DNA of 64,000 nucleotides from contig NZ_QZWH01000003.1 in assembly GCF_003601925.1 (NCBI RefSeq), positions 1 to 64,000 on the forward strand. Direction: 5' to 3'. The notes under the pieces are model-generated. The model was not told where the DNA came from. It saw only the letters and a list, made by a program, of their open reading frames with translations, and searched no databases. Made by a program: the position numbers and the translations under genes. Source of the DNA: Buttiauxella izardii. Lineage in GTDB: Bacteria > Pseudomonadota > Gammaproteobacteria > Enterobacterales > Enterobacteriaceae. Position 1 is the first letter of the stretch. Each line of letters opens with the position of its first letter. Below, piece after piece: positions 1 through 64,000 of this stretch.

Positions 1-132
1 TTCTTCGACTTCATCAAGCAGGCCGAGATTATCTTTTACTTCTTCGTTAAACCAATGCCCCACGACTTCGTGGCCCATCGACATGCGCACCATCACCCGC
101 CCGGTGACATCGCGCAAAAATTCATATTCCAT
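1..132 (-). CDS. yacL: YacL family protein, 5' part only
   Basis: Only the first 44 codons lie in the window; the gene runs off the left edge. The start is ATG at 132. The translated N-terminus ([11 protein letters not shown], then [17 protein letters not shown]) matches E. coli YacL, an acidic soluble protein of about 120 residues (UPF0231 family) with no established function. It lies downstream of acnB on the same strand, as in E. coli. The 217-bp gap from acnB holds the repeat at 257-341 and presumably the yacL promoter. Confidence 0.9.
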
Positions 133-256
133 GGTGTTTTCCTCTACCTTGCCCGGGGAAATGCAGTACCCCTTAGCGTATAGAGTAAGTATCGCAGCAA
201 AGTCGGCGAAAAACAGCGTGATGAGGAGAGGGATTGGAAATAAAAGGAAAGAAATT

Positions 257-341
257 CCCCTCTCCCGGGGGGAGAGGTTAGGGTGAGGGCGTTCAATATT
301 ACACAACCCTCACCCCTGCCCTCTCCCTGAGGGAGAGGGGG
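257..341. repeat. REP/BIME-like inverted repeat pair (CCCTCTCCC type)
   Basis: There are two G/C-rich palindromic units in opposite orientation. The left hairpin at 257-277 is followed by ttagggtgaggg. The mirror-image ccctcacccctg at 307-318 is followed by the right hairpin at 319-339. The arms can also pair with each other into one long structure. CCCTCACCC/CCCTCTCCC repeats of this kind are common between genes in Enterobacteriaceae. Lying after acnB on the transcript, the structure could protect the acnB 3' end or act as a terminator; that is inference. Confidence 0.75.
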
Positions 342-349
342 AAGCCATC

Positions 350-2947
350 TTAAACCGCAGTCTGGAAAATCACGCCGTCAGCTTTCTCGGTGTACTGAGA
401 AAGTTTGTCGAAGTTCAGATAACGGTAAGTATCAACCGCCGTCTTATCCACCTGCGCCATAAAGGTCTGGTACTCGTCAGGCGTTGGCAGTTTGCCCAGC
501 AGTGAAGCCACTGCGGCCAGTTCTGCGGAAGCCAGGTAGACGTTCGCGCCAGTCCCTAAACGGTTAGGGAAGTTACGGGTAGAAGTGGAAACCACGGTCG
601 AACCGTCTGCCACACGCGCCTGGTTACCCATGCACAGTGAACAGCCAGGGATTTCGATACGCGCACCGCTCTTACCAAACACGCTGTAATAGCCTTCCTC
701 AGTCAACTGAGCGGCATCCATACGCGTTGGTGGCGCAACCCACAGGCGAGTTGGTAACTGGCCTTTGTGGCTATCGAGCAGTTTACCCGCCGCACGGAAG
801 TGACCGATGTTGGTCATGCAAGAACCGATAAACACTTCGTCGATTTTCTCGCCCTGAACATCAGACAGCAGACGCGCGTCATCCGGATCGTTTGGCGCAC
901 ACAGGATTGGCTCTTTGATATCGTTCAAGTCGATTTCGATGATCTCTGCGTATTCCGCATCAGCATCGGCTTCCATCAACTGAGGATCCGCCAGCCATTT
1001 TTCCATGCCCTGAATACGGCGCTCAAGCGTACGGCGATCGCCGTAACCTTCTGCGATCATCCACTTCAGCAGCACGATGTTGGAGCTGAGATATTCAGCA
1101 ATCGGCTCGCGATCAAGCTTGATGGTACAGCCCGCAGCAGAACGCTCGGCGGAAGCATCAGTCAGCTCAAACGCCTGTTCTACTTTCAGCGTTGGCAGGC
1201 CTTCAATTTCCAGGATGCGGCCAGAGAAGATGTTTTTCTTACCTTTCTTCTCAACGGTCAGCAGGCCTTGTTTGATGGCATACAGCGGGATGGCGTGAAC
1301 CAGGTCGCGCAGCGTAATACCCGGCTGCATTTTGCCTTTGAAGCGCACCAGCACCGACTCAGGCATATCCAATGGCATCACGCCAGTTGCCGCAGCAAAC
1401 GCCACCAGACCAGAACCCGCCGGGAAGGAAATCCCGATGGGGAAACGAGTGTGGGAATCACCGCCAGTACCGACGGTATCCGGCAAAAGCATACGGTTCA
1501 GCCAGGAGTGGATAACGCCATCGCCAGGACGCAGCGACACGCCGCCACGGTTCATGATGAAGTCCGGCAGCGTGTGGTGAGTATTCACATCCACCGGCTT
1601 AGGATAAGCGGCGGTGTGGCAGAAGGACTGCATCACCAAATCAGCGGAGAAGCCCAGGCACGCCAGGTCTTTCAGTTCATCACGGGTCATTGGACCGGTG
1701 GTATCCTGAGAACCGACAGAGGTCATTTTTGGTTCGCAGTATTGGTTTGGTCGAATGCCTTCCACACCACATGCGCGGCCAACCATTTTCTGCGCCAGAG
1801 AGAAGCCACGAGTGCTCGCAACCACATCTTTCGCCTGCACGAATACTTCACTGCGTGGCAAGTCCAGCGCTTCGCGCGCTTTGGTTGTCAGACCGCGACC
1901 GATGATCAGCGGAATACGGCCACCGGCACGAACTTCGTCCAGCAGCACGTCAGTTTTCAGTTCGAAATTAGCGATAACGGCGTTGGTTTCGTGGTTACGC
2001 ACTTCGCCTTTGTACGGGTAAATGTCGATAACATCGCCCATGTTCAGGTCGTTAACGTCGACTTCGATAGGTAGCGCGCCCGCATCCTCCATGGTGTTGA
2101 AGAAGATTGGCGCAATTTTGCCACCGAGCACCACACCACCGCCGCGCTTGTTCGGCACGTTCGGGATATCGTCGCCCATGAACCACAGTACGGAGTTGGT
2201 CGCAGATTTACGCGAAGAACCGGTACCGACTACGTCGCCAACATATGCCAGCGGGAAACCTTTTTTGTTTAACGCTTCGATCTGCTTGATCGGGCCAACG
2301 CTACCAGGTTGATCCGGCTCGATACCTTCGCGGGCGTTTTTCAGCATCGCTAATGCGTGCAGAGGAATGTCCGGGCGCGACCAGGCGTCTGGTGCCGGAG
2401 ACAGGTCATCGGTGTTGGTTTCACCAGTGACTTTAAAGACGGTAACAGTGATTTTCTCAGCCAGTTTAGGGCGAGACAGGAACCACTCGGCATCAGCCCA
2501 GGATTTCAGCACTTTTTGCGCGTGGGTGTTACCTGCTTTGGCTTTCTCTTCGACGTCGTAAAAGTTATCGAACATCAGCAGCGTGTGAGAAAGCGCTTTC
2601 GCGGCAATCGCGGCCAGCTTTTCGTTATCCAGCGCGTCAATCAGCGGATGAATGTTGTAGCCGCCTTGCATGGTGCCAAGCAGTTCTACAGCTTTCTCAG
2701 GGGAGATTAACGGGGAAGTGGCTTCACCTTTGGTGATAGCAGCCAGGAAACCGGCTTTGACGTAGGCGGCTTCATCAACGCCTGGCGGAACACGATTGGT
2801 AATAAGATCTAAAAGGAATTCTTCTTCACCCGCTGGCGGGGTTTTCAGCAGCTCGACCAGTGCGGCCATTTGGGATGCTTCTAAAGGTTTTGGAACAATC
2901 CCATCTGCAGCACGTTCGGCTACGTGCTTACGGTATTCTTCTAGCAC
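350..2947 (-). CDS. acnB: Aconitate hydratase B (bifunctional aconitase / 2-methylisocitrate dehydratase)
   Basis: AcnB isomerises citrate and isocitrate through cis-aconitate in the TCA cycle, and in the methylcitrate cycle hydrates methylaconitate. The protein is 865 residues, exactly the E. coli length, if translation starts at GTG 2947 ([12 protein letters not shown]); the 17-codon in-frame extension upstream is discarded. AGGAGA lies just before this GTG. The layout is HEAT-like domain first, then the swivelling domain 4, then domains 1-3. The [4Fe-4S] cysteines are visible near residues 710 (FIGSCMTN) and 769/772 (PGCSLCMGN). In family members the apo form binds mRNA. The gene is monocistronic, between yacL and the glucosidase gene. 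Confidence 0.97.
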
Positions 2948-3159
2948 GACGGTTCTCCTCGCTCTCATTGTCATTTCGGTTCCGGCTATTCTCTTCACGC
3001 TCCTGTGAGACAGCAGTTAGTAGGGTAAATGCCCGGTTCCGCGACGGGCAGCATAGCAGGATTTTCAGGGAGGGTGAATGTGTTTACAAAAAAGCAACAT
3101 TAAATACTTGCTGAATCGTTAAGGGCAAATAAGAAGGTTTTTGTAGGGGGAAAAGCGCA

Positions 3160-3208
3160 GCGTCATCCACCGGGAAATGTCAGATGACGCAGGCTTATCC
3201 GAGCGACG
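3160..3208. repeat. REP-like palindrome between the glucosidase gene and acnB
   Basis: An 8-bp perfect inverted repeat, GCGTCATC (3160-3167) and GATGACGC (3183-3190), is followed by ggcttatccgagcgacg. That tail resembles the CTTATCCGGCCTAC part of enterobacterial REP units. It lies 14 bp after the stop codon of the minus-strand glycosidase gene, where REPs commonly occur. It could equally be a simple 3' stem-loop of that gene. Confidence 0.45.
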
Positions 3209-3221
3209 TTAAAAAGAGGAA

Positions 3222-4718
<1,497 letters not shown>

Positions 4719-4744
4719 TTAGCAAACCACCGCCCATCCGGGTT

Positions 4745-4763
4745 TAAACCACTTTTGAACCTC
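4745..4763 (-). promoter_or_regulatory. 19-nt repeat copy 1, candidate GntR operator upstream of the glucosidase gene
   Basis: The plus-strand sequence taaaccacttttgaacctc recurs without mismatch at 5614-5632, in the same orientation, where it covers the ribosome-binding site and GTG start of the gntR gene. This copy lies about 93-111 bp before the glucosidase ATG and has no coding role. It borders a GGTTTAAACC palindrome at 4741-4750. A shared site in front of both genes fits autoregulation plus target control by the GntR protein; this is inference. Confidence 0.5.
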
Positions 4764-4901
4764 TTAAGAGAGCCTAATCACAGGGGTTGTGAGCCTGCGC
4801 TTAGATAATCATGATAAGAGGTGCATTTATACTGGAGTTTCTGAACAACTTTTTTACCGGGAAATGTGATCGATGATCAGAATTAACGCCCCCGGAGAGG
4901 A

Positions 4902-5621
4902 TCATTTCCCAGCCTGGCTCAATCTACGCGGCAAGAAATATTTCACCTGAAACTCGAACACATTGGTATAGAGAATCGAATAATCGATGGGGTTATTGCT
5001 CTCATCAATAGATTGCGTCTCCATTTTAATAATGGGATCACGGACGCTGATATGCAGCATTTTGGCGATGTCAGGGGAAGGCAGAACCGGTTGAAACGAC
5101 TCGTAGCAGCCCTGAATAATGACGTTACATTCGTCTTCAATGTAGGAAAATTTTGATTTCTTCATGTGGTTTACCGTCAGATCGGGAAAGCGATTAACGG
5201 AAAGCCAGGTTTCCTCAAGTTGCATCGGCACATCATCAATGTGGCGTAAACGCTTGGAGTAATAGACCGGTTCACCCACTGCTAGCTGCAAGCGAGTGGC
5301 GATCTCCTCGGATGCTTCCTGCAACTCAAATCTCAGCACCTGGCTGGTCGGCTTTTTCCCTTCGCTGCGGGCGATTTCCGTAAAACTATCAAGATGGGTG
5401 ACGAACGCCTGGAAATGCTTGTTGCGCAGATAAGTTCCGGAGCCATGCCTGCGCTCAATCAACTCTTCTTGTTCGAGGACTTTTAACGCCTTTCTCAACG
5501 TATTTCGCGAAACATTAAAAGACTCCGCCAACTCCTTTTCCGAAGGGAGAATATCGCCAATGCTGTACGTCGGACTGCTAATTCTGTTTTTTAGTAAGTT
5601 AACCACATCTTTGTAAACCAC
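4902..5621 (-). CDS. GntR family transcriptional regulator, HutC/UTRA subfamily
   Basis: The protein is 239 residues if it starts at GTG 5621, seven bases after GGAGG; the in-frame ATG further upstream (5729) has no such support and would add 36 atypical residues. Residues 5-65 form the winged helix-turn-helix (PSEKELAESFNVSRNTLRKAL), and about 85-225 form a UTRA ligand-binding domain. UTRA regulators of sugar operons usually bind phosphosugars and release DNA, so a phospho-beta-glucoside signal is plausible. The gene lies upstream of the glucosidase on the same strand with a 249-bp gap. Its start region contains the second copy of the 19-nt repeat. Confidence 0.88.
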   Translation of the reverse strand: MVYKDVVNLLKNRISSPTYSIGDILPSEKELAESFNVSRNTLRKALKVLEQEELIERRHGSGTYLRNKHFQAFVTHLDSFTEIARSEGKKPTSQVLRFELQEASEEIATRLQLAVGEPVYYSKRLRHIDDVPMQLEETWLSVNRFPDLTVNHMKKSKFSYIEDECNVIIQGCYESFQPVLPSPDIAKMLHISVRDPIIKMETQSIDESNNPIDYSILYTNVFEFQVKYFLPRRLSQAGK

Positions 5622-5632
5622 TTTTGAACCTC
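5614..5632 (-). promoter_or_regulatory. 19-nt repeat copy 2, over the gntR ribosome-binding site and start codon
   Basis: This is the perfect second copy of taaaccacttttgaacctc. On the minus strand it reads GAGG, then the spacer, then the GTG start codon of the regulator. A protein bound here would block initiation or elongation of its own gene, which is the classical arrangement for autorepression. Conversely copy 1 could be a duplicated scrap of the gntR start region left by the event that brought in the cassette. Confidence 0.5.
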
Positions 5633-5827
5633 CAGACCTTCTCCAGGGAACATCACTTTCCCAATACGCCTTCTGCGCAACTCGAAATAATATTTCACGA
5701 TTTCGGACAAGATTCCCGGCAAGAATCACCGTTTAAGTCAAAAATTAAACTATCAGCTATCTATACTCGCCAGATACAGCCGCCTACCGGCATAGCGCAT
5801 TACTTCTGTAATATCAGGAGAAGTTAA

Positions 5828-7519
5828 ATGAAGTTGCCATTCAAGCCTCATATTCTTGCCATTATTTGTAGTGCCGGCATTTTAGCGGCGTCTGGGGTTC
5901 TGTATGTTAAGAGCCAGACCACGCCTCCAACAACCCCAACACCCACGGCTCAGACGACGCAACCCGCTCCAGCGGCGCAACCCGCCCCTGCCCCGGCCAC
6001 ACCAGTGGCGACGGCGACTCAACCCACGTTTAGTACCGCTCAACTCGACCAGTGGGTTGCGCCAGTTGCGCTCTATCCTGACCCGCTTTTGTCTCAGGTT
6101 TTGATGGCGTCAACTTACCCGGCCAATGTGGTTCAGGCGGTGCAGTGGTCACGCGATAACCCGAAGATGCAGGGTGATGCGGCGATTCAGGCGGTAGCGA
6201 ACCAGCCGTGGGATCCGAGTGTGAAATCTCTCGTCGCCTTCCCGCAGTTGATGGCCCTGATGGGTGAAAACCCGGAATGGGTGCAGAACCTGGGGGATGC
6301 GTTTTTAGCCCAGCCGCAAGATGTGATGGATTCCGTGCAGAAATTGCGTTTACTGGCGCAGCAAACGGGATCGTTAAAAACAACGCCGCAGCAAACGGTG
6401 ACCAGCACGCCTGTAACGGTTAATCAGAATACGACGGTTGCCGCACCGGCCCCGGCCACGACAAGTTCATCGTCATCAAAAACCGTCGCCGCAGCGCCTG
6501 CGGAAACCATCATTAAAATCGAGCCGACCGATCCGCAAGTGGTGTATGTGCCGAACTACAACCCGTCAACGGTGTATGGCACCTGGCCGAACACGGCCTA
6601 TCCGCCGACGTATCTCCCACCTCCTCCGGGGCAGCAGTTCACCGACAGCCTGGTGCGCGGCTTTGGTTACAGCCTGGGCGTGGCGACCACTTATGCGCTG
6701 TTCAGTAGCTTTGACTGGGACGACGACGATTATCACCATCATGATGATTACCATGGCGGCGGGAGCAACAATAATATCAATATTAACAATGTTAATAATT
6801 TCAACCGGATATCGGGTCAAAATCTCCAGAATCGCAATACGACCTGGCAGCATAACCCGGCCTATCGCAACGGCGTTCCGTACCATGATAACGCGGTCGC
6901 TCAGCGTTATCATCAGACCAACGTTGCAGGTGGTTTGAGCGCAACGCAACGTGCGCCCGTTAATCGTGACGCCCAACGCCAGGCGGCAGCGACTCAGTTG
7001 CAGCAGAATAAAGGACGCATTGACGCAGCGGCCCCGCAACTGGCTTCGCGCGATGCTCAGCGTAAAGCGTCTTCGCAACAACTGAACCAGATTGCCCAGC
7101 GCAATAATTACCGTGGCTATGATTCACAAAACACCGATGCGCGCCGCGATGCCGCAAAACAACAGTTCAACAATTCGACCTCTCAGCAACGTAAAGACGC
7201 GGTCAAAAATCAGGTAAACCATCCGACTGCGCAACAACAGCAGCGTCGTGAGACGGCTAAAAATCAGGTCAATCACCCTACAGCGCAGCAACAGCAGCGT
7301 CGCGAAACGGCTCAGCAACACCGCAGCAGTGGAAACCTCAGCCAGACGCATCGCACAGCAGCCACACGTCCAAATGCGTTTAGCGGAAATGACAGTCGCT
7401 CCCCTTCCTGGCAGGCACAAAGCCAGCGTGGGCAACAAAGCCTTAATCGCTCCAGTCATCAGCAGCGTCCGGCTAACAGAGAGCGTCCAGCTGAACATCG
7501 TGAATTTCATCGTCGCTAA
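5828..7519 (+). CDS. yacH: DUF3300 domain protein, YacH
   Basis: This 563-residue envelope protein has no assigned function. The N-terminus (MKLPFKPHILAIICSAGILAAS) is a membrane/export signal, nearly identical to E. coli YacH, followed by a Pro/Thr/Ala linker. Residues about 65-285 hold the DUF3300 domain, including WVAPVALYPDPLLSQVLMASTYP. Next comes an acidic/His/Asn tract (DWDDDDYHHHDDYH, then Asn/Ile-rich) and a Gln/Arg-rich C-terminus with two identical 18-residue repeats. The Asp/His tract suggests metal binding and the tail suggests an extended or coiled structure, both inference. GGAGAA precedes the ATG. The position next to lpd and the orientation match E. coli. A DUF2950 gene follows after 12 bp, probably in one operon. 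Confidence 0.88.
   Translation: MKLPFKPHILAIICSAGILAASGVLYVKSQTTPPTTPTPTAQTTQPAPAAQPAPAPATPVATATQPTFSTAQLDQWVAPVALYPDPLLSQVLMASTYPANVVQAVQWSRDNPKMQGDAAIQAVANQPWDPSVKSLVAFPQLMALMGENPEWVQNLGDAFLAQPQDVMDSVQKLRLLAQQTGSLKTTPQQTVTSTPVTVNQNTTVAAPAPATTSSSSSKTVAAAPAETIIKIEPTDPQVVYVPNYNPSTVYGTWPNTAYPPTYLPPPPGQQFTDSLVRGFGYSLGVATTYALFSSFDWDDDDYHHHDDYHGGGSNNNININNVNNFNRISGQNLQNRNTTWQHNPAYRNGVPYHDNAVAQRYHQTNVAGGLSATQRAPVNRDAQRQAAATQLQQNKGRIDAAAPQLASRDAQRKASSQQLNQIAQRNNYRGYDSQNTDARRDAAKQQFNNSTSQQRKDAVKNQVNHPTAQQQQRRETAKNQVNHPTAQQQQRRETAQQHRSSGNLSQTHRTAATRPNAFSGNDSRSPSWQAQSQRGQQSLNRSSHQQRPANRERPAEHREFHRR
7205..7312 (+). repeat. Two tandem 54-bp repeats inside yacH
   Basis: The units at 7205-7258 and 7259-7312 each encode the same 18 residues, KNQVNHPTAQQQQRRETA. 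The DNA differs at eight codons (for example gta/gtc, aac/aat, cat/cac, ccg/cct), and every difference is synonymous. The repeat is therefore old rather than a fresh slippage product, and the protein sequence has been held constant. Confidence 0.95.
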
Positions 7520-7531
7520 CGGGGAGGCATC

Positions 7532-8380
7532 ATGAAAAATCGTATGAAGTTAAGTGCACTTGTAATGTTGATGCTACCTGCCTTTGTTCAGGCGCAGCAG
7601 ATGTTTACCACGCCGGAAAAGGCGGCCAGCTCATTTGCCACGGCGGTGATAAACCAGGATGAAGCCGCGCTGACCGAGGTGTTGGGCGATAACTGGCGGC
7701 AATATCTGCCTGATGAAAAAGCCGACCCGGAAGCGGTCGCCCGCTTTGTTCGTGACTGGAAAGTCAGCCACAATATTGATGAACAAGGCGATACCGCGCA
7801 CCTGAATGTCGGGCAGGAAAACTGGCAGTTGCCCATTCCGATGGTGAAAACGGACGCCGGCTGGCATTTTGATATGCAAAAAGCCGCTGATGAAATTCTT
7901 ACCCGCACCATCGGCCTTAACGAGCTATCAGCCATTCAGGCGATACAAGCCTATGTAGCGGCACAGCAAGATTATTATCAGCTGGATCAACAATACGCTC
8001 AGAAGTTTCTCAGTACTGAAGGCAAGAAAGATGGCTTGTACTGGCCCGCAGCACCTGGCGAAGCGCCCAGCCCTCTCGGCCCAAGTTTCAGCCCTGAACA
8101 CCCGGAATTGGGTTATCACGGCTACCATTTCCGAATTCTGACCGCTCAGGGTGCAGACGCACCGGGTGGGGCGAAGAACTATATTCGCGATGGGAAAATG
8201 GCGGATGGCTTTGCTTTAGTCGCCTGGCCTGTGGAATACGGGGAAACGGGAGTGACTACGTTTATGGTGAATAACCAGGGCGTGGTTTATCAGAAGGATT
8301 TGGGCGAAGAAACCGCAGAGAAAGTGCAGGAAATAAAAGAGTTCAATCCGGATAAAAGCTGGCAGGAAGAGCAACAGTAA
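7532..8380 (+). CDS. DUF2950 family periplasmic protein
   Basis: A 282-residue protein with a cleavable-looking signal peptide (MKNRMKLSALVMLMLPAFVQA, cut before QQ). The mature part looks like DUF2950: an N-terminal region (TPEKAASSFATAVINQDEAALTEVLGDNW) that resembles a SnoaL/NTF2-type fold in pattern, then YYWP-like and GYHGYHFRILTAQG motifs and a C-terminal strand-rich region. There is no known function. GGGGAGG before the ATG and a 12-bp gap after yacH suggest co-transcription. From memory DUF3300 and DUF2950 genes are often neighbours in proteobacteria; E. coli K-12 has only the former. A shared terminator with lpd follows. Confidence 0.82.
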   Translation: MKNRMKLSALVMLMLPAFVQAQQMFTTPEKAASSFATAVINQDEAALTEVLGDNWRQYLPDEKADPEAVARFVRDWKVSHNIDEQGDTAHLNVGQENWQLPIPMVKTDAGWHFDMQKAADEILTRTIGLNELSAIQAIQAYVAAQQDYYQLDQQYAQKFLSTEGKKDGLYWPAAPGEAPSPLGPSFSPEHPELGYHGYHFRILTAQGADAPGGAKNYIRDGKMADGFALVAWPVEYGETGVTTFMVNNQGVVYQKDLGEETAEKVQEIKEFNPDKSWQEEQQ

Positions 8381-8387
8381 TCCATAA

Positions 8388-8414
8388 AAAAAAGCGGCCT
8401 AAGCCGCTTTTTTC
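8388..8414. terminator. Bidirectional terminator between the DUF2950 gene and lpd
   Basis: Stem GCGGC (8394-8398) pairs with GCCGC (8403-8407) around a 4-nt loop, flanked by an A run on the left and a T run on the right. It can therefore stop transcripts from both convergent genes. Confidence 0.85.
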
Positions 8415-8429
8415 TTATCCTTCAGGCGA

Positions 8430-9854
8430 TTACTTCTTTTTCGCTTTCGGGTTTGGCAGGTCGGTGATGCTACCTTCGAAAATCTCAGCAGCCAGACCTA
8501 CAGACTCGTGCAGAGTCGGGTGCGCGTGGATGGTGAGCGCGATGTCTTCAGCGTCACAACCCATTTCGATAGCCAGACCGATTTCGCCCAACAGCTCGCC
8601 GCCGTTAGTCCCGACAATCGCACCACCGATAACACGGTGAGTTTCTTTGTCGAAGATCAGTTTGGTCATACCGTCTGCGCAATCGGAAGCGATAGCACGG
8701 CCAGAAGCTGCCCACGGGAAGGTGGCGGTTTCATAGCTGATGCCTTTCTCTTTCGCTTCTTTCTCGGTCAGACCTACCCATGCAACTTCTGGTTCGGTGT
8801 ACGCGATTGAAGGAATCACTTTCGGGTCGAAGTAGTGCTTCATGCCGGCGATAACTTCAGCGGCAACGTGACCTTCGTGAACACCTTTGTGAGCAAGCAT
8901 TGGCTGGCCGACGATATCGCCGATAGCATAGATGTGCGGCACGTTAGTGCGCATTTGCTTGTCGGTACGAATGAAGCCACGGTCATCAACTTCAACGCCT
9001 GCAGCGCCAGCATCGAGCAGCTTACCGTTAGGTACGCGACCGATAGCGACCAGAACCGCGTCGTAACGCTGTGGTTCAGCAGGCGCTTTTTTGCCTTCCA
9101 TTGTGACGTAGATACCATCTTCTTTGGCTTCTACCGCAGTCACTTTGGTTTCCAGCATCAGGTTGAATTGCTTGCTGATACGCTTGGTGAAGACTTTCAC
9201 CACGTCTTTGTCAGCAGCAGGGATAACCTGGTCGAACATCTCAACCACGTCAATCTCTGAACCCAGCGCATGGTACACGGTACCCATTTCCAGACCGATG
9301 ATACCGCCGCCCATAACCAGCATGCGTTTTGGTACGGATTTCAGTTCCAGTGCGTCGGTAGAATCCCATACGCGTGGATCTTCATGCGGAATGAATGGCA
9401 GTTGAATCGGACGAGAACCCGCCGCGATGATTGCGTTGTCGAAAGTGATAGTCGTTGGACCATTTTCGCCTTCAACAACCAGGGTGTTAGCGCCGGTAAA
9501 TTTACCCAGACCATTTACCACTTTAACTTTACGACCTTTCGCCATACCAGACAGGCCACCAGTCAACTGGTTGATAACCTTTTCTTTCCAGGTACGGATT
9601 TTGTCGATGTCAGTTTTCGGCTCGCCGAAAACAATACCGTGCTCAGCCAGTGCTTTCGCTTCTTCGATAACTTTAGCAACGTGCAGCAGGGCTTTAGAAG
9701 GGATACAGCCAACGTTCAGACAAACACCACCGAGGGTGCTGTAACGCTCGACAATGACGGTCTCCAGACCTAAATCAGCGCAACGGAATGCAGCAGAATA
9801 ACCTGCCGGGCCTGCCCCAAGTACGACGACCTGAGTTTTGATTTCAGTACTCAT
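8430..9854 (-). CDS. lpd: Dihydrolipoyl dehydrogenase (E3)
   Basis: This flavoenzyme reoxidises dihydrolipoyl groups of the pyruvate and 2-oxoglutarate dehydrogenases and the glycine cleavage H protein, passing electrons to NAD+. The protein is 474 residues, as in E. coli: FAD Rossmann motif GAGPAGYSA near 13-21, redox cysteines 45 and 50 (GGVCLNVGC), NAD-binding GGGIIGLEMG mid-protein, and the C-terminal catalytic His/Glu in HAHPTLHE near 445. Two adjacent ATGs (9857, 9854) both follow AAGAGG; 9854 gives the family start MSTEIKTQ. A terminator behind aceF and a 201-bp gap point to its own promoter in addition to any readthrough. Confidence 0.97.
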   Translation of the reverse strand: MSTEIKTQVVVLGAGPAGYSAAFRCADLGLETVIVERYSTLGGVCLNVGCIPSKALLHVAKVIEEAKALAEHGIVFGEPKTDIDKIRTWKEKVINQLTGGLSGMAKGRKVKVVNGLGKFTGANTLVVEGENGPTTITFDNAIIAAGSRPIQLPFIPHEDPRVWDSTDALELKSVPKRMLVMGGGIIGLEMGTVYHALGSEIDVVEMFDQVIPAADKDVVKVFTKRISKQFNLMLETKVTAVEAKEDGIYVTMEGKKAPAEPQRYDAVLVAIGRVPNGKLLDAGAAGVEVDDRGFIRTDKQMRTNVPHIYAIGDIVGQPMLAHKGVHEGHVAAEVIAGMKHYFDPKVIPSIAYTEPEVAWVGLTEKEAKEKGISYETATFPWAASGRAIASDCADGMTKLIFDKETHRVIGGAIVGTNGGELLGEIGLAIEMGCDAEDIALTIHAHPTLHESVGLAAEIFEGSITDLPNPKAKKK

Positions 9855-10023
9855 CATGACCTCTTAATTTATTTCCGGCGGTCCCTGGTCTTTAACGCCC
9901 ATTGCCACCGGGACGTTCTATCCGCACGTAGTCTACAAAACTGTTAACAATTTTGAAACAACAAACGGCAAACGAATTGTCCTTTGCATCAGATAATCTC
10001 GAACTGCATCACGAGATTACCAG

Positions 10024-10052
10024 AAAAAAGCCGACCGAATGGCCGGCTTTTT
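10024..10052 (-). terminator. Terminator after aceF
   Basis: In the minus-strand reading AAAAAGCCG (complement of 10044-10052) pairs with CGGCTTTTT (complement of 10025-10033) and is followed by a T run. It begins 3 bp after the aceF stop and separates aceEF from lpd. Confidence 0.85.
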
Positions 10053-10055
10053 GGC

Positions 10056-11939
10056 TTACATCACCAGACGGCGAATGTCGGCCAGCGTGTTGTTGATGAT
10101 GGTAATAAAGCGCGCACCATCAGCACCGTCGATCACGCGGTGGTCGAAGGAAAGAGACATCGGCATCATCAGACGCGGAGTGAACTCTTTACCATTCCAG
10201 ACCGGCTCGATAGCAGACTTGGAGACACCGAGGATGGCCACTTCCGGCGCGTTAACGATTGGCGCGAAGTGAGTCGTCCCGATACCGCCGAGGCTTGAAA
10301 TGGTGAAGCAACCGCCCTGCATTTCGCCAGCCGTCAACTTGCCATCACGAGCTTTCTTAGAAATCGCCATCAGTTCGCGGGACAGCTCAGAGATGCTCTT
10401 CTTATTCACATCTTTGAAGACCGGAACAACCAGACCGTTTGGCGTATCAACCGCCACACCGATGTTGATGTATTTCTTCAGCGTCAGCTTCTGACCGTCT
10501 TCTGACAAGGAGCTGTTGAAGCGAGGCATCTGCTCAAGAGCCGCAGCAACCGCTTTCATGATGAACACGACAGGCGTGAACTTCACATCCAGCTTACGCT
10601 TGGCCGCTTCGTCGTTCTGCTGCTTACGGAACGCTTCCAGGTCAGTGATATCGGTTTTGTCGAAGTGCGTAACGTGCGGGATCATCACCCAGTTACGGCT
10701 CAGGTTGGCACCAGAGATTTTCTGGATACGGCCCAGTTCAACTTCTTCGATTTCGCCGAACTTGCTGAAATCAACTTTCGGCCATGGCAGCATGCCAGGC
10801 AGACCGCCGCCGGTAGCCGCAGCAGGTGCAGATTCTGCACGCTTAACCGCGTCTTTCACGTAAGCCTGAACGTCTTCGCGCAGGATACGACCTTTACGGC
10901 CAGTCCCTTTCACTTTCGCCAGGTTCACACCGAACTCACGCGCCAGGCGGCGAATCAGTGGGGTGGCGTGAACGTATGCGTCGTTTTCAGCGAATTCAGT
11001 TTTGCCTTCCGCTTTAGCTGGAGCCGCAGCAGTTTTTTGCGCCGCAGCCGCAGGAGCCGGAGCTGCTGCTTCTTGCTTAGCGGCTGGAGCTGGGGCAGCA
11101 CCTTCCACTTCAAAGACCATAATCAGGGAACCGGTAGACACTTTGTCGCCAGTATTGATTTTGATTTCTTTTACAACACCCGCGAACGGAGCCGGGACTT
11201 CCATAGAAGCTTTGTCGCCCTCTACGGTGATCAGTGATTGTTCAGCGGCCACTTTATCGCCCACTTTAACCATCACTTCAGTCACTTCAACTTCGTCACC
11301 GCCGATGTCTGGCACGTTAACTTCTTTCGAGCCAGATGCCGCTGGTGCAGCTGCCGGAGCCGCTTCTGCTTTGGTTTCAGTTGCAGCCGGTGCAGCACCC
11401 GCCACTTCGAAGACCATAATCAGAGAACCGGTAGACACTTTGTCGCCAGTGTTGATTTTGATTTCTTTTACAACGCCTGCGAACGGTGCCGGGACTTCCA
11501 TAGACGCTTTGTCACCTTCAACGGTGATCAGAGACTGTTCTGCTTCTACTTTGTCGCCAACTTTAACCATGATCTCAGTGACTTCAACTTCGTCACCGCC
11601 GATGTCTGGCACGTTCACTTCTTTAGCCGCAGCGGCTGCCGGAGCGGCCGCTGGCGCTGCTTCTTTCTTCTCTTCAGCCGGAGCTGGTGCAGCTTGCGCT
11701 GCACCTTCGGCGGATTCGAAAATCATAACCAGTTTGCCGGTTTCAACTTTGTCACCTACCGCAACTTTGATCTCTTTGACCACGCCTGCTTGCGGAGAAG
11801 GGACTTCCATTGAAGCCTTGTCACCTTCCACGGAGATAATGGACTGGTCAACTTCAACCTTATCGCCCACTTTCACCATGATTTCGGTCACTTCAACTTC
11901 GTCTGCACCGATGTCCGGCACGTTGATTTCGATAGCCAT
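10056..11939 (-). CDS. aceF: Pyruvate dehydrogenase E2, dihydrolipoamide acetyltransferase
   Basis: The core of the PDH complex, transferring acetyl from lipoyl arms to CoA. The protein has 627 residues. Three lipoyl domains carry the lysines of GDKASME at 41, 144 and 243, joined by Ala/Pro-rich linkers; a peripheral-subunit-binding domain spans about 323-360; the C-terminal catalytic domain has His600 and Asp604 ([11 protein letters not shown]). Lipoyl domains 2 and 3 are almost identical, unlike domain 1. It starts 15 bp after aceE ends and shares its transcript, under PdhR control at the promoter before pdhR. Confidence 0.97.
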
Positions 11940-11954
11940 TTTATTCTTTACCTC

Positions 11955-14618
11955 TTATGCCAGACGCGGGTTGACTTTATCTGCATCGATGTTGAATTTG
12001 GTGATAGCGTCTGCCACCACTTTCTTATCGATTTCGCCACGTTTAGCCAATTCGCCAAGTGCTGCAACAACCACGTAAGATGCGTCCACTTCGAAGTGGT
12101 GACGCAGGTTTTCGCGGCTGTCTGAACGACCGAAGCCATCAGTACCCAGTACGCGGTAATCGCTTGCCGGGATGAAGTTACGGATCTGCTCAGCGAACAG
12201 TTTCATATAGTCAGTAGATGCCACAGCTGGTGCATCACTCAGGATCTGAGCAACGTACGGTACGCGTGGTTCAGCAGTTGGGTGCAGCATGTTCCAGCGC
12301 TCACAATCCTGGCCATCACGCGCCAGTTCAGTGAAGGAAGTTACGCTGAAGACATCAGAGCCAACGCCGTAGTCTTTCGCCAGGATCTGCGCTGCTTCAC
12401 GTACGTGACGCAGGATAGAACCCGAGCCCATCAGCTGAACTTTACCTTTGCTACCTTCAACTGTTTCCAGTTTGTAGATACCTTTACGGATGCCTTCTTC
12501 CGCGCCTTCTGGCATGGCTGGCATGTGGTAGTTTTCGTTCAGCGTGGTGATGTAGTAGTAAATGTTCTCTTGCGCTTCACCGTACATACGCACCAGGCCG
12601 TCATGCATGATGACTGCAACTTCGTAAGCGTAAGCGGGATCATAAGAGATACAGTTAGGGATAGTCAGAGACTGAATATGGCTGTGACCATCTTCGTGCT
12701 GCAGACCTTCACCGTTCAGAGTGGTACGACCGGAAGTCCCGCCGACCAGGAAGCCACGCGCCTGTTGGTCACCCGCTGCCCAGCACAGGTCGCCGATACG
12801 CTGGAAACCGAACATGGAGTAGTAGATGTAGAACGGGATCATTGGCAGATCGTTGGTGCTGTAAGAAGTCGCCGCCGCCAGCCAGGATGAACCTGCGCCC
12901 AGCTCGTTGATACCTTCTTGCAGAATCTGGCCTTTCTCGTCTTCTTTATAGTAAGCAACCTGCTCACGGTCCTGCGGGGTATACTGCTGGCCGTTCGGGC
13001 TGTAAATACCAATCTGACGGAACAGACCTTCCATACCGAAAGTACGCGCTTCATCGGCAATGATTGGAACCAGACGGTCTTTGATAGACGGGTTCTTCAG
13101 CATCACGTTCAGGGCACGAACGAAAGCGATAGTGGTGGAGATTTCTTTGTTCTGCTCTTCTAACAGAGAGCTGAAATCAGCCAGGGTAGGCATTTCCAGT
13201 TTCTCGGTGAATTTTGGCAGGCGAGTCGGCAGGTAGCCGTTCAGTTTTTCGCGCTGGCCATGCAGATATTTGTGCTCTTCGCTGCCTTCTTCAAACTTGA
13301 TGTATGGCAGTTTTTCGATTTCAGCATCGGTCACAGGCACATTGAAACGGTCACGCACATAACGCACGCCGTCCATGTTCATTTTCTTAACCTGGTGAGC
13401 GATGTTTTTACCTTCGGCAGTTTCACCCATGCCATAACCTTTAACGGTATGAGCCAGGATGACAGTTGCTTTGCCTTTGGTTTCTTGAGCATTTCTCAGT
13501 GCAGCGTAGATTTTCTTAGGATCGTGGCCGCCACGGTTCAGAGCCCAAATCTCGTCGTCGGACATATCTTTAACCAGTGCAGCAGTTTCTGGATATTTAC
13601 CGAAGAAGTGCTCACGAACGTAGGCACCGTTTTTGGATTTGAAGGTCTGGTAGTCGCCGTCAACGGTTTCGCCCATCAGCTGCAACAGCTTACCGCTGGT
13701 GTCTTTACGCAGCAGTTCGTCCCAACGAGAACCCCAAATCACTTTGATCACGTTCCAGCCAGCGCCCGCGAAGATGCCTTCCAGTTCGTTAATGATTTTG
13801 CCGTTACCGGTGACTGGGCCGTCCAGACGCTGGAGGTTACAGTTGATGATGAAGCACAGGTTGTCCAGTTTTTCACGGGTTGCGATAGTGATCGCACCTT
13901 TAGATTCTGGCTCATCCATTTCACCGTCGCCCAGGAATGCGTAAACGCGCTGTGCGGAGGTGTCTTTCAGGCCACGGTGTTCCAGGTATTTCTGGAATTT
14001 AGCCTGATAGATTGCACCGATTGGACCCAGACCCATTGATACGGTCGGGAACTGCCAGAATTCAGGCATCAATTTCGGGTGCGGATAAGAGGACAGACCA
14101 TTACCGTGAACTTCCTGACGGAAATTGTTCATCTGCTCTTCGGTCAGGCGGCCTTCAAGGAAAGCACGTGCGTAAACGCCTGGGGAGATGTGGCCCTGGA
14201 AGTAAACCAGATCGCCGCCGTCTTTCTCGTTGCGTGCGCGGAAGAAGTGGTTGAAACACACGTCATACACGGTTGCAGAAGACTGGAAAGAGGACATATG
14301 GCCGCCCAGATCGAGGTCTTTTTTAGACGCACGCAGGACGGTCATGATGGCGTTCCAACGGATAGCAGAACGAATACGGCGTTCCAGCTCCAGATTCCCC
14401 GGGTATTCCGGTTCATCTTCAACGGCGATGGAGTTTACGTACTGGCGGGCAGCAGAACCTTCTGCAACTTTTACTCCACCTTTACGGGCTTCGCTCAGTA
14501 ACTGATCAATCAGGTACTGTGCGCGCTCAACACCTTCTTCACGGATGACCGATTCGATCGCCTGTTGCCAGTCGCGAGTTTCGATCGGATCCACGTCATT
14601 TGGGAAACGTTCTGACAT
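11955..14618 (-). CDS. aceE: Pyruvate dehydrogenase E1 component
   Basis: The thiamine-diphosphate enzyme that decarboxylates pyruvate and reductively acetylates the E2 lipoyl groups. It is 887 residues, the E. coli length, of the homodimeric E1 type. The ThDP/Mg motif GDGEMDEPESKG with the downstream NCNLQ (about residues 230-262) is intact. The N-terminus MSERFPNDVDPIETRDW matches E. coli; GGGAGG precedes the ATG. It lies downstream of pdhR with a 149-bp gap, as in the E. coli pdhR-aceEF-lpd layout. Confidence 0.97.
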   Translation of the reverse strand: MSERFPNDVDPIETRDWQQAIESVIREEGVERAQYLIDQLLSEARKGGVKVAEGSAARQYVNSIAVEDEPEYPGNLELERRIRSAIRWNAIMTVLRASKKDLDLGGHMSSFQSSATVYDVCFNHFFRARNEKDGGDLVYFQGHISPGVYARAFLEGRLTEEQMNNFRQEVHGNGLSSYPHPKLMPEFWQFPTVSMGLGPIGAIYQAKFQKYLEHRGLKDTSAQRVYAFLGDGEMDEPESKGAITIATREKLDNLCFIINCNLQRLDGPVTGNGKIINELEGIFAGAGWNVIKVIWGSRWDELLRKDTSGKLLQLMGETVDGDYQTFKSKNGAYVREHFFGKYPETAALVKDMSDDEIWALNRGGHDPKKIYAALRNAQETKGKATVILAHTVKGYGMGETAEGKNIAHQVKKMNMDGVRYVRDRFNVPVTDAEIEKLPYIKFEEGSEEHKYLHGQREKLNGYLPTRLPKFTEKLEMPTLADFSSLLEEQNKEISTTIAFVRALNVMLKNPSIKDRLVPIIADEARTFGMEGLFRQIGIYSPNGQQYTPQDREQVAYYKEDEKGQILQEGINELGAGSSWLAAATSYSTNDLPMIPFYIYYSMFGFQRIGDLCWAAGDQQARGFLVGGTSGRTTLNGEGLQHEDGHSHIQSLTIPNCISYDPAYAYEVAVIMHDGLVRMYGEAQENIYYYITTLNENYHMPAMPEGAEEGIRKGIYKLETVEGSKGKVQLMGSGSILRHVREAAQILAKDYGVGSDVFSVTSFTELARDGQDCERWNMLHPTAEPRVPYVAQILSDAPAVASTDYMKLFAEQIRNFIPASDYRVLGTDGFGRSDSRENLRHHFEVDASYVVVAALGELAKRGEIDKKVVADAITKFNIDADKVNPRLA

Positions 14619-14767
14619 GGGAGGTATTCCTTATCTGTGTCTAATACGTTGATTATCTGGAACCTGTCCCATTGTGCTTTCCTTGAAAAAACACAATAAG
14701 ACAGGTTCTGCGTTTAGTTGCCGCGCTCTAAAAATTGGCGCTTTTGAGAACCTGAAATTTCAGACTC

Positions 14768-15532
14768 TTATTCCTTACGTTGCTGTAAGCGCCGCAGAGA
14801 ACGTTCTCGACGACTCTGTTCGCGGCTGCGATCCAGCAATATTTCTTCGATAAATGCCAGGTGACGGTGCGACGCTTCGCGCGCCTGCTCCGGTTGGCGA
14901 GCCATAATCGCCGCAAAAATGCTGGCGCGATGGCTGCTCACTTGCGCCAGCATTTCACGGCGCGCGTAGAGCAATTCAAAATTCTGACGAACGTTTTGTT
15001 CGAGCATCGGTGACATACAGCGCAACAAGTGTAGTAGCACAACGTTGTGAGCGGCTTCTGTCACGGCGATTTGATACTGCATAACAGCATCGGATTCAGC
15101 ATCCAGGTCGCCGGACTCTTGCGCTTGTTGAATCGCAACATGGCAATCGCCAATGCGTTTGAGATCTTCGTCCGTACCACGCAATGCAGCGTAATAAGCA
15201 GCGATACCTTCAAGTGCGTGGCGGGTTTCAAGCAGATCAAACTGGGATTCAGGATGGTCAGACAGCAGTTCGACCAGCGGGTCGCTTAAACTTTGCCAAA
15301 GACTGTTTTGGACAAAAGTACCGCCGCCCTGACGACGGAGCAGGAGCCCTTTCGCTTCGAGACGTTGAATCGCCTCGCGTAGTGAAGGACGAGAAACGTC
15401 GAATTGTTTAGCCAATTCGCGCTCTGGTGGGAGTTTTTCGCCGGGACGCAAGGTTCCCTCGAGGATGAGAAACTCCAACTGCTGCTCAATCACATCGGAT
15501 AGTTTTGGTTGGCGGATTTTGCTGTAGGCCAT
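14768..15532 (-). CDS. pdhR: PdhR, pyruvate-responsive repressor (GntR/FadR family)
   Basis: A 254-residue FadR-type GntR regulator, the E. coli length. The N-terminal winged helix covers about residues 10-75 ([23 protein letters not shown]), followed by an all-helical FCD effector domain. In E. coli, pyruvate releases PdhR from DNA, inducing pdhR-aceEF-lpd and the respiratory genes ndh and cyoABCDE. A perfect PdhR operator lies 33 bp upstream of its start, so autoregulation is conserved. It is divergent from aroP across 552 bp. Confidence 0.96.
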
Positions 15533-16084
15533 GTGTTCCCTATATCTGCCATTAGCCTGTAGTCAATTGGTATGACCAATTTCACATTCTTGACGCTAAA
15601 GTAACAAAGTATTCACCTTCTGTCCATATTGGTTTTGATTGAAATCATTAAACCCGGCACATTTTAACAACATTACAGAAATGACGTTTCAAAGCTGTAA
15701 CTTTGCACAAATGTCACATTTACTCACACCCGAACGCATTTAACGTTTACGAAACAGCAAAAAGTGCTCTTTCTTGCAAATTGAACCGATTCATCAGTTT
15801 AAAATATGAATATTAATTCAACGATGTCGCTTAAATTGAATGAATAACGCGCGAAATAAATAACGTGATCGATCTGACGATTGATTTCTTTTTATTCAAC
15901 TCGTCACGAGAAGAATAGAAAGCAGGTGCAAACACTGGCGCTTACCACTATTCTTTGCGCTGCGGTAGTCCACTACGCAAAATACTGGAATTAAAAACCG
16001 TAAAATAAATACTACACATTACGGAATTACAAACTTACAGAGGCGCAGTCAGCGCCCTGAAAATAACCACACACGAGGTTAAAG
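15533..16084. other. pdhR-aroP divergent intergenic region
   Basis: This 552-bp A/T-rich stretch has no convincing ORF. It holds the PdhR operator at its left end and the promoters of pdhR (leftward) and aroP (rightward). Between about 15690 and 15725 are loose TGTAA/TTTAC half-sites that could be TyrR boxes for aroP, but no full TGTAAA-N6-TTTACA is present. TTTGCG and CGCAAA near 15954-15981 can form a hairpin in the aroP leader. I see no small-RNA gene that I can name. Confidence 0.6.
15565..15581. promoter_or_regulatory. PdhR operator
   Basis: AATTGGTatgACCAATT is a perfect 7-bp dyad around a 3-bp centre and fits the published PdhR consensus ATTGGTnnnACCAAT. It lies 33-49 bp before the pdhR start codon, where it would overlap the promoter or transcription start. 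Confidence 0.92.
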
Positions 16085-17443
16085 ATGGAACAAGGCGACA
16101 CGCTTAAACGCGGCCTTAAAAACCGCCATATCCAGCTCATCGCGCTGGGTGGAGCAATTGGGACAGGCCTGTTTCTGGGCAGTGCGTCTGTTATTCAATC
16201 TGCCGGACCAGGGATTATTCTGGGTTATGCGATTGCAGGTTTTATCGCCTTTCTGATCATGCGTCAGCTGGGCGAAATGGTGGTTGAAGAGCCTGTTGCG
16301 GGTTCATTTAGCCACTTTGCTTATAAATACTGGGGCGGTTTCGCTGGTTTCGCCTCTGGCTGGAACTACTGGGTGCTGTATGTATTAGTTGCCATGGCTG
16401 AATTGACCGCCGTCGGTAAATACATTCAGTTTTGGTATCCGGAAATCCCAACCTGGGCTTCTGCTGCGGTCTTCTTCGTCGTGATCAACGCCATCAACCT
16501 CACTAACGTAAAAGTGTTCGGTGAGATGGAGTTCTGGTTCGCGATCATTAAAGTCGTTGCCGTTGTTGCCATGATTGTGTTTGGTGCCTGGTTGCTGTTC
16601 AGCGACCACGCAGGCCCACAGGCGACTGTGCGTAACCTTTGGGAACAAGGCGGATTCTTGCCACACGGCTTTACCGGCCTGGTGATGATGATGGCCATTA
16701 TCATGTTCTCCTTCGGTGGGCTTGAGCTGGTAGGGATTACCGCTGCGGAAGCAGACAACCCACAGGTGAGCATTCCTAAAGCAACCAACCAGGTTATTTA
16801 CCGTATTCTGATTTTCTATGTGGGTTCCCTGGCGGTGCTGCTGTCTCTGATGCCGTGGACTCGTGTCACTGCGGACACCAGCCCGTTCGTGCTTATCTTC
16901 CACGAGTTGGGTGATACTTTCGTTGCTAACGCACTTAACGTTGTGGTTCTGACTGCGGCGCTGTCTGTTTATAACAGCTGCGTTTACTGCAACAGCCGTA
17001 TGCTGTTCGGCCTGGCTCAACAAGGCAACGCGCCGAAAGCCCTGCAAAAAGTCGATAAGCGTGGCGTTCCGGTTAACACCATTCTGGTCTCTGCGCTGTT
17101 CACCGCGTTGTGTGTCCTGATCAACTACTTAGCACCAGCAGAAGCTTTCGGCCTGCTGATGGCGCTGGTGGTATCCGCACTGGTGATCAACTGGGCGATG
17201 ATTAGCCTCGCGCACATCAAGTTCCGTCGCGCGAAAGAACAGCAAGGTGTGAAAACGCGCTTCCCTGCTCTGTTCTATCCGTTGGGTAACTATGTCTGCC
17301 TGCTGTTCATGGCGGCAGTGCTGGTTATCATGGCGATGACGCCTGGCATGGCCATCTCCGTATGGCTGATTCCTGTCTGGGTGGTGATCCTCGGCATTGG
17401 TTACGCCATCAAACAGAAGAATCTGAAAAGCGTTAAAGCTTAA
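16085..17443 (+). CDS. aroP: Aromatic amino acid permease AroP
   Basis: An inner-membrane APC-superfamily proton symporter for phenylalanine, tyrosine and tryptophan. The 452 residues form about 12 hydrophobic segments. The N-terminus (MEQGDTLKRGLKNRHIQLIALGGAIGTGLFLGSA) carries the conserved GAIGTGLF substrate-binding turn of the amino-acid transporter family in TM1. The ATG follows an ACGAGG-type site. Location next to pdhR in divergent orientation matches E. coli aroP, which favours this over PheP. A strong terminator follows. Confidence 0.95.
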   Translation: MEQGDTLKRGLKNRHIQLIALGGAIGTGLFLGSASVIQSAGPGIILGYAIAGFIAFLIMRQLGEMVVEEPVAGSFSHFAYKYWGGFAGFASGWNYWVLYVLVAMAELTAVGKYIQFWYPEIPTWASAAVFFVVINAINLTNVKVFGEMEFWFAIIKVVAVVAMIVFGAWLLFSDHAGPQATVRNLWEQGGFLPHGFTGLVMMMAIIMFSFGGLELVGITAAEADNPQVSIPKATNQVIYRILIFYVGSLAVLLSLMPWTRVTADTSPFVLIFHELGDTFVANALNVVVLTAALSVYNSCVYCNSRMLFGLAQQGNAPKALQKVDKRGVPVNTILVSALFTALCVLINYLAPAEAFGLLMALVVSALVINWAMISLAHIKFRRAKEQQGVKTRFPALFYPLGNYVCLLFMAAVLVIMAMTPGMAISVWLIPVWVVILGIGYAIKQKNLKSVKA

Positions 17444-17459
17444 GTTTCTCTGCTGCTAA

Positions 17460-17500
17460 AAAGCGCCCCGGTGAGCAAAACTCGCCGGGGCGCTTTGTTA
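17460..17500 (+). terminator. Terminator after aroP
   Basis: A 16-bp stem (17460-17475 with 17481-17496, one G-T pair) has core AAAGCGCCCCGG/CCGGGGCGCTTT. It lies 17 bp after the aroP stop, and the stem ends in CTTTGTT. Confidence 0.88.
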
Positions 17501-17619
17501 TCTGGTTCACACTTCTTTGACAATGACAGAATTGTCCATCCCTGCAACGAATTACAGACACGCAATTAATCTCAAAGCGCTCAATACTCTTGTCCATATT
17601 CTGGTCAGGAGCATTTCCA

Positions 17620-19020
17620 ATGGAAAGCGGCAAATTATCAATTAAAGAAAAGATTGGCTACGGAATGGGTGACGCCGGGTGCAACATCATCTTTGGCGCC
17701 ATTATGTTGTTTGTTAACTATTTTTATACCGACATCTTTGGCCTGGCCCCGGCTTTGGTAGGGGTTATGCTACTTTCCATCCGGGTAATCGATGCGGTAA
17801 CCGATCCTATTATGGGGGCGATTGCAGACAGAACTCAGTCGCGCTGGGGGCGTTTTCGTCCATGGATTTTGTGGATGGCGGCTCCTTTTGCCTTCTTCAG
17901 TTACCTGATGTTTACCACGCCGGACTGGGCCTATAGCAGCAAAGTTATCTATGCCTTCGTCACTTACTTCCTGCTTTCATTAACCTACACCGCGATCAAC
18001 ATTCCTTATTGCTCATTGGGCAGCGTGATAACCAACGACCCAAAAGAGCGCGTGGCCTGCCAGTCGTATCGCTTTGTGATGGTTGGTATCGCAACGCTGA
18101 TTCTCTCGCTTTCCCTACTGCCGATGGTTGACTGGTTTGGCGGCGGCGACAAAGCCAAAGGCTACCAAATGGCGATGGGCGTGCTGGCAGTACTCGGCAT
18201 GTTCATGTTCCTGTTCTGCTTCACGACGGTCAGAGAACGTGTTCGCCCGGCGGTGCCCAGCAACGACGACTTAAAAGCAGATTTGAAAGATGTGTGGAAA
18301 AACGACCAGTGGGTGCGCATCCTGCTGCTGACGTTATGCAACGTCTGCCCAGGGTTTATCCGCATGGCGGCAACCATGTATTACGTCACCTGGGTGATGG
18401 GCCAAAGCACCAGTTTCGCCACAATGTTTATCAGCCTCGGCGTGGTTGGCATGATGGGCGGCAGCATGTTGGCAAAAGTGCTGACCGACCGTATCTGCAA
18501 ACTGAAAGTGTTCTTCTGGACCAACATCGTGCTGGCGATTTTCTCCTGCGGTTTCTACTTCCTCGACCCGCACGCCACCACGCTGATTGTGGTGATGTAC
18601 TTCCTGCTTAACATCCTGCACCAAATCCCGTCGCCGCTGCACTGGTCGCTGATGGCTGACGTTGACGACTACGGCGAGTGGAAAACCGGTAAACGCATCA
18701 CCGGTATCAGCTTCTCGGGCAACTTGTTCTTCCTGAAATTAGGGCTGGCGATTGCCGGTGCGATGGTCGGCTTCCTGCTTTCCTGGTACGGTTACGACGC
18801 GGGCGCAAAACAGCAAAGTGCAGAATCCATTAACGGTATTGTGATGCTGTTTACCATCATTCCAGGCGTTGGGTATCTGATTACCGCAGGTGTGGTGCGT
18901 CTGCTGAAAGTCGACAGTGAAACGATGCGTCGCATTCAGGCCGACCTTGAAAAGCGCCGTAATAACTACCGCGAACTCAATGAATATCACGACAGCAAAC
19001 CTGTTGAAGCCAAACTTTAA
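17620..19020 (+). CDS. GPH-family (MelB-like) glycoside:cation symporter
   Basis: A 466-residue inner-membrane sugar symporter of the glycoside-pentoside-hexuronide family, with about 12 hydrophobic segments. The N-terminal signature RVIDAVTDPIMGAIADRTQSRWG contains the conserved acidic residues used for cation coupling. It looks most like the XynP/YagG/YicJ group, which carry xylosides or arabinosides. The start at ATG 17620 is preceded by AGGAG; the 10-residue upstream extension is not. The GH43 gene follows after 9 bp, so both form one operon for taking up and splitting short plant oligosaccharides. No regulator gene is adjacent. E. coli has aroP next to ampE with nothing between. Confidence 0.88.
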   Translation: MESGKLSIKEKIGYGMGDAGCNIIFGAIMLFVNYFYTDIFGLAPALVGVMLLSIRVIDAVTDPIMGAIADRTQSRWGRFRPWILWMAAPFAFFSYLMFTTPDWAYSSKVIYAFVTYFLLSLTYTAINIPYCSLGSVITNDPKERVACQSYRFVMVGIATLILSLSLLPMVDWFGGGDKAKGYQMAMGVLAVLGMFMFLFCFTTVRERVRPAVPSNDDLKADLKDVWKNDQWVRILLLTLCNVCPGFIRMAATMYYVTWVMGQSTSFATMFISLGVVGMMGGSMLAKVLTDRICKLKVFFWTNIVLAIFSCGFYFLDPHATTLIVVMYFLLNILHQIPSPLHWSLMADVDDYGEWKTGKRITGISFSGNLFFLKLGLAIAGAMVGFLLSWYGYDAGAKQQSAESINGIVMLFTIIPGVGYLITAGVVRLLKVDSETMRRIQADLEKRRNNYRELNEYHDSKPVEAKL

Positions 19021-19029
19021 GGAGGCGTT

Positions 19030-19986
19030 ATGAACCAGGAGCAATGGCCGAATCCATTTATTGAACAGCGTGCTGACCCGTTTATTTTGCAGCATGGCAA
19101 CGGTTACTACTTTATTGCGTCAGTGCCGGAGTACGACAGGCTTGAGATTCGTTACGCGGAAACGTTAAGCGAATTGCCAAACGCGCAGCCAACCGTGGTG
19201 TGGCGCAAGCCAGAAAGCGGCCCAATGAGCAAACTGATTTGGGCACCGGAACTGCATCATATCGACGGCAAGTGGTACATCTATTTTGCCGCCACACATA
19301 CGCAGGATCTGGATCATCTCAATATGTTCCAGCACCGGATGTTTGCGCTGGAATGCACAGACGCCAATCCGTTAACCGGAAAATGGGTCGAAAAAGGCCA
19401 GGTTAAAACGCAGTTCGATAGCTTCTGTCTGGATGCCACGACTTTCCATCATCAAGGGAAACAGTGGTATTTGTGGGCACAGAAAGCCCCCAATATAGAC
19501 GGTAATTCCAATATCTATCTTGCCGAACTGGAAACGCCGTGGGCAATAAAAGGCCAACCGGTGATGTTGAGCAAGCCAGAGCTGGACTGGGAATGCAGAG
19601 GGTTTCTGGTTAACGAAGGGCCAGCGGTGGTGGTTCATGGCGATAAACTGTTTGTCAGCTACTCCGCCAGCGCTACCGACGAAAACTACTGTATTGGCTT
19701 GTTATGGATAGATCTGGAAGCGGACCCAACCAACGCGGCTAACTGGCATAAATCGCCTCAGCCGGTGTTTACCACCAGTTATGAAAACAAGCAGTTTGGG
19801 CCGGGCCATAACAGCTTCACCAAAACCAAAGACGGGAAAGATGTGCTGGTGTATCACGCGCGCAATTACACCGAAATTGAAGGCGATCCGCTGTATGACC
19901 CGAATCGCCATACGCGCCTGAAAACTCTGGAATGGGACGAAAACGGTATGCCAGTGTTTGGCATACCGCCTGCTGATAACCGCTAA
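19030..19986 (+). CDS. Glycoside hydrolase family 43 (probable alpha-L-arabinofuranosidase or beta-xylosidase)
   Basis: A 318-residue five-bladed-propeller enzyme. The GH43 catalytic triad is visible: Asp16 (RADPF, general base), Asp135 (FCLDATTF, pKa modulator) and Glu196 (NEGPAV, general acid). His260 in FGPGHNSF is the central cation-site residue. There is no signal peptide, so it acts in the cytoplasm on sugars brought in by the adjacent GPH symporter. GGAGGC precedes the ATG. GH43 members with NEGP motifs are often arabinofuranosidases, but substrate cannot be settled from sequence alone; xylobiose is the alternative. Confidence 0.88.
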   Translation: MNQEQWPNPFIEQRADPFILQHGNGYYFIASVPEYDRLEIRYAETLSELPNAQPTVVWRKPESGPMSKLIWAPELHHIDGKWYIYFAATHTQDLDHLNMFQHRMFALECTDANPLTGKWVEKGQVKTQFDSFCLDATTFHHQGKQWYLWAQKAPNIDGNSNIYLAELETPWAIKGQPVMLSKPELDWECRGFLVNEGPAVVVHGDKLFVSYSASATDENYCIGLLWIDLEADPTNAANWHKSPQPVFTTSYENKQFGPGHNSFTKTKDGKDVLVYHARNYTEIEGDPLYDPNRHTRLKTLEWDENGMPVFGIPPADNR

Positions 19987-19994
19987 CTTAACGC

Positions 19995-20022
19995 GGCACT
20001 CTGGCGATTAAACCAGGGTGCC
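19995..20022. terminator. Stem-loop at the GH43/ampE convergent ends
   Basis: GGCACTCTGG (19995-20004) pairs with CCAGGGTGCC (20013-20022) with one G-T pair and an 8-nt loop. It lies 9 bp after the GH43 stop and overlaps the last five codons of ampE. There is no T run, so any terminator role is uncertain. Confidence 0.4.
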
Positions 20023-20862
20023 GTAAATCGTCAGCAACGCGACAACGACTAAAACAACCATTGATGTTTTCTTTGCCATCGAAACCGCCGCTTTTGGCGT
20101 TTTGATTTTATCGAGGTGCGGCTCGCGGGCCAGAGAATACTGAGCCAATTGAGTTAACACCTGATACTGCGAAGTATGCCTGTCCGCCAGTGAAGCAAAC
20201 CACGCGGGCAGCGCTCTTTCTCCGTGGCCGAGCAGCGCATATGCCACGCCGAACAGGCGCACCGGCACCCAATCCAGCACATGCAAAATGGCATCAATTC
20301 CTGAGTGCAGACGCTCTTGCGGCGAATGATGACGCGCCAACCAGCTCTGCCATGCACGCAAGAAAGCGTAGCCCGCAAGCGTTACCGGCCCCCACATACC
20401 ACCGACGATAAACCAGAAAAGCGGTGCCAGATAAAAACGGAAGTTAATCCACAACAGCGCGTTTTGCAGTTCCTTCAGGTATTCGCGTTCGTCACAATCC
20501 GGCGGAATACCGTGGATGAGTGTAAGTTCACTCGCCATCGCATCACGGGCGTGAATATCATCGTGGCTCGCCGCCTGCAAATAAGCGTGGTAATGCAAAC
20601 GAACCTGGCCCGCACCAATACACAACACGCCCAGTGCAATCCAGAAAACTAACAACGGCACATTAAAGAACAGGCCTTGCAGCGCACGAATACAGAGGAA
20701 AACCACCAGCATACATACGGCGGTCATCAAAATGGTACGCAGCAACGAAAAGCTTTTGACCCGCCGGAAGAGTGCTTCAAGGCGGTGATCTAACTGCCAG
20801 TGTTCGCCCAGCTTAAACAGCCGTTCCCAAATCATCACCAGCAGCAATGTAAACAGCGTCAT
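20008..20862 (-). CDS. ampE: AmpE, inner-membrane regulatory protein
   Basis: A 284-residue membrane protein, the same length as in E. coli, with hydrophobic segments near the N-terminus, around residues 40-85, around 145-170 and at the C-terminal end. It is a CobD/CbiB-like family member encoded with AmpD and linked to beta-lactamase induction, but its biochemical role is unclear. Its ATG overlaps the ampD stop codon (ATGA), implying translational coupling. It is convergent with the GH43 gene. Confidence 0.93.
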
Positions 20863-21422
20863 TTCATCTCCTTATTTGACGTTACCTCGACCGATTGGCG
20901 AAAACGCTTCCAGTCAAACGCAGGGCCAGGGTCAGTTTTACGTTCCGGTGCAATATCACAATGCCCCGTCATATGGTCAGCCATGGCCGGGTAGATTTGA
21001 ATCAAGGTATCGGCAATTGCAGTAAGCTGTTGATATTGCGCATCAGTATAGGGCAGCGTATCGGTGCCCTCCAGTTCAATACCAATGGAAAAATCGTTGC
21101 AGCGCTCGCGCCCCTGGTATAAAGAAACACCCGCATGCCAGGCCCGCTTATCGAAAGGAACATACTGAACGATTTCACCATCACGGCGAATAAGACAATG
21201 CGCTGAAACGCGCAAATGTGCGATACCTTCGAAATACGGATGGGCATTCTCATCCAACGTTCCAGTAAACAACGCATCAATCCATGGCCCACCAAATTCG
21301 CCAGGCGGCAGACTGATGTTATGCACCACCAGCAGCGAAGGGGTTTCATCCTCCGGTCGGCAATCAAAATGGGGGGAAGGAACATGCTTTACACCCACCA
21401 GCCAGCCGTTTTTTAGCTGCAT
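20859..21422 (-). CDS. ampD: AmpD, 1,6-anhydro-N-acetylmuramyl-L-alanine amidase
   Basis: A cytoplasmic zinc amidase that cleaves the stem peptide from anhydro-muropeptides during wall recycling; its loss induces AmpR-controlled ampC. The protein is 187 residues (E. coli 183), starting at ATG 21422 after AGGAGA. The in-frame upstream ATG at 21506 lacks support and would overlap the nadC start. Zinc ligands are visible: His34 (VVHNISLP), then the His and Asp of [15 protein letters not shown]; the catalytic Glu lies in SIGIELEG. It is followed by ampE with a 4-bp overlap and is divergent from nadC. Confidence 0.96.
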
Positions 21423-21465
21423 TCGCGGTCTCCTTAGAGTGGTACTTGAGGTCGCATCAATGTAG

Positions 21466-22395
<930 letters not shown>

Positions 22396-22404
22396 TTCCT
22401 GCCA

Positions 22405-22440
22405 GGCAGAGGGGGTAAAATCCTCTGCCCTTTTCTTCTT
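22405..22440 (+). terminator. Terminator after nadC
   Basis: GGCAGAGG (22405-22412) pairs with CCTCTGCC (22422-22429), followed by cttttcttctttt. It lies 9 bp after the nadC stop. Confidence 0.85.
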
Positions 22441-22442
22441 TT

Positions 22443-22458
22443 CCCGATACATCTCGCA
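22443..22458 (+). promoter_or_regulatory. Candidate CRP-S (Sxy-dependent CRP) site upstream of ppdD
   Basis: CCCGA, six bases, then TCGCA matches the spacing and the right half of the CRP-S core TGCGA-N6-TCGCA; the left half matches at three of five bases. E. coli ppdD is reported in the Sxy/CRP competence regulon, which makes the position (126 bp before the ATG) worth noting. The match alone is weak. Confidence 0.35.
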
Positions 22459-22583
22459 ATTTCTTTGTTACTTCCTGCAACCCACTCAAAAACCCTGGAA
22501 CCCGCTTTCCTGATGTTTTAAAACGCCCTCGCCTGAGTCATTCAGACGGCGCAAATTGCTGCCATCTCAATCAGGAGCGGCAC

Positions 22584-23033
22584 ATGAACAAACAACAGGG
22601 ATTCACACTTATTGAGCTGATGGTGGTCATCGGCATTATTGCGATTCTTAGCGCCATAGGCATTCCCGCATACCAGGGTTACTTACGCAAAGCGGCACTC
22701 ACCGACATGCTGCAAACCTTTGTCCCCTACCGCACCGCCGTAGAACTTTGCGCCATTGAACGAGGCGGAATCAGCGAATGTGATGCGGGTACCAACAGCA
22801 TTCCTTCGCCCAAAACCACGCGCTATGTAAGCGGTATGAGTATTGAACAAGGCGTTATCACGCTCACCGGACAGGAAAGCCTGAATGGGCTAACCGTTTC
22901 GCTAACGCCGCGCTGGAGTGATGCGGAAGGTGTAGAAGGCTGGTCACGAACCTGTGCGGCCACCGACGGCGGCTCACTGCAACAATCATGCGAAGAAGTT
23001 TTCCGCTTTGATAATAACCAGTCGGGAAATTAA
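22584..23033 (+). CDS. ppdD: Type IV major prepilin PpdD
   Basis: A 149-residue pilin subunit. The class III leader MNKQQG is cut before Phe (G/FTLIEL), with the conserved Glu5 of the mature protein and a hydrophobic helix of about 20 residues (VVIGIIAILSAIGIPAYQ) that serves in membrane anchoring and filament packing. Two C-terminal cysteines (TCAATDGGSLQQSC) can form the pilin disulphide loop. AGGAG precedes the ATG. It is followed by hofB and hofC, the same three-gene set as in E. coli, where PpdD can assemble into pili and DNA uptake filaments. Confidence 0.95.
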   Translation: MNKQQGFTLIELMVVIGIIAILSAIGIPAYQGYLRKAALTDMLQTFVPYRTAVELCAIERGGISECDAGTNSIPSPKTTRYVSGMSIEQGVITLTGQESLNGLTVSLTPRWSDAEGVEGWSRTCAATDGGSLQQSCEEVFRFDNNQSGN

Positions 23034-23036
23034 TCC

Positions 23037-24416
23037 ATGGTCAATCAGCAGATCCTCGCACTGTGCAATCAATATCAGGCGCTAATACTCTCTGAAGATC
23101 CGGCGTTGCATATTGCTATCGCTCCAAATCCACCGGCTCAGTTCTTTGAAGCTTTGCGCTTCATCTGCGATAAACCGGTCAACATCGAATACTGGCCAGC
23201 AGAACAACTGGAAAAAAACCGCCATTCCCGATTGCCAACCGGCCCGGATGAACCACAAGAAAACACCGCTCCGGTGGTTCAATTGCTACAGGAAACGCTG
23301 CTAAAAGCGATACAACTCAGAGCTTCAGATATTCACTTTGAACCTATCGAGCAGGGTTATCAGATTCGTTTTCGGGTCGATGGGGTACTGCAATTGCAAC
23401 CGCTGCTCCCCACGCACCTTGCGGCACCGCTAACCGCACGGCTAAAGGTTTTGGGTAATCTGGATATCGCGGAGCGTCGGCTCCCACAGGACGGGCAAAT
23501 GTCGGTAGACATCGAACAACATAAATGTTCGTTTCGCATCGCGACACTGCCGGTCTATCACGGCGAAAAAGTCGTCTTACGTTTAATGTCACAAACGGAA
23601 CAAACTTTTGAGCTAACGGAATTAGGTATGACGCCTGCTGATTGCGCCCGGTTTCAGCAGGCTCTCGCCAATCCACAAGGCATGATTCTGGTTACAGGCC
23701 CCACAGGCAGTGGAAAAACCATCACGCTGTACAGCGCATTAACAATCCTTAATCAGACCTCAAGCAATGTGTGCAGCGTTGAAGACCCGATAGAAATCCC
23801 CATGCGCGGGCTAAACCAGACACAAATTAACAGTAAAGCCGGGCTGAGTTTTCAAAGCGTCTTACGCGCATTACTGCGCCAGGATCCAGACATCATTATG
23901 GTGGGTGAAATCCGCGATGGCGACACGGCAGAGATAGCCATCAAGGCGGCACAAACTGGGCACCTGGTGCTTTCAACCTTGCACACCAACTCTACGGCTG
24001 AAACGGTAGTGCGTCTTGAACAAATGGGCGTAGAACGCTGGATATTAGCCTCCGCGCTGAACATTGTGGTGGCGCAGCGGTTAGTGCGTAAGCTTTGCCC
24101 TCACTGCAAACAGCGACACCCAGACGACATTATTGTTCCCACAACAATTTGGGGGAATGCTCTGCCACGCTGGCAGACAGTTGGCTGCAAACGGTGTTAT
24201 TGCGGCTTCTATGGACGAAGCGCTTTATTTGAAATCCTGATTGTCTCCCCTTCCCTGCAATCAGCGATCTCCAGAGGAATATCGGCAAGTGAAATCGAAA
24301 CACTGGCGCGCCAGCAGGGCATGACCACGCTATTTGAAAGTGGTTGTCTGGCAGTCGAAGAGGGACTCACAACACTTGAAGAGTTGTATCGCGTTCTCGG
24401 TGTGCCCCATGGCTAA
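23037..24416 (+). CDS. hofB: HofB, type IV pilus assembly ATPase (GspE/PilB family)
   Basis: A 459-residue cytoplasmic secretion ATPase that powers pilin extrusion. It has the N-terminal GspE domain (RASDIHFEP near 95-103), Walker A GPTGSGKT at 221-228, Walker B DIIMVGEIRD near 285-294, the His box STLHTNS, and a zinc-binding tetracysteine Cys354/357 and Cys384/387. All catalytic motifs are intact. It starts 3 bp after the ppdD stop and overlaps hofC by 8 bp. Confidence 0.95.
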   Translation: MVNQQILALCNQYQALILSEDPALHIAIAPNPPAQFFEALRFICDKPVNIEYWPAEQLEKNRHSRLPTGPDEPQENTAPVVQLLQETLLKAIQLRASDIHFEPIEQGYQIRFRVDGVLQLQPLLPTHLAAPLTARLKVLGNLDIAERRLPQDGQMSVDIEQHKCSFRIATLPVYHGEKVVLRLMSQTEQTFELTELGMTPADCARFQQALANPQGMILVTGPTGSGKTITLYSALTILNQTSSNVCSVEDPIEIPMRGLNQTQINSKAGLSFQSVLRALLRQDPDIIMVGEIRDGDTAEIAIKAAQTGHLVLSTLHTNSTAETVVRLEQMGVERWILASALNIVVAQRLVRKLCPHCKQRHPDDIIVPTTIWGNALPRWQTVGCKRCYCGFYGRSALFEILIVSPSLQSAISRGISASEIETLARQQGMTTLFESGCLAVEEGLTTLEELYRVLGVPHG

Positions 24417-25614
24417 GTTTGTACTCTGGCGCTGGAAAGCCGTCGATCAGCACGGACAGATGCAGCAAGGCGCTTTGCTGGCTGACGATCCGATATCCAT
24501 CAGAGAGCAATTGTTTAATGCCGACCTTCAACTTTTACATCTGCGAAAAACATCGAATGTCCGCCGGGGCTGCTGGCACATTCAGCAAAAAATCCAGGTC
24601 TTTCGTCAGTTGGCTACTCTTCTTCAAGCGGGAATATCATTATCTGACGGGTTGTTGCTGATAGCCGAGCAACACCCGTTTTGTGAATGGCGCGCATTGC
24701 TAAAAGACATCGAACAACGCGTGTCTAACGGCACGCCCTTTTCCTCAGCATTGCAACAATGGCCGGGGATTTTCCCCGCGCTGTTTATCGCGCTGATTCA
24801 TATTGGCGAGTTAACAGGAAAGCTGGATGAGTGCTGCAAACGGCTAGCAGAGCAGCAAGAAAAGCTCTACCGACTACGTAAAAAAGTGATGAAGGCGCTG
24901 CGCTACCCGCTATTTATTATGGGAGTCGCGTTAATGGTGACGGTTGGAATGATGGGTTTTGTGCTGCCTGAATTTGCCAATATCTATCGATCTTTTAACG
25001 CTCCATTGCCTGCGGTTACGCTGGCCGTTATGGCAATTTCGAATTGGGTCACGTCGCAAGGCATAGTGTGGTTGCTTGCAGCGATTGTATTCGTAGCTGG
25101 CGGATTGTTTATGCGCCGTAGAAAACCGCATTGGCAGGAATACGAACAAAACCTACTGCTTCGTATTCCTCTGGTTGCACCGCTTTGGCGCGGGCAAATA
25201 CTCAGCCAAATCTACACCACCCTATCACTTGCCCAGCAGGCGGGGATCCCGCTTTTACAGGGGCTCGAAGCGGTTGAAAACACACTCACGCAAGTGATGT
25301 GGAAAAAGGTCGTCTCGCAGATAAGCGTCAAAGTGACTCAGGGTGTCCCGTTTTGGCATGCGCTTACACAGAGTGGGCGCTTTACACCTTTATGTAGCCA
25401 GCTTGTACGTATCGGAGAAGAATCAGGATCTTTAGATTTAATGCTCGAAAAACTGGCAACCTGGCATCATAGCCATACTGAAGAACTGGCCGATAACCTG
25501 GCGGCGGCGCTTGAGCCGATTATGATGTTAGTCGTGGGAGTCATCATTGGAACGCTGGTCATCGCGATGTATTTGCCTATTTTCCAGCTAGGCGATGCAA
25601 TGAGCGCGGGATAA
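24409..25614 (+). CDS. hofC: HofC, type IV pilus inner-membrane platform protein (PilC/GspF family)
   Basis: A 401-residue polytopic protein with two GspF repeats, each with the helical bundle, and three membrane segments (near residues 165-190, 210-240 and 370-395). The start ATG 24409 (MAKFVLWRW) matches E. coli HofC; the longer in-frame form would run deep into hofB. It lies in the ppdD-hofB-hofC operon and should form the membrane base on which HofB acts. A hairpin follows the stop. Confidence 0.93.
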   Translation: MAKFVLWRWKAVDQHGQMQQGALLADDPISIREQLFNADLQLLHLRKTSNVRRGCWHIQQKIQVFRQLATLLQAGISLSDGLLLIAEQHPFCEWRALLKDIEQRVSNGTPFSSALQQWPGIFPALFIALIHIGELTGKLDECCKRLAEQQEKLYRLRKKVMKALRYPLFIMGVALMVTVGMMGFVLPEFANIYRSFNAPLPAVTLAVMAISNWVTSQGIVWLLAAIVFVAGGLFMRRRKPHWQEYEQNLLLRIPLVAPLWRGQILSQIYTTLSLAQQAGIPLLQGLEAVENTLTQVMWKKVVSQISVKVTQGVPFWHALTQSGRFTPLCSQLVRIGEESGSLDLMLEKLATWHHSHTEELADNLAAALEPIMMLVVGVIIGTLVIAMYLPIFQLGDAMSAG

Positions 25615-25637
25615 CGGCGTGGGCAATGCCACGCCGT
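25614..25637. terminator. Stem-loop between hofC and guaC
   Basis: ACGGCGTGG (25614-25622) pairs perfectly with CCACGCCGT (25629-25637) around a 6-nt loop, directly at the hofC stop and 14 bp from the guaC stop. It probably serves both convergent genes, although no long T run follows. Confidence 0.6.
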
Positions 25638-25651
25638 AAATCGTCAATAGC

Positions 25652-26695
25652 TTAGAGGCTATTGAAAACGCGGTTTTCTTGCTCATTTACACGAATGAAC
25701 GTGGTGCGTTTTGTCAGCTCTTTCAGGCGAGAAGCACCAACATAAGTACATGCAGAACGCAGGCCGCCCATAATATCGCGAGCCGTGTTTTCTACCGGGC
25801 CACGCAATGGCAGCTTAACGGTTTTGCCTTCTGCTGCACGGTATTGTGCAACGCCGCCAACGTGGCGAGTCATTGCAGATTCGGAACTCATGCCGTAGAA
25901 AAGCATGAATTTCTCGCCGTTTTCTTCAACGATTGTGCCGCCGCTTTCGTCATGACCTGCCAGCATACCGCCCAGCATCACGAAATCTGCGCCGCCGCCG
26001 AAGGCTTTAGCTACATCACCTGGCATCGTACAACCACCGTCGCTAACAATCTGGCCGCCAAGACCATGCGCTGCATCAGCACATTCAATCACAGCGGAAA
26101 GTTGCGGGTAGCCAACGCCAGTTTTGACACGAGTGGTACAGACAGAACCCGGACCGATACCGACTTTAACGATATCAGCACCAGAAAGAATCAGCTCTTC
26201 GCACATCTCACCAGTCACAACGTTACCTGCACAGATAACTTTATTCGGCCACGCTTCACGCGCTTTGGAAACAAACTGAGTGAAGTGCTCAGAGTAACCA
26301 TTTGCCACGTCGATGCAGATAAATTGCAGCGCAGGGTTAAGGTTGAGGATTTGCTTGGTTTTCTGGAAATCCGCTTCGGATGTCCCCGTTGAAACCATGA
26401 CAAATTTCAGGATGCTTTCTGGAACGGATTTCACGAAGTCGCTCCACTCTTCAACAGAGTAGTGCTTATGAACGGCGGTGAGGATATCAAACGAGGCCAG
26501 TGCCTGGGCCATACCAAATGTGCCCACGGTGTCCATGTTAGCAGCAATGATCGGAACACCTGACCATGCAATACCGGAGTGTTTGAAAGTGAACTGGCGC
26601 TCAAGCTCTACATCAGAGCGGCTTTTCAGAGTGGAACGTTTTGGACGAATAAGAACGTCTTTAAAACCTAACTTCAAATCTTCTTCAATACGCAT
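25652..26695 (-). CDS. guaC: GMP reductase
   Basis: It reduces GMP to IMP with NADPH and ammonia release, for purine salvage. The protein is 347 residues, the E. coli length, with start ATG 26695 ([21 protein letters not shown]); the upstream 35-codon extension runs toward the ERIC element and is not coding. The IMPDH/GMPR barrel is evident, with the catalytic Cys in [12 protein letters not shown] near 186 and the flavin-independent nucleotide loop [19 protein letters not shown]. It is convergent with hofC and divergent from coaE. Confidence 0.96.
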
Positions 26696-26748
26696 GTTGC
26701 AGATTCCTGGGTCGAATGGCGAAGGACGCGTGAACGCAATCAGCACTG

Positions 26749-26875
26749 TATACCCAAAATAATTCGAGTTGCAGAAAGGCGGCAAGGGAGCAAATCCCAA
26801 GGAGCTTACATAAGTAAGTGACTGGGGTTTGTGAGTGCAGCCAACGCATCTGCAGCTTGAAGTATGACGGGTATA
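26749..26875 (+). repeat. ERIC element 1
   Basis: A 127-bp imperfect palindrome bounded by TATACCC and GGGTATA. It contains the ERIC hallmark cttacataagtaagtgactgggg at its centre. It lies in the guaC-coaE divergent intergenic region (26696-27005), 53 bp upstream of the guaC start and 130 bp from coaE. It is in the same orientation as the two other copies in this window. The rest of that 310-bp gap holds the guaC and coaE promoters and nothing else recognisable. Confidence 0.95.
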
Positions 26876-27005
26876 ACTACCAATTCCAGTGACGCTATCA
26901 TACGCACTATTAATGCGGCTGCAAGACTGCGAAAACAGTCTTTTTTACGCTACAATCGTTAAAATTTACCTATGAAATATGAAATCGCTTTAGGGTCTGG
27001 TGTTT

Positions 27006-27626
27006 ATGGTTTATACGGTGGCATTAACGGGTGGGATTGGTAGCGGAAAAAGCACTGTTGCTGATAACTTTGCCCGATTAGGTATTACCGTTGTTGACGC
27101 GGACATCATAGCGCGCCAGGTCGTCGAACCAGGGCAACCTGCCCTTAGCATTATTTCTGATCATTTCGGTACTGGGATCCTTCTGCAGGATGGTTCTCTT
27201 AATCGCCGAGTTCTTCGCGAACGAATCTTTTCTTCTCCAGCAGAAAAGCAATGGCTCAATGCCTTGCTCCATCCGCTCATACATCAACGAACTCAAACTG
27301 AAATTCGTCAGGCACTTTCTCCTTATGTCTTGTGGGTTGTTCCGTTACTCATTGAAAATAACTTACAACAAAAGGCCGATCGCGTTTTGGTTGTTGATGT
27401 ATCGCCAGAAGTGCAAATCGCACGTACTATTGCGCGCGATAAAGTCAGTCGCGAACATGCACGACAAATTATTGCTGCACAAGCGACACGTGAGGCACGC
27501 TTAAGCGCTGCCGATGATGTAATTAATAACGATGGTGCCCCCGAAAAGGTGGCCGCACATGTTGACCGCTTGCATCGCCAGTATTTGGAACTGGCGTCTC
27601 AGGCCGCACAGCAGGAAAATGATTAA
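27006..27626 (+). CDS. coaE: Dephospho-CoA kinase
   Basis: The last step of CoA synthesis, phosphorylating the 3'-hydroxyl of dephospho-CoA. The protein is 206 residues from ATG 27006 ([17 protein letters not shown]). The P-loop is at residues 9-16, with [14 protein letters not shown] and the QATREARL lid region. A GTG two codons upstream (27000) is an alternative start. It is followed by zapD with a 1-nt overlap, as in the E. coli coaE-zapD-yacG cluster. Confidence 0.95.
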
Positions 27627-28369
27627 TGAGCACCCAGATTCTTTTTGAGCACCCATTGAATGAAAAAATGCGTACCTGGCTGCGTATAGAGTTTTTAATT
27701 CAACAAATCGAAAGTTCATTACCCGTAGACGATACATCCAAAGCACTGCACTTCTTCCGTAACGTCGGCGATCTGCTTGATGTTTTTGAACGCGGCGAAA
27801 TTCGTACCGATATTCTCAAAGAGCTTGAACGCCAGCAGCGTAAATTACTGAGCTGGTCTGAAGTTCCGGGTGTCGATATGCAGCGAATCGACTCACTGCG
27901 TAGCCAGCTTAAAGAGCACGGCAGCGTATTAATGGCGGCACCGCGTTTAGGGCAATTCTTGCGTGAAGATCGTCTGATTGCATTGGTTCGTCAACGCCTG
28001 AGTATCCCCGGCGGATGTTGTAGCTTTGATTTACCAACCTTGCATATCTGGTTGTATTCCCCACAGGCACAACGCAATGCGCAAATTGATAACTGGCTGG
28101 CAAGTTTGCAACCTTTGAAGCAGTCACTGAATTTGGTGCTGGATGTTGTTCGTAATTCTGCACCATTCCGCAAACAAACCAGCCTGAACGGTTTTTATCA
28201 GGACAATGGCGACGATGCCGATTTATTGCGTTTGCAGCTAGATTTGTCTTCGCAACTTTACCCACAAGTTTCTGGCCATAAAAGCCGCTTTGCGATTCGT
28301 TTCTTACCGCTTGATAGCGAAAATGGAATCATCCCCGAGCGTCTGGATTTTGAGCTGGCATGCTGTTAA
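27626..28369 (+). CDS. zapD: ZapD, FtsZ-associated cell division protein
   Basis: A 247-residue cytoplasmic protein, the E. coli length (formerly YacF), which bundles FtsZ filaments at the division ring by binding the FtsZ C-terminal peptide. It is all-helical at the N-terminus ([21 protein letters not shown]), with a C-terminal beta domain. The start overlaps the coaE stop (TAATG). Confidence 0.95.
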
Positions 28370-28378
28370 GGAGCGAAA

Positions 28379-28576
28379 ATGTCTGAACCGACCAAAGTAA
28401 ACTGCCCGGGTTGTGGCAAAGTCGTAATCTGGAATGAAACCAGCCCGTATCGCCCATTTTGCAGCAAACGCTGCCAGTTGATTGATTTGGGTGAATGGGC
28501 CGCCGAGGAAAAACGAATTCCGAGCAGCGGCGACCAGTCTGAAAGCGAAGGCTGGAGTGAAGAAGACCTGCGTTAA
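28379..28576 (+). CDS. yacG: YacG, DNA gyrase inhibitor (zinc protein)
   Basis: A 65-residue protein with a four-cysteine zinc site (VNCPGCG near 8-12 and PFCSKRCQ near 28-33) and an acidic C-terminal tail. E. coli YacG binds GyrB and inhibits gyrase. AAGGAGC precedes the ATG. The final bases overlap the end of the convergent mutT gene. Confidence 0.94.
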
Positions 28577-28962
28577 GGTTGCTGTAGTTTGCTAATTACC
28601 GGTTCGTTGGCTGGTGGAAAATCTGCTGCCACCAGCGAACTTTGCGTAATCCATTGACCCGGTTGCCCTTCTTTCCCCCACGGCTCGCCTTCCCAGCTTT
28701 CTACCAGGAAAAACCACAGCGTGATATGTCTGTCCGGGAATTGATAAGCCAACTGTTCAAATAGCGTAAATTCAGTCGCTGTAATCCCCGTTTCTTCCTG
28801 AAGTTCGCGAATTAATGCCTGTTCCGGCGATTCGCCGTTTTCAATTTTCCCACCGGGAAACTCAAGCTTATTCGCCATGTGAGCATCAGCAGCTCGCTGA
28901 GTAATAAAAATCTCGCTCTTCGGGTTACGGATAATGCCCACGGCGATTTCTAATTGTTTCAT
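28573..28962 (-). CDS. mutT: 8-oxo-dGTP diphosphatase MutT
   Basis: It hydrolyses 8-oxo-dGTP so that oxidised guanine is not built into DNA, preventing A:T to C:G transversions. The protein is 129 residues, exactly the E. coli length. The Nudix box occupies residues 38-60, with the REx2EE core at 52-57 intact. It lies downstream of secA on the same strand, behind a terminator-like hairpin, as in the E. coli secM-secA-mutT order. Confidence 0.96.
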
Positions 28963-28983
28963 TTTTGTGCAGGTACTCCATAG

Positions 28984-29012
28984 AAAAAAGGCGCAGCAAG
29001 CTGCGCCTTTAT
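28984..29012 (-). terminator. Stem-loop after secA
   Basis: AAAGGCGCAGC (28987-28997) pairs perfectly with GCTGCGCCTTT (29000-29010). The A run at 28984-28989 gives a U run in the minus-strand transcript. It lies 16 bp after the secA stop and before mutT. Confidence 0.8.
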
Positions 29013-29026
29013 CGACAATTAAGTGC

Positions 29027-31732
29027 TTAGCTCAAACGACCATGACACTGTTTGTATTTCTTACCTGAACCGCATGGGCATGGGTCGTTACGACCGACTT
29101 TACGCTCACCGGTTTCTTCAGCCAGCGCTTCAGCGGCAATCGTATCGCTATCCTGGTGGCTCAGCTGTTGCATTTGCGCTAAACGCTCAGCTTCTTCGCG
29201 ACGCTGTTGCTCCATCGCTTCCACTTCTTCAGGCATACGAACCTGAACTTTGCTCAGCGTACTGATCACTTCATATTTCAGAGCTTCAAGCATGGATGCA
29301 AACATGGCGAAAGATTCACGCTTGTATTCTTGCTTAGGATCTTTTTGCGCATAACCACGCAGGTGGATGCCCTGACGCAAGTAATCCATCGCCGCAAGGT
29401 GCTCTTTCCACAGTGAATCAAGAGTTTGCAGCATGACGCCTTTTTCGAAATGACGCATCATCTCAACGCCAACCACTTCTTCTTTGCGTTTGTACACTTC
29501 CATCGCGTTTTGCAAAATACGTTCGCGCAGTGTTTCTTCGTGCAGTTCTGGCTCTTTATCCAGCCATTCTTTAATTGGCAGCTCAAGATCGAAGTCGTTT
29601 TTCAGTCGCTCTTCCAGACCTTCAACATCCCACATTTCTTCCAGAGATTGCGGTGGAATGTGCGCATCAATCGTCACTTTAAACACATCTTCACGGATGC
29701 TGTTGATGGTTTCGCTTACGTCGCTCACATCCAGCAATTCGTTACGCTGGGTGTAGATTGCACGACGCTGATCGTTCGCCACATCATCGTATTCAAGAAG
29801 CTGTTTACGGATATCAAAGTTACGGCTTTCAACTTTACGCTGTGCGTTAGCAATGGCTTTGGTAACCCATGGGTGTTCAATGGCTTCGCCCGGTTTCATC
29901 CCCAGTTTGCGCATCATGCCTGAGACACGATCCGATGCGAAAATACGCATCAGGGAATCTTCCATAGACAGGTAGAAACGAGATGAACCCGCATCACCCT
30001 GACGACCAGAACGGCCGCGCAGCTGGTTATCGATACGACGAGATTCGTGACGCTCAGTACCGATAATATGCAGGCCACCAGATGCCAGAACCGCGTCATG
30101 ACGAATCTGCCAGTCAGCTTTAATTTGTGCAATTTGCTCTGGAGTTGGGTTTTCCAGTTCAGCCACTTCTGACTGCCAGCTGCCGCCCAACACGATGTCC
30201 GTACCACGACCCGCCATGTTGGTTGCGATAGTTACCGCAGCAGGATAACCCGCCTGAGCAACGATACCGGCTTCGTTGGCGTGGAACTTAGCGTTCAGAA
30301 CGTTGTGTTTAATGCCCGCCTTGGTCAGCTCAGCAGAAACCACTTCGGATTTTTCGATAGAAATCGTACCGACCAGCACAGGCTGGCCGTTAATGGTACG
30401 TTCTTTAATGTCTTCAATGATCGCCGCTATCTTGTCCATTTCGGTCATGTAGACCAGATCTGGCATGTCTTTACGAATCATTGGGCGGTTAGTCGGCACA
30501 ACGATGGTATCGAGTTTGTAGATAGAGCTAAATTCGAAGGCTTCGGTATCCGCAGTACCGGTCATCCCCGCCAGCTTTTCGTACAGACGGAAGTAGTTCT
30601 GGAAGGTAATGGATGCCAGAGTCTGGTTTTCGTTCTGAATGTCCACGCCTTCTTTGGCTTCAACTGCCTGGTGCAGGCCATCAGACCAACGGCGACCTTG
30701 CATGGTACGACCGGTATGTTCATCAACGATGATGACTTCGCCATCTTTTACGATGTAGTCAACGTCACGGGTGAACAGTACGTGCGCGCGCAGAGCAGCA
30801 GTCACATGGTGCATCAGCATAATGTTAGTTGGGGAGTACAATGACTCGCCTTCTTCCATGATGCCTTCGCGTACCAGTAACTCTTCAACCAGAACCAGAC
30901 CGCGTTCAGTGATGTTTACCTGACGAGATTTTTCGTCAACGGAGAAGTGACCTTCGCCCTGGAAAGTATCTGAATCTTCTTTTTCCTGACGGATCAGACT
31001 TGGGATGATTTCGTTTACTTTGCGGTACATCTCAGAGCTATCTTCAGCCGGGCCGGAGATGATCAGCGGAGTACGCGCTTCATCGATAAGGATTGAGTCA
31101 ACCTCATCCACCAACGCATAGTGCAGTTTACGTTGGACACGTTCTTCAGGGCTGAACGCCATGTTGTCACGCAGGTAGTCAAAACCGTATTCGTTGTTGG
31201 TGCCGTAAGTGATGTCAGCCGCATACGCTTCGCGTTTTGCAGGCGCTGGCATGCCAGGTAAGTTGATACCAACGCTCAGACCCAAGTATTCGAACAATGG
31301 ACGGTTGTTTTCCGCATCACGCTGAGCCAGATAGTCGTTCACAGTCACAACGTGAACGCCGCGGCCACTTAATGCGTTCAGGTACGCAGGCAGGGTGGCT
31401 GTCAGTGTTTTACCTTCACCAGTACGCATTTCTGCGATACAGCGATCGTTCAGTACCATACCGCCAAGCAGCTGTACGTCGAAGTGACGCATGCCAAACA
31501 CACGCTTACTTGCTTCACGAACCACAGCAAAAGCTTCTGGGATCAGGTTTTCCAGCACTTCGCCTTTTTCAAGACGCGCACGGAATTCACCGGTTTTGGC
31601 TTTTAATTCGTCATCAGAAAGTTTTTCAATTTCCGGTTCCATGCTGTTGATAAGAGTCACAACTTTACGCATACGACGCAGAGTACGGTCGTTACGGCTA
31701 CCGAAAACTTTAGTTAATAATTTGATTAGCAT
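29027..31732 (-). CDS. secA: SecA, preprotein translocase ATPase
   Basis: The motor that drives unfolded secretory proteins through SecYEG. The protein is 901 residues, the E. coli length. Walker [14 protein letters not shown] lies near 100-112, with the [23 protein letters not shown]-like motif and the [14 protein letters not shown] helicase motif. The C-terminal linker ends in the SecB/lipid-binding zinc motif [14 protein letters not shown]. Its translation in E. coli is controlled by SecM stalling on the same mRNA; here secM lies 66 bp upstream. Confidence 0.97.
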
Positions 31733-31798
31733 AATAAATTCTCAAACGCCTACCGCCAGGGTAGAGCTAAAATAACGTTATAATTAAAGGAAATGTTT

Positions 31799-32305
31799 TT
31801 AGCTGAGGCGTTGTGGACCGGCGCGGATACCGTGAACCTGGCTAATCCAGATGGCAGGACTAAAAGTCTCGACCGCTGGCGGTTGCCAAAGCGCAATGTG
31901 GCGCACAATTACGGGTGGTTTGCTTTCCTGGGTCAGAAGCGCGGTGAGCGTATCCAGTAAAGCGAGTTTGTGAGCCTGAAGTGGCAAGCTCTCTTCTGCG
32001 ATGGGGAGCGTTTGAGGCACCATAGCAAAAGAAAGGTGGCGAATTACGGTACGAATCGCATGTTGATGCCAGTAATCGACACTAAATGATGGTCGCCGGG
32101 TACTTTCCTGCAATAATGCCAGACTATTGAAGCTGACTTTGTTCAGGTAGTCGTGGCTGCTGGTAGACGTTTCGGCAGGGGCAGTAGGCTCGGTATTTTG
32201 GCTGAGCGCAGGCATGCCAAAACTCGCCGCGACCATCCCCAATAAGAGATGCGGCCAGAAGTAACGTCTGCCAAACTGTCGCCAACGATTTAGAATACCA
32301 ATCAC
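31799..32305 (-). CDS. secM: SecM, secretion monitor arrest peptide
   Basis: A 168-residue exported regulator starting at GTG 32305, as E. coli secM also does. It has an unusually long signal sequence ([25 protein letters not shown]) and ends with the ribosome-arrest motif F148-x4-W153-I154-x4-G159-I160-R161-A162-G163-P164, all invariant positions present. Stalling when secretion is slow opens the mRNA hairpin that hides the secA start. The segment just before the arrest motif differs from E. coli in sequence and is shorter. Its start is only 22 bp from a divergent DUF721 gene. Confidence 0.95.
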
Positions 32306-32327
32306 TTTTTCCGCCGGAGCATTATGT

Positions 32328-32846
32328 ATGCGTGATAGTCGCCCACAATCTTTAGATCATTTGTTCGATGATGCTGGTGCCGAAAGCGTGCTGCAAAACG
32401 TGCAACAACGCGCTACTGCGCTACTACGGCTTAACAGGGCGGTGAAGGGAATATTACCCGCTCAACTACATCCCTGGTGCCGGGTCGCCAATTTTCGACA
32501 AGGCATTCTCGTACTTGAAACTGCAAATGCAAGCTGGCTGATGCGATTACGCTATGAACAAGCCACGCTGTTGAGTGCATTACGTGCGCAAATATTACCA
32601 TCATTGACATCAATCGACATCAGGATTAATCCATCTCTGGCTGCAATTGGGCAAGATTCAGTACAAGAAAACAGCATTCAGACTGTGAAAGGCAAAACTG
32701 AAGGGGTTAACAGAGTATTGAGCCAGCAAAGTGCTGAGGCATTAAGAATGGTGGCTGAACGTAGCCCTGAGAAACTGAAGGCAATAATAGAACGACTGGC
32801 ATCATTGGCCGGAGAGAGTACCAATGAAACCAGTCGCAATAAATAA
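32328..32846 (+). CDS. DUF721 / DciA-like protein
   Basis: A 172-residue cytoplasmic protein with a DUF721 (DciA) domain over about residues 8-115: [47 protein letters not shown], then [10 protein letters not shown]. The tail is basic and helical with no recognised domain. In bacteria lacking DnaC, DciA recruits the replicative helicase, and in Pseudomonas and Vibrio the gene sits near lpxC-secA, the same position as here. From memory E. coli K-12 has no gene here and uses DnaC. GGAG precedes the ATG. It is divergent from secM and convergent with lpxC (8-bp gap). Whether it still loads helicase is unknown. Confidence 0.8.
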
Positions 32847-32854
32847 TTCTGGTG

Positions 32855-33793
<939 letters not shown>

Positions 33794-33872
33794 CTATCCA
33801 ACCGAAGTGTATATCACAATCGGTGGACCAGTTTAGCACAAAGAGCTGAGATCCCCAACTTCCGGTTTATTC

Positions 33873-35024
33873 TTAATCAGCTTGCTTACGCAAAAACGCT
33901 GGAATATCCAGATAATCAGGCTCTTTCGTCGTTTGTGGCGTGTTGTCGTTAACTACCTTGGCAACAGGCTTCTGCTCTTGCTGAAGCGGAGCCATACCGT
34001 GCTGCTGGTAGCGATCCATGACAGGTTGCTGAGTTTGTTTGTTGGTTACCAGGGTAATTTCTGGACGCTTGTCCATACCAATACCGGTTGCAACAACAGT
34101 GACACGCAGTTCGTCGTTCATCTCTGGGTCCAGAGAAGTACCGATAACCACTGTGGCGTTATCAGATGCGAACGCACGAATGGTGTTACCGACAGTTTCA
34201 AACTCATCCAGACGCAGGTCGAAGCCCGCAGTGATGTTAACCAGAACGCCACGTGCGCCAGACAGATCGATATCTTCCAACAGTGGGCTAGAAATCGCCA
34301 TTTCAGCGGCTTCTTCAGCACGGTCTTCACCACTTGCGACACCTGAGCCCATCATGGCATAACCCATTTCGGACATTACGGTGCGCACGTCTGCAAAGTC
34401 GACGTTCATCAGACCCGGACGGGTGATCAGCTCGGCGATACCCTGCACTGCGCCTTTGAGTACATCGTTTGCTGCGCCAAAAGCGTCAAGCAAAGAAATA
34501 CCACGGCCCAGCACTTTCAATAACTTGTCGTTAGGGATGGTGATTAAGGAGTCAACATGCTTAGACAGCTCGGCAATGCCTTGCTCTGCGAAAGCCATGC
34601 GCTTCTTGCCTTCAAAGTTGAAAGGCTTAGTCACTACCGCCACGGTCAGGATGCCCAGGTCTTTTGCAACTTCTGCAACAACCGGTGCTGCACCTGTACC
34701 CGTACCGCCGCCCATACCTGCGGCGATAAATACCATGTCTGCGCCTTCAAGTGCAGCACGTAACGCGTCACGGTCTTCTTCCGCAGCGGTACGACCCACT
34801 TCAGGGTTTGCTCCAGCACCCAGACCTTTGGTAATCCCATTACCAATCTGGATTGTCTGGCCTACAGCAGTTTTACGTAACGCCTGAGCGTCGGTATTCA
34901 CTGCAAAGAATTCAACACCCTCGATGCGTTCACGCACCATGTGTTCAACGGCATTACCGCCGCCACCACCGACGCCGATGACTTTAATCACCGCGTCGTT
35001 GGTCAGTTCCATAGGTTCAAACAT
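33873..35024 (-). CDS. ftsZ: FtsZ, tubulin-like division GTPase
   Basis: It forms the cytokinetic ring. The protein is 383 residues, the E. coli length. The tubulin signature GGGTGTG is at 105-111 and the T7 catalytic loop NVDFADV lies near 207. A variable linker is followed by the conserved C-terminal peptide [14 protein letters not shown] that binds FtsA, ZipA and ZapD. It lies 63 bp after ftsA on the same strand; in E. coli several promoters inside ddlB-ftsA drive it. Confidence 0.98.
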
Positions 35025-35087
35025 AGTTTCTCTCCGTTTTGTGCCTGTCGCCTGAGACCACTAATTTTGTCTGGTCTCTTATAAAAT

Positions 35088-36344
35088 TTAAAACTCTTTT
35101 CTCAGCCAGCTATTGAATCGCTTAAACCATGAGCTGACAGAGGTTCGTTTTTCCACTTCTGCTTCACCACTGAGATGCGTTTCTTTCCCGTAGTGCAGCA
35201 AGCCGACTGCTGTGGAGTAATATGACTCCTGGGCATAATCAGTCAGGCCTGTAATATTTAACGGTTGCCCAATACGAACTTGCGTATGGAACACACGTTG
35301 CGCGCAGGCTGCCAGCCCTTCGATTTGCGCAGCGCCACCCGTTAGTACAATCCCCGCCGCCAAGTGGTGCTTCACACCCTGCTGGCGAAGTTGCTCTTGT
35401 AATTGCAAAATCTCTTCGTTAACCAGATTCAATAGCTCGGTATAACGCGGCTCGATAACTTCTGCGAGCGTCTGGCGTTGCAGGCTACGCGGTGGACGTC
35501 CACCCACGCTTGGCACTTCAACGTTTTCGTCTTTACCGACAATCGAACCCAATGCACAACCATGGCGGACTTTAATCGCCTCTGCATCGCTCGGCGGTGT
35601 ACCGAAAGCGTATGCAATATCACTCGTTACCACGTTCCCTGCATAAGGGATAACTTTGGTGTGGCGCAGCGCACCGCCGGTGTAGACCGCGATGTCCATT
35701 GTACCACCACCGACGTCAACCACGCAGACCCCTAATTCACGCTCATCTTCGGTCAAAACTGCGTAGCTTGCTGCAAGCCCTGCAAAGATCAGTTGGTCAA
35801 CTTTGAGGCCGCATCGTTCAACAGCTTTGACGATGTTTTTGGCCATATCGTTGTGGCAGGTAATCAAGTGCACTTTAGCCTGCATGCGCACACCCGATAA
35901 ACCTACAGGATTTTTGATGCCTTCCTGATAGTCAATTGCGTATTCTTGCGGGATTACGTGCAAAACACGATGTTCGTCACGTACGCGCACTGACTTGGCG
36001 GTGTGGACAACGTTCTCAACGTCTTCCTGCGTCACTTCTTCTTCGGAAATTGGCACCATGCCAATCTCGTTTTGACAGCTAATATGCTTGCCTGACAGCG
36101 CAAGATAGACCGATGAAATCTGGCAATCCGCCATTAATTCGGCCTGGTCAATCGCACGCTGCACGCATTTTACGACTGACTCGAGATCGTTTACGCCACC
36201 TTTGTCCATACCACGCGATGGGCAACTGCCCACGCCAATAATATTGACCATACCGTCAGGCAGAACTTCCCCTACTAAAGCGGCAACCTTTGCGGTACCG
36301 ATCTCCAGTCCTACTACCAGTTTTCTGTCCGTCGCCTTGATCAT
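35088..36344 (-). CDS. ftsA: FtsA, actin-like division protein
   Basis: It tethers FtsZ to the membrane and recruits late division proteins. The protein is 418 residues (E. coli 420). The actin-fold phosphate loops VVGLEIGTAKV near the N-terminus and VDVGGGTMDIAVY mid-protein are present. The protein ends in the amphipathic membrane-targeting helix (SSWFKRFNSWLRKEF). It starts 2 bp after ftsQ and is followed by ftsZ. Confidence 0.97.
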   Translation of the reverse strand: MIKATDRKLVVGLEIGTAKVAALVGEVLPDGMVNIIGVGSCPSRGMDKGGVNDLESVVKCVQRAIDQAELMADCQISSVYLALSGKHISCQNEIGMVPISEEEVTQEDVENVVHTAKSVRVRDEHRVLHVIPQEYAIDYQEGIKNPVGLSGVRMQAKVHLITCHNDMAKNIVKAVERCGLKVDQLIFAGLAASYAVLTEDERELGVCVVDVGGGTMDIAVYTGGALRHTKVIPYAGNVVTSDIAYAFGTPPSDAEAIKVRHGCALGSIVGKDENVEVPSVGGRPPRSLQRQTLAEVIEPRYTELLNLVNEEILQLQEQLRQQGVKHHLAAGIVLTGGAAQIEGLAACAQRVFHTQVRIGQPLNITGLTDYAQESYYSTAVGLLHYGKETHLSGEAEVEKRTSVSSWFKRFNSWLRKEF

Positions 36345-36346
36345 TG

Positions 36347-37180
36347 TTATTCTGCCTGTGACTGATTCTGTTGCTGATTAGGATTAGGTTCCTCTACGGG
36401 CGCAGGCTGCCAGCCCACTGCCGCACCGGAGTCATAACGCAGGTCGACATAACTGATCCTTTTATTGTCGGCTTGCTCTTGCTGTTGCAGAACAGGGTAA
36501 AGTTCTACAAAACGACTCAGGCGTTTCATCGTATCGCCCCGACCTAAATTAAGTTTGATGCCATTATTTAGCGTCAATTGCCAGGAACGACGAGCGGTCA
36601 TCGCCGCTTCTTTCAACGTAAATTTATCCTTTGCCAGCACATCGCCCATTTCGCGGTAGCCTTGCAATACTTCACCTTCACTGCCTTCTGGCCCGGATAA
36701 CATAGGTAAAGTCTGCTTTGCAGCACGTTCTGCCGGAACACTGAACGCATTTCCTTGCGCATCAACCATATGTTGGTCATTCCAGCGCGCTATGGGCACA
36801 TATTCAACCAGATGAATCTTCAATTCGTCCGGCCACTGCTTTCTTACACTCGCTTGCTTGATCCACGGCAAGCGTTCAATTTGCTGCTGGATGATATTCA
36901 CATCCTGGGTCATAAAGGTGCCTGGTGGCCCAAGTGCCAGAATTGACTGGCGAATATCATCGTTACGGGTGTAATGACGTTCACCGGTAACCACTAGCTT
37001 TGAAAGTGGCAGACGCTGTGCATCTTCCATCCAGCCGACCACAATCCAGCCGCCAATAAATACCGTAAACAGTACCGCGCTCAGGAAAATGATCCCGGCC
37101 AGCCGCCCGCCGTTACTGCGACGAGAACTGGTTTCTTCTTCTTCCTGGCGATTACGCGTATTCAGAGCTGCTTGCGACAT
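36347..37180 (-). CDS. ftsQ: FtsQ, bitopic divisome protein
   Basis: The scaffold linking early and late divisome parts with FtsB and FtsL. The protein is 277 residues from ATG 37180 ([10 protein letters not shown]); the 10-residue upstream extension overlaps ddlB and is rejected. The cytoplasmic tail is followed by a membrane helix at about 26-50, then a periplasmic POTRA domain ([23 protein letters not shown]) and the beta domain. It is 1 bp from ddlB. Confidence 0.96.
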
Positions 37181-37181
37181 A

Positions 37182-38102
37182 TCAGTCTGCCAACTCCAGA
37201 ATCCGCACAACCAGTTGAGAGAATGTCATCCCAGCCTGACGTGCCGCCATTGGCACCAGACTGTGGCTGGTCATGCCTGGAGAAGTATTCACTTCCAGTA
37301 AATAAAACTGGCCGTCGCTATCCAGCATGACGTCTACACGCCCCCAACCGCTGCAACCCAAAACTTGCCAGGCTTGCAGCACTAATGCCTGTAATTCTTG
37401 CTCGCGTTGTTCGATTAAACCGCCCGGGCAGAAATATTGTGTCTCATCAGAGAGATACTTCGCCTCATAATCATAGAAAATTCCAGCGGGTTGGATACGT
37501 ATTGACGGTAATATTTCTTCGCCAAGGATCGCAACCGTGTATTCAGGGCCGCTTAACCACTTTTCGATCAGTACTTCTTCGTCATGCTCAAAAGCTAATT
37601 CAAGCGCTGCAGGCAGGGCTGAAACACTATCAACCTTAGACATCCCCACGCTTGAGCCTTCACGGCTTGGCTTAACGATAACCGGCATCCCTAAGCCTGC
37701 AATCTGTTCGATTGTCGTTGCAGAAATACCCGCTTCGACATCACGGCGCGTGAGTGCAACCCACGGAGCTACAGGTAAATCTGCACCTTTCCACAGCAGT
37801 TTGGTACGCAGCTTATCCATGGAGATGGATGAAGCCATCACGCCGCTGCCGGTATAAGGCAATTTCAGGAATTCCAGCAATCCCTGCAGGGTGCCGTCTT
37901 CACCGCCTCGACCGTGTAATGCAATAAATACTTTGTCAAAACCTTGTGCTTTAAGCTCAGTCACTGGCGTGTTTTTCGGGTCAACTTCGTGTGCATCAAT
38001 TCCAGCTTCACGAAGGCCCGCGAGTACCGCAGCACCCGATTGCAATGACACCTCACGCTCAGCGGAAGTTCCGCCCAACAGGACAGCGATTTTATCAGCC
38101 AT
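37182..38102 (-). CDS. ddlB: D-alanine--D-alanine ligase B
   Basis: It makes the D-Ala-D-Ala dipeptide for murein precursors, an ATP-grasp enzyme. The protein is 306 residues from ATG 38102 ([20 protein letters not shown]), the E. coli length. ATP-grasp motifs include [35 protein letters not shown] and the C-terminal [16 protein letters not shown]. It overlaps the end of murC by 8 bp. Confidence 0.96.
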
Positions 38103-39570
38103 GGTGATCGCTCTCCTTAGTGTGGGACTGCAATTTAAAATCAGCCAGGTTTCTGGCAACTTTCCCGACATTCCCTGCACCTTGCACCAGGATCAAGTCA
38201 TTTCCTGACAAGATCGGTGCCAGCATGTCCGCGATCTGACTTGCATCAGGCACCAGAATCGGATCGACTTTTCCACGCCCCCGAATGGTACGGCACAATG
38301 AACGGCTGTCAGCGCCAGGAATAGCCGCTTCGCCCGCAGCATAAACGTCCAGCATCAACAAGGAATCCACCTGCGACAAGACGTTAGCAAAGTCGTCGTA
38401 CAAATCACGGGTACGCGTATAACGGTGCGGCTGGAAGATCATTACCAGATTTTTATCCGGCCAGCCTGCGCGAGCCGCTTTAATGGTGGCATCCACTTCG
38501 GTTGGATGGTGACCGTAGTCATCCACCAGCATGGCGCTACCTTCTTTACCATTCACTTCTGCTAACGGATATTCGCCGAGGAAATCAAAGCGACGCCCGG
38601 TTCCCTGGAAGCTTTCCAACGCACGCAGAATGTCTTCGTCATCAATGCCTTCTTCTGTCGCTACCGAAACCGCTGCCGCCGCGTTTAATGCGTTATGGCG
38701 ACCCGGCGCATTCAGCGTCACATGCAGAGCAGGTTTATCCTGACGCACAATCGTGAAATGCCCCTGCGGCCCTTTCTGCTGGTAGTTTTCAATGCGAACA
38801 TCAGCATCTTCGCTAAAGCCATAGGTCGTAATTTTGCGGCCCACACGTGGCAGCAGCTCACGGATAACCGGGTCATCCACGCACATCACCGCCAAACCAT
38901 AAAACGGCAGGTTGTGCAGGAAGTTAATAAACGTCTGCTTTAAATTTTCGAAGTCGCCCTGGTAGGTATCCATGTGGTCAGCTTCGATATTCGTGACGAC
39001 AGAAACCATCGGCTGCAAATGGAGGAATGACGCATCACTCTCATCCGCTTCGGCAATCAGGTAACGGCTGTGACCTAAACGCGCATGGGTTCCTGCGGCT
39101 TTAACCAGTCCACCATTCACAAAAGTAGGATCCAGACCGGCTTCTGCATAAATGCTGGAAACCATCGCCGTGGTGGTAGTTTTACCGTGCGTACCGGCAA
39201 TCGCGATGCCATGGCGGAAACGCATCAATTCAGCCAGCATTTCAGCACGGCGGATAACCGGGATACGCGCTTCGTGGGCGGCAACAATTTCCGGGTTATC
39301 CATAGAGATCGCGGTAGAAACCACCACAACACTCGCATCCAGCACGTTTTCTGGACGATGGTTGAAATAAATCGTGGCGCCCAGCGCCGACAACTGTTGA
39401 GTGACCGGGTTCGGAGCCAAATCAGACCCACTGATCTGGTAACCTTCGTTAGCTAAAACTTCGGCAATACCGCCCATACCGGCGCCGCCGATGCCAACAA
39501 AGTGAATGTGCCGGACGCGACGCATCTCGGGCACGATAGAACGCAGTTTCGCCAGTTGTTGTGTATTCAT
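38095..39570 (-). CDS. murC: UDP-N-acetylmuramate--L-alanine ligase
   Basis: The first stem-peptide ligase. The protein is 491 residues, the E. coli length. The N-terminal Rossmann-like motif [19 protein letters not shown] binds UDP-MurNAc. The ATP P-loop [11 protein letters not shown] lies near residue 125, with the Mur ligase motifs [10 protein letters not shown] and the [13 protein letters not shown]-terminal region. It lies between murG and ddlB with a 67-bp gap after murG. Confidence 0.97.
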
Positions 39571-39637
39571 TCTCTAACCTGCAGCGTCAAACGCCATTAC
39601 TTCAAAAATTCATGGGCAAACCAACCGCCCACAATGA

Positions 39638-40705
39638 TTACGCCAGTGCTGCGGCGCTCACTTCTTTTGCTACCCGCTCTGTGGCATCAGGAATGGATGC
39701 AGCACGCGCACGCTCGGCCATTGCCAGTAACGTCGCTCTGTCCCACCCGGCGAGAGTTTGGGTAACGGCATCCACGGTAAACTGCGGTTGCTCCAGTATT
39801 TTTGCCGCTCCGGCTTTTTCCAGCGGCAACGCATTCCAGTACTGCTGCCGATCTTTATGCTGGAAAGGAACAAACAATGCAGGTAACCCTGCGGCCGCGA
39901 CTTCGCTGACGGTCAACGCACCGGAGCGACACACCACGACATCGGCCCACGCATAGGCGGCGGCCATATCATCAATAAATTCGGTCACTTTATGCTGCGA
40001 CTGTCCAGCTTGTGCATACGCCAGCTGTACCGTTTCTAAACCACCTTTGCCACATTGGTGCCAGAGGGTCACTGCGTCACCCAGGCGACCGGCAACTTGC
40101 GGCATAGTCTGGTTCAGGACTCGCGCACCTTGAGATCCACCCACCACTAAAACCCGCACCGGGCCTTCACGACCGGCAAAACGTTCCTGCGGCAATGGCA
40201 GCGCTAACACATCGGTTCGCACCGGGTTGCCTACTACGTCTGCATTCGGGAATGCGCCGGGGAATGCCTGCATGACTTTTTTGGCAATTTTCGACAACCA
40301 TTTATTGGTTAAGCCAGCAATGCCGTTTTGCTCATGCAGTACCACTGGGATGCCGAGCGACCAGGCCGCCAGCCCGCCAGGGCCAGAGACATAACCGCCC
40401 ATTCCCAGAACCACATCCGGGCGATACGCTTTCATGATGGCTCTAGCCTGACGCCATGCGTTGAAAATATGCACCGGAGCCAGCACCATTGCTTTCAGGC
40501 CTTTGCCACGCAAACCTGAAATACGAATAAAGTCGATCTCGATTCCATGCTTCGGAACTAAGTCGGCTTCCATACGATCGGCGGTTCCGAGCCAGCGCAC
40601 CTGCCAGCCCTGAGCCATTAAGTGATGCGCCACCGCAAGGCCAGGGAACACGTGTCCGCCCGTCCCACCTGCCATCACCATTAACCGCCGGGTTTGATTA
40701 CTCAT
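39638..40705 (-). CDS. murG: UDP-GlcNAc:undecaprenyl-PP-MurNAc-pentapeptide GlcNAc transferase
   Basis: It converts lipid I to lipid II on the cytoplasmic face. The protein is 355 residues, the E. coli length, of the GT-B fold GT28. G-loops [16 protein letters not shown] (N-terminal) and [13 protein letters not shown] bind donor and acceptor phosphates; the C-terminal [23 protein letters not shown] is the UDP-GlcNAc site. It overlaps ftsW by 4 bp. Confidence 0.97.
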
Positions 40706-41946
40706 CGCACACCCTTCGTAAACGCCTGGGCTTTTGCCAGACGTGTTTCATAATCAATTCGCAGCAACATCATGATTGCCGTAGACATAATTAACAGGCT
40801 CGAACCGCCGTAACTGATAAGCGGTAAGGTCAGGCCTTTGGTTGGCAACATACCCGCTGCCGCACCAACGTTTACCAGCGCCTGGAAACTAAACCAGACC
40901 CCGATTGAGCAGCCTAAAAATCCTGCAAAACGCTGGTCCATTTCTAATGCGCGTTTACCAATGGACATCGCACGAAAAGCCACGAAGAATACCATCAATA
41001 AAGCCAGCACCACACCGATATATCCCAGCTCTTCTCCGATAATGGAGAAGATGAAGTCGGTATGGGCTTCCGGTAAATACTCCAGTTTTTGAACCGAATT
41101 ACCTAACCCCTGCCCCCACAATTCACCGCGACCAAATGCCATCAGAGATTGCGTTAGCTGGTAGCCGCTACCAAACGGGTCATCCCACGGATTCCAGAAG
41201 GATGTTACGCGACGGATACGATACGGTTCGGCGAGGATCAGCAACACAACCGCGGAAATCCCCATGCCGATAATGGCCAGGAACTGCCAGAGTTTTGCCC
41301 CTGCCAGGAACAGCATCGCCAGCGTTGTCACGAACAGCACAACTACCGTACCTAAGTCAGGCTGCGCCAGAAGCAGCACCGCTAATACCAGGATCACGCC
41401 CATCGGTTTGAGGAAGCCGCGTAGGTTATTACGCACTTCATCTACTTTACGAACCAGGTAGTTGGCGAGATAACAGAACAGCGACAACTTCGTGAACTCT
41501 GCAGGCTGAATACGTAATGGGCCGAATGCAATCCAACGGGACGCACCGTTAACCGAGCTACCGACAACCAGTACAATCAATAACATCGCAATGGATAACA
41601 GCAGCATTGCCGTACTGTGGCGCTGCCAGAAATCCATCGGCAAACGCAGTGTGATCATCGCTAATGCAAACGCCAGGATGATGTACAAACCGTCACGTTT
41701 AGCAAACAGGAACGGGTCATTCGCCAGACGCTGCCCTACAGGCATGGACGCGGAAGTCACCATAATGAAACCGACCGCCGCCAGGCCGAATGTCAGCCAT
41801 AACATCGTGCGGTCATACATCACGATGCTATTTGAGTCAGCTTCTTTGGTGCCCATCACCCAGCCTTTCACTGCCGACCCCAGCCAGCTCAGGATGGCAA
41901 ATCCTGGCACTCGGGGCATGCGCAGGCGAGGGAGAGATAAGCGCAT
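40702..41946 (-). CDS. ftsW: FtsW, SEDS septal peptidoglycan glycosyltransferase
   Basis: It polymerises lipid II at the septum with FtsI. A 414-residue protein with ten hydrophobic segments of the SEDS family. The extracellular loop carrying the putative catalytic Asp ([22 protein letters not shown]) and the family signature [19 protein letters not shown] are visible as [13 protein letters not shown] and [18 protein letters not shown]. The N-terminal cytoplasmic stretch is slightly extended and basic, as in E. coli. It overlaps murD and murG by a few bases. Confidence 0.96.
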
Positions 41947-43262
41947 CAGCCAAGCTCCTTCGCAAGTTGGGTGAACTGATCACCACGTTGTTCAAAGTTC
42001 TTAAACTGATCGAGACTCGCACAGGCCGGTGATAACAGAACCATGTCGCCCGGTTGAACACGGGCGGCAATCAGTTTCATCGCCTCAGCCATGGTTTCAG
42101 TTTGCTCCGCAACATCCGGGCGCAGCGCAGCAAGTTCCGCTCCGTCGCGGCCAAAACAATACAGTCGAATGGTGGAACCTTGCAGATACTGGCTCAGTGA
42201 CGAGAAGTCAGCTGATTTGCCATCGCCACCCAATAACAGATGCAGCGTGCCTTCAACTTTCAAACCGTTCAGCGCCGCTTCAGTGCTGCCGACGTTGGTG
42301 GCTTTCGAGTCATTAATCCAGCGCACACCGTTACGTTCCAACGCAAGCTGGAAACGGTGCGCAAGACCGGTAAATGTGGTCAATGCTTTCAGGCTGCTGG
42401 AGCGCGGAAGTTTCACCGCATCCGCCAGCGCCAGTGCGGCAAGCGCGTTGGTATAGTTGTGGCGACCTACGATTTTCATCTCTTTGGTGTTGAGGATTTT
42501 TTCACCCTTCACACGCAGCCAGGTATCGCCTTGCTGATGATTAAGGTGATAATCGCCCACATCCACGCCAAAGCTAATACAGCGTTCGTCTGCACCACGC
42601 ACAGGCATCGTCAGTGCATCATCAGCATTCACCACGCAAACTGCTGCGTTTTCATAAACGCGCAATTTAGCGGCACGATACTGTTGCAGTCCAAACGGGT
42701 AGCGATCCATATGATCTTCGGTGACGTTAAGAATGGTCGCCGCCGCCGCTTTCAGGCTCGAAGTGGTTTCTAACTGGAAGCTGGATAACTCAAGCACGTA
42801 AAGCTCGCGTGCAGGATCAAGCAACATCAACGCTGGCAGGCCGATGTTTCCACCTACGCCCACATTCACGCCAGCCGCTTTCGCCATTTCACCGACTAAC
42901 GTCGTGACGGTGCTTTTACCGTTAGAGCCGGTAATCGCCACAATCGGCGCTTGTGCTTCGCGGCAAAACAGCTCGATATCACCCACAATTTCTACGCCAG
43001 CCTCAGCCGCACGGCTCAAAGCAGGATGGGCAATTGCGATACCAGGGCTGGCAACAATCAGGTCAGCCGCTAACAACCAGTCTTCGTTGAGTGAGCCAGT
43101 GTGTCGTTCCACCGCTTCTGGCAGTTTATCCAGTCCCGGTGGCGAGATGCGGGTGTCCATCACGCGAGGCGTCACGCCGCGCGCGAGGAAATAATCCACA
43201 CAGGACAGGCCGGTGAGGCCCAATCCGATGATGACGACTTTTTTACCCTGGTAATCAGTCAT
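41946..43262 (-). CDS. murD: UDP-N-acetylmuramoyl-L-alanine--D-glutamate ligase
   Basis: It adds D-Glu to UDP-MurNAc-L-Ala. The protein is 438 residues, the E. coli length. The N-terminal UDP-binding fold starts [19 protein letters not shown]; the P-loop is [11 protein letters not shown] near residue 112; the carbamylated-lysine region and [22 protein letters not shown] motif follow. It shares one base with the ftsW start and begins 2 bp after mraY. Confidence 0.97.
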
Positions 43263-43264
43263 GA

Positions 43265-44347
43265 TTAACGCACCTTCAGAGTAGCAAGGCCGATCAGGAC
43301 CAGCATCAGCGAGATAATCCAGAAGCGCACAATCACACGCGGCTCCGGCCAGCCTTTCAATTCATAATGGTGATGAATCGGGGCCATACGGAAAATGCGT
43401 TGTCCGCGCAATTTGAAAGAACCAACCTGCAAAATCACCGACAGCGTTTCAACCACAAACACGCCGCCCATAATCACTAACAGGAATTCCTGACGCAGCA
43501 GCACAGCGATGGTTCCGAGCGCACCGCCCAGAGCCAGTGAGCCAACATCGCCCATAAAGACTTGCGCTGGATAGGTGTTGAACCACAAGAAACCAAGCCC
43601 TGCACCAACAATCGCGGTGCAGACGATAACTAGTTCACCTGCATGGCGCAGGTACGGAATATGCAGATATTCAGCAAACTTGATGTTACCTGTCGCCCAG
43701 GCAACCAGCGCAAAGCCAGACGCCACCAGCACGGTCGGCATAATCGCCAGGCCGTCGAGGCCATCGGTCAGGTTGACAGCGTTGCCGGTGCCGACGATAA
43801 CAAAGTACGCCAACAGCACGTAGAACAGGCCAAGCTGCGGCATTACGTCTTTAAAGAACGGCACAACCAGCTCGGTGGCTGGCGTTCCTTTTCCTGCGCT
43901 GTACATCGTGAAGGCAACCGCCAACGCGATGACTGACATCCAGAAATATTTCCAGCGGGCAATCAGCCCTTTGGTATCTTTGCGTACCACTTTGCGGTAA
44001 TCATCAACAAAGCCAATGGCACCGTAACCGACCAGCACGAACAGTACACACCAGACATAGGGGTTTGACGGATAAGCCCACATCAACACGGAAATAACGA
44101 TAGAAGTCAGGATCATAATCCCGCCCATCGTTGGCGTTCCACGCTTGCTAAAGTGCGATTCCGGGCCGTCGTTACGCACAACCTGGCCGAAGGAAAGTTG
44201 CTGCAAACGAGCAATCATACGCGGCCCCATCCATAACGAGATGAACAGAGCAGTCAGCAGGCTGACAATGGCGCGAAACGTCAGATACGAAAAGACGTTA
44301 AAGCCGGAATAATATTTGACCAAGTGTTCGGCCAGCCAAACTAACAT
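43265..44347 (-). CDS. mraY: Phospho-N-acetylmuramoyl-pentapeptide transferase MraY
   Basis: It transfers phospho-MurNAc-pentapeptide to undecaprenyl phosphate, making lipid I in the inner membrane. A 360-residue protein with ten hydrophobic segments. Catalytic-site motifs FVDDYRKV (double Asp near 115), [13 protein letters not shown] and the [12 protein letters not shown] histidine cluster are intact. It overlaps the murF end by 7 bp. Confidence 0.97.
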
Positions 44348-45699
44348 GTTCCATTCTCCTGTAATGCGCGTACTACCTGTTCCATGGCGGCACTACGTGA
44401 ACCCTTCACTAAAATGGTAATCATTGAATGCTCTGCGATGAGCGCCTTGAGGCGCACGATTAAAGAAGGCTTATCGGTAAAATGTTCGCCCACTTCAGAG
44501 GCTTGACTGATAATTTCACTCAGTGTGCCTACGCTCAGAACGCAATCAATGCCTGATGCTTTTGCGGCTTCGCCAACCTGGCGATGGCATTCAACAGACT
44601 CGTCGCCCAATTCCGCCATATCCCCGACAACCATCACGCGGAAGCCCGGCATTTCAGACAGCACCTGTGCTGCGGCGGTCATTGACCCCACATTGGCGTT
44701 GTAGCTGTCGTCGAGCAGCAGTTGGTTTTCGGAAAGTTGAATCGGGAACAGACGGCCAGGCACAGCCTTCAGATCGGCAAGACCGGCTTTGACTGCTTCG
44801 AGCGTAGCGCCAACTGCCATAGCCAGCGACGCAGCTGCCAGCGCGTTGGCAATGTTATGTCGACCCGGAAGCGGCAGATTCACGTCGATATCGCCCACTG
44901 GCGTTTTAATCGTGAACTCAGTGCCGTGGGTAGTGATATGCACGTTAGTCGCTGTAAAATCGCTGCCTGCGGCATTCGGCGAAAAGCGCCAGGTTTTACG
45001 CTCGCCGATCGTTTCTTGCCAGTTCAGCCAGTCGTTATTGTCAGCGTTGAGAATCGCGATGCCGTTAGCAGGCAATCCTGCGAAGATTTCACCTTTTGCT
45101 TTCGCCACACCGGCCAGTGAACCAAAGCCTTCAAGGTGCGCTGCCGCCAGGTTGTTGACCAACGCGGCTTCCGGGCGAGTCAGGTTTACCGTCCAGGCGA
45201 TTTCGCCCTGGTGGTTAGCACCCAGTTCAATCACGGCATATTCATATTCTGGTGTCAGACGCAGTAGCGTCATTGGTACGCCAATATCGTTATTCAGGTT
45301 TCCGGCGGTGTACAAGGTGTTCCCGCACTCGCGCAAAATCGCTGCGGTCATCTCTTTAACGGAGGTTTTGCCCGAAGAACCGGTCAGCGCGACGATACGA
45401 GTTGGCACCTGCTGACGAACCCAGGCGGCCAGTTCGCCGAACGCCTGATGCGTATCGGCAACCACCAACTGCGGAACGTTGACGTCCAGCTTACGGCTAA
45501 CCAGTAACGCCCCAGCCCCACCGTTCACGGCATCTTGCGCAAAGTCGTGCGCATCAAAACGCTCGCCTTTCAGTGCAACGAACAGACATCCCGGCGTGAG
45601 TTTGCGCGTGTCAGTGGTGACATCAATAATATCAGCGTCTGCACCGTGTAAATCACCGTGCAGAACAGTGGCAAGTTGGCTCAATGAAACGCGAATCAT
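44341..45699 (-). CDS. murF: UDP-MurNAc-tripeptide--D-alanyl-D-alanine ligase
   Basis: It adds D-Ala-D-Ala, made by DdlB nearby, to complete the pentapeptide. The protein is 452 residues, the E. coli length. P-loop [11 protein letters not shown] lies near residue 107, with the [10 protein letters not shown] motif and the [14 protein letters not shown]-terminal ATP/substrate region. It overlaps murE by 4 bp. Confidence 0.97.
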
Positions 45700-47183
45700 G
45701 CCACAACCCCCAACAGGCGGGCGGCGGTGACGCGATCTGAGTAATCCAGACGGCGTACACCTACAATTTGATAATCCTCATGGCCTTTACCGGCAACCAG
45801 AACCACATCGTTTTCTTTGGCTTGCATGATTGCGTTGGTCACGGCTTCGGCGCGGCCTGAAACCACATGCGCACGGCCTGCATCCAACATGCCCACCAGG
45901 ATATCGGCAACAATCGACTTTGGCTCTTCAGTGCGCGGGTTGTCATCAGTGACCACAACCACATCGGCGTATTGCTCAGCGATGCCACCCATAATTGGGC
46001 GCTTGCCTTTATCGCGATCGCCGCCGCAACCGAACACGCACCACAGCTTGCCGCTACAGTGTAAACGCGCGGCTTGCAGGGCTTTTTCCAGTGCGTCCGG
46101 CGTGTGGGCATAATCCACCACTACCGTCGGTTTGCCTGGTGCGCTGAACACTTCCATACGCCCACAAACCGGCTGCAGGCTCGGAGCGGTTTTCAGCAGT
46201 TCTTCAATCGGGTAATCCAGAACCAGCAGCGTCGCGAGCGCCAACAGCAAGTTGCTGACGTTAAACGCGCCCATCAGGCGGCTTTCAATTTCGCCATCGC
46301 CCCATGAGGAACTGAACTGGATAGTTGCCCCGCCATCGTGATAATGCACGTTGGTGGCTTTCAACCAGCGTCCACGACAGCCTGGCTGCAAATTGTTTTC
46401 CATCGTCACCGCAACCGCGTCAGGTAAACGCGCTAACCAGTTGCGTCCGACTTCATCATCAGCATTGATGACAGCGTGGCCGTAATCGTGTTCGGAGAAC
46501 AACTGCCATTTAGCCGCTTCGTAGCCCGCCATATCACCGTGGTAATCAAGGTGATCGCGGCTCAAGTTGGTGAACACGCTGGCGGCAAATTTCAATGCCG
46601 AAACGCGATGTTGCACCAGGCCATGAGAAGAAACTTCCATCGCGGCAAAGCTCGCGCCCTGCTCAGCAAGGTTAGCAAGCACTTGCTGTACATCGACGGC
46701 GGAACCGGTGGTATTTTCAGTCGGTTTTACGTTACCCAGCAGGCCGTTACCCACCGTGCCCATCACCGCACTGGTTTCGCCTAATAACTGGCTCCACTGC
46801 GCTAACAGTTGAGCGGTAGTGGTTTTACCGTTTGTTCCGGTGACACCCACCAGGCGTAATGCGCTGGAAGGTTCGTGGTAAAAACGCCCTGCCAGAGCAG
46901 AAAGACGTTGATGAAGCTGGCTCAGATAAATAACCGGCACGCCGTGCATTTCACGGATTTCGCCATCAGTTGCTTCCCCTTCAGCTTCAGCAATGATAGC
47001 GGCTACGCCTTGCGCTATTGCCTGCGGGATATATCGACGCCCGTCCGCCTGATGACCTACGATAGCCACAAAAAGGTCGCCCGATGCCGCCACACGGCTA
47101 TCGAGTGTCATTTCTCGCAGTGCTCTCTCCGGCGCTTGCGGCACCCATGGAGCGAGAAGGTCGCGCAAATTACGATCTGCCAC
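45696..47183 (-). CDS. murE: UDP-MurNAc-L-Ala-D-Glu:meso-diaminopimelate ligase
   Basis: It adds meso-DAP as the third stem residue. The protein is 495 residues, the E. coli length. P-loop [15 protein letters not shown] lies near residue 116. The DNPRTEEP motif, which fixes meso-DAP rather than lysine, is present, consistent with a Gram-negative wall. The [10 protein letters not shown] and [15 protein letters not shown] motifs are intact. It overlaps the ftsI end by 14 bp. Confidence 0.97.
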
Positions 47184-48936
47184 CTGATCCCTCTTTTTGA
47201 TTGATTACAAATTCACTTTTTTCACCTGTCGCCAGAGCATCCGGCTCGATGTTCATGGTGCGCAGAACGCCGCCCATGATGGCACCGAACACAGGTGCAG
47301 AGACGGCACCACCGTAATATTTCCCTGCTTGTGGGTCGTTAATCACCACCACCAGAGCGAATCGAGGATTACTTGCTGGCGCAACGCCTGCGGTGTAAGC
47401 AATGTATTTGTTAACGTATTTTCCATCCGGCCCGACTTTTTTCGCCGTACCGGTCTTAATCGCAATGCGGTAGCCTTTAATAGCCGCTTTAACGCCACCA
47501 CCACCAGGCAATGCCACACTTTCCATCATATGTACGACGGTACGAACCAGCGGTTCAGGGAAAATTCTCTCACCAGGAACCGGCGGATCAACCTTCGTAA
47601 TCGACAGCGGGCGATACACGCCGTAACTGCCAATCGTTGCGTAGACTCGCGCTAACTGTAACGGGGTTACCATTAGCCCGTAGCCGAAAGAGAAGGTGGC
47701 CCTCTCTATGTCAGACCACCGTTGTTTTTGCGGATATAAGCCACTGCGTTCTCCGACCAGCCCCAAGTTGGTCGCTTTTCCCAATCCAAAACGTGAGTAA
47801 GTATCTACCAACGCTGAGGAGGGCATCGCTAACGCCAGTTTAGAAACCCCGACGTTACTCGACTTCTGTAGCACCCCGGTAAGGGTCAATTCGCTGTAGC
47901 GCGCCACATCTTTGATCTCATGACCATTGATGCGGTACGGCACGGTATTCAGAACGGTATTTTCACGCACCACGCCACGTTGCAGCGCGGTCATGACCAC
48001 CATCGGTTTAACTGTCGAACCCGGCTCGAAAACGTCCGTAATGGTGCGGTTACGCATCACGTCTTTTGGCGTGCCGCTCAGATTATTTGGGTTATAGGAT
48101 GGGCTGTTTGCCATCGCTAACACTTCGCCGGTGCTCACATCTACCAGCACCGCACTGCCCGATTCGGCTTTGTTGAAAGCCACGGCATTGTTCAGTTCGC
48201 GGTAAACCAGCGCCTGTAAGCGTTCATCAATACTGAGCGCGAGGTTGTGGGCGGCCTGGCTGTCGGTTGAAGAAATGTCTTCAATCACGCGGCCAAAACG
48301 GTCTTTACGCACAATGCGCTCGCCCGGTTGCCCGGTCAGCCATTTATCAAAGCTCTTCTCAACGCCTTCAATGCCCTGGCTATCGACGTTTGTGAAGCCA
48401 ATGAGGTGAGCAGTGACTTCGCCCGACGGGTAATAACGACGAGATTCCTGACGCAGGTGAATGCCAGGAAGTTTGAGTTTTTTGATGTAGTCGCCGATAT
48501 CAGGATTGACCTGACGGGCGAGATAAATGAAGCGACCTTTCGGGTTACTGTTAACGCGGGAAGCGAGTTGATCGAGAGGGATTTTCAGAGCGTCAGCCAG
48601 CGCTTTCCAGCGGTTATCCAGCGTAATGCCACCGGCATCATGCAGCTCTTTCGGGTCAGCCCAAATCGCATTCACTGGCACGCTGACCGCCAATGGACGG
48701 CCTGCACGGTCGCTAATCATGCCGCGAGAAGTAGAAACTTCCTGCACACGGAGGGAACGCATATCCCCCTGGCGAACCAACATGTCTGGCGCGATGATTT
48801 GCAGCCAGGCAACGCGCCCCAACAGGAAAACCAGCGCCAGCAAAATGCAACCGCAAAGCAACGCAAAACGCCAACTTACAAAGTTGGCCTGTTCTTCCTG
48901 GCGTTTCGGTTTAAGCGTTTTTGCCGCTGCTCTCAT
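47170..48936 (-). CDS. ftsI: FtsI (PBP3), septal peptidoglycan transpeptidase
   Basis: The class B penicillin-binding protein that cross-links septal murein with FtsW. The protein is 588 residues, the E. coli length. It has a short cytoplasmic tail, a membrane helix near 24-45, a pedestal domain ([19 protein letters not shown]) and a transpeptidase domain with S307-T-V-K310, S359-S-N and a KTGTAKK box. All active-site motifs are intact and I see no insertion near the YRIN segment (residues 334-337) of the kind linked to reduced beta-lactam affinity. It is 15 bp after ftsL. Confidence 0.97.
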
Positions 48937-48951
48937 CAGTCACGCGATTCC

Positions 48952-49317
48952 TTATTGCTGAACTACGATGTTTTCCTGCGATGGGTCGACATGCTGCAAC
49001 TGCAGCTTTTCCGTCGCGACCCGCTCCACTCGGCTATGATCGCCCAGTGCGTTTTCTTCCAGAATCAAGTTACGCCATTCGATATCCAGCGCATCACGCT
49101 CCACCACCATTTGCTCACGCTGTGCGGTAAGCAGACGGGTATGGTGCGCGGTGGTGACAACAAAAATGGCGGTGACGATAATGGCGGTGAACAAAATCAA
49201 TGGCAGTTTCCCGTGGCGCAGTAAGTCACCACCAATCACCGATGGCAGAGCATGGCGCTCGCCACTGCTCAATTGACCGGTTACTTTGCTTAGGGTTTCC
49301 GCCACTTTATTGATCAT
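48952..49317 (-). CDS. ftsL: FtsL, bitopic divisome protein
   Basis: Part of the FtsQLB complex that activates FtsWI. The protein is 121 residues, the E. coli length. It has a basic cytoplasmic tail, a membrane helix at about 38-57 ([20 protein letters not shown]) and a periplasmic coiled coil ([30 protein letters not shown]). The start overlaps the rsmH stop by 4 bp. Confidence 0.95.
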
Positions 49318-50255
49318 GCGTTCGTCCTTTCGGCGATGCGCAGTACAGAACTACGCGCGCGCGGGTTTTCCGCCACTTCTTCTTCACCCGGCATCATTTT
49401 GCCAATAGATTTTAAATATCTGCCGCCGAGCTTGTTCAACTGCGCTTCAGTCATTGGAATACCCGCTGGAACCTGTGGTCCACGGGTGTTTTCACGCATA
49501 AAGCGCTTAACAATTCGGTCTTCCAGCGAGTGGAAACTGATAATGGATAAGCGACCACCAGGCGAAAGAGTTTCAATCGAACCTTTAAGCGCCTTTTCAA
49601 TCTCTTCAAGTTCGCTGTTGATCCAGATACGGATAGCCTGGAACGTGCGCGTCGCCGGGTGTTTGAACTTGTCTTTTACCGGCATTGCCGCTGCCACCAC
49701 TGTTGCCAGCTCTTTGGTGCGAGTCATTGGCTGTTCGCGGTTGCGCTCGATAATGGCGCGCGCGATACGCTTGCCAAATTTCTCTTCACCGAAGGTTTTA
49801 ATCACCCAGGCGATGTCGGCTTCGTCAGCGCTTAGCAACCATTCTGCGGCAGACTGACCGCGAGTCGGGTCCATACGCATGTCCAGCGGGCCGTCACGCA
49901 TAAAAGAGAATCCACGTTCGGCGTCGTCAAGCTGCGGGGAAGAAACGCCAAGATCCAACAGGATGCCGTCGATTTTACCCAACAAATCACGTTCGCGTGC
50001 GTACTCGGCTAGTTCAGAGAAAGGTCCGTGAATAATGGAGAAGCGCGGATCATCGATCGCCTTTGCAGCCTCAATGGCTTGCGGATCACGGTCGATAGCC
50101 AGCAGGCGCCCTTCTGGTCCCAGTTGGGAAAGAATCAAGCGAGAATGACCGCCACGGCCAAAGGTGCCATCGATGTAGATGCCATCCTGACGAATGTTAA
50201 GACCGTTCACGGCCTCATCTAGCAGCACCGAAGTATGTTTAAAATTTTCCATCAT
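49314..50255 (-). CDS. rsmH: 16S rRNA m4C1402 methyltransferase RsmH (MraW)
   Basis: It N4-methylates C1402 in the ribosomal decoding centre using SAM. The protein is 313 residues, the E. coli length. The SAM-binding motif [14 protein letters not shown] lies near 29-42, with [20 protein letters not shown] and the [16 protein letters not shown]-terminal motif. It is the second gene of the mra operon, 3 bp after mraZ, the usual dcw arrangement. Confidence 0.97.
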
Positions 50256-50258
50256 TAT

Positions 50259-50717
50259 TTATAGTGACAAGTCCTGCAGACGGTCCGACAAGGTTGTCGT
50301 CGTAGCCTGCTCAGCGTCGATGTCTTCCTTGACCTGTTGATGCCAGGTCGTTTCATCCCACAGTTCAAACTTATTGAACTGCCCAACCAGCATCACTTCT
50401 TTGGTTAGCCCGGCGTGTTGGCGCAAAACTGGCGCAAGCAACAATCGCCCGGCGCTATCCATCTGACATTCACTGGCATGCCCGAGTAACAATCGCTGCA
50501 CGCGACGCTCAACCGGGTTCATGCTCGACAGACGAGCTAGCTTTTGTTCAATAATTTCCCACTCGGGAAGGGTATAAAGCAGCAGGCATGGGTGATGGAT
50601 GTCGATGGTACAGACCATCTGACCTTCAGAGGTTTCGACAAGCTTTTCCCGGTAACGGGTAGGTACGGCAAGCCGCCCTTTGCTGTCGAGATTGACTAAT
50701 GTTGCCCCACGGAACAT
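50259..50717 (-). CDS. mraZ: MraZ, transcriptional repressor of the dcw cluster
   Basis: A 152-residue DNA-binding protein with two AbrB/SpoVT-like swapped-hairpin domains, each with a DSKGR-type motif ([15 protein letters not shown] near the N-terminus, [13 protein letters not shown] in the second half). The start at ATG 50717 ([13 protein letters not shown]) gives the E. coli length; the 18-residue upstream extension would run across the operator. It represses its own operon by binding TGGGN repeats, which lie 29-53 bp upstream of the start. Confidence 0.96.
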
Positions 50718-50745
50718 GCCAGCCTCACCCTTAAATTCCCCTTTC

Positions 50746-50770
50746 CACCACTTTGACCCACAAAATCCCA
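50746..50770 (-). promoter_or_regulatory. MraZ operator (TGGGN repeats)
   Basis: On the minus strand TGGGA, TGGGT and TGGTG follow each other at an exact 10-bp period (50766-50770, 50756-50760, 50746-50750), matching the MraZ-binding TGGG-N6 repeat array reported upstream of E. coli mraZ. The third box is imperfect (TGGT). Confidence 0.85.
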
Positions 50771-50778
50771 CCTAAAGG

Positions 50779-50808
50779 AGTTTACGGAGCGGAGGAAAAC
50801 CTTGTCAA
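50779..50808 (-). promoter_or_regulatory. mra (dcw) operon promoter
   Basis: TTGACA (complement of 50803-50808) and GTAAAC (complement of 50780-50785) are separated by 17 bp, directly upstream of the MraZ repeats. The -35 is perfect and the -10 weak, resembling the E. coli Pmra. MraZ bound to the repeats would sit over the transcription start. Confidence 0.75.
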
Positions 50809-51248
50809 GCAAGCTACAACGCTGATGGAAATAAATTTCATCTCCTAAGCGATTGATAAATGACTGGCGTGAAAAGGCGCTACATCCACGATGCAAAATT
50901 AACGTTATGAATATTTGAAAGAAAAAAGATCAATAAACACAAATATCGTTAAATCGACTGAAAACCGGACAGTTAAAATATGAAGTGTTCAGTTTGCGAC
51001 GCGGTCGGCATTTTAAGGTATTTCGTGGAAGGTTAACAGCGCCAGATGCAGGCTAAGCGCGGCCTGGCGAGAGAGTTTGTTGAGTAACAGTTCGCTATTG
51101 TTTAATTATCCGTCATTTTTACACTTTGCTATGTAACAAAATAATTCAAACAGCGGAATTATATCAATTATGGAATTAAGGATTCCTCTAATACAAATGA
51201 AAAATAATTACCTGAATAAACAAGGGAATTAAAAGAAGATAATTCTTA
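50809..51248. other. cra-mraZ intergenic region
   Basis: About 440 bp of strongly A/T-rich DNA between the cra terminator and the mra promoter. I see no ORF with a ribosome-binding site, no repeat family and no RNA that I can name. E. coli also has a long gap here. Confidence 0.6.
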
Positions 51249-51249
51249 A

Positions 51250-51275
51250 TAAAAAATGGCAGCCGTAACTGCCAT
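51250..51275 (-). terminator. Terminator after cra
   Basis: ATGGCAG (51256-51262) pairs with CTGCCAT (51269-51275) around a 6-nt loop. The A run at 51251-51256 gives a U run on the minus-strand transcript. It begins 7 bp after the cra stop codon. Confidence 0.85.
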
Positions 51276-51281
51276 CATTGG

Positions 51282-52286
51282 TTAGTGGCGACTCAAACTA
51301 CCGCGACGATATAGATTACGACGAATTCGCGTTAACCCGGCCTTCGGCTTGCGAGGCTCATCAAGGCTTGCCAGTACCAATTCCAGCACGCGCTCCGCAA
51401 CATCGCGGTGGCGCTGCGCAACCGCCAGCACCGGGCATTGCAGGAAATCGAGCAATTCATTATCACCGAAAGTCGCAATCGCCAGCTCAGATGGCAACTG
51501 CCCTTCGCGACGCAGTGTTACATCCATAACACCTTGTAATAATGCAAATGAAGTGGTGTAAAGCGCCTGTGGCATCGGATGCGTTTCCAGCCATTTATCA
51601 AAAAGCTGTGCTGCGGCTTCGCGTTCATAGCTGTTGGCATATAAGAAATGCACTTCACGCGGATCATCTTTCCAGGCAGTACGGAAACCTTGCTCACGCA
51701 GATAACTGACTGAAAGTTCAGGCAATGCACCGAGGTAAAGTACCGTTTCAGCCGGGAAGGTGCGTAGCTCACTCGCCAGCATTTCCGCATCTTCCTGATC
51801 TGCGCCGACAACGCTGATGAAGTTTTCACGATCTAATGCCCGGTCGAGCGCAATAATAGGGAAAGGATCGTTCGCCCAGCGCTGATAGAAAGGATGTTCA
51901 GGTGGCAATGAAGTTGAAACGATAATGGCATCAACCTGGCGCTGCAACAGGTGCTCAATGCAACGCATTTCGTTATCAGGCTGATCTTCAGAGCAGGCAA
52001 TCAGCAACTGATAACCACGCTGGCGAGCCTGGCGCTCCAGATAATTAGCGATACGGGTATAACTGGTGTTCTCAAGGTCTGGAATAACTAATCCGATAGA
52101 ACGCGTCCGCCCGGCGCGAAGTCCTGCGGCCACCGCATTCGGGTGGTAGTTATGTTCGCGTACAACCGCCATGACTTTCTCAACGGTTTTATCGCTAACG
52201 CGATACTGCTTTGCCTTACCGTTGATGACGTAGCTCGCCGTGGTGCGCGAAACTCCAGCCAGGCGCGCGATTTCATCCAATTTCAC
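51282..52286 (-). CDS. cra: Cra (FruR), catabolite repressor/activator
   Basis: A LacI-family regulator of carbon flux that represses glycolytic and activates gluconeogenic genes, released by fructose-1-phosphate. The protein is 334 residues, the E. coli length. The N-terminal helix-turn-helix [25 protein letters not shown] and hinge [21 protein letters not shown] are followed by a periplasmic-binding-type effector domain. The locus is between ilvH and mraZ as in E. coli. Aconitase and PDH genes elsewhere in this window belong to pathways it regulates. Confidence 0.97.
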
Positions 52287-52404
52287 AGTAGCCCCTTATT
52301 TAGGATTTCCATAACCATACCCTGGTCATGGTTTCATTTTTATCATCTAAGCGCAGAATAATACCTCGGGCAACCGCTTTTGCTGGCAGTTGTTGCGCAA
52401 TTTG

Positions 52405-52440
52405 CAAAAAAAAACCCGGTTCAGGTTACCGGGTTAGTTT
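52405..52440 (-). terminator. Terminator after ilvH
   Basis: AACCCGGT (52413-52420) pairs with ACCGGGTT (52428-52435) around a 7-nt loop. Nine A residues on the left give a U run in the minus-strand transcript. It is 24 bp after the ilvH stop. Confidence 0.88.
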
Positions 52441-52458
52441 TTAAGCGCCCTTAACAGG

Positions 52459-52950
52459 CTAGCGCATGATCTTATCGCCGCGAGAAACGCCGACAATTCC
52501 CGAACGCGCCACCTCGACAATTTTAGCCACTTCACGAATGGTGTTCAGGAAAGCATCCAGTTTGTCGCTGGTTCCGGCGAGTTGAACTGTGTAAAGCGTC
52601 GGCGTCACATCAATGATTTGCCCACGGAAGATTTCCGCATTGCGTTTCACTTCTTCACGCCCGTAACCGCTCGCCTGCACTTTCACCAGCATGATTTCAC
52701 GCTCGACATGTGAGCCCAGCACCAACTCGCTGACACGCAGCACATCCACCAGTTTGTGAAGTTGCTTTTCGATTTGCTCCAGAACTTTGGCATCACCCAC
52801 AGTCTGAATAGTCATACGCGAAAGGGTTGGATCGTCAGTCGGTGCGACCGTCAGGCTTTCGATGTTGTAACCGCGCTGAGCGAATAAGCCAATCACTCGG
52901 GACAATGCCCCGGACTCATTTTCGAGTAATACAGATAATATCCGGCGCAT
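52459..52950 (-). CDS. ilvH: Acetolactate synthase III regulatory subunit
   Basis: The small subunit of AHAS III, conferring valine feedback inhibition and full activity on IlvI. The protein is 163 residues from ATG 52950 ([23 protein letters not shown]), the E. coli length; the 10-residue upstream extension overlaps ilvI and is rejected. The N-terminal ACT domain carries the valine site and Gly14-type turn; the C-terminal domain follows. It begins 2 bp after ilvI. Confidence 0.96.
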
Positions 52951-52952
52951 AA

Positions 52953-54677
52953 TCAGGTTCTCTCCGTTTTGCTTAACCACATCTCATCCATACCGCCGCC
53001 ACGGATTTGCATTGGGTACACATGCTCAGTGCCATCAACAGTGACATCAACAAACACAAGGCGCTGATTACGCACGGCTTCCAGCGCTTCAATCAGTTTG
53101 CTTTCCAGTTCTTGCGGTTCGCTGATACGGATCCCTACGTGCCCGTAAGCTTCTGCAATTCGCACGAAATCAGGTAAAGATTCCATGTAAGACTGAGAAT
53201 GGCGGCCTGAATAAATCATATCCTGCCACTGCTTCACCATGCCGAGATAGCGGTTGTTGAGGTTCAGCACCAGCACCGGCAAACCATATTGCAGCGCGGT
53301 GGAAAGCTCCTGGATATTCATCTGAATACTGCCATCGCCCGTCACACAAACCACTGTTTCTTCCGGCAATGCCATTTTCACGCCAAGGGCTGCTGGCAGG
53401 CCGAAGCCCATGGTGCCAAGGCCGCCGGAGTTAATCCAACGGCGAGGTTTATCAAAGGTGTAATAGAGTGCGGCGAACATCTGGTGCTGACCCACATCAG
53501 ACGTGACATACGCCTCGCCGTTGGTCAGGCGGTAAATAGTTTCAATGACCGCCTGCGGCTTAATTTTGTCGCTGGCTCTGTCAAACTCAAGACACTGGCG
53601 TGCGCGCCAATGGTCAATTTGCTGCCACCAGTCACGAATATCATCACAGCCCTGCTGCGGCGCTTCTTGTGCCAGCAATTCCAGCATTTGCTGAAGAACC
53701 TGCTTTGCATCGCCCACAATCGGAATATCAGCGCCAACCGTTTTGGAAATTGAAGTGGGATCGATATCAATGTGCAACACGGTCGCATTTGGGCAGTACT
53801 TCGCCAGATTGTTCGTCGTACGGTCATCGAAACGCACACCGACCCCGAAAATCACGTCAGAGTTGTGCATCACCATATTGGCTTCGTAAGTTCCGTGCAT
53901 CCCCAACATACCCAGCGCCTGGCGATGTGTGCCAGGGAATGCGCCCAAACCCATTAAAGAGGAGACAACGGGAATATTGAGTTTCTGAGCAAGCTCAAGC
54001 AATTCATCATGGCAGGAAGAGGTGATCGCCCCGCCGCCGACATACATCACTGGCTTTTTCGCGGCCAGCAGCGTTTGCAAAGCACGCTTAATTTGCCCTT
54101 TATGACCCTGAGTTGTTGGGTTGTAAGAACGCATGCTGACGGTTTCAGGGTAGCTATAAGGCAGTTTGTTTGCCGGGTTCATGATGTCTTTCGGCAAGTC
54201 CACGACTACCGGGCCTGGGCGACCGCTCGCCGCCAGCCAGAAGGCTTTTTTGATAATACCGGGAATATCTTCGGCCTGTTTAACCAGGAAACTGTGCTTC
54301 ACTATCGGACGCGAAATCCCCACCATGTCGCATTCCTGGAAGGCATCGTAACCAATCAGCGAGGTCGCGACCTGGCCTGACAGCACAACCATGGGAATAG
54401 AGTCCATATAGGCGGTGGCAATGCCGGTAATCGCATTGGTCGCACCTGGCCCGGATGTCACCAGCACAACACCAACTTCCCCCGTTGCCCGCGCAAGGCC
54501 ATCAGCCATATGCACGGCCGCTTGTTCATGGCGCACCAGCACATGATCAATGCCGCCAATGGTATGAAGCGCATCGTAAATATCGAGTACCGCGCCTCCG
54601 GGATAGCCGAATACATACTTAACGCCCTGATCGATTAACGATCGGACGACCATCTCGGCTCCTGACAACATCTCCAT
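52953..54677 (-). CDS. ilvI: Acetolactate synthase III catalytic subunit
   Basis: A ThDP-dependent enzyme condensing pyruvate with pyruvate or 2-oxobutyrate, the first shared step of valine/leucine and isoleucine synthesis. The protein is 574 residues, the E. coli length. The catalytic Glu is in [13 protein letters not shown] (near 49). The ThDP motif [29 protein letters not shown] lies in the C-terminal third. GGAGG precedes ATG 54677. In E. coli the operon is activated by Lrp and antagonised by leucine. Confidence 0.97.
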
Positions 54678-55021
54678 GGTTTGCCTCCAGGCTTACGTGT
54701 TTGACCGACCGCAGAAATCATTTCCGCTAAGTCGTTGAGGCAGGTTGTTGCGCCCTGCATTTTATTTTTAGTAATCCGCCTAACATAACCGCTGAAAATC
54801 AGGCAATCAATTGCCAATCTTCAGGCGCAGCAAGAGAGTTTGCCTGCCGATACTGCAAAACCCTTTTCTGGCGGAGTTTAGCTCTGAACATAAGCAAAGA
54901 TTATGATTGAAAATGTTATGAAAGATTGATTCGCAGGTTAAATCTAATTAACGCAGGGTTTATTGAACGATCAGGAGAGGAAACTCAAAAGGTGCGACAG
55001 CGTAAAAATCTATAAAATGGA
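54678..55021. other. ilvIH upstream regulatory region
   Basis: About 340 bp of non-coding DNA between the leuO terminator and ilvI. In E. coli the corresponding region holds several Lrp sites and the ilvIH promoter. Here it is A/T-rich toward the leuO side (54890-55020), with a small GGCAA/TTGCC dyad near 54810, but I cannot place individual Lrp sites with confidence. Confidence 0.55.
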
Positions 55022-55066
55022 TAAAAAAAAGAATAACCGAGTAGCTTTCACTACCCGGTTTAAAAT
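55022..55066 (-). terminator. Terminator after leuO
   Basis: ACCGAGTAG pairs with CTACCCGGT (one mismatch) around cttTCA, and the A-rich run at 55022-55033 gives a U-rich tail on the minus-strand transcript. It is 18 bp after the leuO stop. Confidence 0.75.
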
Positions 55067-55083
55067 TGATTAACTGACTGAAT

Positions 55084-56028
55084 CTATTTACTGCATACCG
55101 TTGTCAGTAACTTTTCCATCCACTGATGGCCTTTATCGCGTCCGGCGGCTTCGTGCCAGGATAAATAACAAGTAGAGATATTATCTTTCAGCGGTAACGG
55201 GAATATTTGCAAATGCAGTGAATCAGCAAACTCTTCAGCTAACCAGCGCGGGGCGATAGCGACAAGGTGAGTCTGCGACACGACATTTAAAACACTGGTC
55301 ATCGCCATCCCTTGATAAGAAATGCAGGCTTGCTTCTCAACAGACTGATACCAGGGAGCACTAAATGAAGCAAAACGCTCAAGCGACACAACCGCATGCT
55401 TCTCGTTATAAATGTCGTCTTCCGTAAGCGGTTTAATTAAACGTGGATGCTTATTACTGGCGACCAGTACCATTTCATCTTCAAACAGCGGTACGCAAGT
55501 AAACTCCGGACGACGAAATTCTGTGTAACTAATAACAAACTCCGTCTCCTGGTAACGTAACTGATGTTCAATATCTTTATTCAACGCAGATTTGAAGAGT
55601 AACTGAATACCCGGCGCAAAGCGTTTCATATTATTAAAGATGACTGATGTCAGTAGATTATCCAACGGACTGCTGACACAAATGTTAAATACACGTTCGC
55701 TGCTGGCGGGTTCAAAACCAGCGCCAGGTAGTTCGTTCTGAACTAACTGCAACGCCTGACGTATCGCACCGAATAACTGGTAAGCGCGCGCTGTAGGCTG
55801 TATGCCACGGCCATAGCGCACAAACAGTTCATCATTGAACATGATTTTCAAACGCGCGACCGCATTGCTCACCGCAGGCTGAGACATTCCCAAAGACTGG
55901 GCGGCACGGGTAATATTCTGCACTTGCATCACAGCATCAAATACAGTTAATAAATTCAAATCGACAGAACGTAGTTGAGGTTTAAACCCATCATGAACTG
56001 CCGGTTGTTCTACATAATTATCAGACAT
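55084..56028 (-). CDS. leuO: LeuO, LysR-type global regulator
   Basis: A 314-residue LysR-family protein, the E. coli length, starting at ATG 56028 with GTGGAG before it; the longer in-frame ORF adds 22 unsupported residues. The N-terminal extension differs from E. coli, but the helix-turn-helix ([43 protein letters not shown]) is near identical; the C-terminal effector domain has diverged moderately. LeuO counteracts H-NS silencing and controls many loci. It is divergent from leuLABCD over a long A/T-rich gap, as in E. coli. Confidence 0.95.
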
Positions 56029-56200
56029 GACTAACTCCACTAAGTTGTCGATTCCTTTTGCGCAGATGACACTGCGAATTTCCCTTAATATCACTTGCTA
56101 AGCAGAACATGTTGATTAACGCAATCAAAAACACTATTTAAAATATCCAAATATAAATTTCTAAATTAGCATTATTCAATGGTCCAACAGGTCGTTAGCG

Positions 56201-56253
56201 ACTGGCAGGCCGGGTGAAGCGATTGAATCTTCAATGATTCAATTCTTGCCAGT
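56201..56253. promoter_or_regulatory. Nested inverted repeat near the leuO promoter side
   Basis: Outer arms ACTGGCA (56201-56207) and TGCCAGT (56247-56253) enclose inner arms ATTGAATC (56222-56229) and GATTCAAT (56236-56243), all perfect. There is no T run for a terminator. It lies 173-225 bp upstream of leuO. Its role is unknown; it could be a regulator site, a leader stem-loop or a small RNA. Confidence 0.5.
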
Positions 56254-56518
56254 TGGTTTCTAAAGCGTGCTTATCAAATCACAATATGACTGAACACACA
56301 ATAATTGGCCCAGTGAATAATATATTAAGTATCGATAACATCCTCATTTTAGAAACAAACGTTCTACTCATATTTTGAGAATAATAAAAGATGATAAATT
56401 CCTAAAATAGAAACGAAATGATGAATAAACCCTCCAAATCATAACCATGGTGAATACAACGACCGCTTAACATATTGTTTTTAATTGTTTCTGATGATTT
56501 CAATCTTATGCAGCAAGG

Positions 56519-56544
56519 TAAGAAGTATTTTTTCATACTTCTTA
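56519..56544. promoter_or_regulatory. Perfect 10-bp palindrome upstream of the leu promoter
   Basis: TAAGAAGTAT (56519-56528) and ATACTTCTTA (56535-56544) flank a 6-nt spacer, centred about 105 bp upstream of the leu -35 box. A/T-rich dyads of this kind are typical for LysR-type regulators such as LeuO. No experimental consensus is matched by me. Confidence 0.45.
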
Positions 56545-56636
56545 TATATATTATGAAACATGAATATCTCAGCACATATAGCTAAGAAACCTTCTCAACT
56601 TATGGTTCCTAAAAGGGTGTCTAAAGCAATAGAGTG

Positions 56637-56665
56637 TTGACACAGCAAACCAGATCAAGTACCAA
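56637..56665 (+). promoter_or_regulatory. leu operon promoter
   Basis: TTGACA at 56637-56642 and TACCAA at 56660-56665 with 17-bp spacing, 36 bp upstream of leuL. The -35 is perfect and the -10 is weak, as in the E. coli leu promoter. Transcription would start near 56672. Confidence 0.7.
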
Positions 56666-56700
56666 TAAATGCATAACGAAATTCACTTGGGGCTTGAAAC

Positions 56701-56784
56701 ATGATTCGCAGCAACCGCCTACTAGGTCTACTACTAAACGCAACTTCATTGCGCGGTAGACTGGTGGGCGAAATCAAGCGTTGA
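56701..56784 (+). CDS. leuL: leu operon leader peptide LeuL
   Basis: A 27-residue leader peptide (M-I-R-S-N-R-L-L-G-L-L-L-N-A-T-S-L-R-G-R-L-V-G-E-I-K-R). Leucines 7, 8, 10, 11 and 12 are all encoded by the rare CUA codon, the control codons for leucine-dependent ribosome stalling. GGGG precedes the ATG by 8 bases. The mRNA after the control codons folds into alternative hairpins and then the attenuator. It corresponds to E. coli LeuL (28 residues), which has the same clustered leucines in a different surrounding sequence. Confidence 0.93.
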   Translation: MIRSNRLLGLLLNATSLRGRLVGEIKR

Positions 56785-56797
56785 TTCAAGCCACCAG
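56761..56797 (+). promoter_or_regulatory. leu leader hairpin (alternative structure)
   Basis: CTGGTGG (56761-56767) pairs with CCACCAG (56791-56797), and inside it AATCAA (56772-56777) pairs with TTGATT (56781-56786). In addition GCGCGG at 56751-56756 can pair with CCGCGC at 56809-56814, the 5' arm of the terminator. These are the competing pairings needed for attenuation. Confidence 0.75.
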
Positions 56798-56801
56798 ACA
56801 G

Positions 56802-56832
56802 AAAAAACCCGCGCCACTGCGCGGGTTTTTTT
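56802..56832 (+). terminator. leu attenuator
   Basis: CCCGCGC (56808-56814) pairs with GCGCGGG (56819-56825) around a 4-nt loop, flanked by AAAAAA on the left and TTTTTTT on the right. It lies between leuL and leuA. Confidence 0.95.
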
Positions 56833-56874
56833 ATGCTCGTAGCAAGGGCCCCTAAGACGAGAAAGGACCACAAC

Positions 56875-59539
<2,665 letters not shown>

Positions 59540-59541
59540 TC

Positions 59542-60942
59542 ATGGCGAAAACGTTATATCAAAAATTGTACGATGCTCACGTCGTTTATGAAGCCGTAGA
59601 CGAAACGCCGCTGCTGTATATCGACCGTCATCTGGTTCATGAAGTGACTTCGCCACAGGCGTTTGATGGCCTGCGTGCGCACAAGCGCCCGGTGCGTCAG
59701 CCTGGCAAAACTTTTGCCACCATGGATCACAACGTTTCTACGCAGACTAAAGACATCAACGCTTCCGGCGAAATGGCCCGCATTCAGATGCAGGAGTTGA
59801 TGAAAAACTGCAAAGAATTCGGCGTTGAATTGTATGACCTGAACCACCCATTCCAGGGCATCGTTCACGTGATGGGGCCGGAGCAAGGTATCACTTTGCC
59901 GGGCATGACCATCGTGTGCGGCGACTCCCACACCGCGACCCACGGCGCATTTGGCGCACTGGCATTTGGTATCGGTACTTCTGAAGTTGAACATGTGCTG
60001 GCGACGCAAACCCTGAAACAGGGCCGCGCCAAAACCATGAAGATTGAAGTGACCGGCACTGCGGCACCTGGCATCACCGCGAAAGACATCGTGCTGGCGA
60101 TTATCGGCAAAACCGGCAGCGCTGGCGGCACCGGGCATGTGGTGGAATTCTGCGGTAGCGCGATTCAGGCGCTGTCGATGGAAGGCCGCATGACGCTGTG
60201 TAACATGGCTATCGAAATGGGTGCCAAAGCAGGCATCGTGGCACCAGACGAAACCACCTTCAACTACGTGAAAGGCCGTCTGCATGCACCGAAAGCAGCC
60301 GACTGGGACAACGCAGTGGCGTACTGGAAAACCTTCAGCACTGACGAAGGCGCGAAATTCGACACCATCGTCACGCTGGACGCCGCAGAAATCGCACCGC
60401 AAGTGACCTGGGGCACCAATCCAGGCCAGGTGATTTCCGTCACTGAAAATATCCCGAATCCAGAATCGTTCGCCGACCCGGTAGAACGCGCCTCTGCCGA
60501 GAAAGCGCTGGCGTACATGGGCCTGAAACCAGGTATTCCATTGACCGAAGTCGCCATCGACAAAGTGTTTATCGGTTCTTGCACTAACTCACGCATCGAA
60601 GATTTGCGTGCTGCGGCAGAAATCGCCAAAGGCCGTAAAGTGGCTCCAGGCGTGCAGGCGTTAGTGGTTCCAGGTTCTGGCCCGGTAAAAGCACAGGCAG
60701 AAGCAGAAGGCCTGGATAAGATTTTCATCGAAGCCGGTTTTGAATGGCGTTTGCCTGGCTGCTCGATGTGCCTGGCGATGAACAACGACCGTCTGGAACC
60801 GGGCGAGCGTTGTGCCTCCACCAGCAACCGTAACTTTGAAGGCCGTCAGGGCCGCGGTGGTCGCACACATCTGGTTAGCCCGGCAATGGCCGCCGCTGCC
60901 GCTGTATCCGGTCACTTTGCTGACATCCGCACGTTGAAATAA
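59542..60942 (+). CDS. leuC: 3-isopropylmalate dehydratase large subunit
   Basis: With LeuD, isomerises 2- to 3-isopropylmalate using a [4Fe-4S] cluster. The protein is 466 residues, the E. coli length. Cluster cysteines lie in [14 protein letters not shown] (near 347) and [12 protein letters not shown] (near 407 and 410); aconitase-type [12 protein letters not shown] is present. AAAC lies directly before leuD's gap of 11 bp with its own Shine-Dalgarno. Confidence 0.97.
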
Positions 60943-60953
60943 GGGAAAACACC

Positions 60954-61559
60954 ATGGCAGAGAAATTTATCCAACATACCGGCCTGGTCGTTCCGCTGGA
61001 TGCCGCAAACGTTGATACCGACGCAATCATTCCTAAGCAGTTTTTGCAGAAAGTCACGCGCACCGGTTTTGGCGCACATCTGTTTAACGACTGGCGTTTT
61101 CTGGACGACGCAGGCCAAAAACCTAATCCAGAATTTGTGCTGAACTTCCTGGAGTTTAAGGGCGCTTCTATTTTGCTGGCACGCGAAAACTTCGGCTGCG
61201 GTTCTTCCCGTGAACACGCGCCATGGGCGTTGACTGATTACGGTTTCAAAGTGGTTATCGCACCAAGTTTTGCGGATATCTTCTACGGTAACTCATTCAA
61301 CAACCAGTTGCTGCCGGTGACGTTGAGCGAAGCAGAAGTGGATGAGCTGTTTAAGCTGGTTGCGGCAAATCCGGGGATTAAGTTTGTGGTCGACCTGGAA
61401 TCGCAAACCGTGATTGCAGGCGAGAAAAGCTATTCGTTTAACATCGATACTTTTCGCCGCCACTGCATGTTGGAAGGTCTTGACAGCATCGGCCTGACGC
61501 TGCAACACGAAGGTTCAATTTCCGCTTACGAGCAGAAGCAACCGGCGTTTATGCGTTAA
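60954..61559 (+). CDS. leuD: 3-isopropylmalate dehydratase small subunit
   Basis: The swivel-domain partner of LeuC. The protein is 201 residues, the E. coli length. [13 protein letters not shown] and the substrate-binding loop [15 protein letters not shown] are intact. It is the last gene of leuLABCD. No ordinary hairpin terminator follows: ERIC element 2 begins 14 bp after the stop, and the next gene, yggN, is convergent and belongs to a distant region in E. coli. Confidence 0.97.
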
Positions 61560-61573
61560 TAAACAGCAAGTCT

Positions 61574-61700
61574 TATACCCAAAATAATTCGAGCTGCATC
61601 GCGGCGGCAAGTGTTCGAGGCCCAGGGAGCTTACATAAGTAAGTAACCTGGGCGAGAGCACGAAGCCAACAAAGAGGCAGCTTGAAGAATGAAGGGTATT
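61574..61700 (+). repeat. ERIC element 2, at the leuD/yggN synteny junction
   Basis: A 127-bp imperfect palindrome from TATACCC to GGGTATT, with the central ERIC motif cttacataagtaagtaacctggg. It starts 14 bp after the leuD stop and its last two bases are the first two read in the yggN stop codon (TTA at 61699-61701 on the plus strand). It joins genes that are far apart in E. coli. Confidence 0.95.
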
Positions 61701-62415
61701 ACTTCAAAGTCTCAACCAGCCCTTTGCGCTGCCCCTCCAGCGTCACCACTTTGCTACAAACATCGCGGCCAAACTGCTCGAAATCTTTTTCCTGGTTCTT
61801 CCACTCATTTTGAATCGAAGTCTGTAACCCGCCGAGGCTGCCCAACACGCCTTGCAGCGGATTACCACCACCTTTCAGAACCGCTTTCGCACCCATTTCG
61901 TTGATGCTGTCCTGCAAGATGCCGCCCATCGCCTGATTCACCAGTTGCTGCCCTTCGGAGCGCACTTGATCAATCGCTTTATAATGGAAGGTCAAACCAT
62001 CCTGGCGAGTCTCGATAATCCGGTTCATCTGCTGTTTCAATTGCGCGTCGAGTTTCGTCAGGCGACCGCGCATATTGCTGCTCTCACCCACTTCCTGAGC
62101 GACGATTTTATCCAGCGCAACGCGGCCTTTTTCGACTCGAGCCAATGCGCCGTTGTTGATCCAAGGAAGATCGCTACGCAACGCTTGCTGATAGTTCACC
62201 GCCAACTGGCGCTGCGTTGCGTTTAATGTGTGTGGCTTGCCGTTAAATTGCAGGCTGCCATCCGGGGCAATAACCAAATTGCCATTCTCGCCCACAACCT
62301 GAACCGATTGCGGATTGATTACCACGTCATCGCGAGGAGTGACGCTGCATTTATAGTCGGCTTGCGCCTGCATCGCGGTGAGCAACAAAACGCCCATCAG
62401 AGCCTTACGAATCAT
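61699..62415 (-). CDS. yggN: YggN, DUF2884 family periplasmic protein
   Basis: A 238-residue exported protein with no known function. It has a signal peptide (MIRKALMGVLLLTAMQAQA, cut before DY). Two cysteines (YKCSV near the mature N-terminus and DVCSKVV near the C-terminus) could form a disulphide. The middle is helical (ESSNMRGRLTKLDAQLKQQMNRIIETR). It is close to E. coli YggN over its full length and likewise ends with LK. The stop codon abuts ERIC element 2. In E. coli it also lies downstream of trmB-yggL. Confidence 0.9.
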   Translation of the reverse strand: MIRKALMGVLLLTAMQAQADYKCSVTPRDDVVINPQSVQVVGENGNLVIAPDGSLQFNGKPHTLNATQRQLAVNYQQALRSDLPWINNGALARVEKGRVALDKIVAQEVGESSNMRGRLTKLDAQLKQQMNRIIETRQDGLTFHYKAIDQVRSEGQQLVNQAMGGILQDSINEMGAKAVLKGGGNPLQGVLGSLGGLQTSIQNEWKNQEKDFEQFGRDVCSKVVTLEGQRKGLVETLK

Positions 62416-62443
62416 AGCTACTCCTGAACATCTAAAAATTTAA

Positions 62444-62471
62444 GAAAAAAAAGGCCGGTTTTCACCGACCT
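62444..62471 (-). terminator. Terminator between yggL and yggN
   Basis: AGGCCGGT (62452-62459) pairs with ACCGACCT (62464-62471), one mismatch, loop of four. The A run at 62444-62452 gives a U run on the minus-strand transcript. It would terminate trmB-yggL transcripts, but ERIC element 3 now separates it from yggL. Confidence 0.7.
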
Positions 62472-62483
62472 GATTATTCTGCA

Positions 62484-62608
62484 TATACCCAAAGATTTCG
62501 AGTTGCAGGAAGGCGGCGACGCAGTGAATCCCCAAGAGCTTACTTAAGTAGGTGACTGGGGTGAGCGAGGAAAGCCAACGCACGTGCAGCTTGAAAGATT
62601 AGGGTATA
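62484..62608 (+). repeat. ERIC element 3, behind yggL
   Basis: A 125-bp copy from TATACCC to GGGTATA with the internal motif agtgaatccccaagagctta, closest of the three to the published ERIC consensus. It ends 2 bp from the yggL stop codon, so it forms the start of the trmB-yggL 3' untranslated region. Confidence 0.95.
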
Positions 62609-62610
62609 TA

Positions 62611-62937
62611 TCAATCCCACCAGACATCAAACAGCTCGCTAGTGCGAACATCTTCAGCCTTGTGATCTTCAAGCCATTTGCGCACCAGAGCCTGATGCTC
62701 TTCGGTGCATTTGCCGATTTCCTGCAGACAGATTAAGCCTTCCCAGGAAAGGTGGCCGCCGCCATCAAAAGCGAGGCCATTTTTATCGATAACTTCATCA
62801 ATGAATTCATCAACGATTTTATCGATTTGTTCTTCGGAGGTGCCTTCCGGGAAACGCCATGCAACAGAGAACCCCACTTCCTGGAATTCGTCGATGTGCA
62901 TTTTCTTACGCAAACGACGGCTACGATTAATTGCCAT
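62611..62937 (-). CDS. yggL: YggL, DUF469 family ribosome-associated protein
   Basis: A 108-residue protein ([32 protein letters not shown]), nearly identical in length and sequence to E. coli YggL; the longer in-frame form (start 62967) overlaps trmB. It has a basic N-terminus, an acidic middle (EEQIDKIVDEFIDEVID) and a conserved SELFDVWWD tail. The family has been reported to associate with ribosomal particles; its role is not settled. The start shares one base with the trmB stop (TAATG). Confidence 0.93.
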   Translation of the reverse strand: MAINRSRRLRKKMHIDEFQEVGFSVAWRFPEGTSEEQIDKIVDEFIDEVIDKNGLAFDGGGHLSWEGLICLQEIGKCTEEHQALVRKWLEDHKAEDVRTSELFDVWWD

Positions 62938-63656
62938 TACTTTACCCTCTCGAACATTAAGTCCCATACGCCGTGACCAAGACGATGGCCACGTTGTTCA
63001 AATTTGGTCACCGGACGCGAATCCGGGCGTGGTACGTAGTCGTTACTCTCCGACTGGTTTTGATAACCGTCGATAGAGGACATCACTTCGAGCATGTGTT
63101 CCGCATAAGGTTCCCAATCGGTCGCCATATGGAACACACCTCCCAGTTTCAGTTTGCTTTTTACAAACTCGGCAAACGGCACCTGAACGATACGGCGCTT
63201 ATTATGACGCGCTTTGTGCCACGGATCAGGGAAAAAGAGCTGAACCATGGATAAAGAATTGTCAGGAACCATTTTTTGCAGCACTTCAACCGCGTCGTGA
63301 CACATCACGCGCAAGTTCTCAACGCCCTCTTCATGAGCGGTTGCCAGGCACGCGCCCACGCCTGGTGAGTGCACTTCAATGCCTAAAAAGTTCTGCTGTG
63401 GATTAGCTTTTGCCATTGCCACCAGCGACGTGCCCATACCAAAACCGATTTCCAGCGTGACTGGCGCTTCGCGGCCAAACAGCTCGGCAAAATCAACAGG
63501 CGCGTCTTGATATTCAACGCCCATCACCGGCCAATAGTTTTCCAGTGCGAATTCCTGGCCCTTAGTCAGGCGGCCCTGGCGGCGCACAAAACTACGAATC
63601 CGGCGCATTGCGCGGCCTTCTTCATTAAATTCCGGTGAGATGACGTCATTTTTCAT
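62937..63656 (-). CDS. trmB: tRNA (guanine-46-N7)-methyltransferase
   Basis: It methylates G46 in the variable loop of tRNAs using SAM. The protein is 239 residues from ATG 63656 ([23 protein letters not shown]), the E. coli length. The SAM motif is [30 protein letters not shown] is the tRNA-binding/catalytic signature. It is translationally coupled to yggL and divergent from mutY with 151 bp between the starts. Confidence 0.96.
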
Positions 63657-63807
63657 GGTGTTCAGGCTTTCGTTAGTGTTCGGGAAACGGGCATTATCCA
63701 AAGTTAATGGTGAGAAGCAAGCACCAGAAAGTTCCGGTTTACAGTACGGAGTCGTCTGTGCTGGAATCAGCCCCCTAATTTATATTTTTATCGGATGGCC
63801 AGGCACA

Positions 63808-64000
63808 ATGACACAAGCGCCGCAATTCTCCCACCAGGTTCTCGACTGGTATCAAAAATACGGCCGCAAAACACTGCCATGGCAACTCGAAAAAACGCCT
63901 TATAAAGTATGGCTGTCTGAGGTGATGTTGCAACAAACGCAGGTTGCGACCGTCATTCCTTACTTTGAGCGCTTTATGGAGCGCTTCCCGACAGTCACCG
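63808..64000 (+). CDS. mutY: Adenine DNA glycosylase MutY, 5' part only
   Basis: It removes adenine mispaired with 8-oxoguanine, the partner of MutT in the oxidised-guanine system. Only the first 64 residues are in the window ([26 protein letters not shown], then [28 protein letters not shown]). The catalytic Glu of SEVMLQQTQ is present. The gene continues past the right edge. The trmB-mutY divergent pair is as in E. coli. Confidence 0.96.

What the first reader, a model, noticed from the sequence alone, without database searches (positions are those of the whole stretch)
61560..61701. ERIC element sits exactly on a genome-order junction between leuD and yggN
Left of the ERIC the gene order is that of the E. 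coli 2-min region, ending in leuD. Right of it is trmB-yggL-yggN/mutY, a 66-min locus in E. coli. Only 14 bp separate the leuD stop from the ERIC, and the ERIC touches the yggN stop codon, so neither flank keeps its usual downstream DNA. ERIC copies elsewhere could have recombined to make an inversion or translocation. That ERIC caused the event, rather than inserted later, is inference.
Basis: partly seen in the sequence, partly recalled or inferred. Interest (0 to 1): 0.7.

Follow-up and report, generated by a model that had tools for sequence, protein, structure and literature searches.

The report
Old chromosome inversion junction, later ERIC
The short repeat at this spot most likely did not cause the gene-order change: the genus carries an old flip of about a third of the chromosome around the replication origin, and repeats of this kind dropped into its junction afterwards, apparently more than once.

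Summary
Confirmed: an ERIC element (about 61576-61698) fills the gap between leuD and yggN, which joins two loci 1.62 Mb apart (through oriC) in E. coli. It is no assembly error: 12 of 12 genomes of the genus (Buttiauxella, by named relatives) have the junction and the reciprocal one, setA><hemW. Together they fit one inversion of the oriC-containing segment from yggN to setA. In three genomes with the chromosome in one contig its arms differ by 8-29 kb.

ERIC as cause is not supported. Four of 12 genomes have leuD><yggN without ERIC, two with just 41-54 bp and one hairpin; 10 of 12 reciprocal junctions have no ERIC. Outgroups mostly lack ERIC at the ancestral sites (0 of 22; 1 of 61). Junction-A ERICs fall into at least two, probably three, sequence groups, pointing to repeated later insertion.

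Unexpected: the same yggN-hemW interval is an endpoint of at least four further reciprocal origin-spanning inversions in other enterobacteria (partners rluA|djlA, mutT|secA, yacL|acnB, hemL|fhuB), without ERIC at the six junction pairs examined. These partners lie near the mirror position on the other replichore. Whether this interval breaks more often than others is not shown.

The parts
60954..61559 (+). leuD, last gene of leuABCD; terminus-side flank of junction A
   Evidence: 86% to K-12 LeuD; stop at 61557-61559
61560..61575 (.). 16 bp left of the ERIC; no terminator hairpin left, whereas the four relatives without ERIC keep one in this gap
61576..61698 (-). ERIC element, inserted after the inversion; best-scoring strand minus (nearly palindromic)
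   Evidence: nhmmer 61575-61699; RNA fold of the gap -64.6 kcal/mol, z -9.5; ERIC-free sites in G010, G011
61699..62415 (-). yggN; origin-side flank of junction A
   Evidence: 75% to K-12 YggN
62487..62605 (-). second ERIC, between yggL and yggN; same best-scoring strand
   Evidence: nhmmer
62611..63701 (-). yggL and trmB, collinear with K-12 66.8 min
1..61560 (.). block collinear with K-12 134.5 to 78.8 kb, ending in leuD

Best explanation
The junction is one end of a single, old, nearly symmetric inversion of the oriC-containing chromosome segment (about 1.5-1.6 Mb, endpoints in the gaps setA><leuD and yggN><hemW). It is shared by all 12 genus genomes held and was followed by separate, later insertions of ERIC elements into the short convergent 3'-3' gap that it created. 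Shown: both junctions in 12 of 12 genomes, arm lengths in three, ERIC-free junctions, distinct ERIC lineages. Inferred: the break arose during replication, at two forks equally far from oriC, by joining with little or no shared sequence or through small terminator or REP palindromes. The TA beside the yggN stop codon is a plausible ERIC target, and in the window's lineage the ERIC hairpin took the place of the shared terminator.
For: Both junctions in 12 of 12 genus genomes, three of them with the chromosome in one contig. The near outgroup G075 keeps both ancestral adjacencies (setA><leuD 44 bp; yggN><hemW about 87 bp); L038 and L041 keep yggN><hemW, the only one tested there. Arms A-oriC / B-oriC: G003 797/778 kb, G005 759/730 kb, G009 788/780 kb, with dif near mid-chromosome. 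ERIC absent at A in G003, G005, G010, G011 and at B in 10 of 12. ERIC at setA-leuD in 0 of 22 and at yggN-hemW in 1 of 61 readable outgroup loci. Junction-A ERICs: five genomes 93-98% alike; G007 and G008/G009 only 68-73% to those, below the median own-genome copy (74-78%); G007 and G008/G009 82% to each other while their nearest own-genome copies are 85-87%. Fitch on the tree: inversion 1 change, ERIC at A 3 changes, root state 'absent'; on the protein tree, with 7 genus genomes, ERIC at A 2 changes, root 'absent'.
Against: G008 and G009 carry an ERIC at both junctions, as an ERIC-mediated event would leave; but the trees place them inside the genus (G008 and G009, G009), and their two ERICs are only 81-83% alike. 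Support inside the genus is modest (66-100), and the two trees differ in which genome branches first (G011, G005; both ERIC-free at A). G007 sits inside the lineage of the first ERIC type, which needs a replacement or exchange there. An ERIC exchange followed by loss at both sites in most lineages cannot be excluded formally. The sequence that really recombined is not preserved.
Confidence: 0.93

Rival explanations
1. Homologous recombination between two inverted ERIC copies, one at setA-leuD and one at yggN-hemW, made the inversion.
For: ERIC lies exactly on junction A in 8 of 12 genomes and at B in 2 of 12; the genome is ERIC-rich (41 listed matches).
Against: 4 of 12 ERIC-free A junctions, 10 of 12 ERIC-free B junctions; ERIC lineages at A differ; ERIC at the ancestral sites in only 0 of 22 and 1 of 61 outgroup loci; in six genomes of other lineages that broke the same interval no ERIC lies within 600 bp 3' of yggN or hemW.
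Confidence: 0.04
2. Recombination between other short palindromic repeats (REP/BIME units or the CCCTCACCC/CCCTCTCCC terminator-like repeat) at both ancestral gaps made the inversion. This can be the mechanism inside the best explanation.
For: REP-like units fill yggN-hemW in L038 and L039, and a CCCTCTCCC palindrome lies at setA-leuD in the near outgroup G075. REP-like units lie at junction B of the window's genome and at A of G003 and G005. CCCTCTCCC is 0.618/kb in yggN-hemW gaps against 0.017/kb in the rest of the same loci, but in 7 of 52 genomes only, and the rest is not limited to intergenic DNA.
Against: The CCCTCTCCC palindrome of G075's setA-leuD gap is not in its yggN-hemW gap; the tightest junctions hold just one hairpin each.
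Confidence: 0.3
3. Assembly artefact or translocation without inversion.
For: The window's genome is in 91 contigs.
Against: 12 of 12 assemblies agree, three of them with the chromosome in one contig; both junctions have the orientation that one inversion predicts.
Confidence: 0.01

Closest known systems
Symmetric inversions around the replication origin (cited in PMC12863080 as Eisen 2000 and Mackiewicz 2001; survey PMC9584773; passages seen)
   Same: Inter-replichore, oriC-centred, replichore balance kept
   Different: PMC9584773 reports large within-species inversions flanked by the same repeat on both ends; here no shared repeat was seen at the two junctions in most genomes
Inversion hotspots and breakpoint re-use in Yersinia (Darling 2008, PMC2483231; passages seen)
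   Same: Endpoints used repeatedly, symmetry favoured
   Different: That is within one genus; here one interval is an endpoint in several genera
ERIC/IRU/RU-1 elements (PMC2229807, PMC10969869; passages seen)
   Same: 127-bp palindromic element, TA at its ends, mostly intergenic, strong RNA fold
   Different: Nothing unusual in the window's copy; the copy in G007 carries an internal insert of about 70 bp

Membership tests
ERIC element | About 127 bp with conserved core and palindromic ends | tested here: met
   125-bp match to a profile of own-genome copies (this copy included); fold z -9.5. That the profile is ERIC rests on the recalled consensus; no library search named it
ERIC element | Insertion at TA, judged against an empty site | tested here: inconclusive
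   ERIC-free G010 and G011 end in TTTTTA before the yggN stop and most ERIC-bearing gaps show GGGTA there, but the left flank has decayed
oriC-symmetric inversion | Two reciprocal junctions with inverted orientation | tested here: met
   leuD><yggN and setA><hemW in 12 of 12 genomes
oriC-symmetric inversion | Endpoints equally far from oriC on opposite replichores | tested here: met
   Arm differences 19, 29 and 8 kb in G003, G005, G009; oriC placed by mnmG, so inferred
Repeat-mediated inversion | Same repeat, inverted, at both junctions | tested here: not met
   For ERIC: at both junctions in 2 of 12 genomes only, and these copies 81-83% alike. For REP-like or terminator palindromes the test is inconclusive

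The most novel reading that the evidence does not exclude
The yggN-hemW interval is a reused chromosome breakpoint: in at least five lineages it became one endpoint of an independent, reciprocal, origin-spanning inversion whose other endpoint lies near the mirror position on the opposite replichore (K-12 59, 79, 111, 134 and 173.5 kb). This would point to a site-specific cause such as fork pausing, or a permissive operon boundary at a fixed replication time, rather than a mobile repeat.
Probability: 0.5. Interest if true: 0.6.

Novelty: new member of a known kind. Interest (0 to 1): 0.4.

Why it matters
It shows how a mobile repeat can look like the cause of a rearrangement when it only colonised the scar: a single genome suggests ERIC-mediated inversion, twelve genomes show ERIC coming later. 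The side result, one interval serving as endpoint of five separate near-symmetric inversions, gives a concrete site at which models of replication-linked inversion can be tested.

Tried and rejected
Assembly error: rejected, 12 of 12 genomes agree. Translocation: rejected, both junctions fit one inversion. ERIC-mediated exchange: rejected. L041, titled 'uncultured Buttiauxella', as an in-genus member with ancestral order: it groups with L038 (support 1.0, with G075 next to them; it joins L038 and L039 with 67), so it is treated as outgroup.

Weak points. The adjacency controls are biased: the loci are anchored on yggN and hemW, so a break further out appears as 'not found', not as 'broken'. 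Partner positions were sought only in K-12 stretches 0-244 kb, 3.042-3.120 Mb and 4.592-4.642 Mb, which favours finding symmetric partners. The partners in G124, G115, G067, G107, G127, G025, G032, G078 and G034 stayed unresolved. G034 had been labelled undecided and was pruned before the count; the recount includes it. The ERIC profile comes from Buttiauxella copies and may miss distant ERICs in outgroups. The third fold missed the intended junction and is not used. One search timed out in the tree step; its alignment was used for a FastTree tree. Literature; no report of this junction or of the yggN-hemW interval as a hotspot appeared in those listings (one search listed two papers naming yggN, not opened; most subscription journals are not in the library).

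Full report
What is there. leuD ends at 61559 and yggN, on the other strand, ends at 61699. The 139 bp between are 16 bp plus an ERIC that abuts the yggN stop codon. A profile built from 30 of the genome's own matches, this one included, places it at 61575-61699. The window's genome gives 41 listed matches to the query at E <= 0.001; two are pieces of one place, and the list is not exhaustive. As RNA the gap folds at -64.6 kcal/mol, z -9.5. A second ERIC lies at 62487-62605 and a third at 26750-26874. In chained matches window 1-61560 follows K-12 134519-78847, and 61698-64000 follows K-12 3100903-3103202.

Which organism. YggN is 94-97% identical in eight named Buttiauxella loci (L031-L037, L042), and the held set has 12 genomes of the window's genus. 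Eight of the 11 others are identical over the tested 1.3 kb to those named loci. So the genus is Buttiauxella.

The reciprocal junction. E. coli SgrR finds its counterpart on contig C22 of the own genome. There the order is polB-araDAB-araC-yabI-thiQPB-sgrR-setA><hemW-rdgB-yggU-yggT-yggS-yggR, with 69 bp between the setA and hemW stop codons. In K-12 setA faces leuD, and hemW lies behind yggN with ansB and yggM between. One inversion of the segment yggN...oriC...setA gives both observed junctions in the observed orientations. All 12 of 12 genus genomes have both.

Symmetry. With oriC placed at the 5' end of mnmG (in K-12 oriC starts 111 bp from mnmG), the arms A-oriC and B-oriC are about 797 and 778 kb in G003, 759 and 730 kb in G005, and 788 and 780 kb in G009. 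In these three the chromosome is one contig. An exact dif site lies 49.2, 51.6 and 50.5% of that contig away from oriC on the side of junction A. In K-12 the two breakpoints lie 825 kb (yggN) and 795 kb (setA/leuD) from oriC. So the inversion is symmetric to within 8-29 kb and left replichore balance almost unchanged.

ERIC came later. At junction A, ERIC is present in 8 of 12 genomes (G000, G001, G002, G004, G006, G007, G008, G009) and absent in four: G010 and G011 have 41 and 54 bp with a single hairpin, G003 and G005 have a hairpin and REP-like units. At junction B, ERIC is present in 2 of 12 (G008, G009). The junction-A ERICs of G000, G001, G002, G004 and G006 are 93-98% alike. The G007 copy, with an internal insert, is 68-71% like those and the G008/G009 copies 70-73%, below the median own-genome copy (74-78%). 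G007 and G008/G009 are 82% alike, while their nearest own-genome copies are 85-87%. This means at least two, probably three insertions at A. On a 28.6-kb nucleotide tree parsimony gives one change for the inversion and three for ERIC at A, with absence at the root. Supports inside the genus run from 66 to 100 there, and the protein tree (7 genus genomes) puts G005 instead of G011 first; both lack ERIC at A, and the root state is again 'absent'. G007 sits inside the lineage of the first ERIC type, which would need replacement or exchange there. In outgroups, ERIC is at setA-leuD in 0 of 22 loci where both stops could be read (6 of the 28 loci looked at were not readable), and at yggN-hemW in 1 of 61 (L055, a 4.8-kb gap that also holds ansB).

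How it most likely arose. Shown: the breaks fell in short convergent gaps between stop codons and no marker gene at the junctions was lost. Inferred: two forks at equal distance from oriC broke and rejoined crosswise, or small terminator/REP palindromes recombined. REP-like units lie at yggN-hemW of L038 and L039, and a CCCTCTCCC palindrome at setA-leuD of G075, but the yggN-hemW gap of G075 does not hold that palindrome. In five ERIC-bearing genomes (G000, G001, G002, G004, G006) the leuD-side hairpin is gone, and the scan found no terminator between 61560 and 61701. The ERIC hairpin may now end both transcripts; this is inference.

An unexpected recurrence. In other enterobacteria the same yggN-hemW interval is an endpoint of different inversions, with both reciprocal junctions seen in six genomes: rluA|djlA in G086, L092 and L102 (K-12 about 59 kb; in L092 and L102 other DNA, yggM included, lies between yggN and rluA), mutT|secA in G072 (111.0 kb; the yggN-mutT half also in L044-L046), yacL|acnB in G053 (134.3 kb), hemL|fhuB in G058 (173.5 kb). 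No ERIC lies within 600 bp 3' of yggN or hemW in these six. From K-12 coordinates the four partners lie about 775, 827, 850 and 889 kb from oriC, against 825 kb for yggN and 795 kb for setA/leuD. In G086, chromosome in one contig, the arms are about 700 and 649 kb.

How widespread. In a sample of 119 family genomes of 118 genera, 72 have YggN at E <= 1e-40, and 71 of these also have HemW at E <= 1e-80. By the coordinates 52 of 71 keep the two within 8 kb and 19 do not (two of the 19 are Buttiauxella). Of these 19, six (G000, G001, G072, G086, G053, G058) have the resolved inversions above. G013 and G119 have yggN beside fau, and G118 and G109 have 63-94 kb between yggN and hemW on one contig: other kinds of change. 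In nine the partner stayed unresolved. In seven of these nine (G124, G115, G067, G107, G127, G025, G032) hemW lies 94-197 kb from leuD on one contig, as an inversion of this kind would leave; G078 has hemW about 9 kb from leuD but in another orientation, and G034 gives no link. On a protein tree of 79 tips the 27 broken tips need nine changes; without G034 it was 26 of 78 tips and eight changes, against a mean of 22 for shuffled labels. Neighbouring adjacencies such as trmB-mutY (76 of 76 found, 3 not found) and yggR-yqgF (50 of 50 found, 29 not found) show no break, but this control is weak because a break there would appear as 'not found'. The five distinct reciprocal pairs are solid; that this interval is hotter than other operon boundaries is not established.

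Known background. Symmetric inversions around the origin are reported as the dominant form of bacterial structural variation and often have repeats at their ends (passages of PMC9584773, PMC12863080). Repeated use of endpoints is known in Yersinia (passages of PMC2483231). ERIC is a 127-bp MITE-like element with TA at its ends and, inserted at gene 3' ends in Yersinia enterocolitica, can alter transcript levels (passages of PMC10969869 and PMC2229807). The inversion is therefore a new example of a known kind.

Noticed in passing
window 62487-62605: A second ERIC between the yggL stop and a terminator-like hairpin at 62471-62452; with the first it flanks yggN, both scoring best on the same strand. 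ERIC matches lie at the same place in L033, L034 and L035, not in L031.
   Followed up: partly
L224/L225, L092/L232, L102/L229, L305/L306, L295/L296, L299/L300: The yggN-hemW interval is an endpoint of four further reciprocal origin-spanning inversions with other partners.
   Followed up: partly
L289, L291: In G013 (same hemW coordinates as the genome of L052, Entomohabitans) and G119 (as L059, Shimwellia) yggN is joined to fau, which in K-12 lies about 44 kb away on the same replichore.
   Followed up: no
L037 10719-10916 (junction A of G007): ERIC with an internal insert of about 70 bp beside a retained but decayed terminator.
   Followed up: no
L031 and L032: Both titled Buttiauxella agrestis ATCC 33320, yet they differ (ERIC against REP-like units at the junction; separate branches). 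One is probably mislabelled; L032 is itself marked UNVERIFIED_ORG.
   Followed up: partly
L043: Titled Citrobacter freundii M-21, but it has the yggN-mutT order of the Atlantibacter loci L044-L046.
   Followed up: no
G003:C2:91482-91509: A dif-like site with 2 mismatches on the second contig, perhaps a plasmid.
   Followed up: no
yggN-hemW gaps of 52 genomes: A CCCTCTCCC/GGGAGAGGG palindromic repeat is 0.618/kb there against 0.017/kb in the rest of the loci, in 7 of 52 genomes.
   Followed up: partly
window 14623-14737, 28984-29051, 35016-35108, 56687-56832: Rfam matches: tp2, STnc40, PssrA (Plasmid-encoded Shigella sRNA A, here in a chromosomal block) and the leu leader.
   Followed up: no
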